From Acrocarpospora catenulata (lineage in GTDB: Bacteria > Actinomycetota > Actinomycetes > Streptosporangiales > Streptosporangiaceae): a stretch of 64,000 nucleotides of DNA. The notes below the pieces were generated by a model, which worked only from the letters and a program-made list of their open reading frames with translations, did no database searches and had not been told where the DNA came from. The position numbers were made by a program, and so were the translations under genes. Where the stretch lies: contig NZ_JAHCST010000024.1 of the NCBI RefSeq assembly GCF_018476525.1, forward strand, positions 1 through 64,000, read 5' to 3'. This document shows positions 1 to 64,000 of the stretch, in pieces (the first letter of the stretch is position 1; each line of letters begins with the position of its first letter).

Positions 1-258
1 CGGCGCTTCTCCTCGGCGATCCTGCCGCCGTGGGCGCGTAAAACCCCGAAGATCAGCGAGGTGCTGCCGCTGCTCTACCTGCACGGCCTGTCCAGCGGGG
101 ACTTCGTACCAGCCCTGGGCCACTTCCCCGGCTCCACCGCGGGCTTGTCCGCGCCGGTCATCACCAAGCTGACCGAGCAGTGGAAGAACGAGCAGCGTGC
201 CTTCGCCGCCCGTGACCTGTCCGGTGTCGACTATGTCTACCTGTGGGCCGACGGCATC
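1..258 (+). CDS. IS256-family (Mutator) transposase, upstream exon, 5' partial
   Basis: The reading frame is open from base 1 and encodes 86 residues typical of the central part of IS256 transposases (RFSSAILPPWARK, PLLYLHGLSSGDF, LTEQW). It ends in YVYLWADGI, which contains the first Asp of the DDE catalytic triad. Colinearity breaks exactly after the ATC codon at 256-258, where the intron 5' consensus GTGCG begins. The frame resumes at 2448 with His-Val-Asn, so precise splicing would restore a continuous transposase. The start codon and roughly the first 100-150 residues are outside the window. Confidence 0.9.
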
Positions 259-884
259 GTGCGCCACGAAGCGCTGCATGACCGAGTGGAGGTGGAAGAC
301 CTCCACCACTCAGGCTGTCGTGGCAGCCGGGTGAAGCTGAGGGCAGCCTGACCCGGGAGACGCCGGGAGGGGTGGGAAGCGGCCCTGACAACGCCGAGAC
401 GTGCTGGCACTGCCAGACGGCGCGGGTTCGGCTAGCGAGACGGAAAGGCGTACGTGAGAAACCAGTGCTTAAAGCCCCTCAATCGGCCCTCCAGCTCGAA
501 CCTGGCGGATCTGGGCTGGGTTGCGGTGCGCACCGTTCGGCGCAACGCCGGACGGGAACTCCGTGCCGGGATGGATGCCTTCCGGCAGGAGGCCACGGTG
601 AAGGCCCACGGCGTAGTCGTGGCGATACCGCTGGGGCAGAGCTGGACGCCGACCCCGTCGATCGGTGATGCGGTGAACGTGGGAACCATCCGGTGCCGCC
701 CCAGTCTCGTGCGGCCAGCACGGGAACGGGCAGGCGCGTCGTCCGCTGTGGGCGCTGGGTGGGGCGGAGGTCTCGTAGTAGTCGCGGGTGTAACGACCCG
801 TCGCGGAGGCCGGGAAAGCCGGTCACAGGGCGAAGGGGACCAGCAAGTCAGCAGCCGAAGTGCTGGAAGACCAGGAGTGCGCCG

Positions 885-2315
885 GTGAATACCGACGAAC
901 TGGAACACGCTCTGCTCATGGCTGAGCGCCGGGTACTGGAGATCCAGACCAAGCTGCATCGTTGGGCCGGTGATGACCCTCATCGCAGGTTCGATGATCT
1001 GTTCAATCTCGTCGCCGATCCCGGCTTCCTGTTGGTGGCTTGGGATCGGGTGCGGGGCAACAAGGGTGCGCGCACGGCCGGCGTGGATGGGCAGACCGCC
1101 TACTACGTGGAGGCTGAGGTGGGGGTTGAGGTGTTTCTCGACCGGCTGCGGACCGGGATTAAGGACCGTAGTTTCCGCCCGTTACCGACGCGAGAACGGA
1201 TGATCCCGAAACCGGGCACGACGAAACGTCGCCGCCTGGGGATCTCCACTGTTCGGGACCGGGTGGTCCAGGCGTCCTTGAAGCTGGTGCTGGAGCCGAT
1301 CTTTGAGGCGGATTTTCTCCCGTGTTCCTACGGGTTTCGCCCGAACCGTCGGACTCATGACGCGGTGGCCGAGATACGCCATTTCACCTCCCGCTCGTAT
1401 GAGTGGGTCGTGGAAGGCGACATCAAGGCCTGTTTCGACGAGATCTCGCATTCCGCCCTGATGGGTCGGGTGCGTGCGCGGGTGAGAGACAAACGCGTTC
1501 TGGCTCTGGGGAAGGCGTTCCTCAAGGCCGGGATCCTCGATGAGGATCGCGGGCTGCGAGAGACCGACGCCGGAACCCCGCAAGGGTCGATCCTGTCCCC
1601 GCTACTCAGCAACGTGGCCTTGTCCGTCCTGGACGAGTACATCGCTCAGGCTCCGGGTGGGCCGGGAGTGAGCCGCAACGACCGGCTCACCCGTCGCCGT
1701 CATGGTCTGCCGAACTACCGGCTGGCCAGATACGCCGACGACTGGTGCCTGGTCGTGTCGGGTACCAAGGCCGACGCGGAGGCTCTACGGGAGGAGATCG
1801 CCGGGGTGCTGTCCACGATGGGCTTGCGCCTGGCGGAGGAGAAAACCCTGATCACCCACATCGACGAGGGCCTCGATTTCCTCGGCTGGCACATCCAGCG
1901 TCGCCGAAAACGAGGCACCAACCGGCGCTACGTCTACACCTACCCCTCACGCAAGGCCCTCACAGCCGTGATCGGCAAGGTGAAGATCCGGTGCCGCCAA
2001 AGCATCAACCTGCCGCTCGAAGCCCTGCTGCGCCAGCTCAATCCGGTGCTGCGGGGCTGGACCGACCACTTCCGGCCCGGGGTGTCCAGCATCGCCTTCG
2101 GCTACCTGCGTGCCTTCACTTGGCGACAGGTCATCCGCTGGATACGACGCAAACACCCTGGAATTACCTGGAAGGAACTCCGCCGACGCTACTGCGGAAA
2201 CGGATGGTGGCCCGCTGACGGTGACGTGATCATGTTCAACCCCGGCGCGGTGCAGACAACCCGCTACCGCTATCGAGGAGGCAAGATCCCTTCACCGTGG
2301 CCGAACGTCGCATGA
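885..2315 (+). CDS. ltrA: Group II intron-encoded reverse transcriptase/maturase (476 aa)
   Basis: This multifunctional protein helps the intron RNA fold and splice, and copies it at new DNA sites. The RT fingers-palm is clear: YGFRPNRRTHDAV, EGDIKACFDEISH, GTPQGSILSPLLSN and the catalytic RYADDWCLV (YADD at about residues 283-286). FLGWHIQ motifs and the maturase X domain (LNPVLRGWTDHF) follow. It ends with a short basic tail (YRGGKIPSPW) and I see no HNH endonuclease domain. The GTG at 885 is chosen because GGAG lies 7 nt upstream. The frame is open back to 693, but that part overlaps structural RNA. The length is normal for an endonuclease-minus maturase. Confidence 0.95.
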   Translation: MNTDELEHALLMAERRVLEIQTKLHRWAGDDPHRRFDDLFNLVADPGFLLVAWDRVRGNKGARTAGVDGQTAYYVEAEVGVEVFLDRLRTGIKDRSFRPLPTRERMIPKPGTTKRRRLGISTVRDRVVQASLKLVLEPIFEADFLPCSYGFRPNRRTHDAVAEIRHFTSRSYEWVVEGDIKACFDEISHSALMGRVRARVRDKRVLALGKAFLKAGILDEDRGLRETDAGTPQGSILSPLLSNVALSVLDEYIAQAPGGPGVSRNDRLTRRRHGLPNYRLARYADDWCLVVSGTKADAEALREEIAGVLSTMGLRLAEEKTLITHIDEGLDFLGWHIQRRRKRGTNRRYVYTYPSRKALTAVIGKVKIRCRQSINLPLEALLRQLNPVLRGWTDHFRPGVSSIAFGYLRAFTWRQVIRWIRRKHPGITWKELRRRYCGNGWWPADGDVIMFNPGAVQTTRYRYRGGKIPSPWPNVA

Positions 2316-2349
2316 GGAACAACAGCACAGACCCAGCCTGATTTGCGGA

Positions 2350-2384
2350 GAGCCGGATGCGTCGACGAGGCGCACGTCCGGTTC
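2350..2384 (+). other. Group II intron domain V
   Basis: This 35-nt hairpin folds as GAGCCGG/CCGGTTC, then an internal bulge, then TGCGTC/GGCGCA around a GNRA-like loop. The catalytic AGC triad is at 2351-2353. Domain VI follows to 2447. An intact domain V next to an intact RT argues that the intron is still active. Confidence 0.9.
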
Positions 2385-2447
2385 GGGAAGCGGGCCGGGG
2401 AAACCCGCCGGTGGAAACACCTGCACGGCGCTCCGGCCCGACTTCAC

Positions 2448-3176
2448 CACGTCAACATCCGGCTGGAGGAACACAAACTCTGCCTGCTGGTGATGATCGG
2501 AGTCCGCGCCGACGGCCGCAAGGAGCTCATCGCCCTGACCGACGGCTACCGCGAGTCCACCGAGTCGTGGGCCGACCTGCTGCGCGACTGCAAGCGGTGC
2601 GGCATGAACGCGCCCGTGCTGGCCGTCGGTGATGGCGCACTCGGCTTCTGGGGTGCGCTGCGGGAGGTGTTCCCGCAGGCCAGAGAGCAGAGGTGCTGGT
2701 TTCACAAAATCGCGAACGTACTGGGGGCGCTACCGAAGTCGGCGCATCCCGGCGCGAAGAAGGCCCTGGCCGAGATCTGGAACGCCGAGGACAAGGACCA
2801 CGCCCGGGTCGCGGTGAAGGAGTTCCGGGCCGCCTACGGCGCCAAGTATCCCAAGGCTGCGGCCAAGGTGATCGACGACCTGGACGAGCTGCTCGCCTTC
2901 TACGACTTCCCGGCCGAGCACTGGGTGCATCTGCGCACGACCAACCCGATCGAATCGACGTTCGCCACGGTCCGGCACCGGACCAAGGTCACCAAGGGGC
3001 CGGGCTCACGGGCCGCCGGGCTGGCCATGGCCTTCAAGCTGATCGAGTCGGCCCAGGCCCTCTGGCGTGCGGTCAACGCACCCCACCTGGTCGCCCTGGT
3101 CCGGGCCGGAGCGACCTTCGTCAACGGCAAACTCGTCGAACGGCCCGAGGATCAGGCTTCATCCGCCGCCGCTTAG
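2448..3176 (+). CDS. IS256-family transposase, downstream exon
   Basis: These 242 codons continue the frame of the upstream exon. They carry the rest of the DDE core: VGDGALGFW (second Asp), then REQRCWFHKIANVL, and HLRTTNPIESTF (catalytic Glu), followed by the family's C-terminal block (KVTKGPGSRAAGLAMAFK, RAVNAPHLVALVRAGATF). There is no internal stop or frameshift. The transposase should therefore be functional once the intron is spliced, provided the part outside the window is intact. Confidence 0.92.
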   Translation, partial: HVNIRLEEHKLCLLVMIGVRADGRKELIALTDGYRESTESWADLLRDCKRCGMNAPVLAVGDGALGFWGALREVFPQAREQRCWFHKIANVLGALPKSAHPGAKKALAEIWNAEDKDHARVAVKEFRAAYGAKYPKAAAKVIDDLDELLAFYDFPAEHWVHLRTTNPIESTFATVRHRTKVTKGPGSRAAGLAMAFKLIESAQALWRAVNAPHLVALVRAGATFVNGKLVERPEDQASSAAA

Positions 3177-3243
3177 AAGAACCTGATCCACAGATCTTGA
3201 CGATTGCTCTCCAGCCGATTCCCCGACTCATCCGAATCGACTA

Positions 3244-3284
3244 CAACAAAGAAACCCCAGCTCACAATATGTGAACCAGGGTTC
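3244..3284 (-). terminator. Rho-independent terminator of tRNA-Lys
   Basis: On the minus strand, directly after the tRNA, GAACCCTGGTTCAC and GTGAGCTGGGGTTTC can pair around an ATATT loop, with mismatches in the middle. A T-rich run (TTTCTTTGTT) follows. The position just downstream of the tRNA 3' end supports the call. Confidence 0.7.
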
Positions 3285-3292
3285 TTCTGAAG

Positions 3293-3366
3293 TGCGCCGC
3301 CAGGGACTCGAACCCCGGACCCGCTGATTAAGAGTCAGCTGCTCTAACCGACTGAGCTAGCGGCGC
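3293..3366 (-). tRNA. tRNA-Lys (anticodon CTT)
   Basis: The minus strand gives a complete cloverleaf. The acceptor stem is GCGCCGC/GCGGCGC, the D arm contains AGCTCAGTCGGTTAGAGC, the anticodon loop CTCTTAA reads CTT, and the T arm has GGTTCGAGTCC. The discriminator base is A and CCA is not encoded. It decodes AAG. Confidence 0.97.
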
Positions 3367-3501
3367 GAGAGCTCTTAGAGGTTATCGCACTGATCTGGGT
3401 GGTCAAAACGAGTTACAGTAGAACATCGTTCGGTTTAGGGAAGGGTGGCGTGGGATGGGTTGGTTTGGGGGGCCTGCTGAGGTTCGGGAGCGGTTGGGGG
3501 G

Positions 3502-4296
3502 GTGGGGTATCTGGCGGATGAGGCGGTGGGGACGTCGGTGTTCCTGGCGGGGGCGCTGGGGAAGCCTCTGCTGGTGGAGGGGCCTGCGGGGGTGGGGAAG
3601 ACGCAGTTGGCCAAGGCCGTGGGGATGGCCACGGGGGCCGGGCTGGTGCGGTTGCAGTGTTATGAGGGGTTGGATGAGGCACGAGCGCTTTATGAGTGGA
3701 ATTACAAGAAGCAGTTGTTGAGAATCCAGGCGGAGGGGGACGCCTGGGAGGACATCTTTTCGGAAGAGTTCTTGTTGGAACGGCCGTTACTGAAGGCCAT
3801 TCGGAGTGATGTGCCGACGGTTCTGCTCATCGATGAGATGGACAAGGCCGATGTCGAGGTCGAAGGGTTGTTGCTGGAGATTCTTTCGGATTTTCAGGTG
3901 ACGATTCCGGAGCTGGGGACGATCTCGGCGGTGCGGCGGCCGTACGTGGTGCTCACCTCCAATACCACGCGAGAGCTGAGCGAGGCGTTGAAGCGGCGGT
4001 GCCTGTACCTGCACCTGGACTATCCGACCCCGGAGCGGGAGCGGGACATCGTGGTTTCCCAGGTGCCGGAGCTGGCGGAGACGCTTGCGGAGCAGTTGGC
4101 CCGTACGGTCGCCACGTTGCGGAGTCTGGAGTTGAAGAAGTCGCCGAGTATCGCGGAGACCGTGGACTGGGCGCGGACGTTGGTCGCGCTCGGGCGTGCC
4201 GAACTCGACGAGGAGACGATCTCGGCGACGCTGGGAGTGGTGGTGAAGCACCGCTCGGACCAGACGCGTGCGGCCAAGGAACTCGGGCTCCCGTGA
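3502..4296 (+). CDS. MoxR-family AAA+ ATPase (CoxD-like)
   Basis: AAA+ ATPase of the MoxR class, which acts as a chaperone with a VWA partner protein. Walker A is GPAGVGKT (residues 27-34) and Walker B is VLLIDEMDKAD. Further motifs are TSNTTRELSEALKRRC (sensor region and arginine finger) and LDYPTPERE. At 264 aa it is short at the N-terminus. Upstream in another frame, an ATG at 3455 encodes MGWFGGPAEVRERLGG, which is exactly what the family has before GYLADEA. One extra G in the G7 run at 3496-3502 would join the two. The annotated GTG at 3502 is therefore probably not the natural start (see findings). The stop overlaps the next gene by 4 nt (GTGA), so translation is likely coupled. Confidence 0.88.
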   Translation: MGYLADEAVGTSVFLAGALGKPLLVEGPAGVGKTQLAKAVGMATGAGLVRLQCYEGLDEARALYEWNYKKQLLRIQAEGDAWEDIFSEEFLLERPLLKAIRSDVPTVLLIDEMDKADVEVEGLLLEILSDFQVTIPELGTISAVRRPYVVLTSNTTRELSEALKRRCLYLHLDYPTPERERDIVVSQVPELAETLAEQLARTVATLRSLELKKSPSIAETVDWARTLVALGRAELDEETISATLGVVVKHRSDQTRAAKELGLP

Positions 4297-5669
4297 GGTT
4301 GACCGACCGGCATGTGGCGTTCGTGGGGGCGTTGCGGGAGGCCGGCCTGCCGGTTTCGGTGGCGGAAGGGCTGGACGCGGCCCGGGCCCTCGGGGTTGTC
4401 GATCTGCTTGAGCGGGAGACGTTGCGGGAGGCGTACGCGGCGACGCTGGTCAAGCGGGTGGCTCATCGGCCGGCGTTCGACGTGCTGTTTGATCTTTGGT
4501 TTCCCGCTGTCGTTTCCGGAGGGGTTTCCGGAGCGGATGAGCAAGGGCCGGAGTACGACGAGAAATCGTCTGTCGAAGAACTGCGGCAGGTTTTGCAGGG
4601 GTTCCTGATGGGGAATGCCGACGGGCCGGCGTTCCGGGAGTTCGTCCGCGGAATGGTGGGAAGGTTCGGGCGGGTTCCGGCGGGGGCCGGGCGGCAGTCG
4701 TGGTTTTCCTATCAGGTGTTGCGGACGCTTTCGCCGGAGACGTTGACGGCGCGGATGCTCGATCAACTGCTCGCCGAGCGGGGCGGGCTGGCGGAGAAGG
4801 TGGCCCGGGACCGGATCTCGGGGAACATCCGGAAGTTCGAGGAGGCCGTGGCGGCGGACGTGCGGCGGCGGATCGCCGAGGAGTCGGGGATCGAGCGGAT
4901 CGCACGGTCGTCGGTGCGGCCGTCGGTGGATCGGCTCGATTTTCTGCGGGCGACCAAGGCCGAGCTGGCGCAGTTGCGGCGGGAGGTCTATCCGCTGGCG
5001 CGGCGGCTGGCGACCCGGCTGACCATCAGGCAGAAGCGCGGTCACCGGGGGCGGCTGGACTTCCGGCGTACGGTACGGGCCTCGCTCTCCACGGGCGGGG
5101 TGCCGCTGACCACCGTGCTCCGCCCGAAACGACCGCACAAGCCGGAACTGGTGGTGCTCTGCGACGCCAGTGATTCCGTGGCCGGGTTCTCCCAGTTCAC
5201 CCTGTTGCTGACCTTCGCTCTCCGCGAGCAGTTCACGAAGGTCCGGGCGTTCGCCTTCGTGGACACCGTGGACGAGATCACCAAGTACTTCGCCCCGGGG
5301 GCGGACGTGCTCGACGCCATCACGCGGATGACCACCGAAGCTGATATATCCCGCTTCGGTAGGACCAACTATGGTGCCGTTTTCCGGCGATTCGAGGAGC
5401 GGTACGGCACCGCAATCGGTCCGAAGACGTCGTTGCTCATCCTGGGCGACGCGCGCTCCAACTACCAGCCGCCCGCCCTGGACACCCTGCGCCGCTTGAC
5501 TGCCCAGGCCCGCCACGCATACTGGCTCAACCCGGAACCCCGCGACCAGTGGGACAGCGGCGACTCGGTGGCCACCGCCTACGGCACCGTCGTCCCCATG
5601 CACGAATGCCGAAATATCGCCCAGCTCGCGGCCTTCATCGAAGCCACCGACGGCGGCACCCACGCGTGA
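4293..5669 (+). CDS. VWA domain protein, CoxE-like (458 aa)
   Basis: Partner of the preceding MoxR ATPase. The C-terminal half holds a von Willebrand A fold with the metal-binding MIDAS motif DASDS (in VVLCDASDSVAGF). The TNYG and LILGDARSN stretches match the CoxE/VWA class. The N-terminal ~250 residues are helical and charged, as in CoxE-like proteins. The GTG at 4293 overlaps the ATPase stop, which fixes the start. MoxR/VWA pairs usually load metals into or remodel a target complex. No target enzyme (for example CO dehydrogenase) is encoded nearby, so the substrate is unknown. Confidence 0.85.
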   Translation: MRLTDRHVAFVGALREAGLPVSVAEGLDAARALGVVDLLERETLREAYAATLVKRVAHRPAFDVLFDLWFPAVVSGGVSGADEQGPEYDEKSSVEELRQVLQGFLMGNADGPAFREFVRGMVGRFGRVPAGAGRQSWFSYQVLRTLSPETLTARMLDQLLAERGGLAEKVARDRISGNIRKFEEAVAADVRRRIAEESGIERIARSSVRPSVDRLDFLRATKAELAQLRREVYPLARRLATRLTIRQKRGHRGRLDFRRTVRASLSTGGVPLTTVLRPKRPHKPELVVLCDASDSVAGFSQFTLLLTFALREQFTKVRAFAFVDTVDEITKYFAPGADVLDAITRMTTEADISRFGRTNYGAVFRRFEERYGTAIGPKTSLLILGDARSNYQPPALDTLRRLTAQARHAYWLNPEPRDQWDSGDSVATAYGTVVPMHECRNIAQLAAFIEATDGGTHA

Positions 5670-5706
5670 CGGCCGCAGGGCCCCGAAGATCGGAACGTTC
5701 CCTGGC

Positions 5707-6576
5707 TCAGGTGATCCGGGTCGGGCTCGGGCGGGCCAGGATGCGGGCCGCGGTGCGCGCCAGCAGATCGATCTGCTCCGCGGAGAGGCGGGTGCCGACC
5801 TCGGAGCGGACCACGCGGGCCACCTTTCGCGGATAGGCGACCGTCAGCCCCTCGCCGGCGACGATCCCCCGGTAACCCTCGATCCGGCAGCCGTGCAGCG
5901 CCAGGACCGGCGCGACGGAGACCGGAATGCCGGTTTCCTTGGTCAGGAGGTCCGCTAGTGCGGTTGCCGCCTGGATGAGCCCTTTGGCGACGGTGGTGCC
6001 GAACTTCTCGTTGAAGAAGAGGCGTCCGCCGTACCGGGCGACGACCGTGTCGGGGCCCCAGGCTTCGTTGTCGACGATCCAGAGGCCGTTGGGGCCGATG
6101 ATCAGATGGTCGATGGAGGCCTTTCCGGGGACGGCGCGGCCGTCCATGACGCGGTAGCCGGACCGGCTGAGCATGAGCCGGAGCAGGCGCCCGGTACGGA
6201 CCTCGCCGCGGCGTTTGCCACGCCAGACGGCGGTGCGCTCATGGGCTCGCCAGGCGATCAGCAGATCCACCCCACCGGCGGCGGCGCCGAGCAGGAGCCC
6301 TGCGAGGAAGGGGTTGGACCAGCCGAACCTGGGTGCAAGCACGTTACCGATCACGAAACCCACGGCGGCGATGGCGGCTCTGACCCGGAGACGGTTCTTC
6401 CGGCCTGCCATCCAGAAGGTCAGATACAGGTTCTGGGGGGAGTTCCCTGTGAACTTTGCATCCTTTGGGACATAAATCGACCCACTTGGCACGCTTGGCT
6501 CCACTGTTTTAGGCCAGCATTGCCTAACTTGTACCCAACCGGGAGTTCCAGGCTTCAAAGGTGATGTAATTAACAC
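5707..6576 (-). CDS. NERD domain membrane protein (289 aa)
   Basis: The N-terminal region (GTPGWVQVRQCWPKTVEP) is cytosolic. Two adjacent hydrophobic segments follow (RAAIAAVGFVIGNVLA and NPFLAGLLLGAAAGGVDLLIAW) and then a nuclease-related NERD domain (GEVRTGRLLRLMLSRSGYRV...ASIDHLIIGPNGLWIVDNEAW). NERD proteins are proposed DNA- or RNA-processing factors, and the biochemical role here is unknown. The frame is open further upstream, into the divergent tetR gene. I take the GTG at 6576, or possibly the TTG at 6558, as the start because the family-like sequence begins there. It converges on the VWA gene. Confidence 0.75.
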   Translation of the reverse strand: MLITSPLKPGTPGWVQVRQCWPKTVEPSVPSGSIYVPKDAKFTGNSPQNLYLTFWMAGRKNRLRVRAAIAAVGFVIGNVLAPRFGWSNPFLAGLLLGAAAGGVDLLIAWRAHERTAVWRGKRRGEVRTGRLLRLMLSRSGYRVMDGRAVPGKASIDHLIIGPNGLWIVDNEAWGPDTVVARYGGRLFFNEKFGTTVAKGLIQAATALADLLTKETGIPVSVAPVLALHGCRIEGYRGIVAGEGLTVAYPRKVARVVRSEVGTRLSAEQIDLLARTAARILARPSPTRIT

Positions 6577-6630
6577 ACTCCCGCCATCCCGGATCGGTTT
6601 TGCCGTCAAGGCGGCGACTCCACCCTCTTG

Positions 6631-6647
6631 ACCGACCAGTCGGTATG
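6631..6647. promoter_or_regulatory. TetR operator, copy 1
   Basis: ACCGACCAGTCGGT (6631-6644) is an inverted repeat with 6-bp arms and a 2-bp centre, followed by ATG. It lies about 30 bp upstream of the tetR start. A copy with one mismatch (ACCGACCAGACGGTATG) sits at 11684-11700, in front of the acyl-CoA dehydrogenase operon. Confidence 0.65.
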
Positions 6648-6673
6648 CTTGGTGGCCGATGAAGGAGGTCCCA

Positions 6674-7276
6674 ATGGCGCGCACAGCGTCCTCGGTCGAC
6701 GAGCCGGTGCGGGAGCGACTGCTTTCCGTGGCGACCCGCCTCTTCGCGGAGCGGGGCTTCGAGGGCACCTCCGTACAGGAGATCGTGGCGGCCGCCGGAG
6801 TCACCAAAGGCGCCATGTACCACTATTTCGACTCCAAAGATGATCTGCTGCACGAGATCTACGGCCGGGTGCTCCGCATGCAGATGGAGCGGCTGACCCG
6901 GTTCGCCGAAGGCGACGAACCCATCGAGACCCGCCTGTACGCCGCGGCGATGGACGTGGTCGCCACCACCGTGGAGAACCTGGACGACTCGAAGATCTTC
7001 TTCCGCTCCAACCACCAGCTGTCCCCGGAAACCCGCAAGGTCGTCCGCGCCGAACGCCGCCGCTACCACGAGCGCTTCCGCGATCTGGTGATCGAGGGAC
7101 AGCGGGAGGGAACGTTCCGGTCGGACATTCCCGCGGAGATGGTGGTGGATTTCTTCTTCGGCTCGGTCCATCACCTCGGCACCTGGTACAGCCCGGAGGG
7201 CACGCTTTCCGGCGCGGCGGTGGGCCGTTACTTCGCCGATCTGCTGCTGGCCTCGCTGCGCCCCGAAGCCGGGTGA
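6674..7276 (+). CDS. TetR/AcrR family transcriptional regulator of the acyl-CoA dehydrogenase operon
   Basis: This 200-aa repressor has an N-terminal helix-turn-helix (ATRLFAERGFEGTSVQEI, GVTKGAMYHYFDSKDDLL) and an all-helical ligand-binding C-terminal domain. The ATG at 6674 is preferred over the one at 6659 because AAGGAGG precedes it at the proper distance. It is convergent with, and ends 1 bp before, the four-gene fatty-acid-type operon on the minus strand. The shared operator at its own promoter and at that operon's promoter makes it the likely regulator. Acyl-CoA is the probable effector by analogy with KstR2/FadR-type TetR proteins. Confidence 0.9.
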   Translation: MARTASSVDEPVRERLLSVATRLFAERGFEGTSVQEIVAAAGVTKGAMYHYFDSKDDLLHEIYGRVLRMQMERLTRFAEGDEPIETRLYAAAMDVVATTVENLDDSKIFFRSNHQLSPETRKVVRAERRRYHERFRDLVIEGQREGTFRSDIPAEMVVDFFFGSVHHLGTWYSPEGTLSGAAVGRYFADLLLASLRPEAG

Positions 7277-7277
7277 A

Positions 7278-8360
7278 TCAGGCGGGGCCGGGCAGGTCCG
7301 CCAGGGTGGCCAGTGCGTCCCGGTGGTCGGCGGGGGTGCCCAGGGCGATCTCGTTGGCCTTGGCGCGCTTCAGGTAGAGATGCGCGGGGTGCTCCCAGGT
7401 CATTCCGATTCCGCCGTGGAGTTGAATGCACTCTTCGGCCGCCTGTACGGCTACCGCCCCGCAATGCGCCTGAGCGACGGCCACCGCGACCCGCGCATCC
7501 ACCGAAATTTCGGCAAATGAAGAGCTCGCGGACAGGTGCGCCGCCGCGTTCCGGGCCGCCGCCCTGGCCCCCACCACCTCCAGCCAGAGATCGGCCAGCC
7601 GGTGCTTCAACGCCTGGAACGAGCCCACCGGACGCGCGAACTGGGTCCGCTCCTTGAGATAGGAGACGGTCGACGTGAGACACCATTCGGCCAGGCCCAG
7701 CTGCTCGGAAGCCAGCAGACCAGCACCGAACACCAAAACATCCCGAATATCACGACATTTCGCGACGGGGCCGGAAAAATCCGACCAGGAGACGGTGGCC
7801 ACCCGACGGGTGAGATCCAATGAGGTGACCGGAGAAACGGTAACCCCCGGATCATCGGCGTCCACAACCGCAAGCCCATCCCGTACGGGAATGAGAAGGA
7901 TGTCAGCCACCTCGGCCCCCACCACCCCCCGAGCATGTCCCGAAATATCGGAAAGAGCCCGGTAGGGGGATGACGCCCAGGGCACCACCAGCGCAGCCGT
8001 GACCTCCCCCGCCGCCAACCGCTCCAGCACCGCCCGAGCGACCTCACCGTCACACACCGACAACGCCCGAGTGGCAAGCACCGCACTACTGAAGAACGGC
8101 ACAGGCGCGACAGACCGCCCCAACTCCTCCAGCACCACGGCCGCCTCCCGAGCCGACGCCCCAGCGCCGCCCAGTTCCTCGGGCACCAGCAGCCCGGCCA
8201 CCCCGACGTCCCTGGCCAGCACCTTCCAGAGCCCCGGATCGTACGGCTCCGCCCCCGTCACCCTGGCCAGCACTCCGGCAGGCGAGACCTTGTCGGCCAG
8301 CACCTCCCGGACCGCCCCTCGCAGTTCCTCCTCAACCTCGCCATAGAGCAGGCTGGTCAT
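7278..8360 (-). CDS. Acyl-CoA dehydrogenase (third of operon, 360 aa)
   Basis: FAD-dependent acyl-CoA dehydrogenase-fold protein. N-terminal helices (LLVPEELGGAGASAREAAVVLEELG) precede the middle beta domain and the C-terminal helical bundle (ERTQFARPVGSFQALKHRLAD, QLHGGIGMTWEHPAHLYLKRAK). The middle domain is less conserved than in typical FadE. The C-terminal region also lacks the usual catalytic Glu context, and such FadE-like subunits commonly form heteromeric pairs with a second dehydrogenase. The ATG at 8360 overlaps the stop of the upstream gene (ATGA), indicating coupled translation with it and supporting a heteromer. Confidence 0.88.
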   Translation of the reverse strand: MTSLLYGEVEEELRGAVREVLADKVSPAGVLARVTGAEPYDPGLWKVLARDVGVAGLLVPEELGGAGASAREAAVVLEELGRSVAPVPFFSSAVLATRALSVCDGEVARAVLERLAAGEVTAALVVPWASSPYRALSDISGHARGVVGAEVADILLIPVRDGLAVVDADDPGVTVSPVTSLDLTRRVATVSWSDFSGPVAKCRDIRDVLVFGAGLLASEQLGLAEWCLTSTVSYLKERTQFARPVGSFQALKHRLADLWLEVVGARAAARNAAAHLSASSSFAEISVDARVAVAVAQAHCGAVAVQAAEECIQLHGGIGMTWEHPAHLYLKRAKANEIALGTPADHRDALATLADLPGPA

Positions 8361-9529
8361 CGCGGCAGATCCTTCCACGGCAGGTCCTTGTCGGCCCGAG
8401 GCTCGGCGGGCAGCCCCAGCACCCGTTCGGCGATGATGTTCCGGAGAATCTCCGAGGTCCCGCCCTCGATGGAGTTCCCCTTGGCGCGCAGATACCGGTA
8501 ACCAGGCCCCCGCCCCAGGAAGTCCACGGTGTCCGACCGCCGGAAACTCCAGTCGTCGTACTCCAGCCCCTCGTCCCGGAGCAGCTCGACCTCGAGCCCG
8601 AACGCCTCCTGGTGCAGCCGGGCGAAGAGCAGCTTCATCCCCGACCCCTCCGGCCCGGGTTCCCCCGCGGCCAGTTGCTCCCGCAGCCGAGCCCCCGTCA
8701 GCCGGGTCACCTCGGCGCGGACCCAGAGCTTGAGCAGCCGCTGATGCAGGTCGTGGGTACGCAGCTCGGGCCGCTCCCGCCAGGTCTCGGCGAGAATGCC
8801 GACGGCGGTCCGCCGCAGGGTCATGCTCCCGATGGCCACCCGCTCGTTCATCAACGTGGTCCGCGCGACGTTCCACCCGTCCCCGACGGCCCCGATCCGC
8901 AGCTCGTCGCCGAGCCGTACGCCGGTGAGGAACACCTCGTTGAACTCGGCCTCGCCGGTGATCTGCCGGAGCGGGCGCACCTCGACTCCCGGCGCGTGCA
9001 TGTCGCAGATGAAATAGGTGATCCCCCGGTGTTTCGGCAGATCAGGATCGGTACGCGCGACCAGGATCCCCCACCGCGCCAGATGCGCCGACGACGTCCA
9101 CACCTTCTGGCCGTCGATCACCCATTCGTTCCCGTCGCGCACCGCCCGGGTGGCCAGCGAGGCGAGATCCGACCCGGCGCCGGGCTCGCTGAACAGCTGG
9201 CACCAGATCTCCTCCCCCGTCCAGAGCGGCCGGAGGAACCGCTGTTTCTGCTCCTCGGTGCCGTGGAAGAGCAGGGTCGGGGCGGCCATGCCCAGCCCGA
9301 TCCCGTTCCGCCCGGGATTGTTGTCCGGCGTGCCGCGCAGCAACTGGTCGACCAGGGGTTGCAGATCCCGGGGCGCGCCAAGACCGCCCAGCCCTGGCGG
9401 ATAGTTCACCCAGGCCAGCCCGGCGTCGAACCGCGCCCGCAGGAACGCGACAGGGTCCTCAGCCGGAGCGTGGCTGTCCAGAAATTTCTGGACCCGCGTC
9501 TTTATCTCGGAAGCATCCACGTCAATCAC
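8357..9529 (-). CDS. Acyl-CoA dehydrogenase (second dehydrogenase of operon, 390 aa)
   Basis: Complete acyl-CoA dehydrogenase. FAD/substrate-binding motifs are CQLFSEPGAGSDLASLATRA and VIDGQKVWTSSAHLARWGIL, and the C-terminal FAD-adenine/dimer motif is SIEGGTSEILRNIIAERVLGLP. This architecture is typical of actinobacterial heteromeric FadE alpha subunits. The GTG at 9529 overlaps the stop of the preceding gene by 4 nt (GTGA). The downstream gene overlaps it too, so all dehydrogenases are translated as one coupled unit. Confidence 0.92.
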   Translation of the reverse strand: MIDVDASEIKTRVQKFLDSHAPAEDPVAFLRARFDAGLAWVNYPPGLGGLGAPRDLQPLVDQLLRGTPDNNPGRNGIGLGMAAPTLLFHGTEEQKQRFLRPLWTGEEIWCQLFSEPGAGSDLASLATRAVRDGNEWVIDGQKVWTSSAHLARWGILVARTDPDLPKHRGITYFICDMHAPGVEVRPLRQITGEAEFNEVFLTGVRLGDELRIGAVGDGWNVARTTLMNERVAIGSMTLRRTAVGILAETWRERPELRTHDLHQRLLKLWVRAEVTRLTGARLREQLAAGEPGPEGSGMKLLFARLHQEAFGLEVELLRDEGLEYDDWSFRRSDTVDFLGRGPGYRYLRAKGNSIEGGTSEILRNIIAERVLGLPAEPRADKDLPWKDLPR

Positions 9530-10722
9530 CCCATGTACTTCTTCAGCTCCCGATAGGCGAGAGACCGTTTGTGCACCTCGTCCGGCCCGTCCGCGAACCG
9601 CAGGCTCCGCACTCCCGCCCAGAACGCTGCCAGTGGGAAGTCCTGGCTGATCCCGCCGGCGCCGTGCACCTGGATGGCCTTGTCCAGAATCCACTCCACC
9701 GTGATCGGTGTGGCGATCTTGATAGCCTGGATCTCGGTGTGCGCCCCGCGGTTCCCCACCGTGTCCATCAGCCAGGCCGTCTTGAGCACCAGCAACCGCA
9801 GCTGCTCGATTCTGACCCGGGACTCGGCGATCCAGTCCTGCACCACTCCCTGCTGGGCGATCGGCTTGCCGAACGTGCTCCGTGCCAGCGCCCGGCGGCA
9901 CATCATCTCGACCGCCCGCTCGGCGATCCCGATCAGCCGCATGCAGTGATGGATGCGCCCGGGCCCCAACCGGGCCTGCGCGATGGCGAAGCCGCCGCCC
10001 CGCTCGCCGATCAGATGACCGGCCGGCACCCGTACGTCCTCGAAGACCAGCTCCGCATGCCCCCCGTGATCGGAATCGTCGTACCCGAAGACGGACATGC
10101 CCCGCCGGACGGTGAGACCGGGTGTGTCCCTGGGCACCAGGATCTGGCTCTGCCGCCGGTGCGAGGGCGCGTCGGGATCGGTCTGCCCCATCACGATGAA
10201 GATCTTGCAGTTGGGGTTCATCGCGCCGGTGATGAACCACTTGCGGCCGTTGATGACGTACTCGTCGCCGTCCCGCACGATCGAGGTGGCGATGTTGGTC
10301 GCGTCCGAAGAGGCGACGTCGGGTTCGGTCATCGCGAACGCGGAGCGGATCTCGCCGCGCAGCAGCGGCTCCAGGTACTCCTTGCGCTGCCACTCCGAAC
10401 CGAACTCGGCCAGCACCTCCATGTTCCCGGTGTCGGGGGCGGCGCAGTTGGTGGCCACCGGCGCGATGGCCGGGGACCTGCCCATGATCTCGGCCAGCGG
10501 CGCGTACTGGAGGTTGCTCAGGCCCGCACTCGGCAGGAACAGGTTCCAGAGCCCTCGCGCTTTGGCCTCCGCCTTGAGCTCCTCCAGCACCGGCGGCGGG
10601 CTCCATCCTGCTGCCTTGGCCTGCTCCTCGAACACCGGCTCGGCCGGATAGACGCACTCCTCCATGTACGCGGTGAGCCGCCCGGCCAGTTCCAGCGTCG
10701 TCGCGTCATACCCGAAATCCAT
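9526..10722 (-). CDS. Acyl-CoA dehydrogenase, ACAD10/11-like (398 aa)
   Basis: Full-length acyl-CoA dehydrogenase. Recognisable motifs are AFAMTEPDVASSDATNIATS (FAD region), YVINGRKWFITGAMNP, FGKPIAQQGVVQDWIAESR and QVHGAGGISQDFPLAAFWAGVRSLRFADGP. The last is characteristic of the dehydrogenase half of ACAD10/ACAD11. It begins 17 nt inside the end of the phosphotransferase gene. That gene pair mirrors the kinase-dehydrogenase fusion of ACAD10/11 and the separate LvaA/LvaC proteins of levulinate degradation. There, a 4-phospho-acyl-CoA is isomerised through elimination. A role in 4-hydroxyacyl-CoA turnover is therefore the best guess. Confidence 0.92.
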   Translation of the reverse strand: MDFGYDATTLELAGRLTAYMEECVYPAEPVFEEQAKAAGWSPPPVLEELKAEAKARGLWNLFLPSAGLSNLQYAPLAEIMGRSPAIAPVATNCAAPDTGNMEVLAEFGSEWQRKEYLEPLLRGEIRSAFAMTEPDVASSDATNIATSIVRDGDEYVINGRKWFITGAMNPNCKIFIVMGQTDPDAPSHRRQSQILVPRDTPGLTVRRGMSVFGYDDSDHGGHAELVFEDVRVPAGHLIGERGGGFAIAQARLGPGRIHHCMRLIGIAERAVEMMCRRALARSTFGKPIAQQGVVQDWIAESRVRIEQLRLLVLKTAWLMDTVGNRGAHTEIQAIKIATPITVEWILDKAIQVHGAGGISQDFPLAAFWAGVRSLRFADGPDEVHKRSLAYRELKKYMG

Positions 10723-11671
10723 CGTCGACCTCCCTCAGACCGTGCTCGACCAGCGGCGTCACGTTCGTCCCGACATCGGCGAAGCCCTCCCCCACGGTGA
10801 GCCCCCGGGTGTAGCGGAAGTGGATCCCTTCGGCGATCACCGCGAGCTTGAAGCAGGCCAGGCCGACGTACCAGCCGAGCCGGGAGACGTCCCGGCCGGA
10901 CACTTCGGCGTAGTGGGCGGCCAGTTCCCTGGAGTCGCCGGGGTCGCCGGCAGCCGGGCCCGTGTCGAGCGCGGCGAAGTCGCCGTACAGGAGGAACAGC
11001 GCGAGGTCGGTGAGGGGGTCGCCGAGGGTGGACATCTCCCAGTCCAGCACGGCTACGACCTGACCGTCCCTGACCAGGGTGTTGCCCGGTTTGAAGTCGC
11101 CGTGCACGATCGCCGCCGGCCCCGACTCCGGTACGGCCCCGGCCAGCCGGGCGTACAGCTCGTCGATGCCCTTCACCTCCCGGCTCCGCGAGGCGTCCAG
11201 CTGGCGCTTCCAGCGGGCGACCTGCCGGGTGAGGAACCCCTCGGGGCGTCCGAAGTCGCCCAACCCGATCGTCGCGGGGTCGATGGCGTGCAGTCCGGCG
11301 AGCACCTCGGTCAGGTGCCGGGTGAGCTCGGGCGTCACCGGCGGCTGGCCGCCCTCGACGTACTCCATGACGAAGAAGTCGGCGCCGATGACATCGTGGT
11401 CCTGGCAGAGGTGGTACGTCCGGGGCACGGGGACGGGGGTGTGCTGGAGGGCGGTGAGCACCCGGTGCTCCCTGGCCATGTCGTGGGCGGTGGCCAGCAC
11501 GTGGCCGAGCGGGGGGCGGCGCACCACCACGGTTCGGGTGGCGTCCCGGACGAGGTAGGTCAGGTTGGACTTGCCGCCCTGGATCATCTCGGCGGTGAGC
11601 GGGCCCGTGGTCAGGCCCAGGCCTTCCAGGTGGGCGGCCAGCCGGTCGAGATCGAGCCCGGGTAGGTTCAC
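10706..11671 (-). CDS. Phosphotransferase, APH-like (LvaA/ACAD10-11 kinase type, 321 aa)
   Basis: Aminoglycoside-phosphotransferase-like kinase fold with the nucleotide loop QGGKSNLTYLV, Lys/Arg in TVVVRRPP, the catalytic loop IVHGDFKPGNTLV and the metal-binding DWEMSTLGDPLTDLA. It sits first in an operon of acyl-CoA dehydrogenases. This is the context of kinases that phosphorylate the hydroxyl of 4-hydroxyacyl-CoA rather than an antibiotic. The GTG at 11671 is chosen because the family sequence begins there. No strong ribosome-binding site is visible, and transcription could be close to leaderless. The operator at 11684-11697 lies immediately upstream. Confidence 0.88.
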   Translation of the reverse strand: MNLPGLDLDRLAAHLEGLGLTTGPLTAEMIQGGKSNLTYLVRDATRTVVVRRPPLGHVLATAHDMAREHRVLTALQHTPVPVPRTYHLCQDHDVIGADFFVMEYVEGGQPPVTPELTRHLTEVLAGLHAIDPATIGLGDFGRPEGFLTRQVARWKRQLDASRSREVKGIDELYARLAGAVPESGPAAIVHGDFKPGNTLVRDGQVVAVLDWEMSTLGDPLTDLALFLLYGDFAALDTGPAAGDPGDSRELAAHYAEVSGRDVSRLGWYVGLACFKLAVIAEGIHFRYTRGLTVGEGFADVGTNVTPLVEHGLREVDDGFRV

Positions 11672-11683
11672 ACCCGGCAGCGT

Positions 11684-11700
11684 ACCGACCAGACGGTATG
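11684..11700. promoter_or_regulatory. TetR operator, copy 2
   Basis: ACCGACCAGACGGTATG differs from the site in front of tetR (6631-6647) at one base. It lies in the 54-bp gap between the divergent phosphotransferase and YdeI-like genes, right at the minus-strand promoter. Confidence 0.65.
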
Positions 11701-11725
11701 TCTGTCGAACGTTAGTCTGTCGACC

Positions 11726-12310
11726 ATGGAGCCCTTGTTTTTCACGACCCCCGAGGAGTTCTACGACTGGCTGGCGGCTCACCATGCCGAGACCACGGAG
11801 TTATGGGTGGGGTACTACAAGACCTCCACCGGCAAGCCCGGCATCACCTGGCCGGAGTCGGTGGACCAGGCGCTCTGCTTCGGATGGATCGACGGCGTGC
11901 GCAAGAGCGTGGACGACAGCTCGTACAAGATCAGGTTCACTCCCCGGCAGGCGCGGAGCGTGTGGAGCGCGGTCAACATCACGCGCTTCCGGGAGTTGCT
12001 GGAGGAGGGCGTGGTGCACCCGGCGGGGGTGGCCGCGTTCGAGCGACGCAGCGAGGACCGGTCGAGGATCTACTCCTACGAGCAGACGGAGCCCGGGCGC
12101 TTCGCGGCCGAGCACGAGGAGCGGTTCCGCGCCAACGAGGCGGCCTGGGCCTGGTTCGAGGGTCAGGCGTGGTCCTATCGCAAGGCCGCGGCGCACTGGG
12201 TGAGCAGTGCCAGGAAGGAGGAGACCCAGCTCAGGCGGCTGGCCGAGCTGATCGCCGACTCGGCGGAGGGACGGCGGGTAAAGCCGCTCGCACCCCCGGA
12301 CAAGAACTAA
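11726..12310 (+). CDS. YdeI/OmpD-associated family protein (194 aa)
   Basis: The motifs ELWVGYYKTSTGKPGITW, VDQALCFGWIDGVRKSVDD and KIRFTPRQARSVWSAVN define the YdeI/OmpD-associated family, whose C-terminal helical region (WVSSARKEETQLRRLAELI) is also present. Members are linked to cationic-peptide or bacteriocin resistance in enterobacteria. The biochemical role in actinomycetes is unknown. It is divergent from the phosphotransferase operon, with the TetR operator between them. Confidence 0.85.
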   Translation: MEPLFFTTPEEFYDWLAAHHAETTELWVGYYKTSTGKPGITWPESVDQALCFGWIDGVRKSVDDSSYKIRFTPRQARSVWSAVNITRFRELLEEGVVHPAGVAAFERRSEDRSRIYSYEQTEPGRFAAEHEERFRANEAAWAWFEGQAWSYRKAAAHWVSSARKEETQLRRLAELIADSAEGRRVKPLAPPDKN

Positions 12311-12324
12311 CTACGCTGACCTCC

Positions 12325-12903
12325 ATGACCGCCACGATGCCCTCCCCCGTCGTACTGGAAAGCCCTCTGGTACGGCTTGAGCCGCTCACCCTCGACCATG
12401 TGCCCGACCTGTTCAAGGCCGGTGGGGACGACGACGAGGTGTGGCGGTGGATGCCCGCGGCGACGCCGCGCACCGAGGCGGAACTGGCCGCGGTGGCGAC
12501 CATGCTGATCGACGACCAGCACTCGGTCCCGCTGGCGGTGATCCATGACGGTCAGGCCATCGGCTGGAGCACCTACCTGGACGTGCCCGGCTTCGACCTG
12601 AGCATCGAGATCGGCTGGACCTGGTACGGCCGGGCCTACTGGCGCACCGGAATCAACACCGCCTGCAAGATCCTTCTCCTCGACCACGCGATCGACGTCC
12701 TCGGCTACAACCGAGTCCAACTCAAAACCGACAACCTCAACGAACGCTCCCAAACCGCCATCCGCCGCATCGGCGGCACCTACGAAGGCACCCTCCGCCG
12801 CCACCGCCCCCGCCCCGACGGAACCTGGCGCGACACCGCCTACTTCAGCCTCCTCGCCGAAGAATGGCCACCCCACCGATCCCGCCTGACCACCGGCGCC
12901 TGA
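12325..12903 (+). CDS. GNAT family N-acetyltransferase, RimJ-like (192 aa)
   Basis: The sequence fits the RimJ/RimL-type GNAT fold: VRLEPLTLDHVPDLF at the N-terminus, IEIGWTWYGRAYWRTGIN (acetyl-CoA-binding region) and GYNRVQLKTDNLNERSQTAIRRIGGTYEGTLRRH. The target could be a ribosomal protein N-terminus, an amino acid or an antibiotic, and nothing here decides between them. The ATG at 12325 is 14 nt after the upstream stop. No clear ribosome-binding site is visible. Confidence 0.88.
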   Translation: MTATMPSPVVLESPLVRLEPLTLDHVPDLFKAGGDDDEVWRWMPAATPRTEAELAAVATMLIDDQHSVPLAVIHDGQAIGWSTYLDVPGFDLSIEIGWTWYGRAYWRTGINTACKILLLDHAIDVLGYNRVQLKTDNLNERSQTAIRRIGGTYEGTLRRHRPRPDGTWRDTAYFSLLAEEWPPHRSRLTTGA

Positions 12904-12931
12904 CGACCTGGACACGTATCCGGGCTCAGGG

Positions 12932-13234
12932 TTATGGCAGGTTGTACCGGGCGCTGATGGTTCTGGCCTCTTCCTGGGTCACTTGGCTGGGAGTGCGGGA
13001 CAGGGAGTAGTGCAGGTCGGCGAGGATACGATCACCTGAGGTGTGAACGCGGGCGCGCAACTGGGCCAGCTGCCCGTCAAACAGCTTGGCGGCTGGTCCG
13101 GTCCAGACTTTGCCCGAACGAAAGACTTCGCACGGCCGCCCGAGATCTGTTTCGGTCGCGTGAATCAGCGCTACCACAGTCTGAATCGTGTCCTGAAGCG
13201 CCACGTGCAGCGGATTGGGAACCAGTTGCGCCAT
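12932..13234 (-). CDS. Small WXG100-like protein (100 aa), last gene of a three-gene operon
   Basis: A small helical protein without a signal peptide. GKVWTGPAAKLFDGQLAQLRARV contains a WTG turn between two helices, like the WxG hairpin of ESX/WXG100 proteins that leave by type VII secretion. It begins 4 nt after the stop of the lipoprotein gene, so the two are co-transcribed. I cannot name a family with confidence, and the WXG assignment is by pattern only. No type VII secretion gene (EccC, EccD) is in the window. Confidence 0.65.
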   Translation of the reverse strand: MAQLVPNPLHVALQDTIQTVVALIHATETDLGRPCEVFRSGKVWTGPAAKLFDGQLAQLRARVHTSGDRILADLHYSLSRTPSQVTQEEARTISARYNLP

Positions 13235-13238
13235 CCGG

Positions 13239-13832
13239 TCAGCCTTCCTTTGTCGGCGAAGACGACGGTGTACCCACCCCAGCGGCTAGTTTCGGACCGA
13301 TCAGCCTCATCAACGCCACCGCATCCGCCGCTGTGTCACGCCCTTGGGGGCCTCGAATAATTTCGACGACCAGCGACGTGTCGCCGCGCATCAGCGTCGC
13401 CACCGCACGCGTGTACCCTGCATGATCGGAGCCGTTCCCGTATGGCTTCGAGAAGTAGTAACCATCCCAGCCCGGGACGATCTGCTGCAGGCGTTTCGCA
13501 CCGTGAGCGACTTCTTCATCGATGTCTTCCACCGAGGTCACCGAGCTCAGCAACACCTCCATGACCTTCCACTTCTCCCCGGTGGGCTCGTAGACGGCGC
13601 AGGAACCATCGCGGTCGGACAGCTGGAGATCGTCTCGGACGAGCGGATCATGTAGGCCCGTCGCCAACTCCACTGCCTGCAACGGTATGTGGTCACAGAT
13701 ATAGGGCGGGGCGGCCACGGCAGGCAGTGGTGTTTTGTCCACCGTCTCCGATTTTTGCCAGTTGCATCCGGCAACCGATACCACTACGAATATCAGGACC
13801 GCTATTGCGATCAGCGGTTTCCGTCTTCTCAT
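13239..13832 (-). CDS. Secreted lipoprotein, DUF3558-like (197 aa)
   Basis: The N-terminus is basic (MRRRKP), then hydrophobic, and ends in the lipobox SVAGC, so the mature protein should be lipid-anchored outside the membrane. The body (CDHIPLQAVELATGLHDP, DRDGSCAVYEPTGEKW, VATLMRGDTSLVVEIIRG) resembles DUF3558-type actinobacterial lipoproteins of unknown function. The ATG overlaps the stop of the preceding 56-aa gene (ATGA). Confidence 0.82.
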   Translation of the reverse strand: MRRRKPLIAIAVLIFVVVSVAGCNWQKSETVDKTPLPAVAAPPYICDHIPLQAVELATGLHDPLVRDDLQLSDRDGSCAVYEPTGEKWKVMEVLLSSVTSVEDIDEEVAHGAKRLQQIVPGWDGYYFSKPYGNGSDHAGYTRAVATLMRGDTSLVVEIIRGPQGRDTAADAVALMRLIGPKLAAGVGTPSSSPTKEG

Positions 13833-13999
13833 TTAAATTTGGTGAACCCTCCGCTGAAGCCGCTTTCCAGGCGTTCTCTGACAGCTAGCCAAATCTCGCT
13901 CGAAAGGTTCTCATCGATCCACCTGAAATACTCGTCATAGGCAACGGCAGCGTTGGCGGCTCTCTCGGTTTCCGTTATTTCCTGACGGGTCTTCAGCAT
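13829..13999 (-). CDS. Small hypothetical protein (56 aa), first gene of the lipoprotein operon
   Basis: A short charged protein beginning MLKTRQEITETERAANAAVA and ending in Phe-Lys. No family is recognised. The start is well supported: AAGGAGGA lies 8 nt upstream of the ATG at 13999, and the stop overlaps the lipoprotein start by 4 nt. It is cytosolic by sequence. The strong ribosome-binding site and tight coupling argue that it is a real gene and may control translation of the lipoprotein. Confidence 0.7.
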   Translation of the reverse strand: MLKTRQEITETERAANAAVAYDEYFRWIDENLSSEIWLAVRERLESGFSGGFTKFK

Positions 14000-14095
14000 T
14001 TTCCCGTCCTCCTTCAGGAGGTTGTTCGGCGCCGTCAGAGGATCCTCCCCCTGGCCGGAAAGTGAGCCAACCCCACGGATGTGCCTTGGCCGGTG

Positions 14096-14109
14096 GGTTC
14101 GGCCGAACC
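14096..14109. promoter_or_regulatory. 14-bp perfect palindrome upstream of the small lipoprotein operon
   Basis: GGTTCGGCCGAACC is a perfect palindrome about 100 bp upstream of the first gene of the operon. The rest of 14000-14340 shows no gene. The palindrome may be an operator. No regulator is encoded next to it. Confidence 0.35.
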
Positions 14110-14339
14110 TAACCGAGAGATCCCATTCGACCATCGGGGACGGCGGCCGAGCAGCTACGCGTTTCAGGCTACCTAGATCACGACATCGTTGTGTTGCATT
14201 TCCGAGTAAGGCACCTTTACAGCACATACGCCTAGGCGCACTCCCTATTGGATATACGGGGCGGACAGCTCCGCCGAAAAATCGGTTCATTCATAAGTAC
14301 CAATGCGGCTAGCGAAAACCCGTCAGAGAGACGGTGCAG

Positions 14340-14960
14340 CGAGTGAGCCCTTCATCCCGAGTACCTGGCGTCTCCGATGGTTTGCAGGACCAGGATGGTC
14401 TGGATGATCGGGGTGTGGCGATGAGGGCAGCACGGCAGCCTGGTCAGGATGTTCCAGTTCTTCGAAGTGGCTACAGCGCGTTCGCCGAGGGCGCGGATGC
14501 GGGTATGGGTGCGGTTGACCACCCACTGGTGGTGGGACAGTCACGGCCAGTGCCGGCAGCGTTTGAATGGCGCGCGGATCGTGCCGCCGACGCCCCGTTA
14601 CCCTTGTCCGTGAACGTTTCCACGCCGACTGAGGTCACGGCATCGATCAAGCCCACTGCGCGCGCCACGGTCAGATAGTGCGTGGCGCAGGACAGAGCGG
14701 GCGAGGCCCACACCAGCTGGCTTGCCGGATCGGCCAGACTTGGATGTTCATGTCGCGGCTGGTGCACGCCCGAATAGCACGGCCGCTCGTCGGCCAGGCG
14801 ACGATGCGGATCACCGTGCCGTCGAGGATGACGCAAGCAAGCCAGGCGGCGCGCAAGACGGCTCTCGGCCACTCGGCATCCGCGTCACCCAGTGCTACAC
14901 GCACGTGGCGACCCCGCCCGCGACGCCGCCAAGCGCATCGGGAAAACATTCTGGATTGAT
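14340..14960 (-). pseudogene. Decayed IS5-type (DDE_Tnp_4) transposase
   Basis: Read on the minus strand across at least two frames, recognisable pieces appear in order: AWLACVILDGTVIRI (first Asp block), the ACTSRDMNIQVW/SPALSCATHYLTVARAVG region, TFTDKGN (second Asp block), then ERAVATSKNWNILTRLPCCP and a typical C-terminus. The frames shift around 14670-14700, and the N-terminal helix-turn-helix part is missing beyond 14960. No intact start, stop or terminal repeats are visible. The element is a relic. Confidence 0.75.
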
Positions 14961-15111
14961 CTTGTCCTAGGCCGACGCTCTACCACGACGATTCCAGGTG
15001 GCGCTCTATAACAAGGCACCTCACGCGAGGAGCGCCATCAGAAGTGCAACGGGGATTGCGACGGGAAACGATCACAGGGCGTCTCCCGGACGGGAACGCA
15101 CTGGTCAGATG

Positions 15112-15146
15112 GGGAGCCGCATAAGGGAATCGAACCCTTGACCTAC
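15112..15146. repeat. tRNA-Thr 3'-end fragment, copy 1 (att-like direct repeat)
   Basis: Read on the minus strand, this 35-bp segment is the T arm and acceptor 3' strand of a tRNA (AAGGGTTCGATTCCCTT). It matches 16001-16035 with one mismatch. The adjoining ACTCGTA fits the anticodon loop of tRNA-Thr(CGT). The 5' half is absent, so it is not a functional tRNA. Confidence 0.75.
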
Positions 15147-15407
15147 ACACTACGAGTCAGCCAACAGCATCCAGCCCTGTCCGCACCTGTCTCCTGACCT
15201 GCTGCTGGGCCTTCATGACATCCATGCCGGTCCACCGCTATCCAGAGCCGTTGTTAGTACCGGTGTTGGTAAACGCCCTCGACCGCCTGCCAGGTGCACT
15301 CGCTCGCGCGAACGACGGGATGGTGAGATTTCGGTTTCTCGGTGGACCTAAGACAGCCTGCAAACGTTCAAGGTGTAAAGACGGCGTCGGACGTGCAAGG
15401 AGCCACC

Positions 15408-15932
15408 ATGGACAGCACGGTGTGGGTAGCGGTGTTCACCGGCGGCACTGCGGTACTGGCTGGATGGGTTACCAGCCAGGGGAACACACGTGCCGCGAGG
15501 GTTCAGGCTGAAGCATCGGAGCGGGCCCAATATCGGCTTCAGCTACGCGAAACCCGTAGAGCGGCGTATCTGGCTCTCATTGAGCGAGCTCACATCATCG
15601 CCGAACTCTACTGGCGGTTGGGTGGCGTCGATGTGCAAGTATCCGACCCGAACGAGCGGCTCATCCGTCTCGATGCACTCCGCGCCGAACTACGTAATGC
15701 CTTCGATCCATTGATGCGAGATGCTCGAGTGGTCGCCCTAGAAGGGCCAACTCCAGTTGCCCAGGCAGGAGAGGCACTCTTGGAAGCTGCAACCGATGCG
15801 AACCGTGAGCTCTGGAACGTCATACAAGGAGTGCCTGAGGCACGTATCAAATTCGACAATGCTGGCCAAGAATATAGAGCTCAGCTAGAGCGCTTCATCG
15901 ACGCCGCTCGCACAGCGATGGGCGAACTCTAG
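15408..15932 (+). CDS. Hypothetical protein with one N-terminal membrane helix (174 aa)
   Basis: The ATG at 15408 has AAGGAG 5 nt upstream. The N-terminus (WVAVFTGGTAVLAGWV) is a membrane segment, followed by a long charged helical region (ARVQAEASERAQYRLQLRE, ALIERAHIIAELYWRL) that should form a coiled coil in the cytoplasm. No function is recognised. It lies between the two tRNA fragments, in DNA with clearly lower GC and less biased third positions than its neighbours, which points to horizontal origin. Confidence 0.75.
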   Translation: MDSTVWVAVFTGGTAVLAGWVTSQGNTRAARVQAEASERAQYRLQLRETRRAAYLALIERAHIIAELYWRLGGVDVQVSDPNERLIRLDALRAELRNAFDPLMRDARVVALEGPTPVAQAGEALLEAATDANRELWNVIQGVPEARIKFDNAGQEYRAQLERFIDAARTAMGEL

Positions 15933-16000
15933 CTGATAACGGAAGATGGGGTGCCAGCAGATACCAGACATCTCAATCACAGATAAAGTTGGGTGCCCTA

Positions 16001-16050
16001 GGGAGCCGCCTAAGGGAATCGAACCCTTGACCTACGCATACGAGTGCGTC
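16001..16050. repeat. tRNA-Thr(CGT) 3'-half fragment, copy 2 (att-like direct repeat)
   Basis: The minus strand shows ACGCACTCGTATGCGT (anticodon arm with one loop base missing), then GTAGGTC, the T arm AAGGGTTCGATTCCCTT and the acceptor strand AGGCGGCT. The 5' half is not recognisable. The first 35 bp (16001-16035) repeat 15112-15146. The pair looks like attachment-site scars of an integrative element in tRNA-Thr. Confidence 0.75.
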
Positions 16051-16121
16051 GTTCTCTGCATGTGACACGAATGCCCGAGGTTTGCACCCCAGGCAAGCTG
16101 GGGCTACGGCGGTAATGCACA

Positions 16122-16673
16122 TCAACCGGGCAGGATGCCCGCGAGGATTTCCGTGAACGCCTTGTGGAGGTCGTCTCTGGTGGGGGTTTGGCCTGCGCCT
16201 GCGGTGGCGTCGAAGAGTAGGCCCTCGGCGTAGGCCACTAGTTGGTGGCCGTGGCGTACCGGGTCGGGGGAGCCGGCGGCGGTGAGGAGGGTGATGGCGG
16301 TGGTGCGGAAGCGGTGGCCGAGGGCGTCGTAGAGCTTGCGGAGTTCGGGGCGGCGGGTGGCTTCCAGGGCCAGTTCGTAGCGGGCGATGGTGTGGGCGCG
16401 GTCGATGGTGATGGCGTGGTGCAGGGCGTCGGCCATGGAGTCCACGAAGTCGGGGCCGGGGGTGGTGCGCTGGAAGTTGGCTTCCTCCAGGTCGGCCAGA
16501 CGGGCCAGGGTGAGTTCCAGCAGGGCCGCCCGGGTGCGGGCGTGGTTGGAGGTGGATCCGGTGGGGAGCCCGGCCGCCTCGTCCACCGCGCGGTGGGTCA
16601 GGCCCCGCATGCCCCGTTCGGCCAGGATCGCGATGGCCGTGTCCCCGATGAGCGCCGCCCGCTGACTCGTCAT
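16122..16673 (-). CDS. TetR family transcriptional regulator (183 aa)
   Basis: N-terminal helix-turn-helix (DTAIAILAERGMRGLTHRAV, GLPTGSTSNHARTRAALLEL) and a helical effector domain. The ATG at 16673 is selected because the canonical N-terminus starts there and the region upstream holds two palindromic operators. It is divergent from an FAD monooxygenase gene with only 59 bp between starts, the usual arrangement for a repressor of a drug- or aromatic-modifying monooxygenase. Confidence 0.9.
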   Translation of the reverse strand: MTSQRAALIGDTAIAILAERGMRGLTHRAVDEAAGLPTGSTSNHARTRAALLELTLARLADLEEANFQRTTPGPDFVDSMADALHHAITIDRAHTIARYELALEATRRPELRKLYDALGHRFRTTAITLLTAAGSPDPVRHGHQLVAYAEGLLFDATAGAGQTPTRDDLHKAFTEILAGILPG

Positions 16674-16682
16674 TCCGCTGAT

Positions 16683-16719
16683 ACTACACGTGTAGTACAG
16701 TGGCACTACAGATGTAGTG
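16683..16719. promoter_or_regulatory. Tandem TetR operators between tetR and the monooxygenase gene
   Basis: ACTACACGTGTAGT (16683-16696) is a perfect 14-bp palindrome. CACTACAGATGTAGTG (16704-16719) has perfect 7-bp arms. Both share the half-site CTACA and lie about 21 bp apart, two helical turns. They fill the divergent promoter and can repress both genes. Confidence 0.8.
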
Positions 16720-16732
16720 AGAGGGGCGGGCC

Positions 16733-17851
16733 ATGGCACACGTGGTCGTGATCGGGGCGGGTATCGGCGGGCTGACCGCCAGCGCGGCGTTCCAGCGCAA
16801 GGGCTGGCAGGTGACGGTGGTGGAACGGGCGCCGTCGATCGAACCGGTGGGGTCGGGGCTGGCGATGGGGCCCAACGCGCTGCGCGCGCTCGACACGATC
16901 GAGGTGGGCGACGGCGTGCGGAAGCTGGCCGCCATGCAGGGCGAGGCCGGGATCAGGAAGGCCGACGGCCGCTGGCTCTCCCGGACCAGCGCCGAGCACG
17001 CGACCGCCCGCTACGGTGACCCGACCGTGCTGCTCCTCCGCTCGGCCCTGGTGGAACTGCTGGCCGCCCGGCTGACCGAGGGCACCATCCAGCTCAACAC
17101 CACGGTCGAGTCAGTGGCACCCGGCACCGCCACGGTGCGGACCAGCCGGGGAGAGCTCGCCGCTGATCTGGTGGTGGCGGCGGACGGCATCAACTCGCGG
17201 GTCAGGGCACAGCTGTTTCCCGATCATCCGGGGCCGGTGTACGCGGGGGTTACGAGCTGGCGGCTGATCGCGTCCGGTAGTGGGGTCACCGCGTCGGAGT
17301 CCTGGGGCGGGCCGGGGCAGGTCTTCGGTGTCATGCCGCTGGTGGACGATCAGGTCTACTGTTACGCGACCGCCGTGGTCCCGCCGGGCGGAAGCGCGCC
17401 GGACGAGCTGGCTGAGCTGGCCAAGCGGTTCGGGGACTGGCATGACCCGATTCCCGAGTTGCTGGCCCGGGCGGATCCAGCGCGGGTGTTACGGCACGAC
17501 ATCCACTCGCTGGAGACGCCGCTGCCCGCCTTCCACCAGGGCAACGTGGCGCTGCTGGGCGACGCCGCGCACGCGATGACGCCCAATCTCGGCCAGGGCG
17601 CGTGCCAGGCGATCGAGGACGCGGTCACCCTCGCCCACCTGGCCGACGACCTTCCGGCGTACTCGGCGGCCCGGCTGGCCAGGACCACCGCGATCGTGCG
17701 GCGGTCCCGGACGATCTGCCGCCTCACCTCGTGGCGGAACCCGGTCGCGGTGGCCGCCAGGAACGGCATGATCTCGCTGGCCGGGCGGCTCGGCCCGACG
17801 GCGGCGCTGCGCCAGATGGACCCGGTCTTCGGCTGGGAACCGCCGCGCTGA
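16733..17851 (+). CDS. FAD-dependent monooxygenase, PHBH family (372 aa)
   Basis: Class A flavoprotein hydroxylase. The FAD Rossmann motif GAGIGG is at residues 8-13, the DG motif is in VVAADGINSRVRAQLF, and the GD motif is LLGDAAHAMTPNLGQGACQAIED. These are the three signatures of NAD(P)H-dependent monooxygenases that hydroxylate aromatic compounds or inactivate drugs such as tetracycline or rifamycin. The substrate is unknown. The divergent TetR gene and tandem operators suggest induction by that substrate. Confidence 0.92.
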   Translation: MAHVVVIGAGIGGLTASAAFQRKGWQVTVVERAPSIEPVGSGLAMGPNALRALDTIEVGDGVRKLAAMQGEAGIRKADGRWLSRTSAEHATARYGDPTVLLLRSALVELLAARLTEGTIQLNTTVESVAPGTATVRTSRGELAADLVVAADGINSRVRAQLFPDHPGPVYAGVTSWRLIASGSGVTASESWGGPGQVFGVMPLVDDQVYCYATAVVPPGGSAPDELAELAKRFGDWHDPIPELLARADPARVLRHDIHSLETPLPAFHQGNVALLGDAAHAMTPNLGQGACQAIEDAVTLAHLADDLPAYSAARLARTTAIVRRSRTICRLTSWRNPVAVAARNGMISLAGRLGPTAALRQMDPVFGWEPPR

Positions 17852-17852
17852 G

Positions 17853-18716
17853 CTAGACGGCGGCCGGTTCGGGGGCGGGGGTCGCGGCCTTGGTGTGATC
17901 CGGTGTCAGGCGGCTCAGGGTGATGGTGCCGGCGATCAGTACGGCGGCGGCGAGCGCGGCGGGAATCAGGTGCCCCGCCCCGGTGGGCACCGGCTCGCCG
18001 AGCAGCAGCACCCCGGCCAGCACCGAGGTGACCGGATCCACCACCTGCACCCCGGCGTACGCGATCCCGAAATACCCCACCGCGTACGACTTCTGCAGCA
18101 GCACCACGGCGCAGATCAGCAGCACGGGGATAGCCGCCGTGAACCAGTGCAGCAGCTTGGCGAAGTCGCCCCCGAGGCCGCCGCCCACCACCCGGACGAA
18201 AGTGGACACGGTGGCCGTGACCGAGCCGGCCCCGAGCGCCATGGCCAGCGCCTTGGCGGGGCCGCGCAGCACCCGGGCCACCCCGAAGCAGATCGCGGTG
18301 AACGTGAAGACCACGACGATCAGCCCGATCGCCTCGGGCGTGGTCAGCACCGGCTTCACGTTGTGGGTGGGCACCAGCAGCATCAGGCCGAGCAGCCCGG
18401 CCGCCACCGCGATCGAGCCGGTGATCTCGGCCCGGTGCGGGCGGCGGCCGTGCAGCCAGGCGGCCAGCACCACCGCGAAGACCAGCGTGGCCACGCTGAC
18501 CGGCTGGATCACGATGAGCGGCGCGAGGCTGAGGGCCAGCGCGTGCAGGCTGGCCCCGGTGAAGCCGATGATGCCGCCCACCCACCAGCGCGGGCGGCGG
18601 ACCAGGCGCAGGGTGGCCCCCAGGGCGGCCGCCTCACGTTGCTGGATGGCGGCGCCGAACGCGTATCCGAACGCCCCGACCAGGGCGATGGAGATTCCCA
18701 GCCAGGTCATGGGCAC
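17853..18716 (-). CDS. DMT/EamA superfamily transporter (about 287 aa)
   Basis: Nine to ten hydrophobic segments make up nearly the whole protein (LGISIALVGAFGYAFGAAIQ, SVATLVFAVVLAAWL, AIPVLLICAVVLLQ, AALAAAVLIAGTITL). QQREAA after the first helix and VVDPVTSVLAGVLLLGEPVP near the end match the drug/metabolite transporter fold, with some likeness to NIPA-type magnesium transporters. The start is either the GTG at 18716 or the ATG at 18710, and no ribosome-binding site decides. It converges with the monooxygenase gene, 1 bp apart. Confidence 0.85.
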   Translation of the reverse strand: MPMTWLGISIALVGAFGYAFGAAIQQREAAALGATLRLVRRPRWWVGGIIGFTGASLHALALSLAPLIVIQPVSVATLVFAVVLAAWLHGRRPHRAEITGSIAVAAGLLGLMLLVPTHNVKPVLTTPEAIGLIVVVFTFTAICFGVARVLRGPAKALAMALGAGSVTATVSTFVRVVGGGLGGDFAKLLHWFTAAIPVLLICAVVLLQKSYAVGYFGIAYAGVQVVDPVTSVLAGVLLLGEPVPTGAGHLIPAALAAAVLIAGTITLSRLTPDHTKAATPAPEPAAV

Positions 18717-18788
18717 CGGCCGGGGGTGCGGATGTCGAGGGTCACCCGTTTAGCTTAGGGTCCAGATTTCCGTGCCGTTACCCGGGTT

Positions 18789-19151
18789 TTACTCTTCGCG
18801 CGGCGGACAGACGTCGAACAGGTGGCCCTCGGGGTCGGCGAGGGTGACGTAGCCGTCCCCGGGCTGGAACTCGGGCTTGGTGGCGCCGAGCTCCAGGTAT
18901 TCAGCGACCGCCTTCGCCACGTCGGGCACCCGGAAGTCCAGGTGCATCTGCTTGTCGGGGCCCGGCCAGGAGGACGGTTTGCGGTCGGGGACGCGCTGGA
19001 AGAAGAACATGGTCGTGCCGTCGCCGATGCCCGCGTACTCGTCCTCGGCGTACTGGACCTCGAACCCGGTGATCTTGGAATAGAACTCGGCGAGCCGCCG
19101 GGGCTCGGCGCAGTCAAGGGTCACGGCGATGAGAGTGGCTTTCGTCGTCAT
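18789..19151 (-). CDS. VOC (glyoxalase-fold) family protein (120 aa)
   Basis: Two beta-alpha-beta-beta-beta modules: IAVTLDCAEPRRLAEFYSKI...MFFFQRVPD, and MHLDFRVPDVAKAVAEYLELGA...GYVTLADPEGHLFDVCPP. The second His (MHLDF) and the Glu in DPEGH are at metal-ligand positions of the vicinal-oxygen-chelate superfamily. The reaction is unknown; candidates are a dioxygenase, a glyoxalase or a resistance-type binding protein. The ATG at 19151 is chosen at the conserved N-terminus. Confidence 0.88.
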   Translation of the reverse strand: MTTKATLIAVTLDCAEPRRLAEFYSKITGFEVQYAEDEYAGIGDGTTMFFFQRVPDRKPSSWPGPDKQMHLDFRVPDVAKAVAEYLELGATKPEFQPGDGYVTLADPEGHLFDVCPPREE

Positions 19152-19177
19152 GCGGGAGAGTCTGCCGGGCATACCTG

Positions 19178-20758
19178 TCAGATCGTGTCAGCTATCACGG
19201 CCTCGGCGGCGTTCTTTCCGTTCAGCGCGATCACGCTGCCGCCCGGGTGGGTGGCGGCGCCGCAGAGGTAGACGCCGGGGATCGGGGTGCGCGGGGTGAG
19301 CCGGTTCTCCCACATCTGGTCCGGGCGCACCTCGCCCTGGAAGATGTGGCCGCCGGTCAGCCCCACCCGCGCCTCGATGTCGGGCGGGCCGAGCACCTCG
19401 TAACTGTTCAGGCAGTCCTCGAAGTCGGGGGCGTACCGGCCGATCAGGTCGATGAACTGGCGGGCCACCTCGTCGCGCCGGATGTCCCAGTCCATCCCGT
19501 ACGGCGCGTACTGCCCGAAGACGCTCATCAGGTGCTTGCCCTCGGGAGCGGGGGTCGGGTCGTGCCCGGTCTGCACGTAGATCTCGCCGAAGCCGACCGC
19601 GGGCTCCCCCGCCGCGCACCGTTCGAAGGCGCGCTGGGCCTCGTCCAGGGTGCTGATCGCGTTGACCACGCCGCGCGCCATGAAGGTTTCACCGGGCGCG
19701 GCGGTCCAGGACGGCAGGCGGTCCAGGGCGGCGTTGAACTTCACCACCGGGCTGCGGATGTCCCAGTCGTCGATGCGGCGCCGGTAGTCCTCGGGCGCCT
19801 CGGGGACCATGGTCATCAGGCGTTTGGGGTCGGCGTTGCTGACCACCACGGCGGCGGGGATGAAGGTGCCGTCGTCCAGCCGGACGCCCTCCCCTGGCAG
19901 CACCTCGGCGACCGGGACACCGGCCGCGAGCACCGCGCCCGCCTCCCGCGCGGCGTCGGCGATGGCGAAGCTGATCATGCCCATGCCGCCCTTGACGTAG
20001 CCCCAGACCGCGCCCTGGCCCTCCACCTCACCGATGAAGTGCATGAGCTTGACCGCGGCGGTGCCGGGGTCCCGCGGGCCCGCCCAGGTGCCGATGATGC
20101 CCTGGCCGTAGAGGGCGTCCCTGAGGCGGGGGTCGGAGACGTACTCGTCCAGGACCTCGGCGATGGAGGCGCGGAACAGCACGTCGATCATGAACGGGTC
20201 GCCGCCCAGGAGTTCCTCCAGCTCGGCGCGGCTCGGGGAGGCGCCGGCCCAGGCGTCCCTGGGGCCCTTCCTGAGCTTGATCCGCATCTGGTCGAACATC
20301 TCCTCGTACGCGAAGTACCCGGCGATGTCCTTGGGCGAGACGCCCAGCTCGCGCAGGCCCGCCTCGGTGCGGTCGGGGTCCAGCCACTGGGCGAAGGCGG
20401 TGCCGTCCTCGAACGGGACCCAGAGCTGCGGGTCGGCCAGGTAGACCTCCAGGCCGCGGCGGTGCAGGTCCAACTCGCGGATGACGGTCTCGTCCAGCAG
20501 GCCGATCACGTACGCGCAGGGGCTGATCACGTACCGGTCGTCGGGGAACGGGCGTTCCAGGGTGCAGGCGCCGCCCAGGCGCTCCCTGGCCTCCAGGACC
20601 AGCACCGACTTTCCGGCCCTGGCCAGGTAGGCGGCGCAGGTCAGGCCGTTGTGCCCGCCGCCCACCACGATCACGTCCCAGCGGCGTGCCGCCAGCGCGG
20701 ACACCGGTTCGGGCAGGCCCACCCGGCCCAGCCGTGCGGCAATATCGTTCATCTCCAT
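19178..20758 (-). CDS. FAD-dependent oxidoreductase, phytoene-desaturase/PYROXD2-like (526 aa)
   Basis: Large flavoprotein with the dinucleotide-binding motif VIVVGGGHNGLTCAAYLARAG at about residues 28-48 and GGACTLERPF after it. The C-terminal FAD motif is PGVYLCGAATHPGGSVIALNGKNAAEAV. This layout matches the carotenoid-desaturase superfamily branch that includes mammalian PYROXD2. No crtB, crtE or other carotenoid gene is nearby, so carotenoid synthesis is unlikely and the substrate is unknown. A dyad lies just upstream of its start. Confidence 0.9.
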   Translation of the reverse strand: MEMNDIAARLGRVGLPEPVSALAARRWDVIVVGGGHNGLTCAAYLARAGKSVLVLEARERLGGACTLERPFPDDRYVISPCAYVIGLLDETVIRELDLHRRGLEVYLADPQLWVPFEDGTAFAQWLDPDRTEAGLRELGVSPKDIAGYFAYEEMFDQMRIKLRKGPRDAWAGASPSRAELEELLGGDPFMIDVLFRASIAEVLDEYVSDPRLRDALYGQGIIGTWAGPRDPGTAAVKLMHFIGEVEGQGAVWGYVKGGMGMISFAIADAAREAGAVLAAGVPVAEVLPGEGVRLDDGTFIPAAVVVSNADPKRLMTMVPEAPEDYRRRIDDWDIRSPVVKFNAALDRLPSWTAAPGETFMARGVVNAISTLDEAQRAFERCAAGEPAVGFGEIYVQTGHDPTPAPEGKHLMSVFGQYAPYGMDWDIRRDEVARQFIDLIGRYAPDFEDCLNSYEVLGPPDIEARVGLTGGHIFQGEVRPDQMWENRLTPRTPIPGVYLCGAATHPGGSVIALNGKNAAEAVIADTI

Positions 20759-20762
20759 AGAC

Positions 20763-20780
20763 TGACTGGATAATCAGTCA
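20763..20780. promoter_or_regulatory. Inverted repeat TGACTG-N6-CAGTCA upstream of the FAD oxidoreductase
   Basis: Perfect 6-bp arms with a 6-bp centre lie 5 bp upstream of the minus-strand start at 20758 and 46 bp before the secA2 start. It looks like a TetR-class operator, although no regulator gene is adjacent. Confidence 0.5.
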
Positions 20781-20825
20781 AAACGCAAGGGTCCTGGTAC
20801 GGCTAGCATCGGATCTTCCGGGCTT

Positions 20826-23138
20826 ATGTCTGGAACCGATCTACTCGTGCGGCTCGTTGGAGCGGGCGTGGCCTCTCTACCTCAATTGATCAGGCGTTTC
20901 CTGGAGAAGCCGGGAAGCGTGGACCTGGCGCCCTTCGCGCGCACGGCCGCCGAGGCCGCCGCCCACGAGGCGCGGATGAAGGAGCTCACCCTTGAGGAGC
21001 TCCGCGCGGTGGCGACCGAAAGCGGGCGCGCCGCGTTCACGGCCGAGTTCTGCGCGGCGGTGCGCGAGGTCGCCCGCCGCACCATCGGCGAGCGGCCCTA
21101 CGACGTGCAGCTGACCGGCACCCTCGCCATGCTGGCCGGGCATGTGGCGGAGATGGGCACCGGCGAGGGCAAGACGCTGGCCGGGGCGCTGGCCGCCGCC
21201 GGGTTCGCGCTCCGCGGCGACCAGGTGCACGCCATCTCGGTCAACGACTACCTGGCCCGGCGGGACGCCGAGTGGATGGAACCCTTCTACACGGCGATGG
21301 GCCTGTCGGTCGGCTGGATCGCCGAGAGCTCCACGCCCGAGGAGCGCAGGGCCGCCTACGCCAGGGACATCACCTACGCGGCGGTCAGCGAGATCGGCTT
21401 CGATCTGCTCAGGGACCGGCTCCGCACCGACCCTGCCGACCTGGTGCAGCCGGTGCCCAATGTGGCGCTGGTGGACGAGGCCGACTCCGTGCTGGTGGAC
21501 GAGGCCCGGGTGCCGCTGGTGCTGGCCGGGGCCGCCGACCCGGGTGGCACCGTGCCGGAGATCACCGCGCTGGTCCGGCGGCTCTCCCGCGGCTACCACT
21601 ACGAGATCGACGACGAGGGCCGGGCCGTCCATCTCACCGCCAAGGGCACCGACACGGTGGAGAAGGCCCTGGGCATCTCGCTGTACGACCACGCGGCCAC
21701 GGTCACCGAGGTCAACCTGGCCCTGCACGCCCACGCCCTGCTCACCCGGGACGTGGACTACATCGTCAGGGAGGGCAGGGTGCACCTGATCAACCCCTCC
21801 CGGGGCCGGGTCGCCCAGCTCCAGCGCTGGCCGGACGGGCTCCAGGCGGCCGTGGAGGCCAAGGAGAAGCTGGCCCCCACCGAGACCGGCGAGATCCTCG
21901 ACTCCATCACCATCCAGGGCCTGCTCACCCGCTACCCCAAGATCTGCGGCATGACCGGCACGGCGGTGGCCGTGGGCGAGAACCTCCGCGAGTTCTACAC
22001 CCTCAAGGTCGCCGTCATCCCGCCGAACAAGCCGTGCGTACGGGAGGACGAGCCCGACCGCGTCTACGCCACCACGATCGACAAGGAGATCGCGCTGGTG
22101 GACGAGATCGCGGCGCAGCACGCCACCGGCCGCCCGATCCTGATCGGCACCCTGGACGTGGCCGAGTCGGAGGAGCTCGACGCCCACCTGCGCGAGCGCG
22201 GCCTGAACCCGGTGGTGCTCAACGCCAAGAACGACGCCGAGGAGGCGGCCATCATCGCCAAGGCCGGCGAGCGCGGCGCCATCACGGTCTCCACCCAGAT
22301 GGCCGGGCGGGGCACCGACATCCGCCTCGGCGCCGACGGCGTGGCCGAACTCGGCGGGCTCTACGTGATCGGCACCGCCCGGCACACCAGCAGCCGCCTG
22401 GACAACCAGCTCCGCGGCCGGGCCGGGCGGCAGGGCGACCCCGGCGGCTCGGTCTTCTTCGTCAGCGGGGAGGACGAACTGCTCACCGCGTACGCACCGG
22501 AGGAGTCGCTGCCCGCCCCCGACAAGGACCGCCGGATCCGCGACCGGCACGCCGCCTACCTGACCGGCCACGCCCAGCGGGTGGCCGAGGGCGTGCAGAC
22601 CGAGATCCACCGCAACACCTGGCGCTACACGCGGGTCCTGGAGGAGCAGCGCGGCCGCCTGCTGGAGCACCGCGACAAGATCCTGTACGGCGAGGCCGGC
22701 GCCGAGGCGCTGTCCGAGGCCCGCCCCGAGCGGTACGCCGAGCTGGCCGCCGCCACCTCCGAGGAGCAGGTCGCCGAGGTCGCCCGCCAGATCGTCCTGT
22801 TCCACCTGGACCAGTGCTGGACCGAGCACCTCGGCTTCCTGGCCGACCTCCGGGAGGGCATCCACCTGCGCGCGCTGGGCCGCCTCAACCCGATCGACGA
22901 GTTCAACCGCGAGGCCGTCCCCGCCTACCGCAAGCTCCTGGAAGAGATCGAACGCCGCTCCCTGGCGTCCTTCGACGCCTACGACCCGGACCGCCCCCTG
23001 GACGGCCAGGGCCTGAAACGGCCCAGCGCCACCTGGACCTACCTGGTCTCCGACAATCCCTTCGGCTCCGACTGGGACCGCATACTCAAGCGGGTCTCCA
23101 GCACGATGAAGCGGAACCGCCGTCGAAAAAAGGGCTGA
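20826..23138 (+). CDS. secA2: Accessory Sec system translocase SecA2 (770 aa)
   Basis: Preprotein translocase ATPase. Motor motifs are MGTGEGKT (Walker A, residues 110-117), VALVDEADSVLVDEAR (Walker B), MTGTAVA and TQMAGRGTDIRLG with QLRGRAGRQGDPG (motif VI). The preprotein cross-linking and helical scaffold regions are present. The C-terminal zinc-binding SecB tail of housekeeping SecA is missing; the protein ends in a basic stretch (KRNRRRKKG). Its 770 aa is typical of actinobacterial SecA2, which exports a small protein set. No accessory partner genes are nearby. Confidence 0.9.
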   Translation: MSGTDLLVRLVGAGVASLPQLIRRFLEKPGSVDLAPFARTAAEAAAHEARMKELTLEELRAVATESGRAAFTAEFCAAVREVARRTIGERPYDVQLTGTLAMLAGHVAEMGTGEGKTLAGALAAAGFALRGDQVHAISVNDYLARRDAEWMEPFYTAMGLSVGWIAESSTPEERRAAYARDITYAAVSEIGFDLLRDRLRTDPADLVQPVPNVALVDEADSVLVDEARVPLVLAGAADPGGTVPEITALVRRLSRGYHYEIDDEGRAVHLTAKGTDTVEKALGISLYDHAATVTEVNLALHAHALLTRDVDYIVREGRVHLINPSRGRVAQLQRWPDGLQAAVEAKEKLAPTETGEILDSITIQGLLTRYPKICGMTGTAVAVGENLREFYTLKVAVIPPNKPCVREDEPDRVYATTIDKEIALVDEIAAQHATGRPILIGTLDVAESEELDAHLRERGLNPVVLNAKNDAEEAAIIAKAGERGAITVSTQMAGRGTDIRLGADGVAELGGLYVIGTARHTSSRLDNQLRGRAGRQGDPGGSVFFVSGEDELLTAYAPEESLPAPDKDRRIRDRHAAYLTGHAQRVAEGVQTEIHRNTWRYTRVLEEQRGRLLEHRDKILYGEAGAEALSEARPERYAELAAATSEEQVAEVARQIVLFHLDQCWTEHLGFLADLREGIHLRALGRLNPIDEFNREAVPAYRKLLEEIERRSLASFDAYDPDRPLDGQGLKRPSATWTYLVSDNPFGSDWDRILKRVSSTMKRNRRRKKG

Positions 23139-23149
23139 CGTGCGGTTGG

Positions 23150-23893
23150 TCAGAGGAATGCGGTGGCGACAGGTACCGCACTGAACAAAGCCACCAGCGC
23201 CAAGGCGCAGGAATCGCGTCTGGTCCACCGGGAGCGCTGCCAGTGGCCTCGGGCGACGCCACGAGCTTCCCAGGCGAGCATCCCGCGCACCTCGATCGCG
23301 ACGGCGAGGTCGGTGGCGCTCCGCAGGGCGATGGTGAGGAAGACGACGCAGCGTCCGGCCAGTTCTCGTACCCGGCCGGCAACACCGGTACCGCCCAGCC
23401 CCCGTGACCGCCGTACGTGACCGATCTCGGTCCAGGTCTCGGTGAGCAGTGCGGTGCGCTGGAGCGCCATGACGATCGTCAGCACGGGGCGGGGCGGGAG
23501 TCGCAGTTGCTGGATCAACGCGTCGCCGAGCTCGAAGGGGCGCACGTGTGCCGAAAGGAGGAGACCCGGCATCGCCACGCAGAAGACCCTGGCGGCGGCG
23601 ACCGCTGAGGCAACCTCATCCTGGCCGCCGAAGTACCAGTTGTTCCAGAAGATCGTGAGGATCAGGTAGCCGGCCAGGACGAGTCGCGGCAGCATCGATC
23701 GCCGGGGGCTGCGGAGCAGCGGGAGCAGGGCGAGGAGCAGGAGGACGCTCACCGTGGCCGAGGCGGGCGTCGTTATCGCGAGGCTCGTGAGGGCGGGCAG
23801 CAGGATCCCCACGACGAGGACGAGCGGGTTGACCTGGCCGAGGGGTGGCCGGTGGCGCTCCGCGGTGCCCTGGAAGTCGAAGCCTGCGGTCAT
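23150..23893 (-). CDS. ECF transporter T component, YkoC-like (247 aa)
   Basis: Membrane coupling subunit. Hydrophobic segments in the N-terminal half (PLVLVVGILLPALTSLAI, ATVSVLLLLALLPLL) are followed by the cytoplasmic coupling helices that hold the ATPases (TEIGHVRRSRGL and the ARG-type motif IEVRGMLAWEARG). The start overlaps the stop of the ATPase gene (ATGA). The gene order S, fused ATPase, T is that of ykoEDC. Confidence 0.9.
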   Translation of the reverse strand: MTAGFDFQGTAERHRPPLGQVNPLVLVVGILLPALTSLAITTPASATVSVLLLLALLPLLRSPRRSMLPRLVLAGYLILTIFWNNWYFGGQDEVASAVAAARVFCVAMPGLLLSAHVRPFELGDALIQQLRLPPRPVLTIVMALQRTALLTETWTEIGHVRRSRGLGGTGVAGRVRELAGRCVVFLTIALRSATDLAVAIEVRGMLAWEARGVARGHWQRSRWTRRDSCALALVALFSAVPVATAFL

Positions 23894-25374
23894 GAGATGT
23901 CCTCCGGGGTGGTGCCGGCGGGTGCGAGCCGGGTGACGGCGTCGAGCTGCTCGACCAGGCGCCGATCATGCGTGGCCGCGAGCACCGCGCTGCCGCACGA
24001 GACGGCATGGCGTAGGGCACCGGCGACGGTGGCCCAGGATGCCCGGTCCTGGCCCACGGTCGGTTCGTCGAGTGCGAGGACCGGTGTCTCGGCGACCAGC
24101 GCGGCGGCGACCGCGAGACGGCGCTGCTCGCCACCGGAGAGGGTCTGCGGGTGGCGGCTGCCTGCGCTTCCGAGCCCGACCGAGTCCAGCAATGCCACCG
24201 CCCGTGCCTCGTCTCCGTCGCGCAGCCGGCCGATCAGCCTCCGGGTCTTGAGCAACTCGTCGATGACGGTCGATGCGATGAACCCTTGCGATGGAACCTG
24301 ACCGACGAGCGCGACCGTTTGTGCCAGGCGGCGGGAGTTCCAGCGGTGCGGTGGCCGGCGGGTCCCGGCCTGGACCCAGTCGGCCAGTCGTAGCGCCCCG
24401 GTCGTCGGCGGGTACCACCCCGCGACCAGCCTGAGCAGGGTGGACTTCCCGGAGCCGCTCGGCCCGATGAGCGCGTGGCCGCGCCCCAGTTCGAGCCGAA
24501 TGGAGACCTGAGGGAGGCGCAGGCTGTCACGGTCTCGATACGAGACCTCGTCCGCGACGAGGATCTCCTCGCCTGGGACAGCCCGTGGCCTGGGCGCCGC
24601 TGTCCAGTCGATCTCGGTTGTGGGTGGCGGGGGGAGACCGGGTAGCCAGAGCTCTTCCTGGCCGGCGAGAGCTGTGAGTACGCCTCCCGGTGTTCCGTCG
24701 TATCTGACGCGGCCGTGCTCGAGGACGACGACGCGGTCGACGTGGGGCCACCAGGTTTCGAGGTCGTGATCGGCCACGACGAGGCTTGCGCCGAGCGTGT
24801 CGACGAGGCTCAGCACGGCACTCTGTACCGCGCGGGCGGCGGCCGGGTCGAGCATCGAGAGCGGCTCGTCGAGCAGGAGTACCTCGGGAGACAGGCCGAG
24901 AAGGCCGGCGAGTGCGAGGCGTTGGCCCTGCCCGCCGGAGACATGCGTGGAGCGCCGGTCGAGCGGGAGCCCGCCGAGTCCGACCGATGCGAGGTTGCCT
25001 CGGACGAGTGCGTGGAGCGGGTCGCCGCTCAGTCCGATGTTCTCCGCGGCGAACGCGGCGTCGCGTGCGACGCTGCCGGCCACGACCTGATCGCGCGGAT
25101 TCTGCAGGAGGAGTCCCGCGCCGCCATGCCTCTCGGCCGGCGACTGGCCGCCGATCAGCACCTTCCCGCTGAGATCACCGGGCGCGTAGTTCTCCAGGGC
25201 CCCGGCGATGGCTCGCAGCAGAGTGGACTTGCCCGAGCCGCTGGCACCGGTGAGCAGCACGCGCTCACCCGGTTCGATGACGAGATCGACGGCGTCCAGG
25301 ACAGGCGACGCACCCCAAGGGGTCCACGTGAGGGAACGCACTCGGACCCCTTGGGGATGGAGCAGCGTGGTCAC
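23890..25374 (-). CDS. ECF transporter fused double ATPase, YkoD-like (494 aa)
   Basis: Two ABC cassettes in one chain. The first has Walker A GASGSGKST (43-51), signature VSGGQ (145-149) and Walker B LLLDEP. The second has Walker A GPSGSGKST (304-312), LSGGEQRR and LALDEPTVGQD. It powers uptake by the S/T membrane subunits. The GTG at 25374 overlaps the S-component stop (GTGA), and its own stop overlaps the T-component start, so the three subunits are translationally coupled. Confidence 0.92.
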   Translation of the reverse strand: MTTLLHPQGVRVRSLTWTPWGASPVLDAVDLVIEPGERVLLTGASGSGKSTLLRAIAGALENYAPGDLSGKVLIGGQSPAERHGGAGLLLQNPRDQVVAGSVARDAAFAAENIGLSGDPLHALVRGNLASVGLGGLPLDRRSTHVSGGQGQRLALAGLLGLSPEVLLLDEPLSMLDPAAARAVQSAVLSLVDTLGASLVVADHDLETWWPHVDRVVVLEHGRVRYDGTPGGVLTALAGQEELWLPGLPPPPTTEIDWTAAPRPRAVPGEEILVADEVSYRDRDSLRLPQVSIRLELGRGHALIGPSGSGKSTLLRLVAGWYPPTTGALRLADWVQAGTRRPPHRWNSRRLAQTVALVGQVPSQGFIASTVIDELLKTRRLIGRLRDGDEARAVALLDSVGLGSAGSRHPQTLSGGEQRRLAVAAALVAETPVLALDEPTVGQDRASWATVAGALRHAVSCGSAVLAATHDRRLVEQLDAVTRLAPAGTTPEDIS

Positions 25375-25994
25375 TGGGCAGGCGCCGCTGCCGCGACCTG
25401 GCTGACCTCGCGGGCGATCGGGAAGGCGTTGAGCACCCCGGCGCGCGCCAGAGCCCGGGTGATGACCCACCCGAGGCCCGCGCCGATCACGGCTGCCGAG
25501 ATGATGCCGCCGACGCCATTTGCGATCTTCCACCCCAGACTCCAGGTGGGGTGGTACAGGTTGACGCCCCAGAAGGACTGGAGGAAGGCGCCGAACGCGA
25601 TGCCGAGGGCCAGCATGGGGAGGCCCCACCGCTTCCAGCGGAACGCGGCGAGTACGAGCTCGATGCCGACGCCGTAGAGCAGGCCGGAAACCAGGGCGAT
25701 CACTGCGAACTGGTTGCCGAGCAGCAGTTCCACGGCGGCGGCGAGGACCTCGGTGAGCAGGGCCGCTCCTGGCCGCCGCACGATGGCGGCGCCGACGACC
25801 GCGGCGATCGTCCAGACGCCTCCGATGAGGCTGATCGTGGGCGGGAAAGCGACGAAGAGGGGGAACGCGAGGCCGTAGAGGTGGTCCCATCCCCAGAAGA
25901 TGACGCCGAAGGCGACAGCGAGGACGGCCGTGACGACGAAGTCGACCGTGCGCCAGGCCCAAGGACTCCTGACTGCCAGTTCACTGGTGGACAC
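25371..25994 (-). CDS. ECF transporter S component, YkoE-like (207 aa)
   Basis: Substrate-binding membrane subunit with five to six hydrophobic helices (VVTAVLAVAFGVIFWGWDHLY, ISLIGGVWTIAAVVGAAIV, LPMLALGIAFGAFLQ, IISAAVIGAGLGWVITRAL). The opening resembles YkoE, the hydroxymethylpyrimidine/thiamine-type S component. The GTG at 25994 has AGGAG upstream. No TPP riboswitch is visible in the leader. Control instead seems to be by the divergent FadR-type regulator, whose operator lies between the two starts. This and the monooxygenase neighbours leave room for a different, perhaps sulfur-containing, substrate. Confidence 0.85.
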   Translation of the reverse strand: MSTSELAVRSPWAWRTVDFVVTAVLAVAFGVIFWGWDHLYGLAFPLFVAFPPTISLIGGVWTIAAVVGAAIVRRPGAALLTEVLAAAVELLLGNQFAVIALVSGLLYGVGIELVLAAFRWKRWGLPMLALGIAFGAFLQSFWGVNLYHPTWSLGWKIANGVGGIISAAVIGAGLGWVITRALARAGVLNAFPIAREVSQVAAAAPAQ

Positions 25995-26030
25995 GTGTTG
26001 TCTCCTATTTTGGTAGGGAATACAGCTTAT

Positions 26031-26060
26031 AGTACATACACCTGAGCGCGGCTGTATACT
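26031..26060. promoter_or_regulatory. FadR-type operator, copy 1 (ECF operon / regulator promoter)
   Basis: AGTACATACACCTG, 8 bp, then TGTATACT. The half-sites are an imperfect inverted repeat. The same pair with identical spacing (22 bp between half-site starts) recurs at 29597-29625. It lies between the divergent S-component (25994) and regulator (26101) genes. Confidence 0.7.
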
Positions 26061-26100
26061 TGAACTCTCACATTTCGGCACGAGGGGAGATGCGTACACA

Positions 26101-26754
26101 GTGGTCGAAGTCGATGGGCCGGGCGCTGCGACCAAGCCCTATGACCTCATCAAGCAGGGAATTCTCCGTGGCGACCACGTGCCCGGCGACGTACTGACGG
26201 AGGGCGGCCTCGCCGAGAGCTTCGGCATCTCGCGCACCCCGATCCGGGAGGCGTTCCTCCGGCTGGAGCAGGATGGCCTGCTCGAACGGACGTCGCGTGG
26301 CATGCGAGTGCCGTCCCGCACGCTCGAAGAGGTGACGAACGCGTACGAGGCCTGCATCATCCTCGAACCGGAGACGACACGGCTCGCGGCGCACCGCATC
26401 CTGCCGCACGAGCTTCTGCGGTTGCGTGACCTGCTGGAGGAGGGCGAGCGGTTCGTCGATGCCGGCCAGCCGCCGTTCGAGGTCTTCGACCGATGGCACG
26501 CGGCGGTGTGGGACTGTTCCCACAACGATGTCATCATCACGACTTTGGTGCGGCTCTCCGCCCTGCTGTCCGGACTGCCGTCGCGCTCCTCGGACCCTGA
26601 CCACTGGCGCGCCGCCGCCCGCATGCACCAGGAGATCACCGATCTCCTCGGCCGCCATGAAGCGGACGCGGCCGCGGACATGATGCGCACCCATCTCGTC
26701 GGAGCCCGGGACGCCGTCATCCGCCACCTCGTGCGCACAGGATCGGGCACGTGA
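26101..26754 (+). CDS. GntR/FadR family transcriptional regulator (217 aa)
   Basis: Winged helix-turn-helix (YDLIKQGILRGDHVPGDVLTE, LAESFGISRTPIREAFLRLEQDGLLE) followed by an FCD effector domain with the metal/ligand residues spread over ACIILEPETTRL, FDRWHAAVWDCSHN and ARMHQEITDLL. It starts at GTG 26101, and its stop overlaps the GTG of the flavin monooxygenase (GTGA), so the two are co-expressed. The repeated dyad at both divergent promoters of the cluster is its probable binding site. Confidence 0.9.
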   Translation: MVEVDGPGAATKPYDLIKQGILRGDHVPGDVLTEGGLAESFGISRTPIREAFLRLEQDGLLERTSRGMRVPSRTLEEVTNAYEACIILEPETTRLAAHRILPHELLRLRDLLEEGERFVDAGQPPFEVFDRWHAAVWDCSHNDVIITTLVRLSALLSGLPSRSSDPDHWRAAARMHQEITDLLGRHEADAAADMMRTHLVGARDAVIRHLVRTGSGT

Positions 26755-28160
26755 GCGATCGGCTGCGCCTGTTCGCGCTGAAGCAGGCCACCCCAGGGCA
26801 CACCGGAATAGGACTGTGGCGTAATCCGCGCAGCCAGGCCCATCGCTACGGCGACCTGGACTACGCCATCGAGCTCGCACGTCAGCTGGAGGACGGCGGA
26901 TTCGACGGGGTCTTCTTCGCCGACGCTCCCGGTGTGCTCGACGTGTACCAGGGGCGGGTGGACCCGGCCCTGCGAGACGGACTTGGCACGCCTGCCGCGG
27001 ACCCGATCCCGATCGTCGCCGCGATGGCGGCCGTGACGACCCGGCTGGACCTCGCCGTGACGATGTCCACGAGCTACGTCCAGCCCTACGCGCTGGCTCG
27101 CACCATGGGGACCCTCGATCGCCTCAGCGGAGGGCGCATCGGCTGGAATATCGTCACCTCGGCGCTCGACTCCGGCGCCCGGAACCTCGGCCTGGGAGCG
27201 CTGCCGGCGCACGACGTGCGCTACGACATCGCTGAGGAGTTCATGGAAGCGGTGTACGGCGTGTGGGAGTCGAGCTGGGACGAGGACGCAGTGGTGCGCG
27301 ACACCCACAGCGGGGTGTACGTCGATCCGGCACGGGTCCGCCCGGTCGCCCATGCCGGCCGTGCCTTCCGCATTCCCGACGTCGGCCCGGTCGAGCCGTC
27401 GCCGCAACGCACCCCTGTGCTCTTCCAGGCCGGGAGCTCCGAACGGGGGCTACGGTTCGCCGGTCGTCATGCCGAGGGGGTCTTCTTGAGCGCGCACGAT
27501 CCGGCCCTCGTGGCTCGGCAGGTGCAGCGTGGGCGGAAAGCCCTCACCGAAGCCGGACGATCCCCGACCGATGCCGTGTTCCTGGCCAACGCGACGTTCG
27601 TCGTCGCGCCCACCGACGCGGAGGCCGCCCGGACCTATCGCGAGGAGTATCTCGCCTATGCCAGCCACGAAGGCGCGCTCGCCCGGTACAGCGCGCTCCT
27701 CGGTATCGACCTGAGCCAGCTCGACCCGGACGAGCCGCTCAAGGCCGAGGCCGCCAACGGCGGAGTGCCGGCGATTCAGGGGATCGTCGACGTCTTTACC
27801 CGACTGGATCCGGAATGCGTGTGGACACCCCGTGCCATCGGCGAGTTCGTCGCCATCGGGGGTGGGGGTCCGGTGATCGTCGGATCTCCGGGGACGGTAG
27901 CCGACCGGATCGAGGAGTGGACTCACCTCGCGGGTGTCGACGGATTCAACGTCGCTGATCCCCTCCCGGGTGTGACGCTGACCGCCGTCTGTGCGCACTT
28001 GATCCCGGAGCTTCGTCGACGCGGACTGGTGAGCACCCCGGACCCCGGGTTCGGCACCTTCCGGGAGCGGTTGTCAGGTCGCCGCGGGGCCCGTCTCCGG
28101 GCCCCGCACCCAGCCGCGGTCGCGCGCGGGGCTCACCCGATGGCGTCGTCGTCCGGGTAG
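26751..28160 (+). CDS. LLM-class flavin-dependent monooxygenase, NtaA/SnaA/DszA family, copy A (469 aa)
   Basis: TIM-barrel FMN-dependent monooxygenase: FALKQATPGHTGIGLWRNP at the N-terminus, GGFDGVFFADAPGVLDVYQG, SGGRIGWNIVTSALDSGARN, RYDIAEEFMEAVYGVWESSW, SPQRTPVLFQAGSSERGLRFAGRHAEGVFLS. These are the hallmark blocks of the NtaA/SnaA/DszA(SoxA) group, which oxidises nitrilotriacetate, sulfones or similar small molecules with FMNH2 from a separate reductase. It is coupled to the upstream regulator. It ends inside the convergent paralogue (28-bp overlap). No flavin reductase gene is nearby. Confidence 0.9.
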   Translation: MSDRLRLFALKQATPGHTGIGLWRNPRSQAHRYGDLDYAIELARQLEDGGFDGVFFADAPGVLDVYQGRVDPALRDGLGTPAADPIPIVAAMAAVTTRLDLAVTMSTSYVQPYALARTMGTLDRLSGGRIGWNIVTSALDSGARNLGLGALPAHDVRYDIAEEFMEAVYGVWESSWDEDAVVRDTHSGVYVDPARVRPVAHAGRAFRIPDVGPVEPSPQRTPVLFQAGSSERGLRFAGRHAEGVFLSAHDPALVARQVQRGRKALTEAGRSPTDAVFLANATFVVAPTDAEAARTYREEYLAYASHEGALARYSALLGIDLSQLDPDEPLKAEAANGGVPAIQGIVDVFTRLDPECVWTPRAIGEFVAIGGGGPVIVGSPGTVADRIEEWTHLAGVDGFNVADPLPGVTLTAVCAHLIPELRRRGLVSTPDPGFGTFRERLSGRRGARLRAPHPAAVARGAHPMASSSG

Positions 28161-29527
28161 CGGTGCCGCGCGGCAGGATGGTCGTCGCGCACTCGTGCCA
28201 TGCCGCCCCCGAAGATCCGTTCTCGTAGGGTCAGACCCGTCTTTCCCGAGGCCGGATCGGGGCGGCGGCCTCGAGCGACGAGCTCGGGCATCACCAGTTC
28301 GCCGAACTCGCGGAAGGACTGCCCCGGGATGATGTCGACGAGATTGAACCCGTCGATTCCGGCCTGCTCGCACCACCGTTCGAGCTCGTCGGCCACCTGC
28401 GCAGGGGAGCCGACGACGAAGGGTCCGAATCCTGCCAGCGCCATGTACTCGGCGACCTGTCGTGGCGTCCAGCGGCGGGAGGGATCGAGCTTGGTGAAGT
28501 TGGCCAGCACGCTCTGGATGCCCGGCGTTTCCGCGAATTCGAGCGGCTCGTCGAGATCGACCGCACCGAAGTCGACCTGAATCGTGCTCGCCAGTCGCGC
28601 GAGGTTGCCCTCGACGCTGGTCAGTCGCAGGTATTCCTCGTGCTTGGCCTGGGCCTCCCGCTCGGTCTCGCCCGTCACCACCGTGAGTGTCGAGATGAAA
28701 CGGAGACTGCCGGGATCGCGTCCGGCCTCGGCGGCCTGCGCACGGATGTCGTCGACGGTTCGCCGCAGCACATCGGGCCGCTGGGCGCTCACGAACACGA
28801 CTTCGGCGTGGCGCGCGGAGAATCGTTTCCCGCGCGCGGAGCTGCCGGCCTGGAAGATCAGCGGGGTGCGTTGCGGCGAGGGTTCGGCCAGGTGGATCCC
28901 GGTGACGTCGAAGTACCGGCCGTGGTGCTCGATTGGACGGACTCTGCGCGGCTCGACGTAGACACCACTCGCCACGTCGGCGATCACGGCGTCGTCAGCC
29001 CAGCTTCCCTCCCAGAGCCGGTAGACGACCTCCATGAACTCCTCGGCGATGTCGTAACGCTCGTCATGGCTCACGGCTGGATCAATCCCGAGCCCTGCCA
29101 TCGCGCTGGGCACAAGTCCTGTCACCACGTTCCAGCCGATGCGTCCGTCGGTGAAATGGTCGAGGGTGCTCAACCGGCGCGCGAGCTCATAGGGCCGGTT
29201 GAACGACGTATTCAAGGTGAGGCCGAATCCCAGGCGCTCGGTCACCGCGGCCATGGCGGAGATGGCGAGACTCGGATCGGCTGAGGGCGTCTGCAGCCCC
29301 TCACGCAGCGCCTGATCCGGCGAGTTCTGGTAGACGTCGGCGGCGCCGAGCGAATCGGCGATGAACAACGCGTCGAAGTCGAAGCGCTCGAGTGTGCGAG
29401 CGGTCTCGATCCAGAAGTCCAGCTCACGGTAACGGCGGGCTCGACTGTCTGGATGCCGCCACAGGCCCGCGCTCGTGTGCGTGACCATCGCGGCCTTGAA
29501 GCCGTTGACGAGGATCGGTCGGGTCAT
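28133..29527 (-). CDS. LLM-class flavin-dependent monooxygenase, NtaA/SnaA/DszA family, copy B (464 aa)
   Basis: Paralogue of the preceding gene, on the opposite strand: MVTHTSAGLWRHPDSRARR, FDFDALFIADSLGAADVYQ, DGRIGWNVVTGLVPSAMAG, SPQRTPLIFQAGSSARGKRFSARHAEVVFVSAQ. The two differ clearly along their length, so they are not a recent duplication and probably act on different intermediates. The ATG at 29527 faces the rhodanese gene across a promoter region containing the shared FadR-type operator. The last 28 bp overlap the end of copy A. Confidence 0.9.
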   Translation of the reverse strand: MTRPILVNGFKAAMVTHTSAGLWRHPDSRARRYRELDFWIETARTLERFDFDALFIADSLGAADVYQNSPDQALREGLQTPSADPSLAISAMAAVTERLGFGLTLNTSFNRPYELARRLSTLDHFTDGRIGWNVVTGLVPSAMAGLGIDPAVSHDERYDIAEEFMEVVYRLWEGSWADDAVIADVASGVYVEPRRVRPIEHHGRYFDVTGIHLAEPSPQRTPLIFQAGSSARGKRFSARHAEVVFVSAQRPDVLRRTVDDIRAQAAEAGRDPGSLRFISTLTVVTGETEREAQAKHEEYLRLTSVEGNLARLASTIQVDFGAVDLDEPLEFAETPGIQSVLANFTKLDPSRRWTPRQVAEYMALAGFGPFVVGSPAQVADELERWCEQAGIDGFNLVDIIPGQSFREFGELVMPELVARGRRPDPASGKTGLTLRERIFGGGMARVRDDHPAARHRYPDDDAIG

Positions 29528-29596
29528 GCGTTCTCCGAGTACTCAACGAAGCTGACCCAGCGACAGTCGCCGGGCCAGCGTGTACGACTGCCATCA

Positions 29597-29625
29597 AGTA
29601 CATACACTTGGCACTTCATGTATAT
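29597..29625. promoter_or_regulatory. FadR-type operator, copy 2 (monooxygenase B / rhodanese promoter)
   Basis: AGTACATACACTTG, 8 bp, then TGTATAT. It matches the site at 26031-26060 in 13 of 14 bases of the first half-site and has the same spacing. It lies in the 184-bp divergent promoter. Confidence 0.7.
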
Positions 29626-29711
29626 CCTTTAGGTCAACAGAGTACAGGAATGGACGCCTACGGATCGGTGGACGTCCGTGTCCGCGTCCGATCGATGAGA
29701 AAGGCACTCCG

Positions 29712-30584
29712 ATGGCCCGATATCCACAGCTCATCAGTGGCGAGGGACTGCTTGCCGTACTCGACGACCCCGACCTCGTGATCGCGGACGTCCGGGTACG
29801 TTACGTCGACGATGTCGCGCGGCCCGATCACGATCGGTATCTGGCAGGGCACGTTCCGGGCGCGGTGTTCGCCGACTTGCCGGGTGACTTCTCCGTCACC
29901 GCCGACGATGGACGTCAGTTCGGGCTGCCCGGCGCCGGCTCCTTCGCCGCCGCGGCGGGCGCACTCGGAGTCGGGCCTGGCCGGCACCTCGTCGTGTACT
30001 CCGAGGGCTGGCAGATCTGGGCGACCCGACTGTGGTGGCTGTTCCGCTACTACGGGTTCGACGACGTGAGCGTGCTAGACGGCGGCTTCCAAGGGTGGCT
30101 GGCCGACGGCCATCCGGTCGCCACCGGCCCCGAGAAGCCGCAGGAGCATGTTTTCGAGCCCCGCGAGCGCACCGAGCTTGTGGCTGATCACACAGAAGTC
30201 GAGCAGATCAGCCGTTCAGTGCGTGCCGGTCAGCTCGTGCACGCCCTACCCCGGGAGTTCTACGTCGGCGAGGTCGCCACGCACGGAAGCGTGTACGGCC
30301 GAATCCCCAACAGCGTCAACCTCCCGTGGCCGACGACCGCGGACGTCGACACCGGCCGCTACGTTCCTCGTGACGAGATCCGTCAAGCGGCGCAAGCGCA
30401 CCTGCTCCCCGAGGGGGAGGGAGATGTCGTGGCCTACTGCGGTGCGGGCGTCTCAGCCACCGGCCTCATCTTCGGGCTCTCGCTCATCGGCCGCGATGAC
30501 GTCAGGCTGTACGACGGCTCTCTCAACGAGTGGTCGCGAGCACTCGGCAAGCCAGTGGAGCGCGGGGAGCCACGGTCCGATTGA
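29712..30584 (+). CDS. Sulfurtransferase, two rhodanese domains (290 aa)
   Basis: Thiosulfate/3-mercaptopyruvate sulfurtransferase type. The N-terminal rhodanese-like domain (VIADVRVRYVDDV, GHVPGAVFADL, DVSVLDGGFQGW) is catalytically inactive, with Ser at the active-site loop (YSEGWQIWA). The C-terminal domain carries the cysteine in YCGAGVSATGLIFGL. The ATG at 29712 follows AAAGG. It transfers sulfane sulfur to cyanide or another acceptor. Next to two sulfone/sulfonate-type monooxygenases it suggests handling of sulfur released from an imported compound. Confidence 0.9.
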   Translation: MARYPQLISGEGLLAVLDDPDLVIADVRVRYVDDVARPDHDRYLAGHVPGAVFADLPGDFSVTADDGRQFGLPGAGSFAAAAGALGVGPGRHLVVYSEGWQIWATRLWWLFRYYGFDDVSVLDGGFQGWLADGHPVATGPEKPQEHVFEPRERTELVADHTEVEQISRSVRAGQLVHALPREFYVGEVATHGSVYGRIPNSVNLPWPTTADVDTGRYVPRDEIRQAAQAHLLPEGEGDVVAYCGAGVSATGLIFGLSLIGRDDVRLYDGSLNEWSRALGKPVERGEPRSD

Positions 30585-30587
30585 GCG

Positions 30588-30619
30588 GGGATGCCTGGCC
30601 GCTCAGGACCAGGCATCCC
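30588..30619. terminator. Bidirectional hairpin between convergent genes
   Basis: GGGATGCCTGG (30588-30598) and CCAGGCATCCC (30609-30619) form a perfect 11-bp stem with a 10-nt loop, in the gap between the convergent rhodanese and CHAP genes. It has no T-run, as is common for actinobacterial hairpin terminators. Confidence 0.7.
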
Positions 30620-30651
30620 GTCGGACATGATCTGGGCCGGCAGGATGCCGT

Positions 30652-31872
30652 TCAGGCCCGGTGCGCGCCCCGGGGGCGGGTGTAGCGGTAGGCGGCGGCG
30701 GCTCCGGCCACGAAGAGCAGCAGCAGGGCCAGCACCACGGAGACCGGCACTAGTGGCTGGGGGACGGTGGAGGCGGTGTTGCGCAGGCTCGGCGTGGCCA
30801 CGGCCTCGGACACCGCGTCGGACAGCGCCACCAATGGCGCCTCGGGTGCCACGGTGGAGGTGCCCGAGGCCTTCGCCGGGGTGATGGCGCAGATCTGGGC
30901 CACCTTGCCGGGTTCGGCGGTGGGGAACTTCAGGGTGGGCGGGGCGGGGGCGGACTTGTCGTTGACGGAGTAGGCGCCGGTGGAGAAGGGCAGGGGGGCG
31001 CCCTTCTTGCCGAGTCCCGCACCCCATTTGGTGATGACGTAGTCGACCTTGATGTGGCCCGCGCCGCCGTTGCCGGTCACGGTCAGGTTGCCGTGGTTCC
31101 AGGTGCCGCCGGTGAGCTCGGCGAAGGTCTTGCCGTCCAGGTCGAGCATGACGCCGCTGCTGGAGGGGGTGCCCGGGCCGCGGTCGCCGACGAAGAAGGG
31201 GGCCTTCTTGCCGTTGTGGACGACGTAGCCCTCGGTGCCCATCGGCCAGCTGGGGCTGGCGGCCAGGCCCTTCTGCATGGGTTTGCCGGAGGCGGGGTGG
31301 CCGGTGTCGCCGTTGCGCCCGGAGCCGTCGTCCCAGAAGTAGGACGCCGTGGTGGTGCCCTTGTAGAGGGGGAGTTGGACCATGCGCGGCAGGCCGTAGC
31401 CGGTGAAGGCGGATTCCGGGCGGGTCACCCGCTGCACCGCGCCGTGCAGGGCCTCGATGGTGGTGACACGCCCGCCGGTGGCCTGCTCCACGATGCCGAC
31501 CTGGCCGTCCTTCTTGAGGAAGGCGACGGCGCCGCGCTCGGCGCTGCCGGACCAGGCGTGCTGGGCCTTGAACCAGGCCTGGTGGTCGGGGGTGTGGGCG
31601 AACTTGCCGACCGAGGTGGTGAGACCGGCCTGCTGACCGGCCCACGAGACGAAACTGTCGCACCAGGGGGCCTTGGCCAGGCTCGGGGAGGTGTCGGTGG
31701 CGGTGGCGTACCAGGCGCCGTACTTGCTCTTCTGTCCGTGATCAGCGCTGTAGCCCAGCTCCTGCCGGGCCGCGTTGAGCAGCTTGTCCGCAATGCTGGA
31801 AATGGGGGATCTCCTGGGGATAGGGGATGGGTCACGGTTTAGTAACCGGACATTAAGCCACTTTCCGCTCAC
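30652..31872 (-). CDS. CHAP domain protein with C-terminal membrane anchor
   Basis: The N-terminal CHAP amidase/peptidase domain has the catalytic Cys in APWCDSFVSWAGQQAGL and the His in GQVGIVEQ/FAHTPDHQAW. A Gly/Ser-rich middle and a C-terminal hydrophobic segment (PVSVVLALLLLFVAGAAAA) with a basic tail follow. No signal peptide is seen, odd for a cell-wall hydrolase. The start is uncertain. The GTG at 31872 gives 23 extra residues without a good ribosome-binding site. AGGAG at 31811-31815 lies 7 nt before an in-frame ATT at 31803, so an ATT start is possible. An inverted repeat (CGGTT-TAGT-AACCG, 31835-31848) sits upstream. Confidence 0.75.
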   Translation of the reverse strand: MSGKWLNVRLLNRDPSPIPRRSPISSIADKLLNAARQELGYSADHGQKSKYGAWYATATDTSPSLAKAPWCDSFVSWAGQQAGLTTSVGKFAHTPDHQAWFKAQHAWSGSAERGAVAFLKKDGQVGIVEQATGGRVTTIEALHGAVQRVTRPESAFTGYGLPRMVQLPLYKGTTTASYFWDDGSGRNGDTGHPASGKPMQKGLAASPSWPMGTEGYVVHNGKKAPFFVGDRGPGTPSSSGVMLDLDGKTFAELTGGTWNHGNLTVTGNGGAGHIKVDYVITKWGAGLGKKGAPLPFSTGAYSVNDKSAPAPPTLKFPTAEPGKVAQICAITPAKASGTSTVAPEAPLVALSDAVSEAVATPSLRNTASTVPQPLVPVSVVLALLLLFVAGAAAAYRYTRPRGAHRA

Positions 31873-31973
31873 ACCCCAAGAAAAGCGGACATTCTTTACC
31901 TTTGGCCCAGGTGCCAGGTTTGGCCACAGCGCCGGTGAGCAGTGGGGTTTGGCGCGGTCGAAGGAGGCAGCAG

Positions 31974-32786
31974 ATGGTGAGCGCGAACCCCGTCAGACAG
32001 GTCGCCGGAGCGGCCAGGAGCGTGACAGAACACCCGGTGCTGGAGCGGCTGGCCAGGATCGGCTTCGCCGCCCGTGGTGTGCTGTACGCGCTGATCGGCC
32101 TGATCGCCCTCCAGGTCGGCCTGGGCTCCGGGCGCGGGGAGGCGGACAAGAGCGGCGCGATCCACCTGGTGGCCGCGCGCCCGCTGGGCGAGACGCTGCT
32201 GTGGATCATGGCGGCCGGGCTGGCCGCGCTGGCCCTCTGGCAGCTCGGCGAGGCCCTGTTCGGGCGCCCCGGCCGGTGGGAGCGCGCAGAGTCGGCCGGC
32301 AGGGCGGTCGTCTACGCCGCGCTGGTGTTCTCCATCACCGCCCTGCTGCTGGCCGGCAAGAGCGCCGGCTCGACCGACGACCAGTCGCGGGACGCGACCC
32401 GGTTACTCCTGGAGCTGCCCGCCGGTCAGCTGCTGGCCGGGCTGCTCGGCCTCGGGGTGGCCGCGCTCGGCGCGTACTGGATGTACGAGGGCTGGACGGA
32501 ACGGTTCATGCGTGACATGCGGGTCTCCGGCCCGCGTACCCGCGCCTCGGTGGTCAGGCTGGGCAAGGCCGGGTACCTGGCCCGGGGCGTGATCGCCGTC
32601 GCCGCCGGGGGCCTGATCGTCCAGGCCGCCCTGGCGTACGATCCGGAGCGGGCGGCCGGCATCGACGGCGCGCTCCGCTCGCTGGCCACCACGCCCCTCG
32701 GGCCCTGGCTGCTGGTCCTGGTCGCCTGCGGCCTGGTGCTGTTCGCCGTGTACTGCTTCGCCGAGGCGCGCTGGCACCGGACCTGA
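31974..32786 (+). CDS. DUF1206 family membrane protein (270 aa)
   Basis: Three repeats of a two-helix module, each opening with a related motif: LARIGFAARGVLYALIGLIAL, ESAGRAVVYAALVFSITALLL and LGKAGYLARGVIAVAAGGLIV. This gives six membrane helices, the DUF1206 architecture. The function is unknown. The ATG at 31974 is chosen because AAGGAGG lies 6 nt upstream. It is divergent from the CHAP gene. Confidence 0.88.
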   Translation: MVSANPVRQVAGAARSVTEHPVLERLARIGFAARGVLYALIGLIALQVGLGSGRGEADKSGAIHLVAARPLGETLLWIMAAGLAALALWQLGEALFGRPGRWERAESAGRAVVYAALVFSITALLLAGKSAGSTDDQSRDATRLLLELPAGQLLAGLLGLGVAALGAYWMYEGWTERFMRDMRVSGPRTRASVVRLGKAGYLARGVIAVAAGGLIVQAALAYDPERAAGIDGALRSLATTPLGPWLLVLVACGLVLFAVYCFAEARWHRT

Positions 32787-32789
32787 GCG

Positions 32790-33218
32790 TCAGCTCCCGA
32801 TCCGGGGCGGCGCGGGAACGGCCCCCATCAGCATGACCTCGGTGATCATGTCGTACGCGCTGTGCCAGGCCACCGCGAGCTCGTCGTGCCACCGGTCCCC
32901 GAGGGCCGCGGCCAGCGCCTCGAGGAGCACCGGGCGCACGGCCGTGTAGTGGCCGGCCCGCACGCCGTACCCGACATGCCGGGAGCCCAGCCCGCGCGCC
33001 CGGTCCACGAACCCGCCGAAGTCGGGGATGGCCCGGACGATCAGCTCCAGTTCGTCGGCGAACTTGCGCCGCAGTGCGGTCAGCTCGGCGGGGAACATCG
33101 CGCGCAGGTCCGGATGCCGCTCGAACAGCCGGGCGTAGAAGTCGTCGGCCACCTCGGCCAACCGGGACCGCAGCGCGACCACGCTCTGGGTCACCAAACC
33201 CACCTGCTCCGGAGTCAT
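32790..33218 (-). CDS. Single-domain globin (142 aa)
   Basis: Haem-binding globin of the flavohaemoglobin-like class: SRLAEVADDFYARLFERHPDLRAMF (helices A-C with the CD Phe), HVGYGVRAGHYTAVRPVLLEAL (F/G helices with proximal His) and WHSAYDMITEVML (helix H). No reductase domain is attached. It could bind O2 or NO. The start overlaps the stop of the 1162-aa kinase gene by 4 nt (ATGA), so the globin and the kinase are made together and may form a sensor pair. Confidence 0.88.
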   Translation of the reverse strand: MTPEQVGLVTQSVVALRSRLAEVADDFYARLFERHPDLRAMFPAELTALRRKFADELELIVRAIPDFGGFVDRARGLGSRHVGYGVRAGHYTAVRPVLLEALAAALGDRWHDELAVAWHSAYDMITEVMLMGAVPAPPRIGS

Positions 33219-36200
33219 GCCCGCTCCGCGACCAGCACGGCCGCCAGGTCCTCGCGGGTGGTCAGGCCCAGTTTGTAGTACACGCTCTCCAGCTCCCTGC
33301 TCACCGAGTCGAGCGGCAGCACCAGCCGCTCGGCGATCTCCGGCGCGGTACGGCCCTGCGCCGCCAGCCGGGCCACGTCACGTTCGGCCCGGCTGAACGA
33401 GGTGGCCCCGGCCAGCCCCGGGGTCTGTGCCCCCTCACACCAGGCCACCAGGTCGTCGGCGGCCAGCAGGTGCCTCGCCGCCTGCCGGGAATCGTTCTCC
33501 AGACCGGCGGCGGCCACCAGCGCCTCGGCGGCGGCCAGGTCGGCGCCGAGCGCGCGCAGCCGCCCGGCCACCGTGGCCAGCACCTGTGGGTCGCGGGCGT
33601 GCAGGGCCTTGGCGTGGCCGACGCGGGCGGCGGCGTACCGGCCCTCCATCGGCAGCTCCCAGGTGGCCAGCGGCTCCGGGTCGCCCAGCCGGACCAGGTC
33701 GTGCAGGACGGCGACGGCCGCGGTGACCCGCCCCGCCGTCCGGTGCCCGGCGGCGGCGTCACGCAGCAGGTCGCAAGCCGCGGCGGTGTCGCCGTTGGCG
33801 ACCAGCAGCCAGGCGCGGGCCCGGTCCACGTCGGAGTGGTCCATCGGGATCAGCGCCCGCTCCTCGAAGGCGCGCACCAGGTCGGGGTCCCCCGGTGCGC
33901 CCAGCTGGGCGGCGGCCAGCACCAGACCGGCCAGCTGGAACAGCTCGGCGACCGGATGGGTGAACGCGCGGGCCAGCGCCAGCCCTTCCCGGAAGTGCCG
34001 GGCAGCGCTCTCCGGGCGGCCCCTGGCCAGCAGCGCCGAGCCGAGGTTCCACGGGAACCACATGGCCAGCGAGCCGGCCTCGTCCACGGTGGCCAGCCTG
34101 CGGCCTTCCCTGGCGGCCTGCTCCGCCTCGTCGAACTCCCCCGCCTCCAGCAGCGCGCCGGAGAGCGTGATCAGCTGCCCGGCCGGATGGTAGACGGCCA
34201 GCCGGTCGTCCAGCCGGACGTGCTCGTCGAAGGCCAGCCTGGCCACCTCGACCGCCTGCTCGACCCGGCCGGAACCGGCCAATGCCAGGCCCCGGGAGCG
34301 CAGCCAGAGCACCCGGCGGCGGGGCGGGCCCTCCGGCGGGGTCTCCCCGATCCGGTCCAGCGCCTCGGCGGCCCGGCCGGTGGCCGACAGCAGCAGCGCC
34401 TCGATGGCGGCCACTCCGGGTTCCGCGTCGGGCCCGCCGCGTTCGCGGGCCTCGCGCAGGCAGGCGAAGGCGTCCTCCGCGCGGCCCAGGCCGTAGAACA
34501 GGTTCGTGGCCCGGATCAGCGCGATCTGCTCGGCCTCGTCGTCGGGGGCGTCCTGGAAGGCGGCGGCCATCACCTCCTCCGCCTCGGCGTGCCGGCCCTG
34601 CTCGCCCAGCGACTCGCCGAGCAGCAGCGCGGCCCTGCTGTTGGGCCCGTGCCGCAGGGCGGCTCGGGTGAGCCGCTCGGCCCGGCCCACGTCGTGGCCG
34701 TGCAGAGCGAGCAGGGCGGCCTGGGCCAGCAGTTCGGGGTCGGCGGTGCCGGTGGCGTCCAGCCGCCAGGAGGCGAGCAGCAGCGGATCGCCCTGCCGCC
34801 GCGCGCCGTGCTCCTCGACCGCGGCCACCTGGGCGAGCAGCAAAGCGCGGGCCCGCAGCCGGGGGATGGACTCGCGGAGCACCTGCGCGTGCAGCGGGTG
34901 GCCGAGCAGGATCTCCTGGCGGCGGCCGTCCTCGCGGAGCCGGATCACGCCGAGGTTCTCCAGCCGGGTGAGCACCGGCAGCGCGGTGGTGACGAGCAGA
35001 TCGTCCAGGCCGAGCGGCTGGCAGAGCGCCAAGCGCTCCACCACCTCGCGGGCGGGCTCGTCCAGGTCGCGCAGGCTCTCGGCGACCAGGCCGGTCACCC
35101 CGGAGCCGAGGCTGAGCCCGCCGTTCAGCCGCCAGACGCCGTCGGCCTCGGTCAGGGTACCCTCGCGGCGCGCGTTCTCCACCAGTTCCCGCAGGTAGAG
35201 CGCGTTGCCGAGGCTGGCGGTCCAGAACGCGTGCGCGGCCCCCGCGGTGACCGGACCGCCCAGGGCCAGGTGGAGCAGGGTCTCCACGCCCTGCCGGTCC
35301 AACGGGCCGAGCTCAAGACGGACGGCGTCGCCGCGCCGCCAGAGCGCGTCCAGAGTGTCCGGGATCTCGGCCTCGCGGCGCTTGGTGGCGATCAGGAAGA
35401 GCCGGGCGTCGGCCAGCAGGTAGCCGAGCAGCGCCAGCGAGGTCGGGTCGAGCAGGTCCACGTCGTCCACGGCCAGCACGAACCGCCCGGCCCCCGCCTG
35501 CCCGGCCACCCGGGCCCGGACCGCGTCGAACAGCGCGTGCGGGTCGCCCAGGCCTGGACCCTCGGGCAGGATCGGGGCGAGTGCGGAGAGCGGCACCACC
35601 GAGGCGCTGGCGGTGGCGGCCACCTGCGCGGTGCCGTGGCCGAGGGCGCGGGCGTAGGCGAGGAACTCCTCGGCCAGCCGGGTCTTGCCGACGCCGGAGG
35701 GGCCGTCCAGCAGCACGGCGCCGCAGGCTCCGGCGGTCAGCAGCTCCTCCAGGCGCGCCACCTCGGCGCGGCGGCCGACGAACGGCCAGCGGCTGACGGC
35801 TCTGGAGCGATCCACGGCCTTGGGCGGCGCGGCGTGGAAGGTGGCCTTGACCAGGTCCTGCCTGGCCTCGGTGGCGGTGGTCTCGGCGGTGGCCAGCCGG
35901 ACCAGCTCGGCGGTCACCTCCGGGAGGAGCGGGCGATCCGCGGGGTCCACGGCCAGCATGCGGTGGAGCAGGTCGGCCAGGCCGGGCGACACCTCGGTCA
36001 GGTCGGCCCGGATCTCCGGCGAGATGATCTTGTAGACCAGGGCGGCGGCGTTGTCTGCGTCGTACGGGTATCGCCCGGTGACCGCGTAGACCAGGGTGGC
36101 GCCCAGCGCGTACACGTCCAGGGCGGTGGTCGGCTGGCGTTCGCCCTTGACCTGCTCGGGGGCCATGCAGACCAGGGTGCCGATGATCGCCCCGGTCTGG

Positions 36201-36703
36201 GTGAGCACGTGCTTGCGCTCGGTCAGCACGGCCAGACCGAAGTCGATCACCGTGGGCCCGTCGCCGCCGAGCACGATGTTGTGCGGTTTCAGGTCACGGT
36301 GGAGCAGCCCGGCGGCGTGGATGGTGGCCAGGCCCTCGGCCAGGGAGGCGCCCAGGATGGCGGTGAGCCTGGTCTCCAGCGGGCCGTGCCGGGTGACGTG
36401 GTCGTGCAGGGTACGGCCGGGCACGTACTCCACGGCCAGCCACGGCCGCTCCCCCGCCGGGGCGGCGCTGACCAGGGCGGCCACCCGGGGACCGAAGACG
36501 GTCTTGAGCGCCTGCACCTCGGCGGCGAAACGTTCCCGCACGTGCGGGTCGTCCAGCAGGCCGTCGTTGATGACCTTGACCGCGACCCGCTCCCCGGCCG
36601 GGGAGACCCCCAGATAGACCCGCCCCATGCCCCCGGAGCCCAGCCGGTTGAGCAGCTGGAATCCCCCGATCGCGGGGGGATCGGACGCCTGGAGCGGGTC
36701 CAT
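33215..36703 (-). CDS. Ser/Thr kinase - AAA ATPase - TPR - LuxR-type fusion regulator (1162 aa)
   Basis: Four parts in one soluble chain. First, a Hanks kinase with glycine loop LGSGGMGRVYLG (21-32), Lys43, HRDLKPHN (135-142), DFG (154-156) and APEQ. Second, an AAA/NACHT-type ATPase with GPSGVGKT (334-341) and VLAVDDVDLL. Third, a long TPR-like helical region from about residue 600 to 1050. Last, a LuxR/GerE helix-turn-helix (FSRAERDVARLAAQGRTAPE and the LESVYYKLGLTTREDL region). No transmembrane or PASTA segment is present, unlike PknB. LAL-type LuxR regulators normally lack the kinase. The fusion implies phosphorylation and transcription control in one protein. Confidence 0.9.
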   Translation of the reverse strand: MDPLQASDPPAIGGFQLLNRLGSGGMGRVYLGVSPAGERVAVKVINDGLLDDPHVRERFAAEVQALKTVFGPRVAALVSAAPAGERPWLAVEYVPGRTLHDHVTRHGPLETRLTAILGASLAEGLATIHAAGLLHRDLKPHNIVLGGDGPTVIDFGLAVLTERKHVLTQTGAIIGTLVCMAPEQVKGERQPTTALDVYALGATLVYAVTGRYPYDADNAAALVYKIISPEIRADLTEVSPGLADLLHRMLAVDPADRPLLPEVTAELVRLATAETTATEARQDLVKATFHAAPPKAVDRSRAVSRWPFVGRRAEVARLEELLTAGACGAVLLDGPSGVGKTRLAEEFLAYARALGHGTAQVAATASASVVPLSALAPILPEGPGLGDPHALFDAVRARVAGQAGAGRFVLAVDDVDLLDPTSLALLGYLLADARLFLIATKRREAEIPDTLDALWRRGDAVRLELGPLDRQGVETLLHLALGGPVTAGAAHAFWTASLGNALYLRELVENARREGTLTEADGVWRLNGGLSLGSGVTGLVAESLRDLDEPAREVVERLALCQPLGLDDLLVTTALPVLTRLENLGVIRLREDGRRQEILLGHPLHAQVLRESIPRLRARALLLAQVAAVEEHGARRQGDPLLLASWRLDATGTADPELLAQAALLALHGHDVGRAERLTRAALRHGPNSRAALLLGESLGEQGRHAEAEEVMAAAFQDAPDDEAEQIALIRATNLFYGLGRAEDAFACLREARERGGPDAEPGVAAIEALLLSATGRAAEALDRIGETPPEGPPRRRVLWLRSRGLALAGSGRVEQAVEVARLAFDEHVRLDDRLAVYHPAGQLITLSGALLEAGEFDEAEQAAREGRRLATVDEAGSLAMWFPWNLGSALLARGRPESAARHFREGLALARAFTHPVAELFQLAGLVLAAAQLGAPGDPDLVRAFEERALIPMDHSDVDRARAWLLVANGDTAAACDLLRDAAAGHRTAGRVTAAVAVLHDLVRLGDPEPLATWELPMEGRYAAARVGHAKALHARDPQVLATVAGRLRALGADLAAAEALVAAAGLENDSRQAARHLLAADDLVAWCEGAQTPGLAGATSFSRAERDVARLAAQGRTAPEIAERLVLPLDSVSRELESVYYKLGLTTREDLAAVLVAERA

Positions 36704-36747
36704 GGTGCCTGCCTACGTTCAGCGGGATTACCCGGCGAGTTTATGGC

Positions 36748-38295
36748 CTAGGCGTCGACTGCCTCCACTGTCTCTTTCGTCACTTTGGTACGGGAGTGCC
36801 AGAAACCGAACCCGGCCAGCACCAGGGCCGCGAAGACGTACCCGAGGCTGATCTGGCCGCCCACGTTCCAGCCCACCTTCTCCGCGTGCAACAGGCCGAT
36901 GAACGAGAGCGCGGCGCCGAAGAGCGCGTACCCGGCCGCCCAGAAGAAGTTGCGGTCGATGATGAACGCGACCACCGCGCCCAGCACCAGACCGGCCAGG
37001 ATGGCGCCGCCGCCGAGTAACACGGTGCCGTGGTAGACGGTGCCCGCGGCCCCGATCTGCTCGGCGGTGACCGCCACCCCGGAGGCGGCGATCACGTTGT
37101 TCATCTGGGTGGCCGCCCAGGACGCGATGTTCGGGATGATCGCCATCACCACCGCCACCGCGTGCACCCGCGGCACCGCCTGGAACGCCTGGGCGCCGAT
37201 GAGCAGACCGATGTAGAGCAGGATGGGCACGATCGCCGGGGTCGGCAGCAGCGCGCTGAGCAGCCCGAACATGCCCAGGAAGCAGAGCAGCGCGATGACC
37301 ACGCCGCTGGCCATGGAGTAGCTGGTACGGCCGCCGGCCTCCTTCCAGCCCGGGTGGCCGATGTAGACGGCCGGCGGGAACGGTGAGCCGAGAGCCGAGC
37401 CCACCACGGCCCCGGTGCCGTCGGCCAGCAACACCGCGCGCAGGTTGAACTTGTCGCCCGCCACCGCCGCGCTCTCCACGTTGGTCATGCCCTCGGTGAA
37501 GTTGTAGATGCCCAGCGGGATCGCGGTGGCCAGCAGCGGGGCCACCTCGCCCAGGCCGTTGATCAGCAGGTCCAGCTTGAGGGTGGGCAGCGCGATGGCG
37601 ATGTCGCCGACCGCGGCCGACACGTCGGCCGGGTTCATGTAGCCGCCGATCCAGCCGATGGCCGAGCCGATCAGCAGCGCGGCCAGGCCGACCGGGATGT
37701 TGCCCGGCAGCTTCAGGTCGGTGAAGAACCCGACCAGGATGATCACCAGCACCGGCAGCGCGATCCAGAGCGCCTCCCACATCTGGGCGGCCGGCCGCAT
37801 CGAGATGAAGGCGATCGAGATGCCCGCCAGGGTGCCCAGCATGGCCGCCTGCGGGGTGTACTTACGGATGACCGGGCCGATGAAGGCGCCGATCAGCACG
37901 ATCAGGCCGATGATGAAACACCAGGCCAGACCGGCCTGCCAGGCCTTCACGGGGTCCTTGGTGGCCAGGTAGGTGGGCAGCATGATCACGAAGACCACGA
38001 TGAACATGTGCGGCACCGACGGCCCGTACGGCATGGCGCAGACGTCGTCCCTGTTCTCCTTCCTCGCCAGCCGCCGGGCCAGGTACGTGTAGTACACGTT
38101 GCCGATCAGCAGCTGGATGCCGAGCGCCGGGAGGATGATCCCGAACACGTCGTTCTGCGGGATGTTCAGCACGCCGATGCAGAGCGCGGTCAGCGTCAGC
38201 ACGTTGACCAGCACGTTGAAGCCGAGGCCGAAGAAGGCGTTGGTGTCGCCGGACACCCACCAGGGGAGCTTGCGCGACTCGGTTGCCGTGGTCAT
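36748..38295 (-). CDS. NCS2-type (xanthine/uracil-like) permease (515 aa)
   Basis: Twelve to fourteen membrane helices. Features of the nucleobase-cation-symport-2/SLC23-SLC26 fold are present: CAMPYGPSVPHMFIVVFVIM, the IPLGIYNFTEGMTNVESAAVAGDKF block, and GSALGSPFPPAVYIGHPGWKEAGG. It ends 3 nt upstream of where the hydrolase gene lies on the same strand (hydrolase first, then permease). The next gene upstream, a FadR regulator, is on the same strand. The likely cargo is the substrate of that hydrolase, for example biuret or a ureide. Confidence 0.85.
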   Translation of the reverse strand: MTTATESRKLPWWVSGDTNAFFGLGFNVLVNVLTLTALCIGVLNIPQNDVFGIILPALGIQLLIGNVYYTYLARRLARKENRDDVCAMPYGPSVPHMFIVVFVIMLPTYLATKDPVKAWQAGLAWCFIIGLIVLIGAFIGPVIRKYTPQAAMLGTLAGISIAFISMRPAAQMWEALWIALPVLVIILVGFFTDLKLPGNIPVGLAALLIGSAIGWIGGYMNPADVSAAVGDIAIALPTLKLDLLINGLGEVAPLLATAIPLGIYNFTEGMTNVESAAVAGDKFNLRAVLLADGTGAVVGSALGSPFPPAVYIGHPGWKEAGGRTSYSMASGVVIALLCFLGMFGLLSALLPTPAIVPILLYIGLLIGAQAFQAVPRVHAVAVVMAIIPNIASWAATQMNNVIAASGVAVTAEQIGAAGTVYHGTVLLGGGAILAGLVLGAVVAFIIDRNFFWAAGYALFGAALSFIGLLHAEKVGWNVGGQISLGYVFAALVLAGFGFWHSRTKVTKETVEAVDA

Positions 38296-38296
38296 G

Positions 38297-38956
38297 TCAG
38301 ATCACCTCCAGGAACTTCTCGGAGGAGGCGACCCAGCCGAAGATGCCGCCCTGCGCCGAGATCATCGCCAGCCCCGCCTGCTGGAACTCCGCGAAGTAGG
38401 AGCCCACGCAGTCGGACAGGACCAGGCACTCGTAGCCCCGGTCGTTGGCCTCGCGCACGGTGGTGTGCACGCAGACCTCGGTGGTCACCCCGGTCACGAC
38501 CAGCGAGGTGATGCCACGCTTGGTCAGCTCCTCGCCGAGATCGGTGCCGTAGAAGGAGCCCTTGCCCGGCTTGTCGATGACCAGTTCGTCGTCGAGCGGC
38601 TTGAGGTCGTCGACGATGTCGTGGCCGTACTCGCCGCGGATCAGGATCCGGCCCTTGGGGCCGGGGTCGCCGATGCGCATGCTCGGCTCGCCCCGGTTGA
38701 GCTTGGCGGGCGGGCAGTCGCTCAGGTCCGGCAGGTGGCCCTCCCGGGTGTGGATCACGGTCATGCCCGCCGTACGGGTGGCCGCCAGCACGCGGGCCAA
38801 CGGGGGGATGACCTTCTGCAGCAGGGTGACGTCGTTGCCGAGCGTCTCGCCGAACCCGCCGGGTTCGACGAAGTCGCGCTGCATGTCGATGACGAGCAGG
38901 GCGGTTTGCTCGGGTTGGAAGGTGAAGGGATAGGGGGCGGCGTCGACTTGGGGCAC
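38297..38956 (-). CDS. Isochorismatase-family cysteine hydrolase, biuret-hydrolase-like (219 aa)
   Basis: The catalytic triad is visible: Asp24 (VIDMQRDF), Lys129 (IDKPGKGSF) and Cys162 ([17 protein letters not shown]). The blocks [45 protein letters not shown] and AQGGIFG, with the Gln that lines the biuret pocket, match biuret hydrolase (BiuH) better than isochorismatase, and the Lys-Cys spacing (33) is the same. It would hydrolyse biuret or a related carbamoyl compound to allophanate and ammonia. It is co-directional with the permease (1-nt gap) and likely an operon with it. Confidence 0.85.
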
Positions 38957-39042
38957 GACCGGCTCCTCCAGGGTCGGGGCCGGTTCAGCACCACACCAGC
39001 GCCCCCCGACGCCAAACCGGCCAAGCGGTCCATACCGTCGAT

Positions 39043-39050
39043 TGTCGACA
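39043..39050. promoter_or_regulatory. Candidate FadR operator upstream of the hydrolase-permease operon
   Basis: TGTCGACA is an 8-bp palindrome (in ATTGTCGACAGT) within the 147-bp gap between the GntR gene and the hydrolase. No second copy was found, so the assignment is tentative. Confidence 0.3.
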
Positions 39051-39103
39051 GTTATGTGTCAGGGACCGGCGCGGCCGGTAAACGCGGGGTTTCAGGGGTT
39101 ATT

Positions 39104-39745
39104 TCAGCTGATGTAGGTACGTGCTCCGTGGGCAGCCAGGACCGCCAGGACGGTGGGGGCGTCGCCGGTGGTGACCGAGTCGAAGAGCTTGCGGTGGCGG
39201 CGGACACCGTCCCACGGGTCGCCCACGTGCTCGGTCTCCCGGCGCAGGTTGGCGGCCATGTAGAGCTGGAGCTTGCGGATCACCGGCTGGTAGGCCAGCA
39301 GCAGCTGGCGCTGCCCGGCCAGGCCGACCAGGGCGATGTGGAAGCGGCAGTGGGCGTCGTTCTCCTCGCGCAGGTCGCCGGCGCGGGCCGCGTCCGCCAT
39401 CGCGTCCAGGGCGCCCTGCAGTTCGGCCAGGCGGTCGGGTTCGCTGACCGGGACTGCCGTGGCCACCGCGTACTGCTCCAGGACGTCGCGGAGGCCGAAG
39501 AGTTCGTCCACGTCGCGTTCGGAGAGCTGGGCCACCCGTACGCCGCGCCGGGGCAGGTGCTCCACCAGGCCCTGCTGGTCGAGCAGGCGCAGGGCCTCCC
39601 GGAGCGGGGCGCGGCTGATGCCGAAGCGGCGGGTCAACTGCTCTTCGATCAGGCGTTCGCCCGGTTGCAGGGCGCCGCTCAGGATGTCCTCGCGCAGGCG
39701 GTGCATGGACAGCTCCACCAGGCTGGCCGCCTCAAGCACATCCAC
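39104..39745 (-). CDS. GntR/FadR family regulator of the biuret-hydrolase-like operon (213 aa)
   Basis: Winged helix-turn-helix (LREDILSGALQPGERLIEEQL, FGISRAPLREALRLLDQQGLVE) and an FCD domain (FGLRDVLEQYAVATA, ENDAHCRFHIALVGLAGQRQ, RRHRKLFDSVTTGD). It is transcribed toward the hydrolase and permease genes, 147 bp ahead of them. It probably senses the transported amide or ureide. Confidence 0.88.
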   Translation of the reverse strand: MDVLEAASLVELSMHRLREDILSGALQPGERLIEEQLTRRFGISRAPLREALRLLDQQGLVEHLPRRGVRVAQLSERDVDELFGLRDVLEQYAVATAVPVSEPDRLAELQGALDAMADAARAGDLREENDAHCRFHIALVGLAGQRQLLLAYQPVIRKLQLYMAANLRRETEHVGDPWDGVRRHRKLFDSVTTGDAPTVLAVLAAHGARTYIS

Positions 39746-39796
39746 CTCCGCCCGACGGCGGCACCCCGATGGCCCGCCGGTCTCCCCTCAACTCTG

Positions 39797-40363
39797 TCAG
39801 ATCTCGTCCGAATTGGCGCTCAGGAGCAGGAGGTGGATGTTCTCGCCTTCTGGGAGTTCCACGTTTTCATGGGTGAGGGCGGGGAGATCGGCCACGTCGA
39901 TCACGTAACGGGCCTCGCTCCACCAGCCGTCGGGGTGGCAGTCGGCGCCGAGGAGGTCGTGGAGGTTCCTGCGATATTCGGCGGTCTGGTGGGGTTCGGG
40001 GAACTCGATCGCGGTGCCGTGGTAGAGCGCGGCCAGGCGTTCCAGGGCCGCCGGGTCGCGGGGGTGGAGCAAGGTGAGGATGTCGGTGTGGTGGTGGCAT
40101 TCCCGGCCGCCCGCGAAGGTGAGCACGGCCAGCCAGTCGCGGGCGGGCGTGAGCCGTACCGGGCGGGTGACTGCCAGGGCGAGGGCGGGGAACTCGGCGC
40201 CGTAGGCGGGGAGGGGTTGGTAGGGTCCCCGGTCCCAGTCCGGGGCGGGGCTGTGGCGTACGCCGAGGGCGTCCAGGTGGGCGGTGTCGCTAGTGGCCCT
40301 GGCCTGGTCATCGGAGTCCCAGGAAGGCTGGTGCTCGTGGGCGACGGCGCGCCAGTCGGTCAT
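39797..40363 (-). CDS. Hypothetical protein (188 aa)
   Basis: No family is recognised. It is soluble, rich in Trp, His and Pro, without signal peptide or membrane helix. VTRPVRLTPARDWLAVLTF, REYHHH-like (GRECHHHTDILTLLHP) and HTYP-type blocks suggest a beta-rich fold. The HHH cluster could bind a metal. The ATG at 40363 begins MTDWRAVAHEHQPSWD. Codon use is normal for the region, which supports a genuine gene. Confidence 0.65.
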   Translation of the reverse strand: MTDWRAVAHEHQPSWDSDDQARATSDTAHLDALGVRHSPAPDWDRGPYQPLPAYGAEFPALALAVTRPVRLTPARDWLAVLTFAGGRECHHHTDILTLLHPRDPAALERLAALYHGTAIEFPEPHQTAEYRRNLHDLLGADCHPDGWWSEARYVIDVADLPALTHENVELPEGENIHLLLLSANSDEI

Positions 40364-40370
40364 ATCAGCA

Positions 40371-40482
40371 ATTTACGGGCGGTCAGGCGGGGGTGCCCGC
40401 TGATTTACGTGCGCTCAGCCGGGGGCGCTCGCTGAGTTGCGTGCGCTCAACCGGGTGTGCTCGCTGAGTTGTGCGCGCTCAG
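40371..40482. repeat. 32-bp tandem repeat, about 3.5 units
   Basis: Units begin at 40371, 40403, 40435 and 40467 (partial). Each reads roughly (A)TTACGTGCGCTCA-CCGGG-GTGCTCGCTG with a few changes. It fills the gap downstream of the C-A-T NRPS gene and upstream of the 188-aa gene. No spacers are present, so it is not CRISPR. Confidence 0.8.
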
Positions 40483-40489
40483 AGCGCGT

Positions 40490-43400
40490 TCACGGCGACC
40501 GGCGTTCGGCCACTACGGCGGCGATGCCGTTCACGCTCGGGGTGTCGAAGAAGGCGTAGAACGGTACCTCCACCTCCAGGCGGTCCCGGATTCTGGCCGC
40601 GATCTGGGCGATGGTCAGGGAGTGGCCGCCCAGGTCGAAGAGGCTCTCGTCGGGGTCGATGTTGTCCAGGCCGAACACCTCGGCCCAGATCTCGGCCAGC
40701 ACCGCCCGCGCGGAGCCGTCGGTCGTGGGACCGGTGGGTTCCGGGAGTTCGGGGCGGGGCAGGGCGGCTCGGTCGAGCTTGCCGTTGGGGGTCAGTGGCA
40801 GGGCCGGCAGGTCCACGAAGATCGAGGGCACCATGTACGCGGGCAGGGTGCGGGCGAGATGGCGGCGGAGCTCGGGCGACCCGCTCGTCGTGTACGCCAC
40901 AAGTTGATCGTCCCAGACCGCCACTGCGGCCTCCTTGGCGTGGGCGAGCAGGCAGGACTCGATCTCCCCCAGCTCGATGCGGTGCCCGCGCAGCTTGATC
41001 TGGTCGTCGGTGCGGCCGAGGAACTCCAGTTCCGCGCCGCGCAGGCGGACCCGGTCGCCGGTCCGGTACATGCGGCTTCCGGCAGGGCCGTACGGGTTGG
41101 GCGAGAAGCGGGTGGCGGTCAGGGCCTGGCGGTTGAGGTAGCCCCGGGCGACCCCGGCGCCCGCGATGTACAGCTCGCCGGGCACCCCTTCCGGGACCGG
41201 ATCGAGGCTGTCGTCCAGAACAAGTAGCTGGGTGTTGGCCAGCGGTCCGCCGATGGTAATCCGCTCCAGGGCGGGCGGGATCTCGGCGATGGTCGACCAG
41301 ATCGTGGTCTCCGTTGGGCCGTACACGTTGAAGAGCCGCCCGACCCTCGGGCGCAGCCACTCGGCCAGCGGCAGCGGCAGTGCCTCGCCCCCCGCCAGCG
41401 CGGTCCCGCCGAACGAGAACCCGGCCTCCAGCAGCAACCGCCACGTGGACGGGGTGGCCTGAAGATGGGTGACCCCGTGCCTGGCAACCAGCCGCGCCAG
41501 CGCGTCCCCGTCCGCCGCCTCGGCCTCCCCCACGACGATCACCCGGCCACCGGTGACCAGCGGCAACCACAACTCCAGCCCGGAAATGTCGAACGACAGG
41601 GAGGTCACCGCCAGCCAGACGTCCGCCTCCCCGGCGTCCAGCCGGTCCCGCATGGCCAGGATCAGATTGCTCAGCGCACCGTGGTCGATCTCGACGCCCT
41701 TGGGCCGCCCGGTGGATCCCGAGGTGTAGATCACGTACGCCCGGTCGCGAGGCCCGGCCCTACCGTCGATCCGGGCCTCGGCGCCAGACCTGGCCTCACC
41801 GCCGATCGAACCCTCGACGCCAGACCCGGTCTCACGGTCGATCGAGGCCCAGGTGCCCGGATCAGTTCCGCCACCGATCGGGAGCCCGGCGTCGGGGTCG
41901 GTGAGTGGGATGCACGGCAGGCCTGTGACGGGGGTGCCCTGGTCGGTCAGCAGTAGGCGGGCGGTGGAGTCGGCGGCGATGTAGGACAAGCGGTCGGCGG
42001 GGTAGGCCGGGTCCAGCGGCAAGTGGGCGGCTTGCGCTTTCCAGCAGGCCAGGACACCGGCGACCATGCGTTCTGAGCGTTCGGCGGAGAGCGCGACCAA
42101 GTCGCCGGGGCGGACTCCGGCGTCGGTGAGCCGGGCGGCGAGACGGTCGGCCAGGGCGTTCAGTTCGGCGTAGGTCAGGTGGGTGTCGCCGCTGGTGACG
42201 GCGATAGCGTCCGGGGTGCGGGCTGCCTGGGCTTGGAACAGATCGGGGACGGTGACCGCCGGGTAGGGGGTGTCGTCCCGGAGTTGCGGGAGCGTCTCGA
42301 TCGGCAGGTCTCGCAGGGGCGTATCCGGATATTTCGTGACGTGGTGGAGGATCGCCAGCCAGTGATCGGCAATGCGTTCCACGTCGGCACGGGCGATCGA
42401 GGCGGGCGGGAACTGGAACATCACGCCCAACCCGTCGGGGCCGTCCACGAGGTGGACGCGAAGGGCGTTCCTGGCCGTGTGGTTGAAGATCACCCAATCA
42501 ACCGAGGTCTCCAGGCCGGGAAACTCGGGTGGAGCCATACGGCGGCGGTAGGTGAGAGAGATCGGGGCGAGCGAAACCCCCGGCCGCAGGCCGCTCACCG
42601 CCCGTCCCAACGGCACCTCGCGAACCTGGTACAGCTCCCGCAACCCGGCCCGGACCTGCCGGGCGAAATCGGCGAAACCTATGGCCGGGGACGGGGTGGA
42701 GGCGAACGGCAGTTCGTTGACGTACACACCGATCCACCCGGCCGCCTCGGGCGGGCGCACTCCCAGGTCCAGGGCGGTGACCGGCCGTTCGTTGCCGTAC
42801 CGCCGGAGCAGCGCGTGCACCGAGGCGACCACCACCTCGAACCGGGTCACCCCAAGGCGCTCGGCGGCGTCCCCCAGCACCGCCCCGGGCAGCCGGAACT
42901 CCACCGCCTCCCCGACCTGCACCTCCTGCTCCAACCGATTCAAGCCAGGCAAAACCACCTCGCCCGGCTCAAACCACCGCTCCGCCCAGTACGCCCGGGC
43001 GGCCGGCAGCCTCTCCCCCACCCTGGCTTCCTCGACCTCGGGCGCCTCCACCGGTCCGAGCGGCGCCAACCCCGGCTCCCCGCCCTCAACCTCCGCCCGG
43101 TAGAAGGCCGCGAGATCCTCGACGAACACGTCCGTGGACTGACCGTCGAAGACCAGGTGGTGAGCGACCACCAACAACCGCCCGTCCCCGAACAGACTGA
43201 ACCGGGCCAGCGGCCCCGCAGCCAAGTCGAACGGCCGCCGAACCTCCTGGCGCGAATCGGACGCAGACTCGGGAAAGGCAACGGGCGCCCCCGGGGCCGG
43301 GCCAAACAGCCGCGGAACATCCTGGGGTGAATCGGACTCGGGAAAGGCGACGGGCGACCCCGCAGCCGGGCCGAACGGCCGCCGAACCTCCTGGTGTGGA

Positions 43401-43651
43401 TCGGTCGTGGGTTCGGAGAGCGGGATGGGCGGGCCTTCGGTCAGGTGGGGAAGGCCGTCCGCTATCTGGATGGCGGTGCGGAGGATGGGGTGGCGGGCGA
43501 CCAGGCGGGCGCAGGCCCTGCGTAGCGCCGGGACGTCCAGGGGGCCCGTGAATCGCAGGCCGAACGGCATGTGGTGGGTTGTCCCGGCGGTGCCGAGTTG
43601 CTCGTTGAACCAGATGCCACTCTGCGGGATCGAGATCCGAACGCATGCCAT
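40490..43651 (-). CDS. Nonribosomal peptide synthetase, C-A-T module (1053 aa)
   Basis: Condensation domain with HHLVFDG (164-170), adenylation domain (YVIYTSGSTGRPKGVEI, NVYGPTETTIWST, GELYIAGAGVARGYLN, YRTGDRVRLR, PNGKLDRAALP) and a carrier domain with DLGGHSLT. No thioesterase or epimerase. The A-domain pocket reads about D-I-L-(Q/A)-L-G-V-I-W, close to the glycine-type code. Residues 86-147 of the C domain are three imperfect copies of an EVRRPFGPAAGSPVAFPES-like unit. A second Gly/Asp/Arg-rich insertion precedes the A-domain core. It is divergent from the A-T-C gene. Confidence 0.92.
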   Translation of the reverse strand: MACVRISIPQSGIWFNEQLGTAGTTHHMPFGLRFTGPLDVPALRRACARLVARHPILRTAIQIADGLPHLTEGPPIPLSEPTTDPHQEVRRPFGPAAGSPVAFPESDSPQDVPRLFGPAPGAPVAFPESASDSRQEVRRPFDLAAGPLARFSLFGDGRLLVVAHHLVFDGQSTDVFVEDLAAFYRAEVEGGEPGLAPLGPVEAPEVEEARVGERLPAARAYWAERWFEPGEVVLPGLNRLEQEVQVGEAVEFRLPGAVLGDAAERLGVTRFEVVVASVHALLRRYGNERPVTALDLGVRPPEAAGWIGVYVNELPFASTPSPAIGFADFARQVRAGLRELYQVREVPLGRAVSGLRPGVSLAPISLTYRRRMAPPEFPGLETSVDWVIFNHTARNALRVHLVDGPDGLGVMFQFPPASIARADVERIADHWLAILHHVTKYPDTPLRDLPIETLPQLRDDTPYPAVTVPDLFQAQAARTPDAIAVTSGDTHLTYAELNALADRLAARLTDAGVRPGDLVALSAERSERMVAGVLACWKAQAAHLPLDPAYPADRLSYIAADSTARLLLTDQGTPVTGLPCIPLTDPDAGLPIGGGTDPGTWASIDRETGSGVEGSIGGEARSGAEARIDGRAGPRDRAYVIYTSGSTGRPKGVEIDHGALSNLILAMRDRLDAGEADVWLAVTSLSFDISGLELWLPLVTGGRVIVVGEAEAADGDALARLVARHGVTHLQATPSTWRLLLEAGFSFGGTALAGGEALPLPLAEWLRPRVGRLFNVYGPTETTIWSTIAEIPPALERITIGGPLANTQLLVLDDSLDPVPEGVPGELYIAGAGVARGYLNRQALTATRFSPNPYGPAGSRMYRTGDRVRLRGAELEFLGRTDDQIKLRGHRIELGEIESCLLAHAKEAAVAVWDDQLVAYTTSGSPELRRHLARTLPAYMVPSIFVDLPALPLTPNGKLDRAALPRPELPEPTGPTTDGSARAVLAEIWAEVFGLDNIDPDESLFDLGGHSLTIAQIAARIRDRLEVEVPFYAFFDTPSVNGIAAVVAERRSP
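43215..43410 (-). repeat. In-frame tandem duplication inside the NRPS C domain
   Basis: About three imperfect copies of a 63-72-bp unit. The copies encode EVRRPFGPAAGSPVAFPES, DVPRLFGPAPGAPVAFPES and EVRRPFDLAAGPLARF. Only the last is the normal C-domain segment. The others are insertions. Confidence 0.8.
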
Positions 43652-43781
43652 TGAACCGTCCCAACGATCGCCTGTTTCGTGAGTATGCCTAGAAATTGCA
43701 GCGATTTGCTAGATACTTGTGGTGATTCGTTCAGAATGGTTTACTCCGATCGATCATTCGCGGCTGCGGAAGAGGCAGGCC

Positions 43782-46700
43782 ATGACCGTCACCCTCCCCG
43801 GGCTGCTCCAGGCGAGAGCACGCGAGCAACCCGCACGACCGGCTCTGATCTGCGACAACGGCACCAGCCTGAGCTTCGCGGAGTGGGACGCGGGGGCCGA
43901 CGCGACCGCGCGGGACCTGCTCGCGCGCGGGCTCGCCACCGGCGACCGGGTCGGCCTGCTCTTCGGTAACGACCGCTGGCCCGACTACGCGGTGACCTTC
44001 CTGGGCGTACTCCGCGCGGGCGGGGTCGCCGTACCCCTCCCGGCCCGCCAGTCGGAAGCCACCCGGCAACTGATGGCGGAGGACTGCGGAGCCCGCTGGA
44101 TCCTCGACGAACCGATCGGTCCCGGCCCAGCCACCAGCCGGCCAAACCCACTCTTGAACCTGACCTCCGACCGGCCCTGGCGGCTAACCCCACCATCGAG
44201 CCCCGTTGAAGCCGGTGGCGAGACCGGTGCCGCCCAGGTCTCAGAGCGCTCCTGGCGGCCAACCCCACCATCGAGCCTCGTTGAAGCACCGGACTCGTCC
44301 GTGAGCTTCGCCGAACCTGTCATCGATCCGGACGGGCTCGCGCAGATTCTCTACACGTCGGGGACGACCGGACGGCCGAAAGGGGTGGCCGCCAGCCACG
44401 CCAACCTGGCTTACGGGCATCGGCCGCATCCCGCGTACCGGATGTTGTCGCACTCCGAGCACTTCCTGCACGCGTTTCCGATTGGGACCAACGCGGGGCA
44501 GATGATGCTGGTCAATGCGTTGGTGGCGCATCCGTGCGCGTTGGTGATGGCGGCGTTCGACGCCGAGCGGTGCTGCGCGCTCATCGAGGAGCATCGGGTG
44601 GGGACCGTTTTCGTGGTGCCATCGATGGCGGCGAACCTGCTCGATTCGGGGGTCTGGCGGCGGCACGATCTGTCGTCGGTGCTGCTGCTCAGTTCCTCGG
44701 CGGACGCGTTGCCTCCGCGCGTGGCCGCCGCGCTGCCGGAGGCGTTTCCCAAGGCCACGATCGTGAACTACTACACCTCCACGGAGGCCGTGCCCGCCCA
44801 GACCACCATGATCGTCAATCCCGCGCGTCCGCACTCGGTCGGGCGGGCCACCGAGGCCGGGGGTCTGCTGATCACGGATGAGGACGGCTCGCCGGTCGCG
44901 CCCGGTGAGGTCGGCGAGGTGTGGTTGCGGGCGCCCGCCGCCCAGCGCGCCTACTACGGTGACGCCCAGGCCGACGCCCAGGCCAGCGCGCGGGTGTTCC
45001 GGCGCGGCTGGACCCGGATGGGTGACCTCGGCTACCTGGACCGCGACGGCTACCTCTACCTGGTCGGCCGCGACTCCGACGTGATCAAGTCCGGCGGCCT
45101 CAAGATCTCCACGCTCCAGATCGAAACCGCCCTCGCCGAACACCCGTCCGTCGCCGACGCCGCCGTGCTGGGCGTGCCCCACCCCGTCATGGGCTCGATG
45201 GTCGCGGCGGCCATCGTCCCGCGCCGGGATCGCCCGCCGTCCATCGACGAACTCCGTGTCTTCCTGTCGGAACGCGTCGCCCGCAACGAGGTCCCCACCC
45301 GGTACGCCTTCGTGGACCAACTCCCCCGCAACGAACTGGGCAAGGTAGTCAAAGGGGAACTCCGCGACCTGTTCACGACCGCTCGCCGAGAGGCCGGGGC
45401 CGCACTGGAGACCGCAGAGCAGCAGTCCCTGGCCCGGCTGTGGAGCGCCGTACTCGGGGTGCCGGTGAACAGCAGGGACGACGATTTCTTCGCACTGGGC
45501 GGCGACTCGCTCAAAGCCAGCCAGCTGGCCACCCGCGCCGGGGAGGAGTTCGGTGTCGAACTCCCGGGAACCCTGGCCTTCGACCATCCCATCCTGGAAC
45601 GCCAGGCCACCGAACTCCACAACGCAACGGCCCGACATTTCACGAAAAATCCGGATGTGGTGGAGCCGGGGTTGCTTGGTGGGGTCCAGGAGCATTGGTG
45701 GCGGTGGATGCACGCCACGCCGGAGACCCGGCACATGCCCCCGGTCCATGTCGCCGTACACGTCGAGACCGGGCTCGACGCCGACCTGCTGACCAGGTGC
45801 CTGACCGAGCTGGTGAACCGCCACGAAGCCCTGCGCACGGTCTTCCACGACGGCCGCGCCGTCATCCACCCCACCGGCGAGATCCGGCTCAGCGTCCACG
45901 AGGCGCCCAACCGGGACGAGGCAGGCGCACTGGCCGCCGACCTCGTCCGCACCCCCTTCGACATCACCCGGGGGCCGCTACTCCGCGCCGCTCTGATCCG
46001 CCTGCTTCCCGGCGGCAGAGACGAGGCAGCGGAGCGCGCCGCCGGTGCGGGCCTTTACCGGGATTGCGGCCCCACCGGCGGCGCGGGGGGCGCTGGAAGC
46101 CCCGGGAGCGTAGGCCCAGCGAGGCAATCGGGAAGCCCGAACGCAGGGAGCACGGGAGTTCCACCGGCGATCCTCGTGCTGGCCGCTCATCACATGGTCT
46201 TCGACGGGTGGTCGGCGGGGGTGCTGCTGCGGGAGCTCGGCGTCCTCTACTCCGCGTTCGGCCACGGCGCGCCTTCGCCGCTGCGCCCGGCCACCCAGTA
46301 CGCCGACTTCGTCGCCTTCGAGCGCCGGGAATGGTCCCGTACCCGATCCCATTGGACGGCCACCCTCGCGGACGCGCCTCAAGTGCTCCCCCACTTCCCG
46401 GGCCGCGCCCCCGACGTACGCCTCTGCGCCGCGGAATCCCACGAGTTCGAGGTTCCCGGCGACGCCGTAGGGAAGAGAGCGAGGGCCACAGGCTCCACAA
46501 CGGCAATGGTGTTGGCGGCGGCCTGGGCGCAGACCCTGGGGGAATGGTCAGGGTCACCGGAGGTGGTGCTGGCCAGTCCCGTCACCGGACGTACCCGCCC
46601 GGAGTTCGAGAGCACGATCGGCTGCCTGTTCCGGTGGAACCTGCTCCGGGTCAGGACGGACGGGGACGTGCTGGCCCAGGTCCGGAACGCCACTCTGACC

Positions 46701-47012
46701 GCCAACGACCACCAGTTCCACAACTTCGCCCGGCTACACGAACTGGTCCCCTACCCGGCGTACGTGCGCTTCGAGAGCTGGGGCCACCCGGCCCGCCTGC
46801 CGGGCCTGCCGTCCACCGAGTTCCCGATCCCGGCGGGCCCCATCATGGAATGGCCGCTGGCCCCGGACGACCCGGACACCCATCCACCCGAACTCCTGGT
46901 CCGGGAGGCCCCGGACGGCTCCCTCACCGGATCGGTGATCTTCAACCGCCACGCCTACCGCCGCGCGGACATGGCCGAGCTGGCACGGACGTTCACGGCC
47001 ATGCTCAGCTAG
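43782..47012 (+). CDS. Nonribosomal peptide synthetase-like protein, A-T-C (1076 aa)
   Basis: The adenylation domain is of the acyl-CoA-ligase-like type (ILYTSGTTGRPKGVAASH near residue 190, VIKSGGLKISTLQIETAL), so it may load a carboxylic acid. It is followed by a carrier domain (FFALGGDSLKAS near residue 570) and a C-terminal condensation domain (HHMVFDGWS near residue 803). A terminal C domain without thioesterase can release the product by amide formation with a free amine. The ATG at 43782 follows GAGGCAGG. The A domain contains a duplicated 36-bp segment (44177-44212 and 44252-44287), and the C domain a Gly/Ser-rich insertion before the active site. Confidence 0.9.
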   Translation: MTVTLPGLLQARAREQPARPALICDNGTSLSFAEWDAGADATARDLLARGLATGDRVGLLFGNDRWPDYAVTFLGVLRAGGVAVPLPARQSEATRQLMAEDCGARWILDEPIGPGPATSRPNPLLNLTSDRPWRLTPPSSPVEAGGETGAAQVSERSWRPTPPSSLVEAPDSSVSFAEPVIDPDGLAQILYTSGTTGRPKGVAASHANLAYGHRPHPAYRMLSHSEHFLHAFPIGTNAGQMMLVNALVAHPCALVMAAFDAERCCALIEEHRVGTVFVVPSMAANLLDSGVWRRHDLSSVLLLSSSADALPPRVAAALPEAFPKATIVNYYTSTEAVPAQTTMIVNPARPHSVGRATEAGGLLITDEDGSPVAPGEVGEVWLRAPAAQRAYYGDAQADAQASARVFRRGWTRMGDLGYLDRDGYLYLVGRDSDVIKSGGLKISTLQIETALAEHPSVADAAVLGVPHPVMGSMVAAAIVPRRDRPPSIDELRVFLSERVARNEVPTRYAFVDQLPRNELGKVVKGELRDLFTTARREAGAALETAEQQSLARLWSAVLGVPVNSRDDDFFALGGDSLKASQLATRAGEEFGVELPGTLAFDHPILERQATELHNATARHFTKNPDVVEPGLLGGVQEHWWRWMHATPETRHMPPVHVAVHVETGLDADLLTRCLTELVNRHEALRTVFHDGRAVIHPTGEIRLSVHEAPNRDEAGALAADLVRTPFDITRGPLLRAALIRLLPGGRDEAAERAAGAGLYRDCGPTGGAGGAGSPGSVGPARQSGSPNAGSTGVPPAILVLAAHHMVFDGWSAGVLLRELGVLYSAFGHGAPSPLRPATQYADFVAFERREWSRTRSHWTATLADAPQVLPHFPGRAPDVRLCAAESHEFEVPGDAVGKRARATGSTTAMVLAAAWAQTLGEWSGSPEVVLASPVTGRTRPEFESTIGCLFRWNLLRVRTDGDVLAQVRNATLTANDHQFHNFARLHELVPYPAYVRFESWGHPARLPGLPSTEFPIPAGPIMEWPLAPDDPDTHPPELLVREAPDGSLTGSVIFNRHAYRRADMAELARTFTAMLS
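44177..44287 (+). repeat. Duplicated 36-bp coding segment inside the NRPS A domain
   Basis: CTGGCGGCTAACCCCACCAT... at 44177-44212 recurs at 44252-44287 with two changes, 75 bp apart and in frame. It encodes WRLTPPSSPVEA and WRPTPPSSLVEA. Confidence 0.8.
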
Positions 47013-47784
47013 CCAGCAGCCACGCCCACCGCCGCCGCGCCCAGACCAGGAACAGAGCCCCGAACACGATCAGATAGGCCGCGTTCAGCAGGAGCCCCGG
47101 AGCCAGGCGGCCCAGCGCGAGCCCGCGCACCAGCTCGATCGCGTGATACAGCGGCAGCGTCTCCACCAGCACCCGGATCACCGGCGGATAGACGGTCACC
47201 GGATAGAAGGTGGTGGCGAACAGGAACATCGGCAACATCACCAGTTGCACGTACTGGAAGTCGTGCCAGCCCCGCATGTACCCGGTGGCGGCGAGCGAGG
47301 CGGCGCCGAAGGCGAAACCGATGAGCAGCCCGGCGGGCACGGCGAGCAGGATCCAAGGCGACTGCACGAGCCCGAAGGCGGCGATCACCACCAGGAAGCC
47401 CGCCCCCGTGATCAGCCCCCGCAGCATGCCCCAGAGCACCTCGCCGGCGACCACCCCGCCGACCGTCATGGGCGTGACGATCAGCGAGTGGTAGAACCGG
47501 TCGAAGGCCAGCTTGGCGTACGCGCTCTGCCCGGTCTCCTCCAGCGCGCTGTTCATCACCGCCGTGGCCAGCAGCGCGGGCGCGATGTAGGCCGCGTACG
47601 GCACCTCCACGCCCGGCACCTGCCCGACCAGACCACCGATGCCCACCCCGATGGCCAGCAGATAGAGCACCGGCTCGAAGACCGAGAACAGCGCCATCGT
47701 CCACGGGCTGCCGCCCTTGTGCACCCAGAGGTTCCGCACCACCAGCAGATGCGCGCCCCCGGCTCGCGGAAGAGTGGGAGTCAT
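47005..47784 (-). CDS. ABC-2 type exporter permease (259 aa), second
   Basis: Six-helix ABC-2 permease (DrrB/NodJ type): SVFEPVLYLLAIGVGIGGLVG, PYAAYIAPALLATAVMNSALEET, the MTVGGVVAGEVLWGMLRGLI loop and VQLVMLPMFLFATTFYPV. The ATG at 47784 overlaps the previous permease's stop (ATGA). Its stop overlaps the end of the convergent A-T-C NRPS gene by 8 nt. With the ATPase and the other permease it forms a heteromeric exporter, possibly for the NRPS product. Confidence 0.9.
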   Translation of the reverse strand: MTPTLPRAGGAHLLVVRNLWVHKGGSPWTMALFSVFEPVLYLLAIGVGIGGLVGQVPGVEVPYAAYIAPALLATAVMNSALEETGQSAYAKLAFDRFYHSLIVTPMTVGGVVAGEVLWGMLRGLITGAGFLVVIAAFGLVQSPWILLAVPAGLLIGFAFGAASLAATGYMRGWHDFQYVQLVMLPMFLFATTFYPVTVYPPVIRVLVETLPLYHAIELVRGLALGRLAPGLLLNAAYLIVFGALFLVWARRRWAWLLAS

Positions 47785-48533
47785 GTGTGCAGACACCTCC
47801 GGAAGGTGACCCGTCCGGCCAGCACCCCCGCGACCACCAGACCGGCCAGATAGCCCAAATGCAGCAGGCTCGGCCCCAGCGCCGCCGTGCCGAGGGCGAG
47901 AGTCCGGCACAGGTCGACGCCGTGCCAGAGCGGCATCACCTGCACCACCGCGCGGATCGGCCCGGGTAACTGGGCGACGGAGAAGAACGTGCCGGAGAAC
48001 AGGTAGAGCGGCATCATGCCGAATCGGAAGACGGTGTTGAGCTGGGGAATGTCCCGGACGGTCACCGCCCAGGCCGCCAGCGGCGCGGCGAGGGCCAGGC
48101 CGGTCAGGGTGGCGGCCCCCACGACCGCCACCGCGACACCGGGCCCGGAGACCAGCCCGAACAGCGCCATCACCAGCACGAAGGCCGCCGCCGACAGCGC
48201 CAGCCGCAGCGTGATGAAGAGCAGATGGCCGCCGAAGATCTCTCCGGGCTCCAGCGGCGTCGCGGCGGCGGTCGGATAGATCCGCTCCCGCCGCGACGCG
48301 CTGGTCACCGCGAACCCCCCGTCCACGAAGGCGTTCTGGAACGCCGCCGCGGCCAGCAGCCCGGGCGCGAAGAACTCCAGGTAGGAAACCCCGTCCACGC
48401 TCCCGCGCACCAGGGCCCCCAGCCCGGCCCCGATGGCCAGCAGGAAGAGCAGCGGGTTGGCCACGCTGATGACGATCGTCCCCCGCCAGGTCCGGCGATA
48501 CCGGTAGAGCCAGTAGTGCAACGCCCGGAACAT
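47781..48533 (-). CDS. ABC-2 type exporter permease (250 aa), first
   Basis: Six-helix ABC-2 permease: TIVISVANPLLFLLAIGAGLG, YLEFFAPGLLAAAAFQNAFVDG, the IYPTAAATPLEPGEIFGGHLL loop and FGMMPLYLFSGTFFSVAQLP. The family pairs with DrrA-like ATPases. It starts 5 nt after the ATPase gene ends. Confidence 0.9.
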   Translation of the reverse strand: MFRALHYWLYRYRRTWRGTIVISVANPLLFLLAIGAGLGALVRGSVDGVSYLEFFAPGLLAAAAFQNAFVDGGFAVTSASRRERIYPTAAATPLEPGEIFGGHLLFITLRLALSAAAFVLVMALFGLVSGPGVAVAVVGAATLTGLALAAPLAAWAVTVRDIPQLNTVFRFGMMPLYLFSGTFFSVAQLPGPIRAVVQVMPLWHGVDLCRTLALGTAALGPSLLHLGYLAGLVVAGVLAGRVTFRRCLHT

Positions 48534-48538
48534 GGTGA

Positions 48539-49504
48539 TCAGTCCGTCAGCGAACGGCCGGTGAGGCGGAGGAACACATCCTCCAGGGTGGCTCGCCGGA
48601 CCAGCGCCGTGATCGGCTGCACCCCGGCCGCGGTGGCCCGGGCCAGCGCCGTCTCCCCGTCCTCGGCGTACCAGAGCAGCCGGTCGGGCAGCACCTCCAG
48701 CCGCTCCGGCTCGGGCAGGCCGTCCCTGCCCAGTTTGACGGCCACCTGCTCGTGCTCGCCCGGTGGGAAGCGCAGTTCCAGGACCTCCCGGGTGATGTGG
48801 CGTTCGATCAGTTCGCGCGGGGAGCCCTCGTCGGCGATCAGACCCTTGTCCATGATGACCAGCCGGTCGCAGAGCTGTTCGGCCTCGTCCATGTAGTGGG
48901 TGGTGAGGATCAGGGTCACCCCGTCCTGTTTCAGGCGGAAGAGCCGGTCCCAGAGGACGTGCCGGGCCTGCGGGTCCAGGCCGGTGGTCGGCTCGTCCAG
49001 GAGCAGGATCTCCGGGTCGTTGATGAGGGCGCGGGCGATGGTGAGGCGGCGGCGCATGCCGCCGGACAGGTGCTCCACCCGCTCGTCGGCCTTCTCGGTG
49101 AGGCGGGCGAACTCCAGCAGTTCCCCCGCCCGCTCCCGGACCGCCTTGCGGGACAGGCCGAAGTACCGTCCGTACACCAGCAGGTTCTCCCGCACGGTGA
49201 GGTGCACGTCGAGCGAGTCGTCCTGCGGCACCACGCCGAGGCGGGCCCGGACCCGGCGGCCGTGCGCCGCCGGATCCAGGCCGAGGATGCGCAGCGTCCC
49301 GGCGGTGGGCGCGGAGACACCGCCGAGCATGCGCATGGTGGAGGACTTTCCGGCCCCGTTCGGGCCGAGGAAGCCGAACGCCTCGCCCCGCTCGACCCGC
49401 AGGCCGATGCCGGCCACGGCGCGGAAGGGCGTGCCCCCACGGTCCCGGGCGGGGTAGGTCTTCTCCAGCCCGGCGGCTTCGATGACCGCGTTCAGGACAA
49501 CCAC
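48539..49504 (-). CDS. ABC exporter ATPase, DrrA-like (321 aa)
   Basis: Single ABC cassette with Walker A GPNGAGKSS, Q-loop VPQDDSLDVHLTVRENL, signature LSGGMRRRL, Walker B ILLLDEPTTGLD and the H-loop TTHYMDEAEQL, plus the DrrA-type C-terminal region (ATLEDVFLRLTGRSL). Such ATPases energise export of drugs or lipids. The GTG at 49504 lies inside the end of the GH13 gene (13-nt overlap). The exporter is therefore joined to the sugar operon's transcript, although its function points to the NRPS. Confidence 0.9.
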   Translation of the reverse strand: MVVLNAVIEAAGLEKTYPARDRGGTPFRAVAGIGLRVERGEAFGFLGPNGAGKSSTMRMLGGVSAPTAGTLRILGLDPAAHGRRVRARLGVVPQDDSLDVHLTVRENLLVYGRYFGLSRKAVRERAGELLEFARLTEKADERVEHLSGGMRRRLTIARALINDPEILLLDEPTTGLDPQARHVLWDRLFRLKQDGVTLILTTHYMDEAEQLCDRLVIMDKGLIADEGSPRELIERHITREVLELRFPPGEHEQVAVKLGRDGLPEPERLEVLPDRLLWYAEDGETALARATAAGVQPITALVRRATLEDVFLRLTGRSLTD

Positions 49505-51027
49505 ACCGCCGTGTCGGCGGGCAGGTCCTCGCCCTCCAGCGGCCCGCTGGCCAGCAGCACGCTCTGGTGCGGCGGGAGCGGTGCCGGGTCGGGGCCGAGG
49601 TTGACCACGCAGGTCAGGCCGGACTCGCGGGTGAACGCGAGCACCCCGGGACCGGATTCCAGCCAGGTCATCGTGCCGTCGCCGAGCCGCTCGCGCCGGA
49701 TGGCCAGGGCGTTTTTGTAGAGGGTGAGCATCGAGCCGAGATCCTGGGACTGGGCCTCGACGGTGAGCTTGTTCCACGCCTCCGGCTGCGGCAGCCAGGT
49801 GCCGCCGGAGCCGAAGCCGAACGGGGACGCCTCGCCCGACCAGGGCAGCGGCACGCGGCAGCCGTCCCGGCCGGGAATGGTGAAGCCGGAGCGCTGCCAG
49901 ATCGGGTCCTGCCGCTGTTCGCCGGGGATGTCGTCGACCTCGGGCAGGCCCAGTTCCTCGCCCTGGTAGATGTAGACGCTGCCGGGCAGCGCCATGGCCA
50001 GCAGGGCGGCGGCCCGGGAGCGCCGGTAGCCGAGCTCCAGGTCGGACGGCACGCCGTCGCGCCGGGCGCCGTGGTCCCAGGAGGTGTCCTCGCGGCCGTA
50101 CCGGGTGACCACCCGGGCCACGTCGTGGTTGGAGAGCACCCAGGTGGGCGGGGCGCCCAGCGGGATGTGCGTGGCCAGCGTCTCGGTGATCGAGCGGCGG
50201 AGCGCGGCCGCGTCCCACGGGCAGGCCAGGAAGTCGAAGTTGAAGGCGGTCTGCATCTCGTCGGGGCGCAGGTACCGGGCGAACCGTTCCTGGTCGGGGA
50301 ACCAGACCTCGCCGATGAAGATCCGGTCGGTGTACTCCTCGTCGGCCAGCCGCCGCCAGCCCCGGTAGATGTCGTGGACCTCCGGCTGGTCGGTGTAGCC
50401 GTCGGGGTCGCCACCCTCGAAGTCCTTGACCAGGACGGCCGCCGAGTCGATGCGGATGCCGTCCACGCCCCGGTCGAACCAGAACCGGAGCACGTCGTGG
50501 AACTCCTGGTGGACCTCCGGGTTGGTCCAGTTGAAGTCCGGCTGCTCCGGGGCGAACAGGTGCAGGTACCACTGGCCGTCGGGGACCTGGGTCCAGGCGG
50601 GGCCGCCGAAGATGGACTTCCAGTCGCCGGGCTGGTCGCGGAACCAGAACCGGGCCCGTTCCGGCGAACCTGGCCCGGCCGCCAGCGCCTCCTGGAACCA
50701 CGCGCTCCGGTCCGAGCTGTGGTTGGGGACCACGTCGATGATGACCCTGATGTTCAGCGCGTGCGCCTCCGCGATGAACTTCTCCGCCTCATCCAGGGTG
50801 CCGAAGGACGGTTCGATGTCGCGGTAGTCGGCGACGTCGTAGCCGCCGTCCGCCATCGGGGAGGGGTACCAGGGGGTGAGCCAGACGGCGTTGACACCGA
50901 GGTCGGCGAGATACGGCAGGCGACTCCGCAGGCCGGCGAGGTCGCCGATTCCGTCGCCGTTGCCGTCGGCGAAGCTGCGCGGGTAGACCTGGTAAATCGC
51001 GGCCCCCCGCCACCACGTTTCGGGCAT
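49492..51027 (-). CDS. GH13 alpha-glucosidase (511 aa)
   Basis: Intracellular oligo-alpha-glucosidase: AIYQVYPRSFADGNGDGIGDL, the nucleophile region GVDGIRIDSAA, the acid/base Glu in FIGEVWFPD and the transition-state Asp in VLSNHDVARV. It has no signal peptide, and it follows the sugar importer genes, so it should act on imported malto-, isomalto- or nigero-oligosaccharides. The start ATG at 51027 is 46 nt after the upstream permease. Confidence 0.93.
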   Translation of the reverse strand: MPETWWRGAAIYQVYPRSFADGNGDGIGDLAGLRSRLPYLADLGVNAVWLTPWYPSPMADGGYDVADYRDIEPSFGTLDEAEKFIAEAHALNIRVIIDVVPNHSSDRSAWFQEALAAGPGSPERARFWFRDQPGDWKSIFGGPAWTQVPDGQWYLHLFAPEQPDFNWTNPEVHQEFHDVLRFWFDRGVDGIRIDSAAVLVKDFEGGDPDGYTDQPEVHDIYRGWRRLADEEYTDRIFIGEVWFPDQERFARYLRPDEMQTAFNFDFLACPWDAAALRRSITETLATHIPLGAPPTWVLSNHDVARVVTRYGREDTSWDHGARRDGVPSDLELGYRRSRAAALLAMALPGSVYIYQGEELGLPEVDDIPGEQRQDPIWQRSGFTIPGRDGCRVPLPWSGEASPFGFGSGGTWLPQPEAWNKLTVEAQSQDLGSMLTLYKNALAIRRERLGDGTMTWLESGPGVLAFTRESGLTCVVNLGPDPAPLPPHQSVLLASGPLEGEDLPADTAVWLS

Positions 51028-51073
51028 GCTGGATACAACTCCTTAAACGGTTGAAGGTGCGGTCGGCGCGGGT

Positions 51074-52051
51074 TCAGCCCTTCAAGCTGCCCGCCGTGAG
51101 ACCGGCCATGATGCTCCGCTGGAAGATCAGGAAGACCACGATCGCCGGCACGCTCGCGATGAAGAGTGCGGCAATCAGGACATTCTGCGGCATCTGCGCT
51201 GAAAGGGAAGAGATGCCGACGCTGATCGACATCTTCTCGCTGTCCGGCAGCACCAGCAGCGGCCAGACGAAGTCCTTCCAGACGTTGACCACGGCGAGGA
51301 TGGAGACCACGCCGATGATCGGCCGGGACACCGGCAGCACGACCGACCACAGGATCCGCAGCGGCGAGGCCCCGTCGATCTGGGCCGCCTCCAGCAGTTC
51401 GCGTGGGATCGAGTCGAAGAAGCGTTTGAGCAGGAAGATGAAGAACCCGTTGGCGACCGCCGGCAGCCAGATCGCCCACGGGGTGTTGATCAGGTTCCAG
51501 CCGAGGATGGGCAGATCCTTCACGGTCAGGTAGGCGGGCAGCAGGATCACCGTCGGCGGGATCATCAGGGTGGAGAGCATCATCCCCAGCACGGCCTTGC
51601 CCAGCACCGGCCGCAGCTTGGACAGCGCGTACGCGGCGGACACGTCGAGGGCCAGCGTGAACAGCCAGGCCCCGGCCGCGTACAGCAGGGTGTTCTTCAG
51701 GAACAGGCCCAGGTCGAGCAGGTCCCAGGCCTCCGCCCAGACTCCCCAGTTGACGGTCTCGGGGAAGAAGGTGGGCGGGATCTGGGCCAGCTCCTCCGGC
51801 GACTTCATGGCACCGGTGAACATCCAGTAGAGCGGGAACACGAACGCGGCGGTGAAGGTGACCAGCACCAGGGTCAGCACCACCCAGTAGATGACCTTGC
51901 CGTGCGGGGTGGTCAGCGTGTGCGGGGAGACCAGGCCGCGGAACTGCGGGCCCTCCCGCCTCCTGGAGGGTTTGCGGGCGCGGGCGGGGCGCCGCGGCGG
52001 AGGGGAAGCCGGCTTGGTCGCGACGGGGCTTTCCAGCGTGCGATGGGACAT
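51074..52051 (-). CDS. Carbohydrate ABC transporter permease, MalG-like (325 aa)
   Basis: Six membrane helices, with the EAA loop ELLEAAQIDGASPLRILWSVV that docks the ATPase. The N-terminal ~55 residues are Pro/Arg-rich and cytoplasmic. The ATG at 52051 follows GAGGAGG. No ATPase is encoded here, so a shared MsiK-type ATPase elsewhere probably energises it, as usual in actinomycetes. Confidence 0.92.
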   Translation of the reverse strand: MSHRTLESPVATKPASPPPRRPARARKPSRRREGPQFRGLVSPHTLTTPHGKVIYWVVLTLVLVTFTAAFVFPLYWMFTGAMKSPEELAQIPPTFFPETVNWGVWAEAWDLLDLGLFLKNTLLYAAGAWLFTLALDVSAAYALSKLRPVLGKAVLGMMLSTLMIPPTVILLPAYLTVKDLPILGWNLINTPWAIWLPAVANGFFIFLLKRFFDSIPRELLEAAQIDGASPLRILWSVVLPVSRPIIGVVSILAVVNVWKDFVWPLLVLPDSEKMSISVGISSLSAQMPQNVLIAALFIASVPAIVVFLIFQRSIMAGLTAGSLKG

Positions 52052-52064
52052 CTGCCCCTCCTCT

Positions 52065-52979
52065 CTAGTCCCGGTCCCGCGCGACGCGCAGGTAGACGGC
52101 GGAGAACACGATGAGGACGATCATGAGCATCAGGCCGAGCGCGCCGCCGCCGCCCCAGTTCCCGAAGCTGAAGGCGTACTGGTACATGAGGTACGCCACG
52201 GTGACGGTGCCGTTCTCCGGACCGCCGCCGGTGAGCAGGTAGGGCTCGATGAAGACCTGCATGGTGGCCACGATCTGGAGCAGCAGCATCACCAGCAGGA
52301 TGAGCCTGGTCTGCGGGATGGTCACGTGCCAGACCCGCTTGAACAGGCCGGCGCCGTCCAGCTCGGCGGCCTCGTAGAGCTCGCTCGGGATGCTCTGCAG
52401 CGCGGCCAGGTAGATCAGGGTTCCGGTGCCCAGGTTCATCCAGGTCGAGACGATGACCAGGGAGAGCAGCGCGGTGTCGGTGGAGTCCAGCCAGGCCAGC
52501 GGGCCGAGCCCGAACACGTCGAGGACCTGGTTGAACAGCCCCGCGCCGGGATCGTAGAACCATTTGAAGAGCAGCACCGCCACCGCCGGCGGGAGCATCA
52601 CCGGCAGGTACACCACCAGCCGCAGGTACGCGCGGGCGTGCCGCAGCTCGTTCAGCACGATGGCGAAGACGAACGGCACCAGGTAGCCGAAGACCAGGGC
52701 GAGACCGGTGAACGTGGCGGTGTTCAGCCAGGCGTCCACGAACGCGGAGTCCTCGACCACGGTACGGAAGTTCTCCAGGCCGACCCAGGTCGGGTCGCTG
52801 ACGAAGTTCGTCTTCTGGAAGCTGAGAATGAACTCCCGGATCATCGGATACCAGGAGAAGAAGGCGAAGCAGATCAGAGCTCCGCTGAGGAACCCGTACG
52901 CGGTCAGGTTCCGCCCTATCAAGCGCCGTGTCGCCCCGGGGGGTCGTCGCCGTGACCCCTTCACGGTCATAGTCGTCAT
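52065..52979 (-). CDS. Carbohydrate ABC transporter permease, MalF-like (304 aa)
   Basis: Membrane permease with helices from about residue 25 (NLTAYGFLSGALICFAFFSWY) onward and the EAA loop ELYEAAELDGAGLFKRVWHV. It precedes the MalG-like gene by 13 nt and follows the binding-protein gene by 77 nt. The start is either the ATG at 52979 or the ATG at 52970. Confidence 0.92.
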   Translation of the reverse strand: MTTMTVKGSRRRPPGATRRLIGRNLTAYGFLSGALICFAFFSWYPMIREFILSFQKTNFVSDPTWVGLENFRTVVEDSAFVDAWLNTATFTGLALVFGYLVPFVFAIVLNELRHARAYLRLVVYLPVMLPPAVAVLLFKWFYDPGAGLFNQVLDVFGLGPLAWLDSTDTALLSLVIVSTWMNLGTGTLIYLAALQSIPSELYEAAELDGAGLFKRVWHVTIPQTRLILLVMLLLQIVATMQVFIEPYLLTGGGPENGTVTVAYLMYQYAFSFGNWGGGGALGLMLMIVLIVFSAVYLRVARDRD

Positions 52980-53056
52980 CGCTAGGCTCCCGCTCTCGAC
53001 GTGAGTGTGGGGGCCGGTCCCGCCCGGTGTGTGCGGGCCGGCCCCCTCCGGTCAGG

Positions 53057-54430
53057 TCAGCCCGCTGCCAGCAGCTTGTTGACCTTCGACTCGGCGTCCG
53101 AGAGGAGCTGGTCGACGTTGGCGTCCTGGCGGGTCAGCACCGCGGACATCGCCGTGTCCAGGATCGCGTAGATCTCCTGCGCCTTCGGCGGCTCCAGCTT
53201 GAACTGGACCGTCTTGGCCGCCTCCACGTACGGACCGAAGTGCGCGACCGGCACGTTGGCGAACTGCTCGCGCTGCTTGTTGATCTCGACGCCGGGGGCG
53301 GCGGTGCCGTACAGGTCGGTGGTGGGCAGGCCCACCGGGATGCCGTCCTTGGCCGCGCGCTCGTAGTTGAACTGGCCCTGGCCCGGGGTCAGGAAGCGGA
53401 AGTCCAGCCAGAGCAGGCCGGCCTTGATCTGCTCGGGGGTGGCCTTCGGGTTGAACATGTAGCCGTCGCCGCCGGACAGCGAGGCGGCGGCCTCGGGCAG
53501 TCCGGTCACCCCGTAGTCCTCGAACTTGCCCTTGAAGTCGTTGTTGACGGCCTGCACCACGTCGGGGGCGCCGATCATCATGCCGAGCTTGCCCGAGCCC
53601 ATCATGCGCATCAGGTCTTCCCAGCGGTGCAGCTGCTTGGTGCCCATGCTGTTGTCGGTCCACCGCATGGTCTTCAGGTTCTCCAGCACGGCCTTGCCCT
53701 GCGGGCTGTTGAACGCCGCGGTCTTGCCGTCGGCGCTGACCACGTCGCCGCCGCGGCCGTAGATGGAGGAGGTGAAGTGCCAGCCGCCGGTGTTGCCGGC
53801 GCTGTACTCGCCGTACCCGACGTAGCCGGGGCCGAGCTCGGAGATCTTCTTGGCCGCGGCCTGCACCTCCGCCCAGGTCTTGGGCGGGTTCTCCGGGTCG
53901 AGGCCGGCCTCGGTGAAGAGCTTGCGGTTGTAGACCAGGCCGGTGCCGTAGTTGGTCCGCGGGATGCCGTAGACCTTGTCACCGTCCTTGAAGATGCTCA
54001 TCACGTCCTGGCGGAGCTGGCCGATGGACGGAACCTCGCTGAGGTACGGGCTGATGTCCGCCGCCTGCCCGGCCTGGATGATCTTCCGGACGTCGGTGTA
54101 GTAGACGTAGAACAGATCCTCCATCTCCCCGCCGGCCAGCTTGGCCTGGAAGGTCTCGGGAACGATGCAGGGGAAGGCGTCCTTGCTGTCGATCGTGATG
54201 TAGGGGTACTTCGCCTGGAACGCCGTGACGTCGGCGTCCCACTGCGCGCGCTCCTTCGGGTTGGTCTTGGGCGGCTGGCAGCCCACGCTGATCGTCACCG
54301 GCGCGTTGGCGGCCGGGGCCGAACCGGACGCGGCGGCGGTCGGGGTGGCGGCGGGCTCCTCGCTGCCGCACGCGGCGGCCAGCACCAGACCGGCCGCGGC
54401 GACAACTGTCGCGATCTTTCGGGATTGCAT
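53057..54430 (-). CDS. Sugar-binding lipoprotein of the ABC importer (457 aa)
   Basis: Signal peptide with lipobox (TVVAAAGLVLAAAC), then a low-complexity Ala/Pro spacer and a type I extracellular solute-binding fold (WAEVQAAAKKISELGPGYVG, GGDGYMFNPKATPEQIKAGL). The ATG at 54430 has AGGAGGG 8 nt upstream, fixing the start. It is the first gene of the sugar import operon and the most likely substrate-specificity determinant: alpha-glucosides, or nigero-oligosaccharides given the nearby GH87 enzyme. Confidence 0.92.
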   Translation of the reverse strand: MQSRKIATVVAAAGLVLAAACGSEEPAATPTAAASGSAPAANAPVTISVGCQPPKTNPKERAQWDADVTAFQAKYPYITIDSKDAFPCIVPETFQAKLAGGEMEDLFYVYYTDVRKIIQAGQAADISPYLSEVPSIGQLRQDVMSIFKDGDKVYGIPRTNYGTGLVYNRKLFTEAGLDPENPPKTWAEVQAAAKKISELGPGYVGYGEYSAGNTGGWHFTSSIYGRGGDVVSADGKTAAFNSPQGKAVLENLKTMRWTDNSMGTKQLHRWEDLMRMMGSGKLGMMIGAPDVVQAVNNDFKGKFEDYGVTGLPEAAASLSGGDGYMFNPKATPEQIKAGLLWLDFRFLTPGQGQFNYERAAKDGIPVGLPTTDLYGTAAPGVEINKQREQFANVPVAHFGPYVEAAKTVQFKLEPPKAQEIYAILDTAMSAVLTRQDANVDQLLSDAESKVNKLLAAG

Positions 54431-54687
54431 CAATGATTCCCTCCTGCCGTGGTCGCCCACGACACCGTGAGAGCACCTGTTCCTTGCTTCTGCGCTGCTG
54501 CGGTGAGCGAGCCCCGAGTCCCGCTCGATGAAGGCTGGGTTACCGAATTGATTCGTGTAGTGGTGCGAGAAACATACAGAGACAGACAATGCCTAGCAAG
54601 AGTCCGTCACTCAAGATGCAAAAAAGTGACAGTCTTACGACGGGTCCGCGATGCCGCAACAAAGGCGCAGGTCAGACCCCGGAACAC

Positions 54688-54719
54688 GAAAAAGCCCGCG
54701 TCGCAAGGCGACGCGGGCT
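54688..54719 (-). terminator. Rho-independent terminator of the lacI gene
   Basis: On the minus strand a perfect 12-bp stem (AGCCCGCGTCGC/GCGACGCGGGCT) with a 3-nt loop is followed by TTTTTCGTG. It lies 26 bp after the stop of the LacI gene and separates it from the sugar operon downstream. The rest of 54431-54745 holds the binding-protein gene's promoter region, with no further feature found. Confidence 0.9.
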
Positions 54720-54745
54720 CAGGTTTCGAGCGGGTACGGCGGGCG

Positions 54746-55771
54746 TTACACCAGGGCCCTGACCTTGGCGGGGGCGGTCGAGCCGCGGACCACCAGTTCG
54801 GGCTCGTAGAGCAGTTCCTCTGCGGTGACCACGGCCCCGTCGATCTGGTTGACCAGCAGGGTCACCGCGGCCCGCCCGATCGCCTCGATCGGCTGGCGGA
54901 CCGTGGTCAGCGGCGGGTTGGTGCAGTTCATGAAGTTGGAGTCGTCGAACCCGACCACCGAGATGTCCTCCGGCACGGACATGCCTAGCCGGCGGACCGC
55001 CCGGATGGCGCCCAGGGCCAGCGGGTCGCTGGCGCAGATGATGCCGGTGACCCCGTTCTTGATCAGCCGGTTGGTGACCGCCTGCCCGCCCTCCAGGGAG
55101 AACATGGCGTGCTCCACCGAGATCTGGTCGATCCCGGCGGCCGCGGCGGCCAGCTGGAGCGCGGCCAGCTTCCGCCGCGAGGGGATGTGGTCCTCGGGGC
55201 CGAGCACCAGGCCCAGGTGCTCGTGGCCGAGCGAGACCAGGTGGCCGAAGGCCTGCTCCACGGCGACCGCGTCGTCGGTGGAGACGCGGGGGAAGTCCAG
55301 GTTGTCGCTGGCCGCGTTGACCAGCACCACCGGCAGGCCCAGCGCGAGCAGCCGGTGGTAGTGCTCGTGCGGGGCGTCGGCCTCGGCGAAGTGGCCTCCG
55401 GCGAAGACCACGCCGGAGACCTGCTGCTCCAGCAGCATCTCCACGTAGTCGGCCTCGGACAGCCCGCCGGCCGTCCGGGTGCAGAGCACGGGGGTGAAGC
55501 CGCGCTGGGCCAGCGCGCCCCCGACGATCTCGGCCAGCGCAGGGAAGATCGGGTTGCCCAGCTCGGGGAGCACCAGGCCGACCAGGCGGGCGCGCTCGCC
55601 GCGCAGTTGGGTCGGGCGCTCGTAGCCGAGCACGTCCAGGGCGGTCAGCACCGCGGCCCGGGTCGCGTCGGAGACCCCGGGCTTGCCGTTGAGAACCCGG
55701 CTCACGGTGGCCTCGCTGACCCCGACTTTCTTCGCCACTTCAGCAAGTCGACGTGTCACAGCGCAAATCAT
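54746..55771 (-). CDS. LacI family transcriptional regulator (337-341 aa)
   Basis: N-terminal helix-turn-helix (RRLAEVAKKVGVSEATVSRVL, hinge GKPGVSDATRAAVLTAL) and a periplasmic-binding-type effector domain (VGLVLPELGNPIFPALAEI, GVTGIICASDPLALGAIRA, VVGFDDSNFMNCTNPPLTT). The natural start is probably the GTG at 55759, where the canonical VTRRLAEVA begins; the ATG at 55771 adds 4 residues. It is co-directional with the sugar operon and divergent from the GH87 gene, so it likely controls both. Confidence 0.9.
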   Translation of the reverse strand: MICAVTRRLAEVAKKVGVSEATVSRVLNGKPGVSDATRAAVLTALDVLGYERPTQLRGERARLVGLVLPELGNPIFPALAEIVGGALAQRGFTPVLCTRTAGGLSEADYVEMLLEQQVSGVVFAGGHFAEADAPHEHYHRLLALGLPVVLVNAASDNLDFPRVSTDDAVAVEQAFGHLVSLGHEHLGLVLGPEDHIPSRRKLAALQLAAAAAGIDQISVEHAMFSLEGGQAVTNRLIKNGVTGIICASDPLALGAIRAVRRLGMSVPEDISVVGFDDSNFMNCTNPPLTTVRQPIEAIGRAAVTLLVNQIDGAVVTAEELLYEPELVVRGSTAPAKVRALV

Positions 55772-55994
55772 ACGCCAGATTCACGCAATCCGCTTGCGTT
55801 CTCGGAGGCGATTTGGGCGAAGGAGGGCGGTTTCCTTCGCACTGGCAACCTTGACCGGCAGTGAAGACCTGCCAGCTAGTCCCGATTATTCGCGGATTTG
55901 CAGGGAAATTCAGGGACTTGCGCGGCTTGTCGCATCTCCGGCGATCGCCGCGGCCGCCGGGGACGACACCGTGACGTAACTTACGGCTTTCGCT

Positions 55995-56008
55995 CCGCAA
56001 ACTTGCGG
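55995..56008. promoter_or_regulatory. LacI-type palindrome upstream of the GH87 gene
   Basis: CCGCAA-AC-TTGCGG has perfect 6-bp arms and a 2-bp centre, as in LacI-family operators. It lies 330 bp upstream of the GH87 start, in the divergent region shared with lacI. The rest of 55772-56337 shows no gene. Confidence 0.5.
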
Positions 56009-56337
56009 TAACTGACCGCATCTGTGGGCGTTCGCCCAGCTCAACACCCTGACAACTGGGCGATCCCCGAGCAAAGAGGGGCGTGAAGGGGTGACAGGGT
56101 CCGCCGGAGGCCGAGAACGGCAGGTAACACGACACCAACGGACAGTTCTTTTGCGAAACCCAGTAGAAATATTGCGGACTTCTGTTCGCCATCCTATGGT
56201 GTGGACAACTCGATGCCATCGAACGGGTCGGAGCGCGCCCGGCCCGCCGACGGCGTCACACCCCCCGCCGGTTCGCGTCATCAGAAGCGTCCCTGGTCAC
56301 GCGGCTTGCCCGGCTCTTCCCAGGAAGGGTCCCGCCG

Positions 56338-59217
56338 ATGACGCCATCGGTCCATCCCCCAGCCCACCCCTCCGCGCGCGCCCGACGTACGGCGGCGGTC
56401 CTGACCTCGGTCGCGCTGACCGTCGCCGGAGGCGTCGTCGCCGTCCCGCTGCTGTCCGGCAGCGCGCTCGCGGCCACCTCCACCCTCTCCCCGCTGGACG
56501 TGCCAGGACGCGGCGCGACCGTCCCGTTCAAGGAGTTCGAGGCCGAGGCCGCCGTCACCAACGGCACGGTCATCGGCCCCAACCGCATCTACGGCACCCT
56601 GCCCTCCGAGGCCTCCGGCCGCCGCGCGGTCACCCTGGACGCCCCCGGCGAGTACGTGGAGTTCACCCTCACCGCCCCCGCCAACGCGATGACCGTCCGG
56701 TACAGCATCCCGGACGGCAACGGCGGCGCCGGCCAGACCGTAAACGCCGACCTGCGGGTGAACGGCACCAAGCTCAAGGACCTCTCGCTGACCAGCAAGT
56801 ACGGCTGGTACTACGGCGGCTACCCGTTCAACAACAACCCGGGCGACGTCAACCCGCACCACTTCTACGACGAGACCTCCACCCTGCTCGGCTCGACCTA
56901 CGGCGTCGGAACCAAGATCCGGGTGCAGACCGTCTCGGCCACCCCGGTCACCGTGGACCTGGCCGACTTCGAGGTGGCGCCGGACCCGATCCCCCGGCCC
57001 GCGGGCGCCCTGTCGGTGACCGACTTCGGCGCCACCCCGGGCAGCACGGCCGACGCCACCGCCGCCTTCCAGGCCGCCGTCAACGCCGGCCAGGCCCAGG
57101 GGCGCGAGGTGTACATCCCGCAGGGCACGTACACGCTCTGGGACCACGTGGTGGTGGACGGCGTCACGCTGCGCGGCGCGGGCCCCTGGTACACCACGCT
57201 CACCGGCCGCCACCCCACCGACCGCAGCCGCGCGGTCGGCATCTACGGCAAGTACGTGGCCGGCGGCGGCTACCAGGGCGGCATCCGCCCGCACGAGGCC
57301 GGCGGCCCGAGCCGGAACGTGGTCGTCCGCGACCTGCACATCCACGGCGAGATGCAGGAGCGCTCCGACAACGACCAGGTGAACGCCTTCGGCGGCGCGA
57401 TGAGCAACTCGGTCATCGACAACGTCTTCGTGGAGAACACCAAGGTCGGGGCCTGGATGGACGGCCCGATGGACAACTTCACCATCCGCAACAGCCGGAT
57501 CGTGGACCAGATCGCCGACGGGGTGAACTTCCACACGGGCGTGACCAACTCCACGGTCACCAACACCTTCGTCCGCAACACCGGCGACGACGGCCTGGCC
57601 ATGTGGCCGGAGCGGATCGCCAACGTGAACAACTCCTTCACGTTCAACACGGTGGTGGCGCCGATCCTGGCCAACAACATCGTCTCGTACGGCGGCCGGG
57701 ACATAAAGATCACCGACAACGTGGTCTCCGACACGCTCACCAACGGCGGCGGCATCCACATCGCCAACCGCTACCCCGGGGTCAACTCCGGCCAGGGCAC
57801 CGCCGTGGCGGGCACCCACACGGTGGCCCGCAACACCCTGATCCGGGCCGGGAACAACGACTACAACTGGCGGTTCGGAGTCGGCGCGATCTGGTTCTCC
57901 GGCCTGAACGAGCCGGTGAACGCCACCATCAACGTCACCGACACCGACATCCTGGACAGCTCGTACGCGGCCATCCACTTCATCGAGGGCTCCACCAGCA
58001 CGGTCAACTTCCGGAACGTGAACATCGTCGGCACCGGCACGTACGTGATGCAGGCCCAGTCCTCGGCGCAGACCACCTTCCAGAACGTGCGCGCCTCCTA
58101 CATCGGCGCGGGCACCCCGATCCACAACTGTGTGGGCACCGGGTTCAGCCCCGTCGACCTCGGCGGCAACTCGGGCTGGAACATCCCGAACAACAGCACC
58201 TGCACCGGCACCTGGCCCAACCCCAACTACATCTATCCGGACGGCGGCAACCCGACCCAGTCACCGCCCCCGAACTCGCCGTCCCCCTCGCCCTCACCCT
58301 CGCCGTCCCCGTCGCAGTGCAACCCGGGCACCGGTGACCTGGCGCGCGGCAAGTCCGTCACCGCGAGCAGCCAGAACCAGAACTTCACCCCGGGCAACGC
58401 GGTGGACGGCAACGCCGACACCTACTGGGAGAGCGCCAACAACGCCTTCCCGCAGAACATCACCGTGGACCTGTGCGGAAACGCCAACGTGCAGCAGGTG
58501 GTGCTGAAGCTGCCCCCGGCCACCGCCTGGAACACCCGGACCCAGACCCTCTCGGTCCTCGGCTCCACCGACAACCAGACCTTCTCCACCCTGTCCGCCT
58601 CCGCGGGCCAGGTCTTCAACCCGGCCACGGGCAACACCGTGACCATCACCTTCCCGTCGGCCAACGTCCGGTACGTCCGGATCAACGTGACCGCCAACAC
58701 GGGCTGGCCCGCCGCCCAGCTCTCCTCCCTCGAGGTCTACGGCACGGCGGCTTCCCCGTCCCCGTCTCCCAGCCCCTCCCCGTCACCGTCACCCCCGGCG
58801 GGCAACCTGAACCTGGGCCGCCCGATGACGGCGAGCAGCTTCACCCAGAACTACGTCGCCGCCAACAGCAACGACGGCAACGTGAACACGTACTGGGAGA
58901 GCGCCAACAACGCCTTCCCGCAGACGCTCACGGTGGACTACGGCCAGAGCCGCGCGGTGAGCAGGGTCGTGCTCAAGCTGCCGCCCCCGGCGGCCTGGGC
59001 CACCCGCACCCAGACCATCGCGGTGTCCTGCGGGGACGTGTTCGGAGCCCAGACCACGGTCTCCGGCGCGGCGGGCCGCGTCTTCAACCCCGCCACCGGC
59101 AACACCGTGACCATCACCTTCCCGCAGGTGAACTGCTACTCCCTCCGGCTGACCTTCACCGGCAACACCGGCTGGCCGGCCGGGCAGCTCTCCGAGTTCG
59201 AGGCGTACACCACCTGA
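56338..59217 (+). CDS. Secreted GH87 alpha-1,3-glucanase (mutanase-type) with two discoidin-like modules (959 aa)
   Basis: A signal peptide (ending ...LSGSALA, about residue 46) is followed by a CBM35/6-like module. The GH87 right-handed beta-helix domain comes next (VTDFGATPGSTADATAAFQAA, ERSDNDQVNAFGGAMSNSVI). It contains IADGVNFH (Asp about 392) and TGDDGLAMW (Asp 415-416). The spacing of 23 and 24 residues equals that of the three catalytic Asp in the characterised Paenibacillus GH87 enzyme. Two F5/8-type (discoidin) modules then follow, separated by PSPSPSP linkers. It would hydrolyse alpha-1,3-glucan (mutan, fungal cell wall) outside the cell. Start ATG 56338; AGGAAGGG upstream. Confidence 0.92.
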   Translation: MTPSVHPPAHPSARARRTAAVLTSVALTVAGGVVAVPLLSGSALAATSTLSPLDVPGRGATVPFKEFEAEAAVTNGTVIGPNRIYGTLPSEASGRRAVTLDAPGEYVEFTLTAPANAMTVRYSIPDGNGGAGQTVNADLRVNGTKLKDLSLTSKYGWYYGGYPFNNNPGDVNPHHFYDETSTLLGSTYGVGTKIRVQTVSATPVTVDLADFEVAPDPIPRPAGALSVTDFGATPGSTADATAAFQAAVNAGQAQGREVYIPQGTYTLWDHVVVDGVTLRGAGPWYTTLTGRHPTDRSRAVGIYGKYVAGGGYQGGIRPHEAGGPSRNVVVRDLHIHGEMQERSDNDQVNAFGGAMSNSVIDNVFVENTKVGAWMDGPMDNFTIRNSRIVDQIADGVNFHTGVTNSTVTNTFVRNTGDDGLAMWPERIANVNNSFTFNTVVAPILANNIVSYGGRDIKITDNVVSDTLTNGGGIHIANRYPGVNSGQGTAVAGTHTVARNTLIRAGNNDYNWRFGVGAIWFSGLNEPVNATINVTDTDILDSSYAAIHFIEGSTSTVNFRNVNIVGTGTYVMQAQSSAQTTFQNVRASYIGAGTPIHNCVGTGFSPVDLGGNSGWNIPNNSTCTGTWPNPNYIYPDGGNPTQSPPPNSPSPSPSPSPSPSQCNPGTGDLARGKSVTASSQNQNFTPGNAVDGNADTYWESANNAFPQNITVDLCGNANVQQVVLKLPPATAWNTRTQTLSVLGSTDNQTFSTLSASAGQVFNPATGNTVTITFPSANVRYVRINVTANTGWPAAQLSSLEVYGTAASPSPSPSPSPSPSPPAGNLNLGRPMTASSFTQNYVAANSNDGNVNTYWESANNAFPQTLTVDYGQSRAVSRVVLKLPPPAAWATRTQTIAVSCGDVFGAQTTVSGAAGRVFNPATGNTVTITFPQVNCYSLRLTFTGNTGWPAGQLSEFEAYTT

Positions 59218-59235
59218 GTACGCCCCCAGACCGGC

Positions 59236-59270
59236 GCCCGGGAGGCGGGAGGACGCCCCTCCTCCCGGGC
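59236..59270. terminator. Hairpin between convergent GH87 and thioesterase genes
   Basis: GCCCGGGAGG (59236-59245) pairs perfectly with CCTCCCGGGC (59261-59270). It starts 18 bp after the GH87 stop, and no T-run is seen. Confidence 0.7.
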
Positions 59271-59334
59271 ACCGCACCACGTGAATCTCAACGCCCGGCG
59301 CGGCCGGGCCGGGCCGCCGGAGGCGGGCCCAATG

Positions 59335-59763
59335 TCACAGCAGGAGCTGACAGTCCTTGCGCACCGCCTCGCTGATGGGGCTCGGCCGGAGGGTCCCCGG
59401 GTCGATCTTGACCTGGACCCGCCGGCCTTCCGCGTGCACCACCGAGCGGTCGGCGGACAGGACGCGGAAGCCGTACACGAGGCTGCTGGTGCCGATGCGG
59501 TCCAGCCAGAAGTGCACGCCCACCTGGCCGACCGTGGTGACCGGCTGGTGGTAGGTGATCGCGAACTCGCGTACCACGAAGAAGATGTCGGCGAAGTGCG
59601 GCTGGGCCGGGTCGAAGGCCCAGCCGCGCTCGGTCCAGTAGGCGGTCAGGGCGCGTTCCAGCAGGAGCACGTAGCGCCCGTTGTGCAGAACGCCCATGGC
59701 GTCCAGGTCGTCGAAGTGGACCTGGACGTTCTCGATGTGGCCGGGGGTCAACGCGGTGCTCAT
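59335..59763 (-). CDS. Acyl-CoA thioesterase, hotdog fold (142 aa)
   Basis: 4HBT-type thioesterase: VHFDDLDAMGVLHNGRYVLLLERAL has the catalytic Asp and the following helix, and FAITYHQPVTTVGQVGVHFWL the core strand. The ATG at 59763 overlaps the TetR stop (ATGA), making a two-gene operon. It would release a free acid from an acyl-CoA. The acyl group is unknown. Confidence 0.9.
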   Translation of the reverse strand: MSTALTPGHIENVQVHFDDLDAMGVLHNGRYVLLLERALTAYWTERGWAFDPAQPHFADIFFVVREFAITYHQPVTTVGQVGVHFWLDRIGTSSLVYGFRVLSADRSVVHAEGRRVQVKIDPGTLRPSPISEAVRKDCQLLL

Positions 59764-60389
59764 GAGTTCTCCGGGAGGACGCTGGGGTCGGTGGCCAGGG
59801 CACGCAGCCGGTCCAGGACGGCCCTGCGTGAGAAAAGGAAGCAGGAGTCGGTGCGGGCCAGGCGGTGGGTGATCACGGCTGTCCCGAGGGCGTGCACCTC
59901 GAAGGCGATCTGGTCGGGATCGGTCCCCTCGGGAAACTCCCCCGCCTCGACGGCCTGCTCGGCGAGCGCGGTCAGCAGGGTGACCCAGTCCCGGTTGGCC
60001 GCCGCGATGGCGTCCCGCACCGGCCCCGGCTGGTCGTCCACCTCGGGCTCGACGGCGGCGAAGAAGCACCCGCCGGGCAGCACCCGGCGCTCGTAGAAGT
60101 CGATCCGCAGCGCATGCGCCGCCCACAACCGCCGCACCCCGCGCGGTTCGCGCAGCGCGGGCCGCACGATCTCCTCGACCCACTGCTCCCGCGCATGCTC
60201 CACCACCGCCAGCAGCAGCGCCTGCTTGTCCGGCCAGTGCGTGAAAAGCCCGGACTTGCTCACCCCGAGCCCCTGCGCCAGCTTCGCCAGCGACATCCCG
60301 GCGAACCCCTCCACCGAGGCCACCGCCACCGCGCTGTCCAGCACCGATTGCCGGGTCCGCTCCCCCCGCGCCAGCCGTCCGTCGATCAC
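59760..60389 (-). CDS. TetR family transcriptional regulator (209 aa)
   Basis: Helix-turn-helix (VLDSAVAVASVEGFAGMSLA, GLGVSKSGLFTHWPDKQALLL) and a C-terminal domain with FYERRVLPGGCFFAAVEPEVDD. The GTG at 60389 is used. A 10-bp perfect palindrome lies about 25 bp upstream. It is translationally coupled to the thioesterase gene, which it probably controls together with itself. Confidence 0.9.
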   Translation of the reverse strand: MIDGRLARGERTRQSVLDSAVAVASVEGFAGMSLAKLAQGLGVSKSGLFTHWPDKQALLLAVVEHAREQWVEEIVRPALREPRGVRRLWAAHALRIDFYERRVLPGGCFFAAVEPEVDDQPGPVRDAIAAANRDWVTLLTALAEQAVEAGEFPEGTDPDQIAFEVHALGTAVITHRLARTDSCFLFSRRAVLDRLRALATDPSVLPENS

Positions 60390-60413
60390 GGCCCAAGCGT
60401 AGCAAACAAAAAG

Positions 60414-60427
60414 ACCGACCGGTCGCT
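60414..60427. promoter_or_regulatory. TetR operator upstream of the TetR-thioesterase operon
   Basis: ACCGACCGGTCGCT contains the perfect palindrome CGACCGGTCG (60416-60425). It resembles, but is not identical to, the ACCGACCAG-type sites at 6631 and 11684. The outer arms differ, and the regulators are different proteins. Confidence 0.65.
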
Positions 60428-61728
60428 TATATTTCTTGGCGCCACTGCTCCACGGGGACCGGGATGGCGGGGAACGGGTTGTCCGGGAGCAGGATGACGC
60501 GGCGGCAGGTGGTGGGCTCGCGGGCGGCGGCCAGGTGGAGCAGGGCCGCGCCGATGCCGGCCGCGCCGACCAGGTAGCCGGTGTCGGCGGTGATCTCGCC
60601 GGGGCGCAGCCGGCGGTAGGCCTGGTACCAGCGGTGGCCGCGCTCGTCGTGGCGGGCCCGGACGATCAGGTCGGCGGCCACCTCCTCGGCCACCTTCAGG
60701 TGCGCGGGATCCCCGGTGGCCGCCCAGAGGCCGACGAAGAACTCCAGCAGGCCCGCCGCGCCGCAGCACTGGCAGGCCACGTCCCAGTACCCCTCGGTAC
60801 GCCGATGCGGGATCCCGCTGTTGACGATGCCCCGGGCCAGGCGCTCCACCCAGTCCAGGTCGCCGGGGTCGCCGGTGACGCGGTAGAGCTCGTAGAACAT
60901 CCGGGCCACCCCGGCGGAGCCGGAGCAGAGGCCGAGGTAGTGCAGGGCCCGGGCGTGCGGCACGTGGTGCGGCACCAGGGCGCACTTGTCGCTGACCGCG
61001 CTGACGGTCCGGACGAAGTCGGCCCCGCGCCTGGCCGCCGCCAGGAAACGGTCGTCGCCGGTCACCCCGTACAGGCGGGCGAGCAGGAAGGCGGTGCCCG
61101 AGGTGCCCGATAGGAAGCCGGGAGTGACCGCGTCCACCGGCAGGTCGGGCGTCTCGGCGCCGAACCGGTGGCCGGGCACGACCAGTTCGGCGATGCGCTC
61201 CCCCGCCTCCACGGCCACCCGCTCGTACGCGGCGACGCCGAGCATGCCGGCCGCGTGCAGCAGCCCGAGGATCACGCCGCCGTCCCCGCGCTGGGCCGGG
61301 TCGCCGGTCCAGCCGATGCCCCGGTCCAGCGAGCGCACGCTCGCCACCAGGTGGTCGGCCACCTCCCTGGCGGCGTCCGCGTAACGTTCCACGCCGGTGG
61401 CCCAGCCCACCTCGGCCAGCGCGAAGGCGACCCCGGCCAGCCCGTGGTGCAGGGTGGGGTCGCGCAGTTCGCGCCAGGTGGCGGCCAGGTGGTCGGCGCC
61501 CTGCCTGGCGTCCTCGAGGTAGCTCTCCCGGCCGGTCGCGGCGGCCAGTTCCAGGAAGAAGAGCACGATGCCCGCCGCCCCGGCGTAGAGCGAGGCGGAG
61601 TGGCCGGCGGCGGCCGAGCGGCCGTCCGGGTCGGGGTTGGCCCGCCAGTGACGACCCTCCGCCCCATCCACGGCGGCGGACCGAATCCACCGCGCCGCCC
61701 CGGCTGCCGTCGCCACTGGGTGCATCAT
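60427..61728 (-). CDS. LanC-like protein with CCG zinc motif (433 aa)
   Basis: Alpha/alpha-barrel repeats typical of lanthionine synthetase C proteins: LYAGAAGIVLFFLELAAAT, HHGLAGVAFALAEVG, GFLSGTSGTAFLLARLY, GLCSGSAGVARMFYELYR (Cys268), and ACQCCGAAGLLEFF (Cys319, 321, 322). In NisC the ligands are Cys284, Cys330 and His331 in a CHG motif. Here CHG is replaced by CCG, a ligand variation known from ProcM-type cyclases. No precursor peptide, dehydratase, transporter or protease is visible, so it is an orphan; a LanCL-type role (glutathione adduct handling) is possible. Confidence 0.85.
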   Translation of the reverse strand: MMHPVATAAGAARWIRSAAVDGAEGRHWRANPDPDGRSAAAGHSASLYAGAAGIVLFFLELAAATGRESYLEDARQGADHLAATWRELRDPTLHHGLAGVAFALAEVGWATGVERYADAAREVADHLVASVRSLDRGIGWTGDPAQRGDGGVILGLLHAAGMLGVAAYERVAVEAGERIAELVVPGHRFGAETPDLPVDAVTPGFLSGTSGTAFLLARLYGVTGDDRFLAAARRGADFVRTVSAVSDKCALVPHHVPHARALHYLGLCSGSAGVARMFYELYRVTGDPGDLDWVERLARGIVNSGIPHRRTEGYWDVACQCCGAAGLLEFFVGLWAATGDPAHLKVAEEVAADLIVRARHDERGHRWYQAYRRLRPGEITADTGYLVGAAGIGAALLHLAAAREPTTCRRVILLPDNPFPAIPVPVEQWRQEI

Positions 61729-61744
61729 CGCCTCCCCATATTTC

Positions 61745-63976
61745 CTACAAGGATAGTCCTAATTGGGCGACCCGAGTAGTCCCGCGCAGCACCGCCGGCA
61801 GCTCCCCCTGGTGGAGCAGCGTCAGCCGCCGGGTGGCCCTGGTCATCGCGACGTACAGATCGCGATTCGCCATCTCCTCCGGGGCGACCACGATCACCTC
61901 GTCGAACTCCAGGCCCTTCGACCCGGTCACGGTGAGCAGCGCCACCGGAGAGTCCAGCGGATCGAGCGTAACCGCTTCGGGGAGCAGCGCGGCGGTTTCG
62001 GCGTACCGTTCCGCGTCGGTGATCACGGCCGTGCGGCCCTCGGCGGCCGTGATCAGGGCGTGCAGCACCTCCTGGAGGGTGGCGGGGGTGACCTCGATCG
62101 AACGCGGGGGCTCGCCCTGCCGTACCGACTCGGGGGCGGGCAGGTCAGGGACCAGGCGGGCGGCGGCGTCCATGATCTCCTTGGGGGTGCGGTAGTTGAC
62201 CGTCAGGCGCTCCTCCCGCCAGCGCACGAACCCGCCCAGCATGTCCTCCCAGGAGCGGGCGCCCGCCGGGGAGCCGGTCTGGCCCACGTCGCCGACCACG
62301 GTCATCGAGCGGGTGGGCACCCGGCGCAGCACCATGCGCCAGGCCATCGCCGACAGCTCCTGGGCCTCGTCCACGATGACGTGCCCGTAGACCCACGTGC
62401 GGTCGGCGGCGGCACGGTCGGCGGTGGTGCGCTCGGCGCCAGGGTCCTGGTGCCAGGTCGCCAGCGTGGCGGCGTCCAGCTCCTCCTCGCCGAGCCCGGT
62501 GATGGTGAGCACCTCGCGCGCGTACAGCTCCTCCTCCTGCCAGGCCCTGGCCGCCGCGGCCCGTTGCTCGGCGGTCACCGGCTCCTCGCCGAGCAGCTCG
62601 GCCGCCTCGTCGAGCAGCGGCACGTCGTCCACCGTCCAGGGCGCGTCCACCGGCCGGAGCAGCACCTCCCGCTCGTCCTCGCCGAGACCGGCCGCCGCCA
62701 TCCTCTCCGGGTCGGCGAACAGCTCGGCCACCAGCCGGTACGGGGTGAGGGCCGGCCACAGGGCGTCCAGCGCGGCCCGGACCGCTTCCTGCTGCCAGAG
62801 CACCTTGCGCGAATACTCCAGATCGTCGGCTTCCGGCGGCAGGTCCAGCAGCTCGGCCTCGGACCGGGCCAGGGCGCGCAGCAGGTCCAGCACGAACAGC
62901 TTCCGCCCGACGTTGTGCGGCCGCCCGGAGGCCCTGGCCTTGGCCTGCCGGCAGACCTCCCTGGGCACCACCAGCGTCAGCCCGTCCAGCTCGACCCGCA
63001 GATCCCCGTACGGCACCCGCTGCCGGTCGGCCACCGCGGCGGCCATCACCTCGGCCATCCGCCTGGCCCCCTTGACCACGGCCACCTCGGGCGGCTCGGT
63101 GGCCGTGGCCACCACGCCGGGGAAGAGCTCGCCCACGCTGGCCAGCACCACGTCGGTCTCGCCGAGCGAGGGCAGCACCTGCTCGATGTAGCGGAGGAAG
63201 GTGGCGTTCGGGCCGACCACCAGCACGCCCCGGCGCTCCAGCGTCTCCCGGTAGGTGTAGAGCAGGTAGGCGGCCCGGTGCAGCGCGGCCACCGTCTTGC
63301 CGGTGCCGGGGCCGCCCTGCACCACCAGCGTGCCGTGCAGGCCGGAGCGGATCACCCGGTCCTGCTCGGTCTGGATGGTGGCCACCACGTCGCCCATCCG
63401 CCCGGTGCGCTCCTTCTCCAGGGCGGCCAGCAGGGCGGCCTCGCCGACCAGGGTCCGGCGGTCGCCGTCGCTCATCCGGTGCAGGTCGAAGACCTCGTCG
63501 TCCAGGCCCACCACGGTCCGGCCCTTGGTGAGCAGGTGGCGGCGGCGGACCAGGCCGGCCGGGTCGGACGGGGTGGCGGCGTAGAACGGGCGGGCGGCCG
63601 GGGCCCGCCAGTCCACCAGCACGGTCTCGTGGTCGTCGTCGCGCAGGCCGATCCTGCCGATGTAGAGGGCCTCGCCGGACTCGTCGATGCGGCCCAGGTC
63701 GATGCGCCCGAAGCAGAGACCGCGCTCGACGCTGTTCAGCTGGGCCAGCCGGCGGGCGTGCTCACCCGCCGCCGCCTCCCGCTCCACCCGGGCCTGCCGG
63801 GTACCGCCCGGCTCGCCGCGCGCGTACTCGGCGGCCAGCGCCTGTTCGGTCCGCTCGCGTACGGTGTCGAGGCGGCGGTAGAGCGTCGAGACACGCTCCT
63901 GCTCGATCGCCAGATCTTGGTGCTCATCCACCTTCGTGATATACTCCGTCCGGGCTATTTGTTTGATCGATGCCAT
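61745..63976 (-). CDS. helD: HelD-type RNA polymerase-associated helicase (743 aa)
   Basis: Superfamily 1 ATPase. An N-terminal charged coiled coil (EHQDLAIEQERVSTLYRRLD) inserts into RNA polymerase in this family. It is followed by Walker A GGPGTGKT (in VVQGGPGTGKTVAALH), motif II VIVDEAQELSAMAW, motif III VVGDVGQTGS and the motif VI region LYVAMTRATRRL. HelD/HelR removes RNA polymerase from DNA and can protect against rifamycins. Only 24 bp of the upstream region are in the window, so any rifamycin-associated element cannot be judged. Start ATG 63976. Confidence 0.88.
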   Translation of the reverse strand: MASIKQIARTEYITKVDEHQDLAIEQERVSTLYRRLDTVRERTEQALAAEYARGEPGGTRQARVEREAAAGEHARRLAQLNSVERGLCFGRIDLGRIDESGEALYIGRIGLRDDDHETVLVDWRAPAARPFYAATPSDPAGLVRRRHLLTKGRTVVGLDDEVFDLHRMSDGDRRTLVGEAALLAALEKERTGRMGDVVATIQTEQDRVIRSGLHGTLVVQGGPGTGKTVAALHRAAYLLYTYRETLERRGVLVVGPNATFLRYIEQVLPSLGETDVVLASVGELFPGVVATATEPPEVAVVKGARRMAEVMAAAVADRQRVPYGDLRVELDGLTLVVPREVCRQAKARASGRPHNVGRKLFVLDLLRALARSEAELLDLPPEADDLEYSRKVLWQQEAVRAALDALWPALTPYRLVAELFADPERMAAAGLGEDEREVLLRPVDAPWTVDDVPLLDEAAELLGEEPVTAEQRAAAARAWQEEELYAREVLTITGLGEEELDAATLATWHQDPGAERTTADRAAADRTWVYGHVIVDEAQELSAMAWRMVLRRVPTRSMTVVGDVGQTGSPAGARSWEDMLGGFVRWREERLTVNYRTPKEIMDAAARLVPDLPAPESVRQGEPPRSIEVTPATLQEVLHALITAAEGRTAVITDAERYAETAALLPEAVTLDPLDSPVALLTVTGSKGLEFDEVIVVAPEEMANRDLYVAMTRATRRLTLLHQGELPAVLRGTTRVAQLGLSL

Positions 63977-64000
63977 GGGGTGGCAATCAATCAGGTTAGC

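What the first reader, a model, noticed from the sequence alone, without database searches (positions are those of the whole stretch)
23150..30584. Possible new import-and-desulfurisation system: ECF transporter, two flavin monooxygenases, rhodanese, FadR regulator
A YkoEDC-like importer is usually assigned to thiamine precursors, but no TPP riboswitch is visible. Instead the importer shares an operator with two NtaA/SnaA/DszA-type monooxygenases and a rhodanese, enzymes that fit oxidative release and transfer of sulfur. The cluster may take up and open a sulfur- or nitrogen-containing ring (for example thiazole-like) and recover sulfur. I know of no described pathway with this set.
Basis: inference. 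Interest (0 to 1): 0.7.

Follow-up and report, generated by a model that had tools for sequence, protein, structure and literature searches.

The report
Predicted vitamin-B1-type import and desulfurisation cluster
An actinobacterium carries a set of seven genes that probably imports a vitamin B1-like molecule and breaks it open with oxygen to use its parts, perhaps its sulfur; our literature searches turned up no gene set described for this.

Summary
The seven genes are real, lie exactly at 23150-30584, and fill a slot that holds other DNA in 4 of 4 congeners examined. They encode a YkoE-type ECF importer, an FCD/GntR regulator, two NtaA/DmoA-family flavin monooxygenases (LLM1, LLM2) and a 3-mercaptopyruvate-sulfurtransferase-like rhodanese. 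A bipartite operator lies in both divergent gaps; nothing else in the genome matches its 14-bp core with fewer than 2 mismatches.

Comparison gave more. LLM1, LLM2 and 8 relatives form one supported clade. All 9 loci in it lie beside a thiamine-type importer: YkoE-type ECF in 2, an unrelated ThiY-type ABC importer in 7. Rhodanese is in 8 of 9. None of 8 LLM loci examined outside the clade has either. TPP riboswitches precede the importer in 24 of 25 ordinary YkoE loci scanned, in none of these 9. Two thiamine-contact positions of the S component (37/38 Q, 38/38 D/E elsewhere) are Y and G in the window and in Gulosibacter.

Best reading: import and oxidative opening of a thiamine-related vitamer, with sulfur passed to the rhodanese (about 0.5). 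No ligand or reaction was measured.

The parts
23150..23893 (-). EcfT transmembrane subunit
   Evidence: Homologous stretch after the ATPase gene in 17 of 20 YkoE loci searched (27-42% identity; the three without a hit end at or near a contig end) and 52% to Gulosibacter L002; no Pfam hit. ATGA overlap with the ATPase gene (sequence).
23890..25374 (-). Fused two-domain ECF ATPase (EcfAA'/YkoD-like)
   Evidence: Two ABC_tran stretches; best NCBIfam models are ECF ATPases, below their cut-offs; 51% to Gulosibacter.
25371..25994 (-). YkoE-type S component with altered thiamine pocket (W49, E77 kept; Q95->Y, D/E131->G)
   Evidence: PF09819; 5edl E 2.7e-24; pocket comparison; 72% to Gulosibacter.
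26031..26058 (.). Operator copy 1, AGTACATACAC-N11-TGTATA, between the S component gene and gntR
26101..26754 (+). GntR-family regulator with FCD domain
   Evidence: PF07729 68.6 bits, PF00392 55.2 bits; 41-43% to the GntR of L072 and L074.
26751..28160 (+). LLM1: NtaA/DmoA-family FMN-dependent monooxygenase, clade-mate of the ThiY-importer-linked LLMs
   Evidence: TIGR03860 443.2 bits, cut-off 279.7; tree 98/97. GTGA overlap with gntR (sequence).
28133..29527 (-). LLM2: NtaA/DmoA-family FMN-dependent monooxygenase, sister of the Gulosibacter ECF-linked LLM
   Evidence: TIGR03860 494.4 bits; tree 100/100 with L002.
29597..29624 (.). Operator copy 2, between LLM2 and the rhodanese gene
   Evidence: Its second half reads TGTATAT, not TGTATAC.
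29712..30584 (+). Two-domain rhodanese, 3-mercaptopyruvate-sulfurtransferase-like, active loop CGAGVS
   Evidence: PF00581, 2 stretches; best PDB match 1urh, a 3-mercaptopyruvate sulfurtransferase, E 9.1e-34; loop.

Best explanation
A GntR-controlled catabolic unit for a thiamine-related compound. Inferred order: (1) the YkoE-type ECF importer captures a thiamine-like vitamer, probably not thiamine itself, because two pocket positions that are otherwise almost invariant are changed; (2) the two FMNH2-dependent monooxygenases, fed by a flavin reductase encoded elsewhere, oxidise it and open or cut off the thiazole part; (3) the sulfur is released as a mercapto compound. An alpha-mercaptoketone is the expected product of thiazolium opening (chemistry recalled), and 3-mercaptopyruvate is also an alpha-mercaptoketone, so the MST-like rhodanese could take the sulfur and hand it on; (4) the FCD regulator releases the operators when a small acidic intermediate appears. 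Shown: genes, operators, importer and enzyme classes, conserved neighbourhoods, pocket changes, insertion. Inferred: the ligand and steps 1 to 4.
For: Two unrelated importer families, each related to a protein solved with thiamine or named for a thiamine pyrimidine, sit beside one enzyme clade. S component: YkoE 5edl, solved with thiamine (passages of PMC5037267). Sister importers: the L070 binding protein is 46.6% identical to 4nmy (139 of 298 positions), listed as 'with thiamin-bound' in PMC10586155 (passage), and also matches the formylaminopyrimidine-binding protein 3ix1, E 4.1e-34; the L072 protein matches 4nmy at 5.7e-39 and 3ix1 at 2e-27. Homologs of the L072 protein in L107 (52%) and L109 (48%) sit beside genes with a TENA_THI-4 domain (below NCBIfam's thiaminase II cut-off), the L109 set with a TPP riboswitch upstream, the L107 set without one. 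The monooxygenases of the 9 loci form one clade, 99/97, without DmoA, LadA, HcbA1, RcaE or DszA. None of the 8 LLM loci outside the clade that were searched has a homolog of the S component, EcfT, ThiY-type binding proteins or permeases, rhodanese, PPOX or GntR at E 1e-4. Rhodanese in 8 of 9 loci with loop YCGxG[IV]S; L108 joins a rhodanese to a related importer (63%) without an LLM hit. Catabolic rather than vitamin control: no TPP riboswitch in the window, in L067-L070, L072, L074 and L102, nor upstream of the L002 LLM-ECF operon, against 24 of 25 ordinary YkoE loci scanned. GntR homologs in 3 of 7 sister loci, with TGTATAC in the gntR-importer gap of all three and of the window. A flavin reductase gene beside the LLM in L068 fits a two-component monooxygenase.
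Against: No ligand or product was measured. The altered pocket (Q95Y, D/E131G) could mean a ligand that is not thiamine-like. 3ix1 is named for a sulfur-free pyrimidine, so a thiamine-type importer does not prove that sulfur enters. The seven sister loci come from one family and four genera, so they are few independent cases; 4 of the 7 have no GntR homolog. Gulosibacter has the importer and one LLM but no rhodanese or GntR hit in the 18 kb held. The PPOX gene of the sister clusters, and any flavin reductase, are missing from the window's set. The nearest solved enzymes are named for dimethyl sulfide and alkanes. The rhodanese scores 152.3 bits against a cut-off of 250 for MST.
Confidence: 0.5

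Rival explanations
1. Vitamin salvage: the importer takes up a damaged thiamine vitamer and the monooxygenases trim it to a usable pyrimidine or thiazole; sulfur handling is a by-product.
For: Homologs of the L072 importer are paired with TenA-domain genes in L107 and L109, the latter with a TPP riboswitch upstream. The Gulosibacter LLM-ECF operon lies about 2 kb from a thiC gene with a TPP riboswitch.
Against: No TPP riboswitch upstream of the importer or enzymes at any of the 9 clade loci, against 24 of 25 ordinary YkoE loci scanned. FCD regulator and a rhodanese in the regulon. None of the seven proteins is a TenA or a thiamine kinase.
Confidence: 0.2
2. Non-thiamine organosulfur or hydrocarbon scavenging: the ECF importer was recruited and re-tuned for another sulfur compound, and the enzymes act like DmoA or DszA.
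For: Two otherwise near-invariant thiamine-contact positions changed; closest solved relatives are DmoA and LadA; of 6 plasmid homologs looked at, all outside the clade, 4 had annotation and 2 of these lie beside ssuD or sfnB-type sulfur genes; a MetNIQ-like set lies within about 1 kb of the LLM of the second cluster in this genome.
Against: The 7 sister clusters carry the same enzyme clade with a ThiY-type importer, so thiamine-type import recurs in two unrelated families.
Confidence: 0.22
3. Detoxification of thiamine antimetabolites that enter through thiamine-type importers.
For: Thiamin antivitamins such as bacimethrin and methoxythiamin occur in nature (start of the abstract of PMC12345177 as printed in the search listing).
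Against: A dedicated importer in the same regulon would bring the poison in; the rhodanese has no evident role.
Confidence: 0.05

Closest known systems
YkoEDC thiamine ECF importer (B. subtilis; group I ECF)
   Same: S component family, fused ATPase plus T subunit, W49 and E77 of the pocket.
   Different: Q95 and D131 replaced, no TPP riboswitch, a GntR gene and operators instead, linked to monooxygenases and rhodanese.
ThiXYZ-TenA pyrimidine salvage
   Same: The sister clusters use importers related to ThiY and to importers that sit beside TenA-domain genes.
   Different: Monooxygenase and rhodanese in place of TenA; no TPP riboswitch. In the window the ABC importer is itself replaced by an ECF importer.
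DmoA dimethyl sulfide monooxygenase and LadA alkane monooxygenase (TIGR03860)
   Same: Same subfamily, 42-47% and 39-44% identity; reduced-flavin-dependent C-S or C-H oxidation (recalled).
   Different: Outside the clade of the window's enzymes (99/97).
RcaE riboflavin catabolism of Microbacterium maritypicum
   Same: An LLM monooxygenase that opens a vitamin's breakdown, in a soil actinobacterium (passages of PMC12746152).
   Different: 38-39% identity, outside the clade; a different vitamin; no rhodanese, as far as recalled.
Dsz and Cmo (YtnJ) organosulfur pathways
   Same: LLM monooxygenases that cut C-S bonds to free sulfur (recalled).
   Different: DszA 36% identity; no N-acetyltransferase or Dsz partners among the seven genes.

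Membership tests
YkoEDC thiamine importer | PF09819 S component with dedicated fused ATPase and EcfT | tested here: met
   EcfT by homology and position only.
YkoEDC thiamine importer | Thiamine-contact residues W49, E77, Q95, D131 (Y46 variable) | tested here: not met
   W and E kept; Q95 is Y, D/E131 is G. Of 38 others, B. subtilis YkoE included, 37 have Q and 1 E at 95, and 38 have D or E at 131. E77 itself is E in 12 and S in 26 of the 38.
YkoEDC thiamine importer | TPP riboswitch control | tested here: not met
   24 of 25 ordinary loci scanned have it.
YkoEDC thiamine importer | Binds thiamine at nanomolar affinity | not testable with these tools
   Needs protein; YkoE Kd about 4.5 nM (passage of PMC5037267).
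NtaA/DmoA FMN monooxygenases (TIGR03860) | Score above the curated cut-off | tested here: met
   443.2 and 494.4 bits against 279.7.
DmoA, LadA or RcaE proper | Groups with the characterised enzyme rather than apart | tested here: not met
   Window enzymes in a separate 99/97 clade; RcaE and DszA have long branches there.
3-mercaptopyruvate sulfurtransferase (NF008557) | Score above the curated cut-off | tested here: not met
   152.3 bits against 250.
3-mercaptopyruvate sulfurtransferase (NF008557) | Catalytic Cys with uncharged loop (C-G-x-G, recalled for MST) | tested here: met
   CGAGVS in the window; CGGG[IV]S in 8 of 8 relatives.
FCD-type GntR regulators | GntR helix-turn-helix plus FCD domain | tested here: met
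ThiXYZ-TenA salvage | TenA plus ThiY-type importer under TPP control | tested here: not met
   The window's set has none of the three; sister clusters have the importer and no TPP riboswitch.

The most novel reading that the evidence does not exclude
The cluster and its ThiY-linked sisters are gene sets for bacterial vitamin B1 breakdown with sulfur recovery. In the window the S component has been re-tuned from thiamine to an oxidised thiamine such as thiamine acetic acid: loss of the acidic residue at the thiazole end would admit a carboxylate, which would also suit an FCD regulator. The LLM clade opens the thiazole and the rhodanese takes the sulfur from the resulting mercaptoketone.
Probability: 0.25. 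Interest if true: 0.8.

Novelty: new variant of a known kind. Interest (0 to 1): 0.62.

Why it matters
[quoted passage not shown] A defined gene set with a dedicated importer, regulator and operators would make bacterial breakdown of vitamin B1 directly testable, and would suggest that a thiamine importer can be re-tuned through a few pocket residues. It also gives a marker, this LLM clade, for finding more such loci.

Tried and rejected
Looked for more ECF-linked relatives: 1 hit in the genome-contig scan (Gulosibacter sp. 10). A search of 394 class genomes found 117 with an S component, all at 47% identity or less besides the window. A search of 398 genomes of another family found one hit at 100% to the Gulosibacter query, on a contig of the same length as L002's, so taken to be that genome, and five at 47-51%. 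0 of 4 congeners have it; no plasmid record has it.

Considered and set aside: an ordinary thiamine or HMP importer (pocket, no riboswitch); NTA or EDTA degradation (those enzymes score lower than DmoA); riboflavin catabolism (RcaE outside the clade). Structure prediction was not run: the allowed alignment would have held two sequences, and coordinates are not returned. Paper searches for thiamine catabolism genes gave nothing relevant.

Choices and gaps behind the counts: the 25 ordinary YkoE loci are 20 chosen mostly from the top of the 117 genomes, plus the 5; the other matches were not scanned for riboswitches. The pocket comparison holds 37 homologs plus YkoE; the weakest matches were not aligned. 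L061, the Gulosibacter locus again, was left out of the riboswitch control; L043, the one miss, is counted. The loci of L062-L066 were not searched for neighbouring LLM genes (wider stretches of three of them, L076-L078, were fetched but not searched). The 8 LLM loci outside the clade are 2 of the 9 found picked from the 50 plasmid rows listed. In one search the Gulosibacter LLM was translated in a wrong frame and its comparisons there are void; they were redone. Total G+C does not mark the insert: 0.687 against 0.694 for the window and 0.675 for everything to its left; only third codon positions do.
Full report
Observation. Pfam and NCBIfam give PF09819 for the S component, a two-domain ECF-type ATPase, GntR plus FCD, two TIGR03860 monooxygenases well above the cut-off, and a two-domain rhodanese. 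EcfT has no Pfam hit and is named from its place and its homologs. Start and stop codons overlap by four bases between S and ATPase genes, ATPase and EcfT genes, and gntR and LLM1 (sequence). AGTACATACAC occurs twice in the window against 0.07 expected, each time 11 bp before TGTATA. In the whole genome only these two sites match the 14-base core with fewer than two mismatches; 27 others have two, which is chance level by the reversed control. The two operators lie between divergent genes, so every gene of the set is downstream of one of them. That the GntR protein binds them is inference.

A discrete insert. Third-codon-position G+C is 0.80-0.89 in the seven genes and 0.92-0.96 in the four flanking genes measured; total G+C is not unusual. 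In 4 of 4 congeners the secA-type gene and the gene at 30652-31872 flank an interval of 1.7 to 5.0 kb in which none of the seven genes was detected, and 0 of 4 congeners have the S component anywhere. The nearest S component found is in Gulosibacter sp. 10, another family, at 72% identity, in the gene order LLM-S-ATPase-T on one strand. Horizontal gain is the simplest reading.

The importer. The S component is a YkoE relative. PMC5037267 (passages read) reports that in YkoE Trp49 stacks on the thiamine pyrimidine, Glu77 and Gln95 hold it, and Asp131 and Tyr46 hold the thiazole; W49A gave no quenching, Q95A the largest loss among the other alanine changes, and Q95W abolished binding. Across 38 other sequences, B. 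subtilis YkoE included, position 95 is Q in 37 and E in 1, position 131 is D or E in 38, and position 49 is W in 38; the window and Gulosibacter have Y, G and W. Positions 46 and 77 are not discriminating: they vary among the others (18 of 38 Y; 12 of 38 E). Of 25 ordinary YkoE loci scanned, 24 have a TPP riboswitch just upstream of the S gene (L043 is the miss). The window has none. Gulosibacter has one, but on a neighbouring thiC gene on the other strand, not upstream of the LLM-ECF operon. In 20 ordinary loci searched, none showed an LLM, rhodanese or GntR homolog in the stretch (three of the stretches are short or end at a contig end).

The sister clusters. The LLM relatives were chosen by LLM similarity alone: 8 loci from 297 family genomes (LLM2, E up to 1e-150) and one more, L102, from 341 (LLM1, E up to 1e-140). 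Seven of these nine (L067, L068, L069, L070, L072, L074, L102; four genera) have close together an SseA-like rhodanese (36-48% to the window's), a PPOX-type protein, and an ABC importer with two binding-protein genes. The other two, L071 and L073, have none of these. L070 lies in the window's own genome (contig C46). The main binding protein of L070 is 46.6% identical over 298 positions to PDB 4nmy, which PMC10586155 lists as 'Substrate-binding protein of ABC transporter with thiamin-bound' (passage); that of L072 matches 4nmy and 3ix1, the N-formyl-4-amino-5-aminomethyl-2-methylpyrimidine binding protein. The binding proteins of L067-L069 are 87-94% identical to L070's, those of L074 and L102 76-86% to L072's. 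TIGR01728 (SsuA) is matched far below its cut-off. Homologs of the L072 protein lie beside TenA-domain genes in L107 and L109, the second with a TPP riboswitch upstream. In L108 such an importer lies with a kinase-like gene and an SseA-like rhodanese, without an LLM hit. L072, L074 and L102 have a divergent GntR gene; those of L072 and L074 are 41-43% identical to the window's and that of L102 is 78% to L072's; the other four show none. TGTATAC is found in the gap before it in all three and in the window's first gap, each with a frequency of 0.5-1.3% in shuffled gaps; the second operator of the window has TGTATAT.

The enzyme clade. In a tree of 23 sequences LLM2 pairs with Gulosibacter's LLM (100/100), LLM1 joins the seven sister LLMs (98/97), and these ten form one clade (99/97) apart from DmoA, LadA, HcbA1, RcaE and DszA. 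All 9 loci of the clade have a thiamine-type importer, of two unrelated kinds. Of 8 LLM loci outside it, 2 from the same searches and 6 picked from plasmid hits, none has a homolog of the S component, EcfT, the ThiY-type binding proteins or permeases, rhodanese, PPOX or GntR. The loci are related by descent, so these are not 17 independent trials. LLM1's long end branch (1.02) makes its exact place within the clade less sure, and RcaE and DszA are on long branches that meet.

Mechanism. That two unrelated importer families, each with thiamine-related members of known structure, accompany one enzyme clade is the main reason to think that the substrate is thiamine-like. That both altered pocket positions contact the ligand suggests a derivative rather than thiamine. 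The rhodanese loop is of the uncharged CGxG type, like MST as recalled; MST acts on an alpha-mercaptoketone, and opening of a thiazolium ring gives one (recalled chemistry). FCD regulators usually respond to small acids (recalled). The steps themselves are inference. FMNH2 must come from elsewhere: none of the seven proteins is a flavin reductase, whereas L068 has one beside its LLM.

Against. Nothing was measured. 3ix1 is named for a sulfur-free pyrimidine, so import does not prove sulfur entry. Gulosibacter shows no rhodanese or GntR near its operon. The nearest solved enzymes are named for dimethyl sulfide and alkanes, and 2 of 4 annotated plasmid homologs outside the clade lie beside sulfur-acquisition genes. 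A salvage role is possible; the absence of TPP control at all nine loci speaks against it.

Literature. What I saw: passages of PMC5037267, PMC10586155, PMC12746152 and PMC8557817 (nothing relevant), and search listings only for the rest. Searches for thiamine catabolism genes, thiamine dehydrogenase, and ECF or YkoE with LLM or rhodanese found no description of this set; the library lacks most subscription journals. Older enzymology of thiamine-degrading bacteria (thiamine acetic acid) is recalled, not read.

Verdict. A real, discrete unit with shared operators; the class of substrate is narrowed to thiamine-like with moderate confidence; sulfur recovery is plausible and unproven. Parts are of known families; the combination, and its recurrence with two importer types, looks new.

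Noticed in passing
L070 (own genome, contig C46:67000-85000): A second cluster in the same genome: ThiY-type ABC importer, SseA-like rhodanese, PPOX protein and LLM, with a MetNIQ-like importer about 1 kb from the LLM.
   Followed up: partly
L002 13100-16764: In Gulosibacter a GMC oxidoreductase gene follows thiC closely, in one direction, with a TPP riboswitch at the thiC start, convergent to the LLM-ECF operon; it could be an alcohol oxidase acting on thiamine (inference).
   Followed up: partly
L108 5451-9552: ThiY-type importer with a P-loop kinase-like gene and an SseA-like rhodanese but no LLM hit: another arrangement of the same parts.
   Followed up: partly
window 23139-30651 and L114-L117: The gap between the secA-type gene and the gene at 30652-31872 varies in length among five genomes of the genus (1.7 to 7.5 kb), like a slot for exchangeable cargo; what the other four hold was not annotated.
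   Followed up: partly
window 2348-2447 and 3293-3366: Rfam matches to a group II intron (45.2 bits, threshold 40) and a tRNA close together.
   Followed up: no
window 40490-47012: Two divergent nonribosomal peptide synthetase genes (condensation, AMP-binding and carrier domains).
   Followed up: no
L094 546-3304: Tsukamurella plasmid with an ABC ATPase and a gene annotated EcfT about 5 kb from an LLM of another clade; no YkoE-type S component detected near by.
   Followed up: no
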